The notes beneath the pieces are model-generated. The model saw nothing but the letters and a program-made list of their open reading frames with translations. It was not told where the DNA came from and searched no databases. A program made the translations under genes and the position numbers. DNA of 35,698 nt, from assembly GCA_002862985.1 (NCBI GenBank), contig PKCY01000225.1:1-35698 (forward strand). Direction: 5' to 3'. Positions 1 to 35,698 of this stretch are shown piece after piece. Every line of letters begins with the position of its first letter. Position 1 is the stretch's first letter. This stretch comes from Haliea sp. (GTDB lineage Bacteria > Pseudomonadota > Gammaproteobacteria > Pseudomonadales > Halieaceae).

Positions 1-86
1 ATAAGCAGCAACACGAAGCAATAGAGGCCCGCAGCAACCAAACTATCTCGCACTGTCAACTGTTTCTTTTCTAGCGAGGATTCCAT
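1..86 (-). CDS. N-terminus of an unidentified membrane protein (cut by window edge)
   Basis: An ATG on the minus strand at 86-84 opens a frame that runs without a stop to the window edge, giving 28 residues. It starts MESSLEKKQL and passes into a hydrophobic stretch (VAAGLYCFVLLL), as expected for a first membrane helix. It begins only 5 bases after the FemAB-like stop codon, so it is probably the next gene of the same operon. In XrtA loci this position is commonly taken by exosortase, a flippase, a polymerase or a glycosyltransferase. The visible fragment is too short to choose among these. Confidence 0.45.
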   Translation of the reverse strand, partial: MESSLEKKQLTVRDSLVAAGLYCFVLLL

Positions 87-91
87 AGCAG

Positions 92-1123
92 CTATCCCAG
101 TGATCGCGCGAGAAATGGCCCAACAACATTGGCCACAGGTAATGGTAGCTTGCTCCACATATTTATCATCATTCGATACTTGGGATTGAGTGGGTTCAAA
201 TCTGGCAGCACGTCGGACTTCACAAGGTAGTACTCGTACGGCAAGGGTTGAGGCTCGAAACCGAAATTCTTTTTGAAGCTATAAGGGCCCGTTCCGGCCT
301 TGCTCCGTCCAAAGTCAAAGAGACGATAACCCTGTTCGGCGGAACGTCGCATCAACTCCCAGTACATGTAGTGGTTGACTCCTTTAATTGTTCTAGCCGC
401 ACTGGTACTACCGCCATAGTAGGGTATTACCTCATCTCTAAAGTAAAAACTCATTACAGCGGCGACATCCTCACCGTCATGCGTAATCATAAGTACGCTG
501 CAGTCGCCTCCAAAAACCTCCTTTAGAATACGCAAATACTTTGCAGAGAATACGGGCGTACCCAAATTTCGCACGCTCTCTGCGTATACACGGTAAAAGC
601 GCCCAGTCGTGTTATCCCACTCACCTTGTAAGCCTTCCTTTATTCCCTTGCGCACCATTGCACGCTGTCGATTAGGAATGGCCTTCAGGTTTACATCGTC
701 ATCCGAGTCAATGCCTTTTCTGAACGTATAATACAATTCCTTGACCGGCCAATCGGTAGTACTGGCTTCTCGATTGCGAAATTCCAGCGCTCCCACGTTG
801 AGATCATCAGCTAACCGACACGCTTCCCGGCGCAGCACCTGCGCAACTTTTTCATTGTCAGCAACGACGCCTCCATAGACACAAAATGGCAAGGAGGACA
901 GTGCATTACCAAACAGCAGGCTCTTCACCTGCGCGAGTGGCAGAATACCGACGATGACATCTCCATCGCAGGCGCAGAGAAAATGTGTTTTGTGTCCAAA
1001 GGCCCGCTCAAGGGCCTCTTTCCAACCGGCTCGGTGAAAAAATGTTGCCCCCTCAGCACGCTGAACATATTCGTCCCAGCGATTCACCGTCGCATCGTCA
1101 AGTGTCTGTACGGTCAATGTCAC
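92..1123 (-). CDS. FemAB family XrtA/PEP-CTERM system-associated protein
   Basis: A 343-residue soluble protein that looks like the FemAB-like, double-GNAT-fold family linked to exosortase loci (TIGR03019 type). The C-terminal half has the family's typical FDFGRSKAGTGPYSFKKNFG segment followed by PLPYEYY. FemAB proteins transfer aminoacyl or acyl groups. In XrtA loci the substrate is not established, and modification of the exopolysaccharide or its carrier is an inference. The start is a GTG that overlaps the stop of the upstream deacetylase by 4 bases (GTGA), which supports both the start and translational coupling. No signal peptide or TM segment is visible, so it is probably cytoplasmic. 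Confidence 0.88.
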   Translation of the reverse strand: MTLTVQTLDDATVNRWDEYVQRAEGATFFHRAGWKEALERAFGHKTHFLCACDGDVIVGILPLAQVKSLLFGNALSSLPFCVYGGVVADNEKVAQVLRREACRLADDLNVGALEFRNREASTTDWPVKELYYTFRKGIDSDDDVNLKAIPNRQRAMVRKGIKEGLQGEWDNTTGRFYRVYAESVRNLGTPVFSAKYLRILKEVFGGDCSVLMITHDGEDVAAVMSFYFRDEVIPYYGGSTSAARTIKGVNHYMYWELMRRSAEQGYRLFDFGRSKAGTGPYSFKKNFGFEPQPLPYEYYLVKSDVLPDLNPLNPKYRMMINMWSKLPLPVANVVGPFLARSLG

Positions 1124-1995
1124 CGCGTTGTCTCTCCTGGTAAAAATATCTCATCCATGCGTCCCCAGCGAAAATGTTTCAAAAGACATTCTAAACGCCC
1201 GTAGGTGCGATTTAGATTCAGATAATGCCGAAACCGGGTCTTCAGACCAACGCCATCTGGGCGCGGCTGAGCCGGATCGATCTCCCAGGGATGGAAATAG
1301 AAAATACCTGACTCCTGTTCGAGCGTATTGACCCGCGACAGCGCCCAACGGGAAAAACTATAGGGAAACAATCGAAACCACCCACCTCCACCGCAGTTGA
1401 TATTTCGGCCCGCCAGCGACACGGTGGTAATCGGTATCTCCAGAAGACGACCATCAGCGGTGTCAAATGCAAAGCGCGGCGCGCCTGGTATCCCGTATAG
1501 ATCATGACGAATCGGCACGATGCTGGAACTGTAACGGTGCCCGGCGTCTGCCAGCTGTTCCCAAGCCCACGATTCAGCAGCGCCAATGGAGTAACTTGCG
1601 GCCCGATAACCGAGCACCGGCTCACCACTGATATCCTGGAGTAAATTGCGGGTTCGCTCTATGTCACCGCGAAATTCTTCTGGCGTCTGGGTATTGACAC
1701 GAATATGTTCCCAGCCATGACTGGCAATTTCATGCCCGCCTTTTACAATATCCTTTACCAACTGAGGATAGCGTTCCGCAACCCAGCCAAGAGTAAAAAA
1801 GGTCGCACGCACCTGCTCCGCGGCAAACAAATCTAGAATTCGACGCGTATTATCTTCCACCCGCCGCGGTAATGTCTGCCATTGGGATTTTTCAACATAC
1901 CCCTCGAAGGCCGACACTTGAAAGTAATCTTCAACATCCACCGTCATGGCATTAACCATGTTACTGTTGCCGGAACTTGTGAAGTGAGCATTCAT
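1120..1995 (-). CDS. XrtA system polysaccharide deacetylase (DUF3473 type)
   Basis: A NodB-fold polysaccharide deacetylase of the exosortase-linked family (TIGR03006 type). The frame shows the N-terminal TVDVEDYFQVSAFE motif carrying the metal and catalytic aspartates, HEIASHGWEH with metal-binding histidines, GYRAASYS, and the late YFHPWEID motif of the DUF3473 tail. It would remove N-acetyl groups from the exopolysaccharide. No signal peptide is evident. The open frame extends up to an ATG at 2016. I prefer the ATG at 1995 because it forms an ATGA overlap with the wecB stop and has GGTGGGG just upstream. It lies between wecB and the FemAB-like gene, overlapping both by 4 bases. Confidence 0.9.
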   Translation of the reverse strand: MNAHFTSSGNSNMVNAMTVDVEDYFQVSAFEGYVEKSQWQTLPRRVEDNTRRILDLFAAEQVRATFFTLGWVAERYPQLVKDIVKGGHEIASHGWEHIRVNTQTPEEFRGDIERTRNLLQDISGEPVLGYRAASYSIGAAESWAWEQLADAGHRYSSSIVPIRHDLYGIPGAPRFAFDTADGRLLEIPITTVSLAGRNINCGGGGWFRLFPYSFSRWALSRVNTLEQESGIFYFHPWEIDPAQPRPDGVGLKTRFRHYLNLNRTYGRLECLLKHFRWGRMDEIFLPGETTR

Positions 1996-3137
1996 GTGTT
2001 GCGCCCCACCGCCCATTGATTAATCGTCCTCACGATTCTCGTCGCCGCCATACCATCCCACAAATGCGGCAGGCGGCCAGTTTTTCCTCCAGTTTCACTT
2101 AGGTCCTCGTAGCAGGCGAGAATCATGTCCGCGTCGGTACCCACAACAGTATTAGTTCCCTCGTCTACAGTAATGGGGCGCTCTGTATTCTCACGTAAAG
2201 TAATACAGGGGACACCCAGCGCCGTGGTCTCTTCCTGGATGCCGCCTGAATCGGTTAGAACTACACGCGCATCTTTCATCAAACCCAGCATTTCAAGGTA
2301 GCCTTGGGGGGGCAAGGTCGAAATGGCAGACGCTGCCAACCAGTCACTCAAACCTGCAGCGACAATGCGCGATTCCGTTCGGGGGTGCATGGGAAACAAC
2401 AGTGGCGTTTTTCGACTAATCTGCACCAAAACCTGCAGTAATCTCTCTAGCACCACCGGGTCATCTACATTCGAGGGGCGGTGCAGAGTTACCAGTCCGT
2501 ACTTCTCGTGCAAAGACTCCGCAGAAGCATTGCTTGCTTTAGCACGGGTGACCTGAGACGGCACCACATCTTGAAGATTAAAGCGCAGGGTATCGATCAT
2601 CACATTTCCGACGAAATGTACCTTGTCCTGAGAGATACCCTCTCGTAGCAGATGGTCCTTCGCAACAGCCTCAGTTGTGAAAAGTAGCTCTGATAACTGA
2701 TCTGTAAGAATCCTGTTTATTTCCTCTGGCATATTGCGGTCACCACTGCGCAACCCGGCCTCAACATGAATTACCGGTATGTCCTTCTTGACAGCGACGA
2801 GTGCACAGGCGATGGTAGAGTTAACGTCTCCGACAACCAGCACGGCAAGAGGACGATCTTCGTCCAATACGGGCTCGAAGCGTTTCATGATATCCGCCGT
2901 CTGTTGAGCGTGGGATCCCGACCCAACTTCTAAATCCATATCCGGTTCCGGTATATGCAATTGATCAAAGAAGGCATGCTTCATTGCCGCATCGTAATGC
3001 TGACCTGTGTGCAAAAGTTTGGCTGAAAGAGCAGAATCAGGCTCAGCAAAGGCCCGCATGATCGGGGCAATCTTCATAAAATTTGGACGGGCGCCAACAA
3101 TACAAAGAATGTGACCGGAACCCGTTAAAGCGCTCAT
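1992..3137 (-). CDS. wecB: UDP-N-acetylglucosamine 2-epimerase (non-hydrolysing)
   Basis: A 381-residue cytoplasmic enzyme with the full set of WecB/MnaA motifs: GARPNFMKIAP near the N-terminus, HTGQHYD, VVGDVNST, HVEAGLRS, MPEEINR, VTLHRPSNVD and DSGGIQEE. It interconverts UDP-GlcNAc and UDP-ManNAc, supplying ManNAc (or ManNAcA after oxidation) for the polymer. The start ATG is preceded by AAGGGA at suitable spacing. The gene lies 11 bases after the outer-membrane barrel gene and overlaps the deacetylase start, so it is part of the export operon. No ManNAc dehydrogenase (WecC) is recognisable next to it. The 436-residue dehydrogenase at 13947-15257 is of the TviB/WbpO type. Confidence 0.93.
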   Translation of the reverse strand: MSALTGSGHILCIVGARPNFMKIAPIMRAFAEPDSALSAKLLHTGQHYDAAMKHAFFDQLHIPEPDMDLEVGSGSHAQQTADIMKRFEPVLDEDRPLAVLVVGDVNSTIACALVAVKKDIPVIHVEAGLRSGDRNMPEEINRILTDQLSELLFTTEAVAKDHLLREGISQDKVHFVGNVMIDTLRFNLQDVVPSQVTRAKASNASAESLHEKYGLVTLHRPSNVDDPVVLERLLQVLVQISRKTPLLFPMHPRTESRIVAAGLSDWLAASAISTLPPQGYLEMLGLMKDARVVLTDSGGIQEETTALGVPCITLRENTERPITVDEGTNTVVGTDADMILACYEDLSETGGKTGRLPHLWDGMAATRIVRTINQWAVGRNT

Positions 3138-3148
3138 ATGGGGATCCC

Positions 3149-4645
3149 TTAGAGGTTTATATTCAGAGTTGCGATGACTCTGTTTTCCTGGTATTCGTTG
3201 AAGTTAGTGTCAGATTGACGGTCAGTGAATTGGTATGTAATGGAAGCACTCAGCCGATTATTTATCGGCTTGCTGAAGTTGACGTTATAAATCCAACTCC
3301 GGGAACCTGCAAAGTCCTGGACATTGGGCAGGCCAACGAAACCAGCGGGCTCATCTTCATCATAAGTTACCGTAGCGGACACACTATAGCTTTGCGACAA
3401 CATAGGCGAATAAGTGAAGGCAACATTCTTGAACACGCCTTTAGCACCATCGATCGCTCGAGTTTGTTGGGAGTAACTACCATTCAAACTCATGCTTGCA
3501 TAGCGACCACCGTAGGTCCACGAAAGGGTTCCTCTCTCATCGAGAATTGCGCTCTCTGTGCCAAGGCTTGCATTGATACCAATGCCTTCTACGAGACTAT
3601 TCCCTCCAGTGGTAATGTCACGCCGAAAGGTGATTGTCTTATTGTAATTTGCAGAAAAGGTATTGCGCTTCCGTTGATGGGTAATATTTAAACGTGGGGT
3701 GGAGCCAAAGAAACGGTCACCACTGCCCAGTGAAACCGAAGTGCGCCTCGTAGGAGTCCAGAGAACCCCAATATCCCAAGCTTGGCCATCGGTATCAGCA
3801 TTGTTAAACGTTTGAATGTCATTAAACTCCCACCCGTAGGAGCCATTGACCTGCCACCTTCTACTAATCCGGTGACCAAGCTGCAACCGGACTGACCGCA
3901 GCTCCGTATCTTGGCGAGGCTGGAACTGGCCCGAAATCTGATTAAAAAAACCATCCTCATAACTCACTTTTGTGTAATTACCCAATAGGTTCCAATTTAG
4001 TTGGGAGGATTGCCCGCTTTGTAAGTTCGCCCTTACAATATGCCGGGAGCTATTACTCAGTGTGTCTGCAGTATTGATGACCTGGTCGTAACCATAACGC
4101 AGGTTATACTTTGCGTTATTTTTGAGTCGATGGGATAGCGTAGGAGCAATGGAATAGCGATAAAACGTATTAGTGTTACCAGTGCGGTCAAGGTCATCAC
4201 CACCACCTGGAAGACCGAAAGTAATCTCATTTTGGTCGGCCCTGCCCGCCACATCGACCTTTAGCCAATCATCGATGAGTACGGTGGAGCCCCTGGCTGA
4301 AAGGGTTGGGAAGAACTTTTCTCGGTTTTCTATTTGCGTACCAGTGCATCCGTTATCTCGGAGCTCACCATCAGTTAGAGTATTAACCTGAACAGACCCA
4401 GACGCACTGAAGCTCGACTTACGCGTCTTGTGCGAAATAGAACCGGCAGGTGTCAGAAGCGCCACACCGGTAAAATCCCCTTTTTTGTCGTCTTTGGTGA
4501 GACAGACATTATCGGTGTAGGTAAGGCTGGGAGAAATCGACGCACTGCCACTCCACTCAGCTGCAATAGCAGCCCCCCTTGAGAGACACATCAGCACAAC
4601 GAACGCCTTGGACAGTAATCTGAAACATGGGGGCGCGCATTGCAT
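3149..4645 (-). CDS. TIGR03016-type outer-membrane beta-barrel protein of the PEP-CTERM system
   Basis: A 498-residue protein with a Sec signal peptide (hydrophobic KAFVVLMCLS run, likely cleaved after AAIA at about residue 28). The rest is dense alternating beta-strand sequence rich in Tyr, Asn, Ser and Arg (for example GRYASMSLNGSYSQQTR and LSASITYQFTDRQ), as in the PEP-CTERM-associated barrel family. It probably forms an outer-membrane pore or secretion partner for the polymer, but its exact role is unknown. It starts 2 bases after the kinase stop codon and ends 11 bases before wecB, so it is firmly inside the operon. The family assignment rests on length, barrel character and position. 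Confidence 0.85.
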   Translation of the reverse strand: MQCAPPCFRLLSKAFVVLMCLSRGAAIAAEWSGSASISPSLTYTDNVCLTKDDKKGDFTGVALLTPAGSISHKTRKSSFSASGSVQVNTLTDGELRDNGCTGTQIENREKFFPTLSARGSTVLIDDWLKVDVAGRADQNEITFGLPGGGDDLDRTGNTNTFYRYSIAPTLSHRLKNNAKYNLRYGYDQVINTADTLSNSSRHIVRANLQSGQSSQLNWNLLGNYTKVSYEDGFFNQISGQFQPRQDTELRSVRLQLGHRISRRWQVNGSYGWEFNDIQTFNNADTDGQAWDIGVLWTPTRRTSVSLGSGDRFFGSTPRLNITHQRKRNTFSANYNKTITFRRDITTGGNSLVEGIGINASLGTESAILDERGTLSWTYGGRYASMSLNGSYSQQTRAIDGAKGVFKNVAFTYSPMLSQSYSVSATVTYDEDEPAGFVGLPNVQDFAGSRSWIYNVNFSKPINNRLSASITYQFTDRQSDTNFNEYQENRVIATLNINL

Positions 4646-4647
4646 AC

Positions 4648-5643
4648 TTATGCTCCCGGCTCCGAAGCGGGCTGCCTATCGCGGTGGCCGTATCCGTATG
4701 CGCCGGCACCATATCCGTAAGTGTAGTAATACGGATTGATTCGCCGGCGGGCCCGATTCAGTACCATTCCTACCATTTTCTCTTCACCAATATGCTCGAT
4801 CGCCTGGGCAACGGCGACCTGGGGCGTCATATCGGCACTCACCACAAACACTATCTGCCCCATAAAGCTTGCCAATACTGCCGCCTCAGTCGTCAGCAAC
4901 AGCGGCGGGGAGTCAAAGACTATGACCCGATTTGGGTCTTCATCTGACAACTCCAACATCAACTGCTGCATTCTCTCGCTAGCCAACAGTTCATTGGCAT
5001 GCGCATGAACACCGCCAGCAGGAAGAACCCGAAGCTTCTCAACATTGGTTGGCAAGGTGAAATCTGCCGCACTCGCGCCCGTATTTTCCAGCACATCTAT
5101 TAGGCCAGGACTCGTTGAAGGTACTCCTAACATTCGCCCCGCTTCCGCCTTGGCAGTATCGGCATCAACAAAAAGCACGTGCTTATCTCGCTCCATAGCG
5201 ATGCTCAGTGCCAAGCAAATGGAACTGAATGTTTTACCGTCGCCTTCCAGGGCACTGGTTACCATAATCAGGTTTCCATGCGGGATTGGTGGCGTCACCG
5301 AATCGCCCGCGATATTAATCAACAGTGGGCGTTTAATCGTTCTGTACTCTTCCGCAATCGCACTGCGTGGAATGGCTGGCGTTAACATTCCCAGTTCCCG
5401 TAATTCCTTGAACGGAATTTTGACCATTTCACCCGTACCGCTTGAGGGCCTCGGAGTAACTACCTCTGTGGATTGCCCGCTATTATGGTCTGCAGATGCT
5501 GCAGCAGTATCCGTGTCAGGACTTTCTTCTGCGCGCTGGACGGTATCTGCCTTGGGCACGGCATCGACGACACTTTCGTCTTTGGGTTTATTGCGCCCTG
5601 TGCTCTTACTCAGAGCGTTTACTGCCTTCTCAATGATACTCAT
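4648..5643 (-). CDS. XrtA-associated tyrosine autokinase (CpsD/Wzc-C type)
   Basis: A 331-residue cytoplasmic BY-kinase. It has a low-complexity N-terminus (about residues 15-75), a Walker A region around 130-139 (SALEGDGKTF), a Walker A' motif VLFVDAD at about 156-162, and a Walker B motif VIVFDSPP near 240. The C-terminal tail carries seven tyrosines in YYYTYGYGAGAYGYG (about 305-319), the usual autophosphorylation cluster. It would pair with the separately encoded Wzz-like protein upstream to control chain length and export. The start ATG has only a weak GGA upstream. The gene lies 58 bases after the Wzz-like gene and 2 bases before the barrel gene. Confidence 0.93.
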   Translation of the reverse strand: MSIIEKAVNALSKSTGRNKPKDESVVDAVPKADTVQRAEESPDTDTAAASADHNSGQSTEVVTPRPSSGTGEMVKIPFKELRELGMLTPAIPRSAIAEEYRTIKRPLLINIAGDSVTPPIPHGNLIMVTSALEGDGKTFSSICLALSIAMERDKHVLFVDADTAKAEAGRMLGVPSTSPGLIDVLENTGASAADFTLPTNVEKLRVLPAGGVHAHANELLASERMQQLMLELSDEDPNRVIVFDSPPLLLTTEAAVLASFMGQIVFVVSADMTPQVAVAQAIEHIGEEKMVGMVLNRARRRINPYYYTYGYGAGAYGYGHRDRQPASEPGA

Positions 5644-5701
5644 GGCTGATTCCGTAAATCTTTATAAGAAGTCGTCACTTCTCGGCTGTCAAGGCAGTTG
5701 C

Positions 5702-7342
5702 TCAGCTCCATAACAAACCACTCTGACCCATCACCAATACCAGGAAGGCAAGCAGCAGGCCAACGCCCAGAGAGGAGAAGGCCAGAATCCCGTACATTTC
5801 CCTACGCTTTTGTTCGCTTTGCAGATTAATACTCACCGACCCCAGGACGGGCAAACCAGTAATAGCCATCAATGTGCGAACGTCAAAAACCACCGGGTAA
5901 ACCAGGGATATCAACAGACTAACGGCAAGTCCTGCGGCTATTCCCGCACCCAAAACAGTCGCATTTAAAATCAGCTTATTCGGCTCACTAGGCTTCAATG
6001 GTACGTAAGGAGGATCAATTACCCGAAACGTAACATCGCTGGCTTTCTGCTCTACATCCTGCCCCAATCGCGCCAACTCACGTTTTCTCAGCATAGATGC
6101 GTGCTGGCTGTTAATTACACTATAATTTCTATTGAGCTGCTTGAGCTGCCCCTCCACTTCGGGAATAGTACTCACTTGTTCTTCCAGCTCTACAACACGC
6201 GCCTCGTACTCTTTAACCCGAACATTGAGCGTTGCGATCTTTCCTCGGGTGTCAGATAGTTTTTGGCGCATTGCCAGATAAACAGGGCTGCTGCTAAGTC
6301 CAGCGTAGGCATCGATGGGCCTCTCACCGTCGATTGCAGCAGCTTGCCTATTAGCCTGCCTTGCTTTCACTTCCGCCTGGTAGGCCGCGACCCGCTCCGC
6401 CTCTTCCTCGGTCTTCTCTTGCACCAACTGTTCAAGCATTCCCCTCAACTGACGCACCTCAGGGTGTCTGTTCGTATACTTGATTGTAAGATTGTTGAGC
6501 TGCTCCTCCACTGAGATAATTTTACTGTCTAAAGATGACAATCGAGGCGCGCCCGACGCAGTTTTCCGAGGAATTACTGATGCTTCCCGTGTTTGATTGG
6601 CGATGTATAGAGGATCCTCTCCTGAAAGCTGACGCTCCAATTCGATCACCCTGTTCGCCTCTTCCTTAAGCATTAACTTCGCCTGCGTCACTTTGTTTCG
6701 CTCGGCGTTGAGATTCTTGTAGTAGTCTCCTCTACCGCCGAGAATATCTACATGTTTTTGTTTGAAATTTGCAGACCGGGTTTCTGCTGCAATCAGGCGC
6801 ACCTCATAGGCCTTAATCTGGTCGTCTAGGAATCCATGAGCACCAGACGCATCCTCACGCTTTCCGCTCAGTGAACTTTCGATAAATACCGTAATGAGGG
6901 CCTGAGCAATTCGCTTTGCCGTATCCCGATCGGGATCTTGCACGGAAATAGAGTATAGCGATTTGTCTCTTTTCCCGCCCACCAGGCGGATGGATTTCAT
7001 TAGTTTCGACAGTAACTCATCCTTCTCTTTCGCCGTTGTCACTTGCAAGTCCAAGTCAGTCATGCGCATCAGCTTTTCGAGATTTGGTCGGCTTAACAGT
7101 GTCCTGCTGAGCAGTCCTATGCTTGCCTGAACGTCTGGTTGGATAGCTAGCCCAGCCAACAGGGGTCGCAGAACAGTGTTTGTATCCACATAGACCCTGG
7201 CTTTGGCCACATAGGCTTCAGGCAGCTGCCATACCCAAATCCAACCTCCTATCGCCACTAACCAGGCGACAATAAGCGCCAACCATCGATGGCGCCACGC
7301 CCCCCAGACATATGAGAATACTTGTGCAAGAATTTCCTGCAT
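5702..7342 (-). CDS. XrtA system polysaccharide chain-length determinant (Wzz/GumC-like)
   Basis: A 547-residue inner-membrane polysaccharide co-polymerase. There is an N-terminal TM helix at about 19-38, the Wzz-type [11 protein letters not shown] segment directly after it, a long periplasmic coiled-coil region (heptad-like Glu/Leu/Arg sequence), a second TM helix around 455-480 and a third hydrophobic stretch at the C-terminus. It lacks a kinase domain, which is supplied by the next gene. The frame extends upstream to a TTG at 7366. I chose the ATG at 7342 because MQEILAQ matches the usual beginning of this family and GAAGGA lies at good spacing before it. The gene follows the Wza-like gene after 35 bases. 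Confidence 0.92.
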
Positions 7343-7377
7343 TAATCGTTTTCCTTCACTCAGCAATCACGGACAGA

Positions 7378-8031
7378 TTAAAACCAGGATTCAGCTATGA
7401 TCAAAATATCGCCAGGCATCATCGACATGTTGGCTGAAATATCACCGTCTTTTATCAAGTCATCCAGACGCAGGCTGTACGTTACCTCTTGACCATCAAC
7501 CGTGCGAATCAGCACAGAGTTGTTCCCATCGGCATATGCAGTGATTCCATTAGTCGCAATCATCAGATCAAGCAGAGTCATGTGCTTTCTGTAAGGAATA
7601 CGTCTTGGATTTGTCGCTTCTCCCACCACCCTGATCGTTTGTTCAGGCACACCGACGAAACCGGTTACAATTACACTCACAACGGGTTGACGAACATATT
7701 CTGAATATGCCACTTCAATATCGCGAGCCAATTGCGTTGATGTCTTACCGCTGGCCTGAAGGTCTTCCACCAGGTGAGTGGTCAGCTTGCCATCAGGACG
7801 GATAGAGCCCCCCGAACTTAGCTCGTCGTTACCCCATACGAAAATAGATACCAAATCGCCAGGCCCCAAAATGTAGTCATAATCGACTTCAACATTCCGT
7901 TGAGAATCTGGTACGGGGGGGTAATCTGTGGATGTGCATCCGGCACTAAACATAAGAACAATTACTACGGCGCCTGATACAAACTTTTTTAGCAACGAAA
8001 ATGAACCAGAACGCGCAAGATTATTGATCAT
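7378..8031 (-). CDS. XrtA/PEP-CTERM polysaccharide export lipoprotein (Wza/EpsE-like)
   Basis: A 217-residue outer-membrane polysaccharide export protein. The lipoprotein signal peptide ends in SAGC with the lipidated cysteine at residue 32. A Poly_export domain follows (DYILGPGDLVSIFVWGND, then SIRPDGKLTTHLV, about 50-125), and then a SLBB-like segment (IRVVGEATNPRRIPYRKHMT) up to the end. It is shorter than E. coli Wza, as is normal for XrtA loci. AGGAG lies at good spacing before the ATG. It is the first gene of the export run, followed by the Wzz-like gene. It may have its own promoter in the 215-base gap after the ATPase gene, where I see no clear -35/-10 pair. Confidence 0.93.
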   Translation of the reverse strand: MINNLARSGSFSLLKKFVSGAVVIVLMFSAGCTSTDYPPVPDSQRNVEVDYDYILGPGDLVSIFVWGNDELSSGGSIRPDGKLTTHLVEDLQASGKTSTQLARDIEVAYSEYVRQPVVSVIVTGFVGVPEQTIRVVGEATNPRRIPYRKHMTLLDLMIATNGITAYADGNNSVLIRTVDGQEVTYSLRLDDLIKDGDISANMSMMPGDILIIAESWF

Positions 8032-8246
8032 CTTTTTCTCCTTCGGGCAATCACAGACCCATCATTATCTTTAAAGTTTATCATGCAGCCAGTGCAGTAA
8101 ATCAGTCAGCGGGCACACATTGTGAACAACGTCACACAGATACCTTCATTGCAACAGAGTAAAGCGAAAAACGCTACTTCAACCTGACAAGATTATTCCC
8201 ATAATTGCGACTACGCTGTGAATCTGGATGCGAGAACAATGGTAGC

Positions 8247-10274
8247 TCACCTACCGATTTCATTGGCAAGTGTAATCTGTACGATTCGATACTGCCTCAT
8301 ATCCGATACGAAATTCAGGGCGGTATTGTCAGCTGACCCACCAAACACTCCGAGCCCTTCAACCTGCAATCTATGGCGCTCAATGCCCGCTTCTACCAAA
8401 TACTGTTCGACAGCTTCTGCACGCTCCCGCGACAAGGCCAAATTATAAAGTTCATCACCCTGGTTATCAGCAAACCCCTCAATCGAGGCAGTGCCCTCAG
8501 GATTCTCAATCATCCAGGCGACAGCCTTAGCCAATGCAGGCTGTGATTCCTCAAGTGGGTCGTTACTATCAAATGAAAACTGTACCAGATAGATTAGCCC
8601 AGCGGAATCTTCAGCAATGTTGTCTGGTCGGTTTGTCAGGGGATTTTCCGCCGGCAAATGCGCGAGAGATGGCAGGTCAATTCCATCGGGTGTATCAACC
8701 GGTTCGAGCAGTGAGCTCTCTATAAAATCATCCGCAGAAGCCCGAGTAGCTGAAGGTGAAACACCGCTCAGGACGAGTTCCAGCTCTTGCTCTTCAGCAA
8801 TCGGGGCTGAGGGCAAACTTTCCGCCACAAATTCATCGGTTTCGATACGTCCACGCACCTGACCTCCTCCCACTCGACCTTCATTGGAGAGCGTACTGGC
8901 CTCCGAGATGCTTGCCTTCGGCTGGGGTTGCTCACCAGGCGTTGACGCTCCCTCCGGGGGCAGCTCAATTTTCCGGTACGCCCCCTCGTTCTGGCGAGAG
9001 ACAACGGTTCCCAGAAAAAATACCATCATAATGGCAATGAGTATAAGTGAAGAAAATCCGATTACTCGTCCCCAACCATACCGGGGCCCTGTGTGAGTGC
9101 GCCGCTTTGCAGGCACCCTGTCATGACTTGCGACCGGAATAATATCAGGAGTCAGCTGGTCTGTTACATCAGTAGCGGACGAACCGTCTGTTTCGAAACC
9201 TGACTCCGCGCTTTCGGGCAGATGGCTGCCGCTTGAGTCCGTCGGCTTAAGTTCGGTTGTTACAGCGGGCTTAGCTTTTTTTTTTGAATCTATGTTAGAC
9301 GGAGCCGATCCGCTATCGGCAGCTGAAAATGACTCACTGTTGATTGCATGCAGATAGACTTCAGGGCAATCCTCGTGCTGCGTGATTTCTCCGGGTACTG
9401 GCACCCACTGGGCCTCTCCACTCACCAAAAAGTCAATTTCCGAGATACTGGTTCCTGCCGCGAGATTCTCGGCCTGCAGCTCTCCAATGACAACACGGAC
9501 ATCATCAACAGCGATGGTATGACGCTGCTCGACACTTCCGAGTAAAAATAGGCGACTACAAATAAGATTAATGCGGCGGGGAACACCTTCGCTAAACCTG
9601 TGGATCAGCGGAAAGATTGCCCTGTCTATGGCTGGATCGCCGCACCAGCCAACGGCCTGCAAGCGATGCATAACATAAGCTTCCGTTTCGTCAGACTCCA
9701 GGCCTTCAATATGAGTTGCGGCAACGATACGTTGATGCACCTGCTCCATCTCGGGCGACAAAATCAAATCTCGCAGCTCTGGCTGTCCAAGCAAAAAAAT
9801 CTGCAACAGCGGCTGCCCACCCAATTGAATATTCGTTAATAGTCGCAACTCCTCCATCGCAGAAGGCGAAAGGTCCTGTGCTTCATCAACAATCAACAGG
9901 GCACGCCGACCTTCCCTGTGCCTGCGCTGAAAGAGCACATTCAGGCGCTGCAATAACTCGGCCTTATCTGCGCGCTTCGAACCAATACCGAAACTAAAAG
10001 CCACAGATTTCAAAAGATCATCCGCCTCCAACTGGGTACAAACAAGGTTGGCGGTGGCCACTTTATCCTGAGCGAGGTTCTCCACCAGCTCACCTATCAG
10101 GGTCGTCTTGCCGGTGCCGGGCCGACCGGTGATCATCACAAAGCCTTCAGCTCGCTTAAAAGCGTAGACCATATACGCCCGCGCCTTTGCATAGCTGTTG
10201 TGCTCATAGCAGAATTTGTGATCGGGACTCAGCCGGAACGGCTCGGCCTGCAAATTATAAAAGGTTTCGTACAT
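8247..10274 (-). CDS. XrtA-associated AAA ATPase fused to an OmpA-like peptidoglycan-binding domain
   Basis: A 675-residue fusion. Residues 1-270 match the ExeA/GspA-like ATPase of exosortase loci (TIGR03015 type): MYETFY start, Walker A GRPGTGKTT at 50-58, Walker B LLIVDEAQDLS at 126-136, and a VPRRINLIC sensor region near 231-239. A polar linker follows, then one TM helix at about 403-425, an acidic periplasmic linker, and an OmpA-like domain at about 561-670. The OmpA domain has GFAD (D603) and LSRERAEAVEQYL (R618) at the expected diaminopimelate-binding positions. The predicted topology is ATPase inside and OmpA domain in the periplasm. The typical family member is about half this length and ends after the ATPase. 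The frame extends to a TTG at 10337, but MYETFY matches the family start. No strong ribosome-binding site is visible. Confidence 0.9.
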   Translation of the reverse strand: MYETFYNLQAEPFRLSPDHKFCYEHNSYAKARAYMVYAFKRAEGFVMITGRPGTGKTTLIGELVENLAQDKVATANLVCTQLEADDLLKSVAFSFGIGSKRADKAELLQRLNVLFQRRHREGRRALLIVDEAQDLSPSAMEELRLLTNIQLGGQPLLQIFLLGQPELRDLILSPEMEQVHQRIVAATHIEGLESDETEAYVMHRLQAVGWCGDPAIDRAIFPLIHRFSEGVPRRINLICSRLFLLGSVEQRHTIAVDDVRVVIGELQAENLAAGTSISEIDFLVSGEAQWVPVPGEITQHEDCPEVYLHAINSESFSAADSGSAPSNIDSKKKAKPAVTTELKPTDSSGSHLPESAESGFETDGSSATDVTDQLTPDIIPVASHDRVPAKRRTHTGPRYGWGRVIGFSSLILIAIMMVFFLGTVVSRQNEGAYRKIELPPEGASTPGEQPQPKASISEASTLSNEGRVGGGQVRGRIETDEFVAESLPSAPIAEEQELELVLSGVSPSATRASADDFIESSLLEPVDTPDGIDLPSLAHLPAENPLTNRPDNIAEDSAGLIYLVQFSFDSNDPLEESQPALAKAVAWMIENPEGTASIEGFADNQGDELYNLALSRERAEAVEQYLVEAGIERHRLQVEGLGVFGGSADNTALNFVSDMRQYRIVQITLANEIGR

Positions 10275-10442
10275 CCAGAATATCGCTTGCTGTGTACTCT
10301 CATTCCAGAGCTTCACAGACTTCAATATCCTTTGCAAGACACATTCAGGTAACCCTGTTAAGCTTTTTACCTAAAATGGGAGGTAAGCTACAAAATGTGG
10401 CTATCGTATGGACTTCCTGAAAAAGCTATCAAGCCAACTGCG

Positions 10443-10447
10443 GGAGG
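10443..10447 (+). promoter_or_regulatory. Ribosome-binding site for the small membrane protein gene
   Basis: GGAGG lies 5 bases before the ATG at 10453. It decides the start against the upstream in-frame ATG at 10408, which has no comparable site and would add a polar 15-residue extension before the first hydrophobic helix. Confidence 0.7.
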
Positions 10448-10452
10448 ATACT

Positions 10453-10659
10453 ATGCATACGTCTCTTATTTTGCTGGGCTCGGTCTCGGGTATTTTCGGC
10501 GCTTTAATTTGTCTTATCGCCGGACTCACTCGTATCACAGGCTTCTATTACCTGGCGGGCTACCAAGCCACTACAGTGTTTAATGCCGGGATGGCGCTTA
10601 TGATATTCGCATGCCTGCTGAAGCTGAATACACTATCAAAACAGGGGCAGGGAAAGTAA
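10453..10659 (+). CDS. Small two-helix membrane protein, unknown function
   Basis: A 68-residue protein with two hydrophobic stretches (about 3-24 and 28-55) and a short polar tail rich in Lys and Gln. I do not recognise the family. The ATG at 10453 is supported by a GGAGG 5 bases upstream; an upstream in-frame ATG at 10408 is less likely. It is divergent from the ATPase-OmpA gene (178 bases between starts) and is the first plus-strand gene ahead of the HPr-rel-A module, separated from it by about 380 bases. It could be an accessory of the exopolysaccharide machinery, but nothing in the sequence shows this. Confidence 0.55.
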   Translation: MHTSLILLGSVSGIFGALICLIAGLTRITGFYYLAGYQATTVFNAGMALMIFACLLKLNTLSKQGQGK

Positions 10660-11036
10660 GGCCTGCTAACTCGGCGCAATATTCGCCGCTGTGGCGTACT
10701 TATTCCTCAACGCAATAAGTGTTCCGCAATCAACTAGCATCTGGCACTAAATGTCAGATTTCTTTACATATTACCCGCTCGAAGCGGTTGCTGAACATCA
10801 GAAAAGCTGACTATAGCCTCTAAGTGGCTATATTTAAAAGGATAAAATTTATTCGGGTACGAAAATTGCATGAATATTACTAGCTGCCATTGTGTGGGTC
10901 GCGTCACAGGCGCCCCGAAAGCTTGTATTAGTCATCGCGCTGGGGTGCTAAGGTTGCGGCGGACAGTCATTTCGGGTGTTGATGCGGAAAACACGTGAGC
11001 TGACAGCAGCAATAGCCAGATTAATTGGGGGTACAT
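10660..11036 (+). other. Intergenic region upstream of the HPr-rel-A module
   Basis: About 380 bases without a gene on either strand. It holds a perfect 7-base inverted repeat (10812-10832) followed by an A/T-rich run, and a weaker 5-base stem at 10672-10676/10684-10688 just after the small membrane gene. A TGGCAC at about 10742 has no matching -12 element, so it is not a sigma-54 promoter. The promoter of the module probably lies here, but I cannot place it. Confidence 0.5.
10812..10832. repeat. Inverted repeat TATAGCC-N7-GGCTATA
   Basis: Perfect 7-base arms (10812-10818 and 10826-10832) around a 7-base spacer, followed by TTTAAAAGGATAAAATTTATT. It could be an operator or a weak hairpin. 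It lies about 205 bases before the start of the Tat-like peptide gene. The following T-run is too short for a confident terminator. Confidence 0.4.
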
Positions 11037-11471
11037 GTGGATAGTTTCACTGACAAAAACAGGGGTGCCGCAGCAGGTTCTGAGCCAGAGCACACCGGTC
11101 AGCTTCAAGATCCCAAACGACGCAGTTTCTCGCGCAAAGCTCTAGTGGGAAGCGCTGTGCTCCTTTCTTTGGGAAACCGGGCAGCTTGGGGTCAGGCTAC
11201 TAACCTCTGCATGTCTGTAGCCACCATCAACTCCTTTGATCCCACTAGTGGAGTGTTCATCTCTGCGCCCGCTGGCGCCAACGGCTTCCCAGGCCAACGC
11301 CCGGACCACAATGCCAACCTTGCGAATGAGATTCATAGGATCTCCTCTGAAGGCACCGACTACGTCGGAACTGGCATCGGCTCAGACGGCAATACTTATT
11401 CTTCCTGCGTTGATCCCGGTTCTGCAGATAAGCGATGCTTGGTGAAAGGCGAAATCTGTCCTGATCAATAA
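11037..11471 (+). CDS. Small exported Cys-containing protein with a Tat-like signal, candidate substrate of the HPr-rel-A module
   Basis: A protein of about 144 residues. Its N-terminal polar region leads to KRRSFSRKALVGSAVLL, which resembles a twin-arginine motif followed by a modest hydrophobic core, with a likely cleavage after AAWGQA. The predicted mature part is about 90 residues, glycine- and asparagine-rich, with four cysteines. Three are near the C-terminus, in SSCVDPGSADKRCLVKGEIC. The frame opens at a TTG (11025), but the GTG at 11037 is preceded by GGGGG at good spacing. I do not recognise a domain. Its place 139 bases before a PqqD-like/HprK-like/nucleotidyltransferase run makes it a plausible modified substrate, which is inference. 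Confidence 0.6.
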   Translation: MDSFTDKNRGAAAGSEPEHTGQLQDPKRRSFSRKALVGSAVLLSLGNRAAWGQATNLCMSVATINSFDPTSGVFISAPAGANGFPGQRPDHNANLANEIHRISSEGTDYVGTGIGSDGNTYSSCVDPGSADKRCLVKGEICPDQ

Positions 11472-11610
11472 CCATTTGCTCAAATTGCTGCTCGATGGGG
11501 GATAGTGCAAACGCATTAACCTCCCTTATCCAAAAAACAAAAACCCATCGCTGGTCTTATCGCCACCCTTTTGAAATAATCGCAGCACACATCAAGTAGC
11601 TCCTGTATCT

Positions 11611-11880
11611 ATGAAATGGCGGAAAAACTCCAGCGGTTCATTTTATGACGCCAACGAGAGCTCGGTGGTTTATTTTGATCCACGCAGTGGCGACACTCAT
11701 CTTCTTAGCGATTTCGCAGCCTATGTCGTGCAACAATTTGGCGAACAACCGCGAACCACTGAGCAATTGCTAAATCAAATATTGCCCACGGTAGAGCAAG
11801 GGGACATTCCCCATCTCACCGACTCTCTCCCGGGCGTTCTGGAGGATTTGGTGACCCTCGATATCCTGAAGCGAGAATAG
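11611..11880 (+). CDS. HPr-rel-A system PqqD family peptide chaperone
   Basis: An 89-residue protein with the PqqD-like fold pattern seen in the HPr-rel-A family (TIGR04353 type): an N-terminal W-containing strand, VVYFDPRSGDTHLLSDFAAY in the middle, and helices ending in LVTLDILKRE. PqqD-like proteins bind leader peptides and present them to modifying enzymes. The stop codon directly abuts the ATG of the next gene, so the two are co-translated. The ATG at 11611 has no strong ribosome-binding site. No radical SAM enzyme accompanies it, which separates this from PQQ-like systems. Confidence 0.82.
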   Translation: MKWRKNSSGSFYDANESSVVYFDPRSGDTHLLSDFAAYVVQQFGEQPRTTEQLLNQILPTVEQGDIPHLTDSLPGVLEDLVTLDILKRE

Positions 11881-12801
11881 ATGCAGCAGCTGGCGAATCT
11901 TTCAGACAGTGAACTCAACCAGCGACTAGCGTTTGAGGGCTTGGATCTTCAGGTCGGGCCCTATATCTACAAGATAAAGACTAACCTACCCCTGGTCGGG
12001 TCCGGTATCTCAACATTGTATAAAAATTTCAATCTCGCTCAGCCCGAGGCATTCATCGACTACAATGTCGCCATTCTCAGTAAGGGTCTGTTGCAACGCT
12101 TGCGCGGCCAGTCGGATTTTTTATTTGATAACACAAACCCATTTGACAGCATCCCAACCGGGCAGGCATATGCATTCCTCGAATGGGGCATGAATTGGTG
12201 TGTCTCACTGCACACCAATGAGTATCTAAAATTGCATGCCGCAGCGGTTGCCAGGGGAGATCACACAATCATTATGCCTGGGGTACCAGGAGCAGGGAAA
12301 AGCACGCTTTGCGCCGCACTGGGCCTAAGTGGATGGCGAATTCTTTCTGATGAGCATGCCATGATTCCGCCCAATACGACCGAGGTGGTTCCACTCTGTC
12401 GGCCTGTGAGTCTTAAAAACGAGAGTATTGGTGTCATCAAACGCTTTTCCTCAAACGCCATATTTGGACCCGTCAGCAGAGAGACACACAAGGGCGTGGT
12501 CGCCCACATGAAGGCGGACCTGCACCCGCAGAGCCACGAAAAAAAGACCTTAAAAGCACGCACTATGGTTTTTCCAAGATATGCCAAGGATGAAACTCAG
12601 AGGCTGAGCCCACGCCGGCGCACAGAAAGCTTCATCCTCGCGGCGTATCATTCCTTCAACTACAGTTTGCTGTGTGAAACCGGCTTCGAAGCTATGAAAA
12701 CCCTTATAGAAAACGTGACCTGCTACGATCTGGTCTATCACGATCTCGACTGGGCGGTGAATGCAGTGGACTCATTAGCGGACCCTGAGCCCAACCCATG
12801 A
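11881..12801 (+). CDS. HprK-related kinase A
   Basis: A 306-residue protein resembling the C-terminal catalytic domain of HPr kinase (TIGR04352 type). KLHAAAV leads to a P-loop GVPGAGKST at 134-142, and LSDEHAMI at 155-162 supplies the acidic metal/base positions. HprK-like enzymes phosphorylate serine, and related enzymes in lasso-peptide clusters phosphorylate the peptide C-terminus. The target here is unknown. It begins immediately after the pqqD-like stop codon and overlaps the nucleotidyltransferase start by ATGA. No HPr or PTS gene is nearby, so a role in sugar-phosphotransfer control is not indicated. Confidence 0.85.
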   Translation: MQQLANLSDSELNQRLAFEGLDLQVGPYIYKIKTNLPLVGSGISTLYKNFNLAQPEAFIDYNVAILSKGLLQRLRGQSDFLFDNTNPFDSIPTGQAYAFLEWGMNWCVSLHTNEYLKLHAAAVARGDHTIIMPGVPGAGKSTLCAALGLSGWRILSDEHAMIPPNTTEVVPLCRPVSLKNESIGVIKRFSSNAIFGPVSRETHKGVVAHMKADLHPQSHEKKTLKARTMVFPRYAKDETQRLSPRRRTESFILAAYHSFNYSLLCETGFEAMKTLIENVTCYDLVYHDLDWAVNAVDSLADPEPNP

Positions 12802-13901
12802 GTTTTCTTCTGCAGCAACTGCTGCTCCACCCTCGTCGCATACTAGACCTGGACAATGCTCAGTTAAATCAATTGATTTCCCAGGCTCGTAGTTCGAACC
12901 TTCTGGCATCACTAGCAATGGAACTGGCGAGTGAGCACTTAGAAAACCAGCTCTCTCCCAGCGTCACTCGCCACTTCCAATCTGCACTATTGATCCATGA
13001 GAAACAAAAACGCGATTTGGACTATGACATTGAAAAAATCAGGTTGGCGCTGGATTCTATTGGCGAAAAACTGGTGCTACTCAAAGGTGCGGCCTATTTA
13101 CTCGCAGAATTGCCAGTAGGTCGTGGCCGCCTTATCAGCGATATTGATATCATCGTACCCCTCCAAAGCATCGACCCGACGGAACGAGCATTAAACGAAG
13201 TCGGCTGGGAGAGCAGCTATATCAACAGCTACAATGAATATTACTATCGAAAGTGGGGCCACGAGATCCCACCCCTAACCCATCTAAAGCGCGGCACGAC
13301 ACTGGACGTGCATCACAACATTTTACCGCCCACGGCCGGGCCAAATGTCGACGCAAGCCTGTTGTTTGAACGCCTGATTGAAGTCAAGCCCGGTATATTT
13401 ACGCTTTCACGGCAAGACATGGTAATCCACAGCGCCACCCACCTCTTTCACGAAGGTGAGTTTCGCCATGGGCTACGCGATATGTGGGACCTCGATCGTA
13501 TGCTACGGGACTTCCCTGACCAAGATCCCAATTTCTGGAAGGGTCTGGTGGACAGAGGGCGTGAACTTGAATTGCTGAACTCTTTATATCACGGCCTGAA
13601 TTACGCCCAACTCGTATTCGGAACACCCTTACCTGACGGAATTATTAAAGAGGCGGAAAATCTGAGCCGGAGGCTGCGCAAACCGTTCATGGATTTTCTG
13701 TTTCTGCGCGCATTTCAGCCTGACCATCCACAATGCAGACAGCGGTTTACATCATTGGCATTATATTTATTGTATGTGCGCTCGCACTACCTGCGAATGC
13801 CGTTGTATCTTCTGCTACCGCACCTCGCCAGGAAGGCGTGGATGAGACATTTCGACAAAAAAGAATCTCTTGAAAATGAGAAAACCCCGGAAGCTATCTA
13901 G
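12798..13901 (+). CDS. Nucleotidyltransferase family protein of the HPr-rel-A module
   Basis: A 367-residue protein of the uncharacterised nucleotidyltransferase type (PF14907-like). It has VLLKGAAYL at 93-101, then the paired-aspartate motif SDIDIIV at 114-120, then TLDVHHNILPP, which fits the family's conserved histidine/aspartate segment. The C-terminal third is helical and basic. Members of this family also occur in lasso-peptide and other peptide-modification clusters. The gene overlaps the kinase by 4 bases (ATGA). It ends 45 bases before the convergent tviB-like gene, with no obvious hairpin between them. Confidence 0.82.
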   Translation: MSFLLQQLLLHPRRILDLDNAQLNQLISQARSSNLLASLAMELASEHLENQLSPSVTRHFQSALLIHEKQKRDLDYDIEKIRLALDSIGEKLVLLKGAAYLLAELPVGRGRLISDIDIIVPLQSIDPTERALNEVGWESSYINSYNEYYYRKWGHEIPPLTHLKRGTTLDVHHNILPPTAGPNVDASLLFERLIEVKPGIFTLSRQDMVIHSATHLFHEGEFRHGLRDMWDLDRMLRDFPDQDPNFWKGLVDRGRELELLNSLYHGLNYAQLVFGTPLPDGIIKEAENLSRRLRKPFMDFLFLRAFQPDHPQCRQRFTSLALYLLYVRSHYLRMPLYLLLPHLARKAWMRHFDKKESLENEKTPEAI

Positions 13902-13946
13902 AAATAGCCTTAAATTTGGATCGTCATCAAACTCTGAATCCAGCGA

Positions 13947-15257
13947 TTACAGCCGCCACACGTTCAATCCAGCCGCCTTTAATTCATCCCGGTCCAACAC
14001 TGCTTTAATGTCGATAAGCGTGGCATTTTCATCCATCATGTTACTGAACTCAGCAACGCTCAACTGCAAATACTGCGCGTGCGGAACAGCCAGGATTACC
14101 GCCTGACAGTTCTTCAGATCCTGCATCTCGCAAAACTCTATAGCATACTCAGCCTGCGCTTCTGCTGAATCCGCCAAAGCATCATGCACCAGAACCTCGC
14201 AGCAGTATTCTCGGAGCTCATCGATGATGTCGATTACTTTTGAATTGCGTAAATCTGGACAGTTTTCTTTGAACGTCAGGCCCAGAACCGCCACTCTAGC
14301 GCCACTCACACGGTGCCCATGCTGCACCAATCGTTTGATGGTTTGCTCCGCTATGAATTTCCCCATGGTGTCGTTGGTCTGCCGACCCGCAAGAATCACC
14401 TGCGGATGGTGCCCCGCGGCCTCTGCTTTATACGTCAGATAATACGGATCTACACCAATGCAGTGGCCGCCGACCAGCCCTGGCCTGAAGGGCAGGAAAT
14501 TCCATTTAGTACCCGCCGCCTCCAGCACGTCCAACGTATCGATATCCAGACGATTAAAAATCAGCGCCAGTTCATTCATGAGTGAAATATTGAGATCACG
14601 CTGTGTGTTCTCTATCACCTTGGCCGCCTCAGCAACCTTGATACTCGCCGCCCGATGAGTACCAGCGTGAACGACTTCACCATAGAGATCGGCGATTTTA
14701 TCGAGGGTCTGGGGCGTATCCCCGGACACGACCTTGATAATGGTTTCCAGCCGGTGCTCCCTGTCCCCGGGATTAATACGCTCCGGTGAGTACCCGACGA
14801 AAAACCCTTCCCCAGTATCAACTGAATCCCTGCCGGACCAGACTAAACCCGAGACTTGCTCCAATATCGGCACGCAAATTTCTTCCGTACAACCAGGATA
14901 TACGGTGGATTCAAAAATCACGGTGGTTCCCGGTCGCAAGTTGGCAGCTACTGACCGACAAGCCCCCTCCAACGGCGAAAGATCGGGTCTCCGCGCCTGG
15001 TCGATGGGTGTAGGCACTACGACAATAATAACCCGCGCCTCGGACAACATGGCCGCATCACTGGAGAATTCGAGCTTAGTCGCCTGGGCCAACTGCTGTG
15101 ACTCAACTTCACCACTGGGATCATGACCCGACCGGTAATGCGTAAGCTTCTCTTCATTCAAGTCAAGCCCGATGGTTCGGCGCAAACGACCGAAAGCTAC
15201 CGCCAGCGGCAGACCAACATACCCCAGGCCAACAATCGCAATCGTATCGACTTCCAT
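13947..15257 (-). CDS. tviB: UDP-N-acetyl-hexosamine C-6 dehydrogenase (TviB/WbpO type)
   Basis: A 436-residue nucleotide-sugar dehydrogenase. It has an N-terminal NAD-binding GLGYVG at 10-15, VVVPTPID near 79-86, ESTVYPGCTEE near 116-126, and a catalytic cysteine in GGHCIGVDPYYL (C266). The length and the opening sequence fit TviB/WbpO rather than UDP-glucose dehydrogenase. It oxidises UDP-GlcNAc or UDP-GalNAc to the corresponding uronic acid. It follows the epimerase gene by 3 bases, so the two are one operon. Together they lead to UDP-GalNAcA by either order of reactions. Confidence 0.9.
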   Translation of the reverse strand: MEVDTIAIVGLGYVGLPLAVAFGRLRRTIGLDLNEEKLTHYRSGHDPSGEVESQQLAQATKLEFSSDAAMLSEARVIIVVVPTPIDQARRPDLSPLEGACRSVAANLRPGTTVIFESTVYPGCTEEICVPILEQVSGLVWSGRDSVDTGEGFFVGYSPERINPGDREHRLETIIKVVSGDTPQTLDKIADLYGEVVHAGTHRAASIKVAEAAKVIENTQRDLNISLMNELALIFNRLDIDTLDVLEAAGTKWNFLPFRPGLVGGHCIGVDPYYLTYKAEAAGHHPQVILAGRQTNDTMGKFIAEQTIKRLVQHGHRVSGARVAVLGLTFKENCPDLRNSKVIDIIDELREYCCEVLVHDALADSAEAQAEYAIEFCEMQDLKNCQAVILAVPHAQYLQLSVAEFSNMMDENATLIDIKAVLDRDELKAAGLNVWRL

Positions 15258-15260
15258 ATG

Positions 15261-16298
15261 CTATAAATCCTTTCTTTGATTTCCCAAGAACCAATCGCAG
15301 GTAGCGGCCAACCCCTGATCCACCGTATGGGAAGGTTCGTAACAAAGCAATTCTCGAGCCCTGCTGATATCCGCCTGCGAATGGAGCACATCCCCATTTC
15401 GAAAGTCGGCGTATACCGGCTCAATCTGCGCTATCTCGGCCGCGGATTCAGCCAATAACGAGCGAATAGCGCAATACAAATCGTTCAAGCTGGTACGCCC
15501 GCCAACAGCTACGTTGTATACCCGATTGCAAGCTTCTGCGTTTTCACTGGTTGCCGCCAGAAGATTGGCCTGCACAGTATTGTCGATAAAACAGAAATCT
15601 CGAGATGTTTCACCATCTCCATTAATTTGCGGCGCGACTCCCTGACACAAAAGCTCGAACCATCGAGGAATAACCGCAGCGTAAGCACCTTGCGGGTCCT
15701 GCCGAGGCCCAAACACGTTGAAATACCGGAGTCCGATGCAGTCCATATCATAGGTACGAGAGAATACGTCCGCATAGAGCTCATTGACATACTTTGTCAC
15801 CGCATATGGAGAAAGTGGCCGACCGATGACCTCTTCCACCTTCGGCAGTCCCGGGTGATCCCCATAGGTAGAAGATGATGCGGCATAGATGAACCGCTTC
15901 ACGCCCGCATCTCTGGCAGCTATCAGCATGTTGAGAAAACCGTCGATATTTGCGCGATTGGTCTTCGCCGGATCGGCAATTGAGCGTGGCACACTCCCCA
16001 GCGCTGCCTGGTGCAAGACATACTGCACACCGGACACGGCCTCATTACAGGCATTGATGTCACAGATGTCCGCCTTGATGAAAGAGAAATTGCGCCAGGC
16101 TTTGTCGCCCACAGCGGCTCGAACCTGATCAAGATTAGCCTGAAAACCCGTCGCAAAATTGTCCAGGCCAACCACGTTCTGTCCAAGCAATAGAAGCTTC
16201 TCTACCAAATGGGACCCTATAAAACCAGCAGCACCGGTTACCAGCCACTTGGAAGGAACCTGCTCTAGTTGTACCTCTATTGCAGCAAAAGCAGACAT
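15261..16298 (-). CDS. tviC: NAD-dependent UDP-hexosamine(uronate) C4-epimerase (TviC/WbpP type)
   Basis: A 345-residue short-chain dehydrogenase/epimerase. It has GAAGFIG at 22-28, the [14 protein letters not shown] segment near 94-107, SSSTYGD near 141-147 and the catalytic YAVTK (Y165, K169). This combination is typical of WbpP/TviC, which act on N-acetylated UDP-sugars. In P. aeruginosa O6, WbpP makes UDP-GalNAc before oxidation; in the Vi pathway, TviC acts after oxidation. Both end at UDP-GalNAcA. It is the first gene of the two-gene minus-strand operon and is divergent from prsK (160 bases between starts). Confidence 0.9.
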
Positions 16299-16405
16299 AA
16301 CTTATGACAAATTCCTTGGGTTGGGTCTCCACATGAGCACGCGATTATTGTGTGCGGCGCATCTCACTTATTTCCTAAACAGCGTTTAATCTAACAGAGG
16401 CAGAG

Positions 16406-16411
16406 TATAAT
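16406..16411 (+). promoter_or_regulatory. Possible -10 element for prsK
   Basis: A perfect TATAAT lies about 50 bases before the prsK start in the divergent tviC/prsK region. No good -35 hexamer is present at 16-18 bases upstream (the bases there read roughly GCGTTTAA), so the promoter is tentative. Confidence 0.35.
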
Positions 16412-16458
16412 GTTTCTAAATAGCCTCCGCTATCGCGGAACGTGAAGTAGTACACGAA

Positions 16459-18609
16459 TTGGTGAGTTTAGAATTGGACGCACAAACCAGCATACTCGGC
16501 AACATTGGCTTCTACAGCTACGGTATGGCGTCGCTCGCTTATATCATGGTGATGATCCTGGCTTTCATCATCCGACGAAACAGTCCTTTAGGCACTGCCT
16601 TACTGGCCGCTACCGCCTTTACCGCACTTTGGGCCTCAGCGGTGACTGTATCGACACTACTGTGGGAACCGCAAATAAGACTCATCCAGTTGACGGAAAT
16701 TATCCGAAACGCTTCCTGGATATTCGTAATATTAACGCTCCTCGGTACTCGTCTACAGGGCACGAATCACATATTAGCAACTGACCGTTGGTTGCCATGG
16801 TTTACCATTGCCATTTTACTGATACTCTCCGCAGTGTTCGGCGTCGAACCTCTCGTAGAGAAGTTTTCACCTGCCTTCGACGTGTCAATTTATGTGAACT
16901 TTAGCGCCTGGCTAGGAATGTCTATCGTGGGCCTGTTGCTGCTGGAACAATTTTTTCGCAACAGCGACGAGGATGAATTGTGGGCAACCAAGCACTTGTG
17001 CGTTGGACTGGGCATATTGTTCGCGTTTGACTTTTTCATGTACGCCGAGGGCCTGCTGTTTCGTCATTTAGATCAAACACTGTGGCAAGCGCGAGGTTTT
17101 GTCTCTACGATGGCCGCTGCATTGATGGCTATCAGCATTGCTCGCACTGATCGCAGCGAACCGTCAAACGACAATCAGGGCATTTACCTATCTCGGCACG
17201 TTGCCTTCCACTCGCTAACACTGATGGCCTCGGGTATATACCTAATCACGATGGCTCTGGCCGCGTATTTCATCCGCTATCTTGGGGGCGATTGGAGTGG
17301 GGTTTTCCAGATAGCGTTTTTGTGTGCAGCAGGCCTTACCCTGATTGTATTGCTTTTCTCTGGCCAGATTCGGGCTCACTCTCGAGTATGGCTGAGCAAG
17401 AACTTTTTTAGCTACAAATACGATTACCGTCTCGAATGGTTGCAATTTACGCGTATGCTCGCAAGCGGCGACAAAGATGTTCCGAAAAATATTATTCGTG
17501 CTGTAAGCAAGCTCGCCAAGAGCCCATCAGGAATACTTTGGAGCCTAACAGATAATGGAAGATTCAATATCGTGGCAAACTGGGAGATGCCTCCACTGAA
17601 AACTGATATCGATCTTGGTAATGTGGCTCAGTGGTTGCAAGCGCACGGATGGATCATTGATTTGCGCGAATGGCGAAGCGCGCCTGACGTCTATCGAAAT
17701 CTGCAGTTACCCGCACTGTTGACAGAAATTCCTCGTGCATGGCTCGTTATTCCCCTGCTGTTTGACGACAGACTACAGGGCATTTTGCTGTTGCGGGAAC
17801 CTGAACCCGTAAAAGATCTTAACTGGGAAGATCGCGATCTGCTCAAGTTAGCCGGCCGCCAAGCAGCAAGCCATCTGGCCCAATTCCAGTCAGATAAAGC
17901 ACTGGTTGATTCGCGACAGTTTGAAGCATTCAACCGTCTGAGCGCCTATGTCATCCACGATCTCAAAAATATCCTGGCGCAACTTTCCCTTGTGGTCTCA
18001 AATGCTCAGAAACACAAAGAAAACCCTGAGTTCATTGACGACATGGTCAATACAGTCAGCAATTCGGTAACCCGCATGAGTAAACTAATGGCACAGTTAC
18101 GCAGTGGCGCGGGGCAAACCGAGCTACAACAGCTTGATTTGGATGAATTGCTCGAAAGCGTCGTGGCTAATTGTAAGCTGCGCGTGCCGGTCCCCGAGTT
18201 TTCGCAAGTAGATGGCGACTATGCCCTAAGAGGTGACTATGACCGTTTGCAAACAGTGTTCAGTCACTTGATACAAAACGCACAAGAAGCAACAGAAAAA
18301 GAGGGCCGGGTGTCTGTCCGACTGATGAACAGTCCCGGTTGCGCCATTGTGGAAATAGAGGATAACGGCACGGGTATGGAAGAGCAATTTATCAGGCACC
18401 GTCTCTTCAAACCTTTCGATTCCACCAAGGGACTTACCGGCATGGGCATCGGGGCATTCGAAAGCCGAGATTTCATCCGAAACCTGGGTGGTGAGATAAG
18501 CGTCAGTAGTACGCCAGGACAGGGCTCACTATTTCGTGTGAGTATACCAACAGGAAACACAATTGAAGTTAAGCATGAAAGTGCCAAGCAAGAGGTTAAC
18601 AATCGGTGA
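16459..18609 (+). CDS. prsK: XrtA/PEP-CTERM system histidine kinase PrsK
   Basis: A 716-residue membrane sensor kinase. Residues about 15-300 hold a series of hydrophobic helices starting with GNIGFYSYGMASLAY, the usual PrsK opening. A GAF-like region follows (about 330-470), then the H-box YVIHDLKN with H500, the N-box LIQNAQEA (N607), G1 EDNGTGM and G2 GMGIGAFESRD. It would sense an unknown signal and phosphorylate PrsR, encoded by the next gene. The stop overlaps the prsR GTG (GTGA). The start is uncertain: the frame opens at a TTG (16459) followed at once by a GTG (16462), and neither has a clear ribosome-binding site. Confidence 0.93.
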   Translation: MVSLELDAQTSILGNIGFYSYGMASLAYIMVMILAFIIRRNSPLGTALLAATAFTALWASAVTVSTLLWEPQIRLIQLTEIIRNASWIFVILTLLGTRLQGTNHILATDRWLPWFTIAILLILSAVFGVEPLVEKFSPAFDVSIYVNFSAWLGMSIVGLLLLEQFFRNSDEDELWATKHLCVGLGILFAFDFFMYAEGLLFRHLDQTLWQARGFVSTMAAALMAISIARTDRSEPSNDNQGIYLSRHVAFHSLTLMASGIYLITMALAAYFIRYLGGDWSGVFQIAFLCAAGLTLIVLLFSGQIRAHSRVWLSKNFFSYKYDYRLEWLQFTRMLASGDKDVPKNIIRAVSKLAKSPSGILWSLTDNGRFNIVANWEMPPLKTDIDLGNVAQWLQAHGWIIDLREWRSAPDVYRNLQLPALLTEIPRAWLVIPLLFDDRLQGILLLREPEPVKDLNWEDRDLLKLAGRQAASHLAQFQSDKALVDSRQFEAFNRLSAYVIHDLKNILAQLSLVVSNAQKHKENPEFIDDMVNTVSNSVTRMSKLMAQLRSGAGQTELQQLDLDELLESVVANCKLRVPVPEFSQVDGDYALRGDYDRLQTVFSHLIQNAQEATEKEGRVSVRLMNSPGCAIVEIEDNGTGMEEQFIRHRLFKPFDSTKGLTGMGIGAFESRDFIRNLGGEISVSSTPGQGSLFRVSIPTGNTIEVKHESAKQEVNNR

Positions 18610-19964
18610 AAAAAAACAACAAACACCTGCTAGTGGTAGAGGATGATAAGGGTTTACAAAGTCAGCTGCGCTGGGCGTTTGATGACTTTGAAGTAGCAAT
18701 CACCGGGGATCGCATCGAAGCCCTTAACAGTCTGCGCCGAATTCCACCCGGAGTAGTATTGCTGGACCTTGGTCTTCCGCCAGACCCGGGAGGCGTTACG
18801 GAAGGTCTTGCCACATTGAGCGAGATTCTCGCACTGGCTCCCGAGACAAAAGTCATCATTGTGACGGGCGACAACGACCGGGCTAATGCGGTAAAGGCGA
18901 TTGCTTTGGGAGCCTATGATTTTTATCAAAAGCCTGCAGATCCTGAGCTATTAGCGCTGCTTGTGAAACGTGCCTATCATGTGTACGAACTGGAGCGCGA
19001 AAATCAAAGACTGCAGCAATCCGATGAGAATATGCCCCTAAGAGGCATCATCACAGCCAGCCCTCAGATGCTCAAAGTTTGCCGCACGATCGAAAAGATC
19101 GCCCCTTCCAATATCACTACCCTCCTCCTGGGAGCGAGCGGAACCGGCAAGGAGCGCTGCGCTCAGGCTATTCACGAACTGAGTCCACGCTCCGACAAAT
19201 CTTTAGTGGCCATAAACTGCGCCGCCATTCCGGAAAATCTACTGGAGAGTGAATTATTCGGATACGAGAAAGGCGCGTTTACAGGGGCCGCTAAACAAAC
19301 TCCCGGTAAAATCGAGTACGCTCACGAGGGAACACTGTTTCTGGACGAAGTTGGGGACCTACCGATGGAATTGCAAGCCAAGCTTTTGCGCTTCCTACAG
19401 GAACGGGTGGTCGAACGAATAGGTGGGCGTAAAGAAATACCGGTAGATGTGAGAATTCTGTGCGCGACACACCAAAATTTGCAGGACTTGATTTCAAAAG
19501 GCCTGTTTCGAGAAGATTTGTATTACCGCATTAGTGAAATCGTACTGGAGATTCCTCCGCTCAAAGACCGCGAAGGCGATGTTCTAGTCTTGGCAAAGTC
19601 ATTTCTGAATCAGATGGGTATCGAGTACAACAACCCTGGGTTAAGATTTTCCACAGAAGCCATTACGGCCATGGAAGCTTATGACTGGCCAGGAAATGTC
19701 CGCGAACTTGAAAGCCGGATCAAACGCGGAATAATAATGGCAGAGGGTCAACACATTAGCGAAGAAGACCTCGAACTGACAAGCGCACCCGCCGCCGAGC
19801 CTATGCCACTCAATTTGAGAGAAGTACGCGAGCAAGCGGAGCGTAGAGCGATAATTCGAGCTATGAGCCATTACAGTCAGAGTATTACCGACGCAGCCAA
19901 TGCACTGGGCATTACCCGCCCAACGCTTTATAACCTGCTGGAGAAACTGGGAATAAAATCCTGA
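18606..19964 (+). CDS. prsR: PEP-CTERM-box response regulator PrsR (sigma-54 activator)
   Basis: A 452-residue NtrC-type regulator. The receiver domain spans 1-125 with phospho-acceptor D54 in LLDLGLPPD. A sigma-54-interacting AAA domain spans about 145-380, with Walker A GASGTGKE (176-183), GAFTGA (223-228) and Walker B GTLFLDE (242-248). A Fis-type HTH at the end contains ITDAANALGITRPTLYNLL. The intact GAFTGA shows it should activate sigma-54 promoters. A matching promoter lies in this window before the PEP-CTERM gene (29781-29795). It starts with GTG overlapping the prsK stop, and converges on prsT with 55 bases between. Confidence 0.95.
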   Translation: MKKNNKHLLVVEDDKGLQSQLRWAFDDFEVAITGDRIEALNSLRRIPPGVVLLDLGLPPDPGGVTEGLATLSEILALAPETKVIIVTGDNDRANAVKAIALGAYDFYQKPADPELLALLVKRAYHVYELERENQRLQQSDENMPLRGIITASPQMLKVCRTIEKIAPSNITTLLLGASGTGKERCAQAIHELSPRSDKSLVAINCAAIPENLLESELFGYEKGAFTGAAKQTPGKIEYAHEGTLFLDEVGDLPMELQAKLLRFLQERVVERIGGRKEIPVDVRILCATHQNLQDLISKGLFREDLYYRISEIVLEIPPLKDREGDVLVLAKSFLNQMGIEYNNPGLRFSTEAITAMEAYDWPGNVRELESRIKRGIIMAEGQHISEEDLELTSAPAAEPMPLNLREVREQAERRAIIRAMSHYSQSITDAANALGITRPTLYNLLEKLGIKS

Positions 19965-20019
19965 CTGCGATCTGATCCTCTAATGGGGGGAGCACGTTCA
20001 ATCCTGATCACACATTAAC

Positions 20020-22797
20020 TTACTGCTTAAGCTTTTCTAGAAATACCTCAGCACGCGCTCGTTCTGAAAATTGCATGTTCTCGTTCAGCAATGCAGTTAA
20101 CGATTTGACGGCCTCTTCCCGGTCGCCCTCCCTAGCACTGATTTGAGCTTCATGAAACCGCATTTCGGGGCTATCCCCTTCGAGTGTAAGCGCACGATTA
20201 ATATATCTGCGGGCCTCAGCCAAGTTGTTAGTCCGCATCTGTGTCATTGCCAGCGTATCGAGTATTAAGGCGGAATCAGGAGCCAATGCAAATGCCTGCT
20301 TTGCCAAAGCCAAAGCCTGTACAGGGTCATCTTCCTGCAAATACCATGCGATGTTATTCAGTGCCACTACGTGAGCGGGCTCAATCTTCAAGATCGCCCG
20401 ATACTGATATATGACACCTCCCACACGGTTTACACTGCCATACAACTCAGCCAGTTTCTCTCTTACAAAAATATCGCCGGTATGATCTGCGGCCCATTTT
20501 TGTAGCTGGACGATAGCTCCGTCAACGTCGCCAACTGACTCCAGGTGAACTGCAACTGCAATCGCATTGTCGGTAGTTGGAGCCCGTTCGAGTACTTTCT
20601 GCAATAATTGCAAAGCGTACTTATTGTCACCACGTTCTTGTGCCGAGGCGACTTCCAGTTTCAAAACGTCCGGATTTTCAGGCGAGATGACTTTGAGCTC
20701 AGCCAATCTCTGATCAAAGGCTTCCATATTGCGAGAAAGGAGTGCCAGGCGTGCCAGGGCAATCTTGGCATAAAAGTGATTCGGACTGAGTTCTACCGCG
20801 CGTTTCAGCTCGGCTGTTAGCTCCTCAATATCCCCTAAACCCGCATGGGCCTTAGACTTCATATAGTGATACTGGCCTACATTGGGCAGATAATCCGTCA
20901 ACTTATCGAGCGTAACTATCGCCTGGTTATAGCGGGCCACTGCCAACTCAAAAGCTGCGATTGTAACCAGAGCGCTCGGGCTCTCCTTTTGTTCGTCCGT
21001 CAATTCGTCAAATATGGGTTCAGCTTTGTCCAACTGCCCCATGGCGATAAAGTATCTCGCCTTAATTAATCGCGGCTCCATTGCGCGTGGATGAGATACC
21101 AGTATGCTCTGTATACTATTGAGCATCTCTTGCTCATTACCTTCAACGGCATACGATGCGGCAATCTTCAACAACGTGGGCATGTGGTCAGAATTGTGCT
21201 GTAGCACCACCTCATAATGGCGGCGTGCTGACTCATAACGTTTCGCCTCCAGCTCGAATTTCGCGAGGCTGTGACTTGCACTAGGGTCACCCGGGCTTAG
21301 CAGAAGTGCTTTGTTGAATGCGGCCTTTGCGCGATCAGGATCTTCGTTGGCAACATAAGAACGTCCAAGGAGATTGTAAGATGTAACGCTGGCTGGATTG
21401 CGTTCTCGATACTCGGCTGCAGCGCGGAGAGCGCCTTCCACGTCATTGCGACGTAGCAGATTCAACACAATCAAGATATCGGCCTGCTCATAACCTGGGT
21501 CGGTTGCCAATATGTCCTTAAGTATCTCGATACCCAAATCATCCGAACCCTCAGCAAAAAAACCTGCACCCAATCGCGTTTTGGCCTCGGCCGAGTCGGG
21601 CTGCAACTCCGCAACTCTGGCCAGTATCTCTACACCTTCTCCACTTTTCCCTTGCGCCAGTAAAGCATTTGCTAGAAGGTTTAAGGCTTCCAAATCATCC
21701 GGTTGCGCAGCGACAATCGGCAGTAGTAGTTCTTCAGCTTTTTCGTATCCCTTTTGCTCGAGCTCCAGTCTAGCGGCAAGCTTTACACCTGCCACACTGG
21801 TAGGCACCAAGGCCAGAAACCTGTAGATTTTATCGTAGGCTTGCTGAATCAAGCCCTTTTCAAGATTAATCGCTGTCAGATAGTAAAATGTAAGCGGGTA
21901 GGCATCAGAAAACTCAGCCGCCTGCACGAAAGACTTTTCAGCCTGTAAGAAATTCATTTGGTGTAGCTGGACGATGCCCTGGGCGAAGTAGACGCCGGGA
22001 TGGAATTTCGCCTGCCGATACTTCGTATTCAACCGTAGGAGGTCGTCCTTCGCGGCCGCCCACTTACGCTGGTAGATTCTCATCATTGCTCGGTTCAGCA
22101 TCGCGTCAAAACTGTACTTAGAGTTCTCAATGACCTGGCTATACGCCTTTTCCGCTTCAGCCGTCCGCCCTTCGGCGCTCTCAATGTCACCCAATAGATT
22201 CCATGCCGGAGCGTACGTGGGATCGGTTTCAAAAATGCTCGCCAGACGAGTGCGTACTTCGCGATAATCTCCATTCGCCATTGAAAGTCGTGCAGCGGCC
22301 ACCTGCGCATAGGCTGAAGTTGGCTCGTTGCTCAATGCGGTTTCCATGATTTCCGACGCTGCCAGCAGATCATCCTGATAGATCATGGCTAGACCCTTCG
22401 CAGCCAATACAGTCGAACGATTGTAGGGATCGAGACCATCAAGCGTCAGTTTACCGAGTTTCTCGTAGTCGCCTAAACCCAACAAGACCTCGGCAAGCAC
22501 GGGAATGATGATACTTGGATCTACTCCTGAGGAAAAAGCTCTCGACAACTCCTTTTCGGCGTTCTCGTAAGCGCCGGAATCGAAATAGACCCTTCCGAGT
22601 AAAGCGCGAGCTTGAGCATTATTAACGTCTTTTGTAAGCGCAGTCTTAAGCTCATTAATAGCCGATTCACTAGCGGACTGTGTCAGAAGTTCTTTGGCAC
22701 TATTAAGGTGGTCTTCGCTGGTGAGGTCTTCACCACACGCAAAAAGAGCGCAGCTAAGTATCAAGATTGAAAGGCTTCGCATAAAAAAATGGATCAT
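20020..22797 (-). CDS. prsT: PEP-CTERM system TPR-repeat lipoprotein PrsT
   Basis: A 925-residue protein with a lipoprotein signal peptide (LFAC, lipidated C21) and tandem TPR-like helical repeats over almost its whole length, ending in ALNNIAWYLQ and LAPDSALILDTLA repeats near the C-terminus. PrsT proteins are found with PrsK/PrsR in XrtA loci; they probably act as a periplasmic or outer-membrane scaffold in polymer assembly. It stands alone on the minus strand. GGAG lies about 12 bases before the ATG, which is rather far. A second full-length paralogue is encoded at 30004-32784. Confidence 0.93.
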   Translation of the reverse strand: MIHFFMRSLSILILSCALFACGEDLTSEDHLNSAKELLTQSASESAINELKTALTKDVNNAQARALLGRVYFDSGAYENAEKELSRAFSSGVDPSIIIPVLAEVLLGLGDYEKLGKLTLDGLDPYNRSTVLAAKGLAMIYQDDLLAASEIMETALSNEPTSAYAQVAAARLSMANGDYREVRTRLASIFETDPTYAPAWNLLGDIESAEGRTAEAEKAYSQVIENSKYSFDAMLNRAMMRIYQRKWAAAKDDLLRLNTKYRQAKFHPGVYFAQGIVQLHQMNFLQAEKSFVQAAEFSDAYPLTFYYLTAINLEKGLIQQAYDKIYRFLALVPTSVAGVKLAARLELEQKGYEKAEELLLPIVAAQPDDLEALNLLANALLAQGKSGEGVEILARVAELQPDSAEAKTRLGAGFFAEGSDDLGIEILKDILATDPGYEQADILIVLNLLRRNDVEGALRAAAEYRERNPASVTSYNLLGRSYVANEDPDRAKAAFNKALLLSPGDPSASHSLAKFELEAKRYESARRHYEVVLQHNSDHMPTLLKIAASYAVEGNEQEMLNSIQSILVSHPRAMEPRLIKARYFIAMGQLDKAEPIFDELTDEQKESPSALVTIAAFELAVARYNQAIVTLDKLTDYLPNVGQYHYMKSKAHAGLGDIEELTAELKRAVELSPNHFYAKIALARLALLSRNMEAFDQRLAELKVISPENPDVLKLEVASAQERGDNKYALQLLQKVLERAPTTDNAIAVAVHLESVGDVDGAIVQLQKWAADHTGDIFVREKLAELYGSVNRVGGVIYQYRAILKIEPAHVVALNNIAWYLQEDDPVQALALAKQAFALAPDSALILDTLAMTQMRTNNLAEARRYINRALTLEGDSPEMRFHEAQISAREGDREEAVKSLTALLNENMQFSERARAEVFLEKLKQ

Positions 22798-23767
22798 TTC
22801 GTCTTGCTTCTCCTTACACCAAACAGTGTCAAGGGCTGGGAGCTTCTAGCACAGAGTAGCATCTCAAAGAGCTTTTTATGTTGAATTTGCCATTTATTAT
22901 CTACCATCAGAGACCCCCGTCACAGGCTCAACACCAAAGCGACCCTGAGGTATGAGCAAGCAGGACTTCGCCGCGCAATTGTCTGTGCCATGATAAGAAA
23001 AATAAGCGTTTTTTTTGGAGGGATACGTCGATAAAACGGCCATTCTCCACCCCAAATAATAGTACTCCCTGGCGATTACGCGCATCCTCGGATCCATCAA
23101 AGTTCTCCACACCGAGGTCCTGGCGAAAGCCCTTTTCGCGCAGAGCATAATATTAGCGTAATAAATGTTCATTACGGATAATCTTGAACTCGATTGCCAC
23201 AATCGCGCGCCCTTTTCTGTGTACTATGCGATGTCTCAGTTATCGCTTGTGCAGCTTAATTTGAACCAGGGAGATTTATGCACTCGGGGTGTATATAGGT
23301 ATAAAAAACAGTTGGTTATGGTCGATTTTTGAACGCATCACGAGAACATCTGGTGGAATTAACGCGAATTCTTTACGAACTTGTCGACAGAACAGGAGAG
23401 GTTTTACATCGCAACTTAGGCTTCCTTATCTTTGAAACACTTATATCGCCTCTAAAATACGACAAACGAGAGTATCCGAGGATGATTCTGGCGGCACAGC
23501 GTCAATCTCATGAAAGCTGAACCTTCGAGCCGCAGTTCTTCGCACCCCTAATTAGCTATTCCAGAAAAAAATCGTTGCAGCTGCACCTGCCGGGGTCTAA
23601 CCTGCCTTTACATGAGATTCTCGGACGAAAACTTCGCGCCTCCACAGCTCACCAAAGGCCCTAAACAGGTCAGCTAAAAACCTTAAATCGCCGGGTTAAT
23701 CCGCTATGAACATGGCACCTTTCCCTCCTCTGAAAAACACACATCGCTTCTTGCTACTGATTAGAAA
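22798..23767. other. Gene-poor region between prsT and the MMPL operon
   Basis: About 970 bases between divergent genes with no convincing gene. Two short minus-strand frames overlap here (within 22897-23202). One of them (22928-23152) reads like protein in its first half (DGSEDARNRQGVLLFGVENG) but has no family I recognise and may be a decayed remnant. A 63-codon plus-strand frame at 23329-23520 starts with TTG and has no ribosome-binding site. A sigma-54-like sequence at 22975-22990 (minus) has spacing one base too long. Promoters for prsT and the MMPL operon should lie here but cannot be placed. Confidence 0.5.
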
Positions 23768-26101
23768 ATGACACCGAAAGACAAGTTCATAAGAATAGTT
23801 GTCGGGCATAGCCGCTGGATCATGCTTGTCAGTATTGTTCTAATACTCGCCCTGGGACTGGGTATAAACCGGTTGCATCTCGAGTCAGGGATCAAAGTTT
23901 TTTTTGATAAGGGTGATCCCAATTTGCAGGCGCAAGAGCAGATTGAACGCACCTATGGCAAAGAAGACAATATTCTTTTTGTGATCGAAGCCGCAGACGG
24001 CGATATCTTCACTCCCAAAACCCTAACCTCCATCGAGTCCATCACGACGCAGTCTTGGCTTATTCCAAATTCAAAGCGCGTTGACTCGGTTACGAACTAC
24101 CTCTACCCGATGGTCGATGGAGATGACATACACATTGGTCCGCTGATCGAGGAAGCCACCTCCCTGTCAACAGACCGTATCGCACAAGTGAAGACAACCG
24201 CCCTAGCCCAACAAGCTCTGGTGGGGCGTATTCTCTCACCAGACGGCGAAGTAACGGCAGTGAATGTTAGCCTGAGCCTGAATGTGGCTGGAACCAAAAA
24301 GGCTGCAGCCATAGCCGATTCGGTAAAGTCGGCCCGCGCAATTCGAGACCAAGTCGAAAGCGCCAACCCTGACCTTAAGATCTATCTCGCCGGATGGGCA
24401 TTGACAGAACAGTCGCTGGCCGAGGTCACAGCAGCCGATGCTGTCAACCTGATGCCGCTCATGTTCTGTATTGTTTTACTGCTCCTGGCCCTGTTGTTGC
24501 GCTCCTTCACGGCTTCACTCTGTACTGTAATAGCCATCATACTCAGCATTCTAACGGGAATGGGCTACGCGGGCTGGGCTGAAATCGGTATCAACAGCGT
24601 CAACGTGTCTGCACCCACCATCATCATGACGCTGGCGATTGCAGATTGCGTCCATATCCTCAGCACGTTTTTGAGTCATCTACGCGCTGGAGAAAACAAA
24701 CGCGTCGCTCTTACTTCGAGCCTGCAACAAACGCTCTACCCGGTATTACTGACCAGCATTACTACTGCCGCAGGCTTTTTAAGTATGAATTTCAGTGATT
24801 CTCCCCCGTTCCGTGAGCTCGGCACCATCTCGGCCGTGGGCGTAATGGGAGCACTGTGGGTAAGTGTGACGATACTTCCGGGACTCATCCTACTATTGCC
24901 GTTTAAATCAGACGCACGAACGGCTACCGGTCTACCAATGACAGGGCTGGCCAACTTCGTTACCCAACACCACAATCGAATTTTCTGGGCCTCACTCATT
25001 TTGATTCTTGTCACCATCAGTTTTGTACCGCGTATGGAGTTGAATGACGATCCGACGAATTATTTCTCCAGCGCAGTGCCACTGACACGCGCAATAGATG
25101 TGGTTGAGAAAAAACTGTCTGGTACGCAGTCGCTGCACTACTCTATCGATGCCGGTCAGGCACAAGGTGTGGTGAATCCGCAATACCTGAATGAGGTAGC
25201 GAAGTTTGTCGATTGGCTGAGAACCCAGCCAGAGGTCGCCAATGTGGAGGCGTTTACCGACACATTGAAACGCCTGAATCAGGTATTACACGATGATGAC
25301 CCGGCCTGGCATCGATTACCTGATTCCCGAGCAATGGCGTCCCAATACCTCTTGCTTTATGAAATATCCGTTCCCTATGGACTGGATGTCACTCATCAAG
25401 TGAACTCAAACAAATCGGCCTTGAAGGTCTCTGTTGTACTTAAGAACCAAAAGTCCCTGGGACTTATCGCGTTTGAAGAGCGAGTGCGCCAATGGATGGA
25501 AACCAATACACCTCAAATAGTGACCCGCGGAGCAGGCCAGTCGATCAGCTTTGCACACATTGGTTTACGTAACATCGACAGCATGCTTAGTGGGTCTCTC
25601 TTCGCCATTGTCGTAATCTCCCTGTGCATGATCGTGGCTTTCCGTTCGGTTAAATACGGAATGCTAAGTTTTTTACCCAACCTGTTTCCCGCGCTCGTCA
25701 TTCTAGGTATCTGGAGCGCCGTGGCGGGCGAAATAAATATCGCCGCATCAGTAGTCTTTAGCTTGACCCTGGGAATCGTCGTGGATGATTCCACCCATTT
25801 TCTGGTTCGATACCGGGAGGCGCGCTGGCTAAAAAACCTGAGCCCAGTGCAGGCCATACACTACACCTTTACCACCGTAGGCAGCGCCCTCGTGTCTACT
25901 TCCATCGTACTGGGCGCTGGCTTCCTGATTCTCGCCAATTCTGATTTTGCGGTGAATTCAACCTCGGGACTGCTAGTAGCGCTGACTATCGCTGTCGCAA
26001 TAGTGCTCGATCTCCTATTCTTACCCGCTCTACTGATTAAGTTTGATGACTGGCTTATCGACTCAGACAAAAAAATGCGTCTTAAGGAAAGCAGGACATG
26101 A
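23768..26101 (+). CDS. MMPL/RND family transporter
   Basis: A 777-residue inner-membrane protein of the MMPL branch of the RND superfamily. One TM helix is at the N-terminus (about 17-37), followed by a periplasmic loop and a block of five TM helices from about 230. A second periplasmic loop and a second TM block run from about 610 to the end. Charged residues within TM segments, in MTLAIADCVHIL and in TLGIVVDDSTHFLVRYREAR, fit the proton-relay positions of the two halves. Such proteins move lipids or hydrophobic molecules. The stop overlaps the next gene by ATGA. The ATG at 23768 has a weak ribosome-binding site. Confidence 0.9.
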   Translation: MTPKDKFIRIVVGHSRWIMLVSIVLILALGLGINRLHLESGIKVFFDKGDPNLQAQEQIERTYGKEDNILFVIEAADGDIFTPKTLTSIESITTQSWLIPNSKRVDSVTNYLYPMVDGDDIHIGPLIEEATSLSTDRIAQVKTTALAQQALVGRILSPDGEVTAVNVSLSLNVAGTKKAAAIADSVKSARAIRDQVESANPDLKIYLAGWALTEQSLAEVTAADAVNLMPLMFCIVLLLLALLLRSFTASLCTVIAIILSILTGMGYAGWAEIGINSVNVSAPTIIMTLAIADCVHILSTFLSHLRAGENKRVALTSSLQQTLYPVLLTSITTAAGFLSMNFSDSPPFRELGTISAVGVMGALWVSVTILPGLILLLPFKSDARTATGLPMTGLANFVTQHHNRIFWASLILILVTISFVPRMELNDDPTNYFSSAVPLTRAIDVVEKKLSGTQSLHYSIDAGQAQGVVNPQYLNEVAKFVDWLRTQPEVANVEAFTDTLKRLNQVLHDDDPAWHRLPDSRAMASQYLLLYEISVPYGLDVTHQVNSNKSALKVSVVLKNQKSLGLIAFEERVRQWMETNTPQIVTRGAGQSISFAHIGLRNIDSMLSGSLFAIVVISLCMIVAFRSVKYGMLSFLPNLFPALVILGIWSAVAGEINIAASVVFSLTLGIVVDDSTHFLVRYREARWLKNLSPVQAIHYTFTTVGSALVSTSIVLGAGFLILANSDFAVNSTSGLLVALTIAVAIVLDLLFLPALLIKFDDWLIDSDKKMRLKESRT

Positions 26102-26934
26102 AGAACATATTCCGATCACTCGCCTATCGCGATTTTCGCTCGGCAAACGCCATCCGCCTCAGTACACTTATTTTAAGCATTGTTCTAACTCAAGGCCCTC
26201 TCGTACAGGCGGAATCCGCCGCTGAAAAGGGATTAGCCATAGCCACCGAAGCCGATAGCCGCGACAATGGCTTTGGCGACAGTACCGCTGACCTGGCCAT
26301 GTTAATCGAAAATTCCGCCGGAGAATTATCCCGCCGAGAAATGCGACAGATGAGCTTGGAGGTCCCCGCTGATGGCGATAAAAATATTATGGTGTTTGAT
26401 CGCCCCAGGGACTTAAAAGGCACTGCTATTCTGACCTTTACGCACAAAACGACTCCTGATGAGCAATGGCTCTATCTACCAGCGTTAAAGCGCGTCAAGA
26501 GAATCTCCTCCGCTGACAAATCGGGCCCGTTTATGGGCAGCGAGTTTGCCTACGAAGATTTATCCTCTCAGGAAGTCGAAAAATATGCCTACCGCTATTT
26601 GCGCGATGAGTCCCTCGAAGGCGAACTCTGCTTTGTAGTAGAACGCACACCAACTGACGAGAACTCTGGCTACACCAAACAAATAGCTTGGCTCGATAAA
26701 AAGGACTACCGACTGCAACGCGTGGACTACTACGATCGCAAAAATACACTATTGAAGACCATGCTCGCCGCTGACTATCAGCAATACCTTGACCAGTACT
26801 GGCGCGCTCAGGAATTGAGAATGACCAATCACCAGACAGGAAAAAGTACCACACTGAAATATCAGAATTTTCAATTTCGGACAGGGTTAAAGGATTCGAA
26901 TTTTAATCCCGGCGCCCTCTCACGTATCCGCTAG
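26098..26934 (+). CDS. Outer-membrane lipoprotein-sorting protein, LolA-like
   Basis: A 278-residue exported protein. A signal peptide runs to about residue 40, ending near VQAESAAEKG. The rest matches the LolA/LolB-like fold family often encoded beside MMPL transporters (PF17131 type): IMVFDRPRDLKGTAILTF, then EQWLYLPALKRVKRIS, then SGPFMGSEFAYEDLS and KQIAWLDKKDYRLQRVDYYD. It would shuttle a hydrophobic substrate between the membranes. It overlaps the transporter by 4 bases and is followed 27 bases later by the AMIN-barrel gene, so the three probably form one trans-envelope pathway. Confidence 0.88.
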   Translation: MKNIFRSLAYRDFRSANAIRLSTLILSIVLTQGPLVQAESAAEKGLAIATEADSRDNGFGDSTADLAMLIENSAGELSRREMRQMSLEVPADGDKNIMVFDRPRDLKGTAILTFTHKTTPDEQWLYLPALKRVKRISSADKSGPFMGSEFAYEDLSSQEVEKYAYRYLRDESLEGELCFVVERTPTDENSGYTKQIAWLDKKDYRLQRVDYYDRKNTLLKTMLAADYQQYLDQYWRAQELRMTNHQTGKSTTLKYQNFQFRTGLKDSNFNPGALSRIR

Positions 26935-26961
26935 CGTGCTGAACTTACCGAAGGGCTGCCG

Positions 26962-28650
26962 GTGAAACGGACTGCATTATCCATAGCGGTATTCCTATCT
27001 GCGATGTCCTATGAGCAGCGCGCGCTCAGCAATATCACCGACATCGACCCAATACAGGTGCAGGATATTCGCGTTGGCCTAAGCCCAGATAACACACGAC
27101 TGGTCTTTGATCTCTCCGGACCAGTGACATACCGTTTATCGACTCTGGAAAACCCTACCAGGGTAGTTGTCGAATTAGCTGGCGGACAGTCCAGTATAGA
27201 CTCAAGCTCCGTTCCCCTGAGCGGCACGCCAATTCGCGGCATCCTTATTAACAGTCAGGTGCCTGGCTCATTACGCTATTTGATCAATGTTGATCCTGGC
27301 ACAGATGCACAGGCCTTTGTACTCAAGCCCCATGAAAACCGCGGTCATCGACTTGTCCTTGATCTACACAGTGGCGAAGGAGAGACTCTGGTTGCTTACA
27401 GTGGGGGCAATAGAGCGGCTCCCTTACAACACGCCACCAGAGGCCAGCGTGCCGGAAAAGCATCGCGAACGGGGCCGCCGACCACAGCCGCCACCAGCCC
27501 TTCGGAGCCACCAGTTGAATATACGGGAGAGTGGTCGGGCTACGTCAGCCTGGATTCTCGCCTGTTCTTTCAGTCGCCACAGTTCTCGAATCAGAAGGAC
27601 CAGGACTTTTCCCTGGCGTTCAGGCCTGAGTATTACGTGGACTGGGCAGGCGGGAGCCAGCAATTCGGGTTCAGTCCGTTTTTTCGCTACGACACCGCCG
27701 ATGATCACAGGACGCATGCGGATATCCGCGAACTTTACTGGCGCCTGGAGCATGAGCGCTGGGCTTTCAAAATGGGCGTTGATGTAGTGTTCTGGGGTGT
27801 TACCGAATCTCAGCATCTTGTCGACATCATCAACCAGACCGACCTGGTAGAGAACATCGACGGAGAGGAAAAGCTCGGCCAGCCAATGCTAAATCTCGAC
27901 TACCTCAATGACTGGGGTAATTGGCAGTTGTATGTTCTACCGTATTTCCGAGACAGAACATTTCCAGGAAAGCATGGTCGCTTGCGGACCGAACCGGCGG
28001 TCGATACCCGCCATCCCGAATATGAATCGGGCTCCAAAGAAAAGCATGTTGATTTTGCACTGCGCTGGAGCCATTACGTGGGCGACTGGGATATCGGCCT
28101 GGCCCACTTCTCCGGTACCAGCCGGGAGCCCTATCTGATTCGCGACGCTACCGGCGGCCAACTCAAGCTCTTACCTCTGTACCTGCAGATAGAACAGACC
28201 AGTCTGGACGTGCAGGCGACCAAGGGTGCCTGGCTGTGGAAGCTGGAAGCAATCTACAACCGCAATACCCTGATGGATTATTACGCCTATGTAAGCGGCT
28301 TCGAACGCACCAGCTTTGGTGTGGCCGATACGCCAGCAGACCTGGGCGTATTACTGGAGTACCACTACGACGAACGCGGTGATGAGGCCATCAACGGCCT
28401 GCAAAGCGATATTTATGTGGGCTTACGGCTGGCCGCTAACGACATCGACAGCACCATGGCGTTGGCCGGGATTCTCTACGACACGGACACCCAGTCCGTA
28501 TTTGGCAATATCGAGGCCTCACGGCGTTTAGGTGACTACTGGTCGCTGGGGATGGAGCTACGGTTTACCACCAACACTGATGACAAGGACAATCTGTACT
28601 TCATCGAAGACGATGACTATCTGGGGATAGAACTGACGCGTTATTTCTAG
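26962..28650 (+). CDS. AMIN-domain protein fused to a predicted outer-membrane barrel
   Basis: A 562-residue protein starting with GTG, with AAGGG at 6 bases spacing. The signal peptide covers about 1-23. Residues 31-137 form an AMIN-like domain (VQDIRVGLSPDNTRLVFDLS, later VVVELAGG and HRLVLDLHSG). A Pro/Thr/Ala linker at about 150-187 leads to about 375 residues of barrel-like strands (GYVSLDSRLFFQ, FSLAFRPEYYVDWAGG, ALRWSHYVGDWDIGLAHFSG), ending in a terminal Phe as outer-membrane barrels usually do. AMIN domains bind peptidoglycan or position envelope machinery, as in PilQ and AmiC. It is the last gene of the MMPL operon and may be its outer-membrane component. I am sure of the AMIN part and less sure of the barrel family. 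Confidence 0.82.
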   Translation: MKRTALSIAVFLSAMSYEQRALSNITDIDPIQVQDIRVGLSPDNTRLVFDLSGPVTYRLSTLENPTRVVVELAGGQSSIDSSSVPLSGTPIRGILINSQVPGSLRYLINVDPGTDAQAFVLKPHENRGHRLVLDLHSGEGETLVAYSGGNRAAPLQHATRGQRAGKASRTGPPTTAATSPSEPPVEYTGEWSGYVSLDSRLFFQSPQFSNQKDQDFSLAFRPEYYVDWAGGSQQFGFSPFFRYDTADDHRTHADIRELYWRLEHERWAFKMGVDVVFWGVTESQHLVDIINQTDLVENIDGEEKLGQPMLNLDYLNDWGNWQLYVLPYFRDRTFPGKHGRLRTEPAVDTRHPEYESGSKEKHVDFALRWSHYVGDWDIGLAHFSGTSREPYLIRDATGGQLKLLPLYLQIEQTSLDVQATKGAWLWKLEAIYNRNTLMDYYAYVSGFERTSFGVADTPADLGVLLEYHYDERGDEAINGLQSDIYVGLRLAANDIDSTMALAGILYDTDTQSVFGNIEASRRLGDYWSLGMELRFTTNTDDKDNLYFIEDDDYLGIELTRYF

Positions 28651-28654
28651 GCCC

Positions 28655-28687
28655 AAAAAAACCGCACCTGTTACGGCGCGGTTTTTT
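28655..28687. terminator. Bidirectional intrinsic terminator between convergent genes
   Basis: The arms AAAAAACCGC (28656-28665) and GCGGTTTTTT (28678-28687) flank a 12-base loop that can extend the stem slightly. The T-run on each strand makes it work in both directions. It ends the MMPL operon (stop at 28650) and the PEP-CTERM gene (stop at 28722). Confidence 0.88.
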
Positions 28688-28721
28688 GACGTATCTTGGC
28701 TGTTAAAAGCCTGTTTAGAGC

Positions 28722-29687
28722 TTACGTTGCCTTGCGCCGCAGTGCCCGCGCCCCCAACAGCAAAGCAGTTCCGAACAATATCAGGGTACCGGGTACCGGT
28801 ATTTGAGGGCTACGCAAGACCGTGGTTGATTGGGTTGAAGCCAATGCCAGCGTGTAGTTGCCACCTGTGAGACCCGTTACATCGAGTGAGTATGAACCTG
28901 AACCCTCCTCAGCGTTTGGAGCACCTGAGCTGCTTCTGGATACGTTCAGGTCAAATGCTGCCTCCGCTGCAGTACACGTTAGTCCTGCCGCGCAAGCCTG
29001 TACTCCATTTGTCCCGTTTGGCGCCCAATCAACGAGGGTGTTTCCCTCCTTCTGTAAAGTAACGGTAAGGCTAGAGTTCGCCTGCGCGAGACCCACATCC
29101 CCTCCGTTCACTTCCGTGAGCACATCCAGCAGTGCATCAAAGGCAATGCTAAAACTTCCGCCTGCCCCAACCGAAAATTCCAAGTCCAATTGCGTATTGG
29201 ACTGAACACCCGTGCTGGCCCCAGCAATTGATCCTGTCTGCAAATTAGACTCAGCTATAGCGGATGTTGACGTCGTAGGGTCCAAAAGAAGGAACGCGCT
29301 GATAATTGAGGCTTGCGCATTGGAATACTCCGCTACCTGCCCAAATTGGGTGAAATCGTCCTGACCGCGCATTACGCCGCCACCGGGTGCGTTCTGCACT
29401 GGGCTGCTCAGTCTGGGGGCTGCACCATTGCAGGTGTTAAACACCGCAAACAGGCCGCCACAGGTAGCGATTCCACTTCCTGCGCCCGCGGCGCCATTGA
29501 GGGTGGCACTGGCATCCGTAGTGAATGTGAACGCTCCAGCGGCACCGCCCGTTGCGTTGAAGATGATGTTCAAGTTATCGACTGCCAATGAACTCAGCCC
29601 ATATACGTCGGCAGACGCCTGGCCGGCACCTAGGCTTAGAGCAGCACCCGCAAGCACTGCCGCGAATTTGTTTTTACCTGATTTCAT
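28722..29687 (-). CDS. PEP-CTERM sorting domain-containing protein
   Basis: A 321-residue exported protein. The signal peptide has a likely cut after GQASA (about residue 26). The mature part is low-complexity and rich in Ala, Gly, Ser, Thr and Asn, with two Cys pairs (CGGLFAVFNTC and CAAGLTC). The C-terminal tail is PVPGTLILFG, a hydrophobic helix, then RRK, which is the tripartite exosortase sorting signal. The usual PEP is replaced by VPG, as in several gammaproteobacterial variants. AAGGAG lies 6 bases before the ATG at 29687 and touches the in-frame ATG at 29693, so 29687 is preferred. Transcription is probably from the sigma-54 promoter at 29781-29795. It is a likely exopolysaccharide-associated surface protein. 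Confidence 0.93.
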   Translation of the reverse strand: MKSGKNKFAAVLAGAALSLGAGQASADVYGLSSLAVDNLNIIFNATGGAAGAFTFTTDASATLNGAAGAGSGIATCGGLFAVFNTCNGAAPRLSSPVQNAPGGGVMRGQDDFTQFGQVAEYSNAQASIISAFLLLDPTTSTSAIAESNLQTGSIAGASTGVQSNTQLDLEFSVGAGGSFSIAFDALLDVLTEVNGGDVGLAQANSSLTVTLQKEGNTLVDWAPNGTNGVQACAAGLTCTAAEAAFDLNVSRSSSGAPNAEEGSGSYSLDVTGLTGGNYTLALASTQSTTVLRSPQIPVPGTLILFGTALLLGARALRRKAT

Positions 29688-29693
29688 GCCCAT

Positions 29694-29699
29694 CTCCTT
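29694..29699 (-). promoter_or_regulatory. Ribosome-binding site of the PEP-CTERM gene
   Basis: AAGGAG ends immediately before the ATG at 29693 and 6 bases before the ATG at 29687. This selects the second ATG as the real start. Confidence 0.8.
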
Positions 29700-29780
29700 C
29701 GTAATTCTACTAAAAACCTTATTCCGACCCCGGAACCCATCTAACTTGTCTGTTGTCGGCGATTGCTACCGATATATAAA

Positions 29781-29795
29781 GCAAACCTTGTGCCA
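29781..29795 (-). promoter_or_regulatory. Sigma-54 (RpoN) promoter of the PEP-CTERM gene
   Basis: On the minus strand the sequence reads TGGCACAAGGTTTGC, followed by TTT. This matches the sigma-54 consensus TGGCAC-N5-TTGC exactly, with the GG and GC elements 10 bases apart. It lies about 95 bases before the PEP-CTERM start codon. The sigma-54 activator PrsR is encoded in the same window, and PrsR-type regulators are known to be associated with PEP-CTERM gene promoters. Confidence 0.88.
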
Positions 29796-29874
29796 TTTTT
29801 ATTTTATCTTTTGAAAACAGTTGCTTATATATCCCTCTTTAGGTTCCGGGTTCTTTCTAATGCTCATATGTAAA

Positions 29875-29891
29875 AAAAACTGACAGTTTTT
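29875..29891. promoter_or_regulatory. Palindrome upstream of the sigma-54 promoter, candidate PrsR site
   Basis: AAAAACT-GAC-AGTTTTT is a near-perfect palindrome centred at about -114 from the predicted transcript start, where enhancer-binding proteins usually sit. On the minus strand it is followed by eight Ts, so it could instead be a weak terminator for prsT2. Its stem has only one G:C pair, which makes a terminator less likely. Confidence 0.45.
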
Positions 29892-30003
29892 CGGCACTAT
29901 TCGGGCAGATAAAAGGTTCTCTGCGTGTATTTAACACCGATAGCCCGCTACAGCGAGCCCTGAACAGCAGATCAAGGCCCGCGCTACCGCCCATTTCCTG
30001 CCC

Positions 30004-32784
30004 TCATGGATTAATTGACTGCAGCAAAGAGGTAGCCTCTGCCACCTGGGCCTCGCTCTGCCCACGTTGGATGACAGCAGTCAGGTAGGGCTCCGCCGAG
30101 GCGGCATTGCCCAACTTCATCAGTAACTCTCCCAGGTCCAATTTTACCTGCATATTATCCGGATTCAGCGCGACTGCTTTCCTCAGCATTTGCTCTCCCT
30201 CTGCGGTTTGACCCGCACCCACTAATAACACACTCATTGTGGAGAGTACGTAAGGGTCTTCAGGCGCCAGAGCGCTGGCTCGGGTGGCGTATTCTAATGC
30301 CTGTGACGGGTTTTCATCTCTCAGCAGCCACGCGAGGTTGTTAAGGGCCAAAACAGACTCGGGCGTTATCTCCAGCAGGCGCTGATACAATACTATTGCC
30401 TTCTCCGTTTCATCGCTACTGATATACGTTTGCCCAAGTATTGCTATTAGCCCAGTATTACGCGGGAACGTGTCTAGCCCACTCTCCAGCGCAGCAAGAG
30501 CCTCATCGGCCTCTCCCTCCGAGTTGAGCGCGCTCACAAGCAGCACTACTGTTTCCGGAGTGGGCTCTATCGATACCGATTTTTGTAGTGACTGCGCGGC
30601 TTCCGCATAGTCGCCAGCCATTACTTCTAACCAGCCCTGAGTATACCAAATATCGCCGCGCTCTTCCCTGAGTTCTGACCGGAGCTGTTGCATTTCGGCA
30701 AACGCCTTTTCCATATCCCCCGCCTGCGCCGTTACCCGAACAATGGCGATCCGCGCCGGCAGGTACAACGGTTTCAGCTCGCGACTGACCTCCAGAGACT
30801 GAAGCGCCAGCTCCAGTTGGCCCGCCTTTGCCAGGGAATCCCCCTTATAAAAGTTAGCCAATACGGAGTCCGGGGCGAGATCGACCCATTTATCCCAGAC
30901 ATTCGCCGCGCCCTCTTCATTGCTGAGAATATAAAGTGATTTCCCTCTTAGTTCCATCAGGGCAGGCTGCATCCTGATATCGTCGTCGCTCATGCTCTCA
31001 GTCAATACCGACACCTGTTCGTACCTGCCGTTTTCAAAGTACAAGGTGGCCAAGCGCGCCTGCAATTCCAGATTACCAGAATCCTGATCGCGCGATTCGA
31101 TTAAGTACTTTTCCGCCTCCTCGTAATCGCGGGTTGCCACAATCAGCTCTGCCCGAATACCAATAGCCTCTTTGTCGTTCGGGAATGCTTTCAAATAGGC
31201 GGAGATAAGCGTCATCGCGCGCGCTTCCTCCCCCGTACTAAGATATATTTTCGCCAGCGTCTTGACCGCAGACGGTTCCAGGGGATCCAGCAACAACGTT
31301 TGCTCTAGTAACGCCTGTCCCGTGCGCCAGTCGTTGACAGACAGGTGGATGCTAGCCAGCATTTTGAGCGGCCCTACACTGTCAGGAAACTGCTGCTGGA
31401 GATTCTCTGCGATCGCCACCGCTTCTTTCAGCTGGCCCTGTTTGAGCGCAGCGGCGGCCGACAGGAGCATCCGGTCATAATCCTCAGACGCCACCTGCTG
31501 CTCCAACGCACTGGTCACTTCCGAAATATAGTCGCCGCGCATGGTCATCGCCAGATTCAACATTTTCTGCACCGACTCATCATCCGGTGAGAGAACGGAC
31601 AAACGTTGTAAATAACCGACCGCTTCGTCTCCCTTCCCTTCCATTAGTGCCATTGAACCCAGCATTCCCAGCGCCACAGCATCGTCTTCTTGAACCTCCA
31701 GCAAAGTGCCAAGCCTGTCTTTAGCTGCGCCAAAATCCTGCTGTCGGATATTCAGAGAAGCAAACATGCGCGCAACTTCAACAGAATTGGGAATAGTGTA
31801 GTAAAGCTGATTGGCAATAACCTGAGCCTGCTCCAGCTTCCCTTCCTCTAAATAACTGGCGACAAGGTACAATTTACTGAGCGGATTTTCCTCGTCAAAT
31901 CCCACCGATTTTTCCAGTGCTGCCGTTGCCGCGGCGTAATTCGATTGCCGAAAAGCGATGTAGCCTTTTACAAAATTCACATAAGGTTCATTACTATAGC
32001 CGGCGCCCTGCAGCCACCGAATATCAGCATTCGCCGCACGATATTTCTTCAATTGCGCCAGCACCAGCGCGCGCCGGGCCAACACCAAAGAGGCATATTC
32101 ACGACTCTCAATCGCCTTATCGTAAGCTTCCACCGCCTCAGGCAACGCGCCTTCGGCAGCATACAAATCACCAATCAGCGCCCAGGCCTCGGTTGATCCA
32201 GGGGCAATTTCTACAGCTTTTTTAGCCAGAGTCATCGCCGTCTCGCTTCGACCCACCTGCGCCTCATAACTGGCTTTGGCATGCACCGCCAGCGCTGAAT
32301 TATTATGGCGGTTTAGCGCCTCCGCTATGGTGGCGTCTGCCAGCTTGTATTGTTGTAGCTGCATTTGCGCGTGCGCCCGATAGGCCAGAATATCGGCCAT
32401 GAACGGCCCCTCCAACTGCACAGGAAAGTGCTCGGTCTCCAAGATCACCCTCTCAAAATCGCCCTGCAGATAAATTGCACTGACTAGCAGCAAGGTTAAT
32501 TGCTCAGGCGGCATGCCCAGTTCCACCGCGCGACGAATCTCTTTTTCTGCGGCCGCACCATCGCCCAGGGTCACTGCCACGCCGACCATTTCGCTACGAA
32601 TCTCAGCGTTGCCCGGATCCTTTAATGCCGCGCTTTTAAGTTCGATATTGGCCGAAGCATAATCGCCGACAGCGATGTAATCACGGGCTTTGGCGATACG
32701 CTCTTCAGAGGTCATGTCTCTTGCGCACGAAACGACCAAGAAGACAGATACCACCACAAAACATTTTGTAATTAATTTATTCAT
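30004..32784 (-). CDS. prsT: Second PrsT-like TPR-repeat lipoprotein
   Basis: A 926-residue paralogue of the protein at 20020-22797. The lipoprotein signal ends VVSC (C20), followed by ARDMTSEERIAKARDYI, which aligns with GEDLTSEDHLNSAKELL in the first copy. TPR-like repeats fill the rest, and the C-termini also align (ALNNLAWLLRDENPSQAL against ALNNIAWYLQEDDPVQAL). The two are clearly divergent rather than a recent duplication. This copy lies directly upstream of, and on the same strand as, the PEP-CTERM gene, separated by the sigma-54 promoter region. It may serve the same assembly system or a distinct PEP-CTERM-linked one. Confidence 0.9.
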   Translation of the reverse strand: MNKLITKCFVVVSVFLVVSCARDMTSEERIAKARDYIAVGDYASANIELKSAALKDPGNAEIRSEMVGVAVTLGDGAAAEKEIRRAVELGMPPEQLTLLLVSAIYLQGDFERVILETEHFPVQLEGPFMADILAYRAHAQMQLQQYKLADATIAEALNRHNNSALAVHAKASYEAQVGRSETAMTLAKKAVEIAPGSTEAWALIGDLYAAEGALPEAVEAYDKAIESREYASLVLARRALVLAQLKKYRAANADIRWLQGAGYSNEPYVNFVKGYIAFRQSNYAAATAALEKSVGFDEENPLSKLYLVASYLEEGKLEQAQVIANQLYYTIPNSVEVARMFASLNIRQQDFGAAKDRLGTLLEVQEDDAVALGMLGSMALMEGKGDEAVGYLQRLSVLSPDDESVQKMLNLAMTMRGDYISEVTSALEQQVASEDYDRMLLSAAAALKQGQLKEAVAIAENLQQQFPDSVGPLKMLASIHLSVNDWRTGQALLEQTLLLDPLEPSAVKTLAKIYLSTGEEARAMTLISAYLKAFPNDKEAIGIRAELIVATRDYEEAEKYLIESRDQDSGNLELQARLATLYFENGRYEQVSVLTESMSDDDIRMQPALMELRGKSLYILSNEEGAANVWDKWVDLAPDSVLANFYKGDSLAKAGQLELALQSLEVSRELKPLYLPARIAIVRVTAQAGDMEKAFAEMQQLRSELREERGDIWYTQGWLEVMAGDYAEAAQSLQKSVSIEPTPETVVLLVSALNSEGEADEALAALESGLDTFPRNTGLIAILGQTYISSDETEKAIVLYQRLLEITPESVLALNNLAWLLRDENPSQALEYATRASALAPEDPYVLSTMSVLLVGAGQTAEGEQMLRKAVALNPDNMQVKLDLGELLMKLGNAASAEPYLTAVIQRGQSEAQVAEATSLLQSINP

Positions 32785-32945
32785 AGGGTCGAGTCACTCT
32801 CCAAAAACATCGTCTGTGGAACTGCAAAATTTTACTTGAGCTCTGACTGCACTACTCAACCACAACTTGTTGATAACGACTACTTTAAACCCTCGTCGCC
32901 GTACCTGACTATTTTCAAAACCGCAGGGTGTAACGGATGTGCAGA

Positions 32946-33623
32946 TCATTTACCGCCACTGATTGTTGTTTCGATTTTCCGTGCAGGCACGCCTGCCCAA
33001 TGTTCCCCGGGCGCGATTTGCGTGCCCTTTTTCACCACAGCACCCGCCGACACTATGGCACCGTCGCCCACGGAGACGCCGGACATAATGATCGCGTGCG
33101 CACCGACAGTCACATTATTTCCCAGGATAATCCGCTCCAATGCAAAGTGGCTGCCCTCGATCGCGTGGGAGTATAAGGTCGCAGCATGACCGATGATGGT
33201 GTTATCCCCAATTTCAGTCAGGGGCGGATCGAGTATTGTACCGGGACTGAAGCTGTTCGACCCGATCTTGGCACCCAGTAAAGAATACACCAGCGTTTTA
33301 ATTGGAACGGGTAAAAAATCAGTGCGAATCAGGGTGTTAAACAGCATCAAATAGAACAATATATTCACCTGTGCGGCAAATTCCGCCTGTGAACCGGGTT
33401 CGATATAACCTTCCTGAAGTGGACATAGGCGCAGAAAAATCCGATACACAACAAAAGCCCAGAGGTAGACGAGCACAATGAGCGTGATGATAAAAATCAC
33501 CCCGTAAAAATCGCCCAACCAGTCCTTGCGAGCAAGAAAAATAGTGCTTACCACGGCCAACAGAATGCTTAAACTCAGAAGAGTCAGGAAGAAACTGATC
33601 TGGCCCATTGTTATCTTTCGCAT
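32946..33623 (-). CDS. Two-TM acyltransferase with left-handed beta-helix (hexapeptide repeats)
   Basis: A protein of about 225 residues. Two hydrophobic helices at the N-terminus (about 6-30 and 40-65 from MRKITMG) are followed by a membrane-near linker and hexapeptide repeats: IGDNTIIGHAATLYSHAIEG, ILGNNVTVGAHAIIMSGVSV and GDGAIVSAGAVVKKGTQIAP, ending GVPARKI. This is the trimeric O-acyltransferase fold, probably acetylating or acylating a sugar or lipid-linked glycan. The frame opens at an ATG (33641). I prefer the ATG at 33623, which has GCGGGA before it. It lies 161 bases upstream of prsT2 on the same strand. The membrane-anchored N-terminus is unusual for the family. Confidence 0.8.
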   Translation of the reverse strand: MRKITMGQISFFLTLLSLSILLAVVSTIFLARKDWLGDFYGVIFIITLIVLVYLWAFVVYRIFLRLCPLQEGYIEPGSQAEFAAQVNILFYLMLFNTLIRTDFLPVPIKTLVYSLLGAKIGSNSFSPGTILDPPLTEIGDNTIIGHAATLYSHAIEGSHFALERIILGNNVTVGAHAIIMSGVSVGDGAIVSAGAVVKKGTQIAPGEHWAGVPARKIETTISGGK

Positions 33624-33781
33624 GCTAATCCCGCCCAGCATCTGAATAGGGCAAATCTTATACCTACCTCATTGATTAATCTACAGAATTCAACCAATCA
33701 ACCTATCGAGCAGCGCTCCCCGAAGAACCGCAACCTGAAGTACAAAACCTAATCCGATAGGGATATCCAAGCTAAATTCGA

Positions 33782-35038
33782 TCAATCTTTGCCGGCCGGC
33801 CTGCGTCGCTCAGGGTGTTCCCCAATCTGTTTGATGATTCTTTGAAACTCGATTGCTGAATCGTATTCGGTAAACCGCACGGCGAGCCGGCGGGCGGCTG
33901 CGCGCGTGACGACATCGTCGAGCACACGGGACACAGCAGAATGCAGCGACTTTACTTCGCAGGAACCTGCGCGCAGCCACTGCCCGGCACCGCTCTTTTC
34001 TATAGCCGCCATATTCAGATACTGATCCAGGTTGCTGGGCAGACCAACCACCGGGACCCCCTGCAACAACGCTTGATGGGTGGTCGAACTGCCCCCATTG
34101 CAGATGACCAGACTGGCCATTTTCACTGCGTCTTCGCCGGGCAGATAAGATGCCACGCGCACATTCTCTGGCACCAAGGATGGCACTGGCGCGCCTGCTG
34201 TGGAAACCAGAGCGGTCACGTTAAGGCGTCCAAGCGTCGCTAATAGCATGGGCAGTAGACCCGCGGGTCCAGAACTGCCCAGGGTCACATAAACAATCGG
34301 GCGCTCCGATGACAGACTTTGCCACCAATCAGGCCGAGGAAATTCAGGTGACCAAACTATTGGCCCAATGAAACGGTGGTTCGGTGGAAGCTTACGCATG
34401 CGGTACAAATCGGGCGCATCCGCATAGAGCGTGTAATTCGCGTGGGTGTAAACCTCTCCCAAATCATAGCCCAGACTTGGCAATCCATAGCGTCGTCGCA
34501 CTTTGTTCATCGGACGGCAGTGCAGCGCAAACGCCAGGGGACGCACCAGCGAAAACAAGTGCTGAGCCAACGCGGGCAACAAAATGCGGGTAATGGGCAG
34601 ATCGGGCACAACATACCGCTGCTCACAATAAGGTGACCAATAGGCGTTACTCAGCGCAATATAAGGCACGCCTGCGAGCTCAGCACTTACGGCCAGGGAC
34701 AGCCGAAAGTCACCAACGATGATATCCGGCTTAACGACATCAATTACTCTCAGGTCTTCCTCTACATATGAACAGAGCGTGCTCACATCATACAGGGGCT
34801 TCCCACCCGCCAGTGCCAGCATAAATTGCTGCGGCGATATCGAATTGATTTCATGCTCGCTAAACGCGAGGCTGCCCAGCAACTGGCGGTAGCGTGGATG
34901 GTGTGCCAGGTGAACATCAAAGAGTTGTTCATCGAGCGCCTGGGCCAAGGCGACGGGGCGCGCAACGTGAGCGAGCGTTACTGCCTCCGCAAAAAATAAC
35001 AAGCGTGTTTTGGGACGGGACGTCAATGGCCGGGACAT
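33782..35038 (-). CDS. GT1/MGT-type glycosyltransferase
   Basis: A 418-residue GT-B enzyme related to UDP-glycosyltransferases. The N-terminal half has LLFFAEAVTLAHVARPVALA and KPDIIVGDFR. The C-terminal half has VYVTLGSSGPAGLLP and the donor-binding CNGGSSTTHQALLQGVPVVG, followed by LPSNLDQYLNM. It transfers a sugar to a small or lipid acceptor. The MGT family usually modifies natural products or lipids rather than building polysaccharide backbones. No signal peptide is present. It starts 6 bases after the stop of the nitroreductase-like gene, indicating one operon. Confidence 0.87.
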   Translation of the reverse strand: MSRPLTSRPKTRLLFFAEAVTLAHVARPVALAQALDEQLFDVHLAHHPRYRQLLGSLAFSEHEINSISPQQFMLALAGGKPLYDVSTLCSYVEEDLRVIDVVKPDIIVGDFRLSLAVSAELAGVPYIALSNAYWSPYCEQRYVVPDLPITRILLPALAQHLFSLVRPLAFALHCRPMNKVRRRYGLPSLGYDLGEVYTHANYTLYADAPDLYRMRKLPPNHRFIGPIVWSPEFPRPDWWQSLSSERPIVYVTLGSSGPAGLLPMLLATLGRLNVTALVSTAGAPVPSLVPENVRVASYLPGEDAVKMASLVICNGGSSTTHQALLQGVPVVGLPSNLDQYLNMAAIEKSGAGQWLRAGSCEVKSLHSAVSRVLDDVVTRAAARRLAVRFTEYDSAIEFQRIIKQIGEHPERRRPAGKD

Positions 35039-35044
35039 TCTGCG

Positions 35045-35698
35045 CTAACGGGGACGTTCGACGAGAAGCTGTTCCAAAGGGGGCCGCACGGAACGTGATT
35101 GCGGCGCCGCGCCAAAACCGATACGCCCCATATAGACTCTTTGCAGCGGGGATGCGCCGTCACCCAGAATTCGACTCAAATCTCCAGCCAAACGCTCCGC
35201 AAGCTTCGCCTCTGCCTCCACTGCGGTAAACTTGCGCGCCTGAGCCACATAGCGCGAGAAAATAACCGGGGTCATTTCCGGCTGGAACTGTAAGCCCTGA
35301 CGCGTCGCCTCCAGCCAAAATCGCTGCACCGCTCGACCACCGCAGAGGTAATCATCAACGGTTGTCATTGACGCGTCGGCTAAAATGACAAAATGTGCCG
35401 CGCACCCCTGTGCCGTGCGCCAGTCCATTTGCAGACGCGGCAACCACGTCCCAGCCAAGTAACGATTCAGGAATTGCACACGCTTCCAGCTCTGTAATGC
35501 CCAGTGCATAATCTTACGCGTGGGAAGGTCAATGCCCAAAGCGCCCTCCGGGATACGGTCTTCGCTGAACTGCACCCCCCATTCAATATTTTGCCGGTGA
35601 ACCTCGAACGCTTCAGGCGTCGTCAGCCGGATATGGGCATTGTGGAACAGCAGTTTTGCCATTTGCCTACGACCAGCCTTACCCTCGATCCAAACGAT
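35045..35698 (-). CDS. Nitroreductase-like protein, 5' end outside the window
   Basis: The frame is open to the right edge, and the ATG at 35662 is probably internal because the codons upstream continue without a stop. The visible C-terminal region of about 217 residues has GRAVQRFWLEATRQGLQFQP and VYMGRIGFGAAPQSRSVRPP. This resembles the flavin-binding nitroreductase fold seen in MoeY-like proteins, which pair a ThiF domain with a nitroreductase domain. Whether a ThiF domain precedes it here cannot be seen. It is co-transcribed with the GT1-type glycosyltransferase, so both may act on the same substrate. Confidence 0.62.
   Translation of the reverse strand: MVWIEGKAGRRQMAKLLFHNAHIRLTTPEAFEVHRQNIEWGVQFSEDRIPEGALGIDLPTRKIMHWALQSWKRVQFLNRYLAGTWLPRLQMDWRTAQGCAAHFVILADASMTTVDDYLCGGRAVQRFWLEATRQGLQFQPEMTPVIFSRYVAQARKFTAVEAEAKLAERLAGDLSRILGDGASPLQRVYMGRIGFGAAPQSRSVRPPLEQLLVERPR

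Follow-up and report, generated by a model that had tools for sequence, protein, structure and literature searches.

In lasso precursors, a serine is phosphorylated by homologues of HPr kinase, and in the case of pseudomycoidin a nucleotidyltransferase adds one to two hexoses to the phosphorylated peptide (PMC8498205). Tailored lasso peptides (paeninodin, pseudomycoidin) thus have in common with the locus analyzed here an HPr-kinase homologue and a nucleotidyltransferase, which in the lasso systems extends the phosphoserine (PMC8498205). The locus, which lies in a 35,698-nucleotide stretch of Haliea sp. DNA (the window), differs from them by a small upstream protein with a Tat-like leader, by passengers (the parts behind the leader) that are mostly larger, and in that no cyclase or leader protease was seen. 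As the original prediction held, neither an asparagine-synthetase-like cyclase nor a B2-type protease was found in a scan of 25 window proteins (10 against NCBIfam, 10 against Pfam and 5 against both), and for this reason an ordinary lasso cluster was rejected.

The locus belongs to what NCBIfam names the “HPr-rel-A system,” since the kinase and the adjacent PqqD_rel_X pass the curated cut-offs of TIGR04352 and TIGR04353, and NTP_transf_5 adjoins them. We take NTP_transf_5 to be a component of this system, which NCBIfam names with a “peptide chaperone.” Searches of a literature library by system name, kinase name and accession found no paper on it. To this system the window adds the upstream protein, hereafter the partner, for which the searched libraries hold no model: it has no Pfam or NCBIfam family match, and none of 8 further partners scanned matched a model above cut-off. 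Judged from sequence, the new element appears to be a dedicated partner family for an already named system.

Table 1. Features of the window
Feature	Positions	Strand	Basis
XrtA/PEP-CTERM exopolysaccharide block: FemAB, deacetylase, epimerase, TIGR03016, tyrosine kinase, chain length, export, ATPase	92..10337	-	
Partner protein with Tat-like leader and type I passenger, likely substrate	11037..11471	+	144 aa from GTG; homologues in same place; reciprocal co-occurrence
Leader: twin-arginine motif, hydrophobic stretch, conserved NRAAWG end	11109..11192	+	Leader-only profile A7
Candidate modification site: Cys58 (11208-11210), Ser60 (11214-11216), Ser66 (11232-11234)	11208..11234	+	Invariant in 15 aligned type I partners
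PqqD_rel_X, PqqD-family RRE-like protein, putative leader binder	11611..11880	+	TIGR04353, 35.8 bits
HprK-related kinase A (HprK_rel_A)	11881..12801	+	TIGR04352, 323 bits; P-loop, His and Asp of HprK aligned
NTP_transf_5 nucleotidyltransferase	12798..13901	+	PF14907, 147 bits; invariant K-G...DxD plus further Asp
PrsK-PrsR two-component system	16459..19964	+	TIGR02916, TIGR02915

The original prediction had described PqqD-like, HprK-related and PF14907-type genes lying together, fused or overlapping. All three products score above their family cut-offs and the coordinates were right, but these are separate genes: the kinase ATG (11881) directly abuts the PqqD stop (11878-11880), the kinase and NTP_transf_5 genes overlap by 4 bases, and an automatic test found no PqqD-HprK fusion among relatives. 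The window PqqD barely exceeds its NCBIfam cut-off of 35 bits and falls below that of Pfam (E 0.065); with an iterated profile, PqqD is detected next to HprK at 118/129 loci (113 before iteration), leaving 11 without a detected PqqD, among them L014, which is cut off. The kinase scores 323.4 bits against a cut-off of 200, and the His, P-loop and following Asp of HPr kinase/phosphorylase (HprK) align with it (alignment to 1jb1/1ko7) and are conserved as invariants in A2, although its similarity to HprK is weak (E 0.0014) and limited to profile positions 118-176, and no HPr protein was found among the window proteins scanned. NTP_transf_5 (cut-off 31.2 bits) keeps its K-G...DxD and a further Asp invariant in alignment A6; its predicted model (pLDDT 93) has nucleotidyltransferases as nearest folds, in weak matches with a best E of 0.025, and a sequence search against solved structures returned no match. 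The gene is present at 124/129 loci (E 1e-20); three of the five misses are cut by contig ends (L030, L031, L055), and in L056 and L058 the gene, here on the other strand, is truncated where the retrieved sequence ends. The window's genome carries another HprK-like gene paired with NTP_transf_5, and this pair lies in a polysaccharide locus that has no leader protein.

The small protein upstream of these genes has a predicted twin-arginine-like signal, the motif of which was recognized by eye and by alignment, and a Cys-bearing tail. Its ORF was read, and its residues numbered, from the GTG at 11037, the aligned position at which homologues begin (the first possible start is 11025). Phmmer detected homologues preceding PqqD in 16 further loci, indicating that the ORF is a real gene. 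The motif KRRSFSRKAL (Arg codons 11118-11123) is followed by a hydrophobic stretch and by AWG/Q, a plausible signal-peptidase site (11192/11193), after which comes the tail with Cys. The TAT models of Pfam and NCBIfam left the window partner and seven of the 8 others unmatched, and matched that of L056 below cut-off; TatC is encoded in G000 and in 55/57 genomes, including all 21 kinase-positive ones. A profile of the leader only (A7, 29 residues) scores the window partner, itself one of its 28 rows, at 6.8e-12 in its own genome and recovers 19/21 partners at E 8.7e-6 or better, whereas the best non-partner match (6.5e-4) covers model columns 2-19 only. This separation indicates that conservation of the leader reaches beyond an ordinary Tat signal.

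The original prediction proposed checking whether such a protein always accompanies the gene triplet. A partner with a Tat-like leader stands at 123/129 HprK_rel_A loci, a count from which L059, L060 and L061 (94-96 bits to the kinase profile) and loci short of E 1e-20 with that profile had been set aside; contig ends truncate five of the six loci without one, and L092, with full flanks, has no recognizable partner. Co-occurrence is also strong in the reciprocal direction. The leader profile A4 finds a match in 21/21 kinase-positive near relatives, 17 of which were not used in building it, vs. 1/36 kinase-negative ones, and in 23/27 kinase-positive class genomes (11/15 of those not used in building it) vs. 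6/247 kinase-negative ones; the full-length type II profile A5 finds 20/21 and 0/36 of the near relatives, respectively. These counts contradict the reading of the small protein as an unrelated Tat substrate that is a neighbor by chance, which we regard as extremely improbable and rejected, even though the partner has no family match and its passenger varies between lineages. Such near-constant pairing with an export-tagged, serine-conserving protein rather suggests that the upstream protein is part of the module and its likely substrate. The prediction is partly supported: membership holds for the leader-bearing partner, but the window's kind of passenger was found in a narrow lineage only.

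The conserved features of the partners are the leader plus serines, and behind the leader lie three types of passenger. No type I passenger was found outside the window's family and its named relative Sediminihaliea; partners in other lineages keep the leader but have a different passenger behind it. Passenger type has co-evolved with the kinase: on a quick kinase tree, which carries long-branch warnings for L132 and for L138 with sphingomonads, groups type III weakly (support 43) and includes 7 loci typed by eye after the typing rule failed or conflicted, the types need 2 changes, the minimum possible, against a mean of 39.6 in shuffles. Among the 56 type II partners of A5, Ser38 (56/56) and Ser42 (98%) are the top two columns, above the twin arginines themselves (96%), and Cys35 reaches 96%; a serine is aligned in 25/25 members of type III, a class partly defined by a regular expression. 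As Cys35 is less conserved than the serines and the conserved Cys is replaced by Ala in part of type III, serine is tentatively preferred over Cys as the modified residue. The candidate serine follows the signal in types I and II (as C-x-x-S in II) and lies near the C-terminus in III, so that a single shared site stays putative. The idea of a lasso-like peptide fared less well, because most passengers are whole proteins (44 to 215 residues in most loci) whose best-conserved residues are serines near Cys; only two are peptide-sized, that of L049 with roughly twelve residues and that of L138 with 26 beyond the leader model. A fold search with the type II passenger found no named relative (best E 2).

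The module is embedded, as predicted, in an exopolysaccharide locus, here of the XrtA/PEP-CTERM type (FemAB, TIGR03016, tyrosine kinase, chain length, PrsK, PrsR and PrsT). Exosortase is present in 24/27 kinase-positive class genomes vs. 67/247 others, and of the 49 named loci longer than 20 kb, 25 have a gene homologous (phmmer 1e-10) to one of the window's exopolysaccharide block or regulators, a count that includes genes with general relatives (regulators, TPR proteins) and falls to 20/49 with a stricter list. The partner shares locus and genomes with the PEP-CTERM/exosortase system but is not itself a PEP-CTERM protein: neither it nor the 8 others match the PEP-CTERM model, and we rejected it as a substrate of that kind since it ends in CLVKGEICPDQ. 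PADLOC gave no match, and a defence-system reading was likewise rejected. Promoter-like and terminator-like sites were no more frequent than chance, and the nearest sigma-54 match upstream of the partner has 2 mismatches, and matches of this kind are as frequent as expected by chance.

On balance, we lean slightly towards reading the four genes as one Tat-coupled protein-modification system. In the cytoplasm, the PqqD-like protein would recognize the conserved leader of the partner, and HprK_rel_A would phosphorylate a passenger serine (Ser60 or Ser66 in the window, that of C-x-x-S in type II, that near the C-terminus in type III). NTP_transf_5 would attach a sugar or a nucleotidyl group, with that phosphate as the most likely acceptor. 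The Tat pathway would export the modified partner, its leader being cut at A-W-G/Q, and in exosortase-bearing bacteria the product would function in the envelope or the exopolysaccharide matrix.

Two other arrangements of the same components have to be weighed. The kinase alone could modify the serine, with the nucleotidyltransferase acting separately, for example as a regulator of the kinase or as the enzyme that loads some other acceptor; the opposite strand of NTP_transf_5 in L056 and L058 is compatible with this without giving direct support. We consider it possible but doubtful, given the presence of the gene at 124/129 loci, with all 5 misses at contig ends or piece edges, and the precedent for phospho-glycosylation (PMC8498205). 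Alternatively, the partner may cooperate with the kinase as a scaffold, sensor or effector without being its substrate, the two enzymes acting on another molecule, for example an exopolysaccharide precursor or lipid carrier, as the frequent proximity to exopolysaccharide genes, the enrichment of exosortase and the second pair in a leaderless polysaccharide locus would suggest. This appears unlikely: the pairing of a leader protein with a PqqD-family RRE-like neighbor points to peptide recognition, passenger type follows the kinase tree, and the most conserved type II columns are serines.

With a dedicated partner and exact candidate residues, the function of the HPr-rel-A system would become testable by one co-expression experiment. 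A wider proposal, which we regard as quite improbable, is that exosortase-bearing proteobacteria possess a Tat-coupled, leader-guided phospho-glycosylation or nucleotidylation pathway for exported proteins, in which, ahead of export, kinase and nucleotidyltransferase would furnish a conserved serine with a sugar-phosphate or a nucleotide, yielding an envelope protein that anchors or primes exopolysaccharide. If true, it would join three seldom connected fields, leader-guided peptide modification, Tat export of cytoplasm-modified proteins and the exosortase-linked exopolysaccharide matrix of environmental bacteria, and short leader peptides near divergent kinases would place the pathway, as a single branch, within a broader class of Tat-exported modified peptides. 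Three of the 6 kinase-negative class matches to A4 lie near divergent HprK-like genes.

The window covers the beginning of its contig, and the four genes of the window operon (Table) lie within an XrtA/PEP-CTERM exopolysaccharide locus that includes PrsK, PrsR and two PrsT genes. The original prediction described the operon's last three genes as fused or overlapping; they do abut or overlap by 4 bases, but PqqD_rel_X, HprK_rel_A and NTP_transf_5 are separate genes. Among the matches listed, in a scan that may omit records very close to the window's genome, the nearest named relative by the window kinase is Sediminihaliea albiluteola (Halieaceae; 54% identity).

HprK_rel_A was found above cut-off in 21 of 57 relatives and in 27 of the 274 class genomes, with the window's genome and G055 belonging to both sets, and a genome-contig scan confirmed at least 123 named loci, of which 80 were kept. 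With inclusion set at ≥180 bits against a purpose-built kinase profile, 129 loci were retained (23 from relatives, 26 from the class and the 80 named loci among the matches listed; G003 and G014 contribute two kinase pieces each). We searched these loci for partners with a leader profile that was itself iterated on them, which reached 115 loci in the first pass and 119 in the last, requiring the kinase's strand and an end between 400 bases inside and 1.2 kb before the kinase frame. All but one of these 119 partners have E ≤1e-3 (L039, only 0.21), and four others lie outside the rule: L064 and L065 (downstream of the operon), L139 (1.6 kb upstream) and L057 (long kinase frame). A leader-bearing partner is present at 123 of the 129 listed loci, and five of the six partnerless loci (L007, L014, L054, L100 and L104) are truncated by contig ends; at the sixth, L092, from a Phycisphaeraceae MAG with full flanks, HprK, PqqD and NTP are present and the upstream stretch holds no recognisable partner. 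In a control on the 8145 ORFs of the 80 listed named loci, the non-iterated leader profile gave, at E 0.01, 70 matches beside the operon and 2 farther off, namely a second partner in L120 and the partner of L139. Two loci carry two leader-bearing partners each (Table). PqqD lies beside HprK at 118/129 listed loci (iterated profile) and NTP at 124/129 (E 1e-20); three of the five NTP misses are contig ends, and in L056 and L058 NTP is on the opposite strand, cut at the edge of the examined piece.

Coordinates of features in the window and at other loci
Locus	Feature	Position	Strand
Window	Four-gene run: partner (144 residues, twin-arginine leader), PqqD_rel_X, HprK_rel_A, NTP_transf_5	11037-13901	+
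Window	First of two PrsT TPR genes	20020-22797	
Window	Second of two PrsT TPR genes	30004-32784	-
Window	Single ORF: XrtA-associated ATPase domain and C-terminal OmpA-like domain	8247-10337	-
Window	Sole perfect TGGCACNNNNNTTGCW match	29780-29795	-
Window	PEP-CTERM gene	28722-29693	
L198	Second NTP_transf_5 of the window's genome	4815-5936	-
L198	Second HprK-like gene of the window's genome	11449-12474	-
L092	Locus with HprK, PqqD and NTP	8300-9650	+
L064	Two leader-bearing partners	5668-7104	
L120	Two leader-bearing partners	7514-9567	
L049	74-residue partner	787-1011	
L191	Leader proteins (57 and 59 residues)	4576-4749 and 6212-6391	
L192	Leader protein (149 residues)	5741-6190	
L193	Leader protein (87 residues)	6446-6709	

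As to the proposed check of whether a homologue of the small protein always adjoins the triplet, the answer is largely yes for the leader, but not for what follows it, since three passenger types were found. Counting residues behind the leader model, type I (n = 18; the window family and Sediminihaliea) has 44-93 residues with Cys present, type II (n = 80) has 119-215 (median 149) with an S/T-P-G-Y-W-like motif in most, and type III (n = 25) has 6-174 (median 90), among them a serine close to the C terminus within a motif such as C-W-T-S-L; seven loci for which the typing rule failed or conflicted were typed by eye (L049, L125 and L138 as III; L042, L076, L098 and L127 as II). Alignments of 15 type I and 24 type II partners can be matched over the leader only (38 columns, E 1.2e-10). 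Of the 18 type I partners, 15 were aligned, and Cys58, Ser60 and Ser66 (window numbering, from the GTG at 11037) are invariant among them. For type II, conservation was ranked over the 56 partners (of 80) that come from named loci: Ser38 leads (56/56), followed by Ser42 (98%) and then by both arginines of the twin pair and Cys35, at 96% each. Of the 98 partners of types I and II, 95 have a C-x(1-3)-S motif around the leader end (stretches of median 51 residues), compared with 522/5000 random stretches of equal lengths, 1203/5000 Cys-holding random stretches and 334/5000 random stretches of 35 residues. The type III serine aligns in 25/25 partners, 22 of which were picked by a regular expression containing that serine; a similar expression matches 113/5000 random C termini. 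Nearest to a true peptide product is the L049 partner, whose core behind the signal has about a dozen residues and ends CISCNASLI. For L070, a passenger of type II, structure prediction gives a domain built of helices (mean pLDDT 82; mostly >90 from residue 51 onward), for which a PDB fold search gave nothing better than E 2.

The results show that kinase and passenger change together, because in a quick tree of the 129 listed kinases, which carries long-branch warnings for L132 and for L138 (grouped with sphingomonads), the distribution of the three types can be explained by 2 changes, which is the minimum, while shuffles average 39.6 and none of 200 went as low as 2. Type I kinases form one group (support 100) nested among type II kinases, and type III kinases form one group with weak support (43).

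Conversely, we searched for the leader with a profile built from 28 leaders, whose sources include 4 of the 21 kinase-positive relatives and 12 of the 27 kinase-positive class genomes. Among relatives, it was found in 21/21 kinase-positive vs. 1/36 kinase-negative genomes (G052, weak, 7.9e-4), and in the class, scored on at most 26 candidates per genome, in 23/27 vs. 6/247, including 11 of the 15 kinase-positive genomes outside the profile sources. Fisher tests gave 1e-14 and 4e-24, respectively, as guides only, since related genomes are not independent. A full-length type II partner profile was found in 20/21 vs. 0/36 relatives. The class misses are three divergent leaders (G163, G190 and G278) and a contig end (G314). 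Among the kinase-negative matches, the leader proteins of G157, G222 and G239 are 57 to 149 residues long and are encoded no more than about 2 kb from divergent HprK-like genes (L191-L193; PqqD in L192 and L193, NTP in L192); this is apparently a sister system whose products are short. G092 encodes a comparable leader peptide of 75 residues on an 11 kb contig without kinase. The matches in G177 and G212 look unrelated: by eye, the former is a small Tat protein of the ordinary kind and the latter no real gene.

A 29-residue leader-only profile from the same 28 sources recovered 19/21 partners in their own genomes at E ≤8.7e-6; the G036 partner scored 0.012 and the G029 partner was not among the matches listed. 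The best non-partner match across the 57 genomes (6.5e-4) covers model columns 2-19 only, so the conserved leader end, mostly S/N-R-P/A-x-x-G/A, is additional to a general Tat signal, as would be expected if another protein, e.g., the PqqD-like one, reads that end. TatC is present in 55/57 genomes, among them all 21 kinase-positive ones. Against the conserved leader being a Tat signal, the Pfam and NCBIfam TAT models gave no match to the window partner or to 7 of 8 others, L056 matching below cut-off.

By alignment, HprK_rel_A retains the elements that are catalytic in HprK, namely a His, the P-loop and an Asp, with H119, G137, G139, K140, S141, T142 and D157 invariant in 31 sequences. In NTP_transf_5, K96-G97, D115, D117 and D170 are invariant in 47 sequences, and its model (pLDDT 93) has nucleotidyltransferases as nearest solved folds, weakly (best E 0.025), including viral poly(A) polymerases and ANT(2'')-Ia. 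Passages of a review on lasso peptides describe phosphorylation of the precursor's C-terminal serine by HPr-kinase homologues and, for pseudomycoidin, a nucleotidyltransferase that decorates the phosphorylated peptide with one or two hexoses (PMC8498205). By analogy with this precedent, most likely the PqqD-like protein would bind the partner leader, HprK_rel_A would phosphorylate a partner serine, NTP_transf_5 would extend the phosphorylated serine and the Tat pathway would export the modified partner. Judged by title, the papers found that join HPr kinase, PqqD and nucleotidyltransferase all concern lasso peptides. In a literature search lying mostly outside subscription papers and wholly outside preprints, nothing was found on the HPr-rel-A system or HprK_rel_A, nor joining exosortase with PqqD or HPr kinase, nucleotidyltransferase with PEP-CTERM and Tat signal, or RRE with twin-arginine and kinase; a term search of the 2006 PEP-CTERM paper (PMC1569441) returned no mention of HPr, PqqD or nucleotidyltransferase.

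An exosortase is present in 20/21 kinase-positive vs. 13/36 kinase-negative relatives and in 24/27 vs. 67/247 class genomes, and because of this co-occurrence the final role of the modified protein probably lies in the envelope of exosortase-bearing bacteria or in their exopolysaccharide matrix. Kinase and exosortase share a contig in 12 kinase-positive relatives, spaced by 11.3 to 12.9 kb in ten (G001, G004, G008, whose exosortase is itself truncated by the contig end, G011, G013, G015, G016, G018, G019 and G031), by 6.6 kb in G029 and by about 45 kb in G022. The window's genome yielded no exosortase; since the window's contig stops 11.9 kb from the kinase, the gene may lie just past the edge.

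Elsewhere in the window's genome, what appears to be a further polysaccharide locus (L198) carries a second gene of each of the NTP_transf_5 and HprK-like kinds; no PqqD or leader protein was detected there. Matches to TGGCACNNNNNTTGCW, which we take to be a sigma-54-like pattern, are at chance level in the window when up to 2 mismatches are allowed (23 vs. 22 by chance), and the sole perfect one lies about 87 bases before a PEP-CTERM gene. The XrtA-associated ATPase domain (TIGR03015) of the window ORF that also carries the OmpA-like domain scores just under cut-off.
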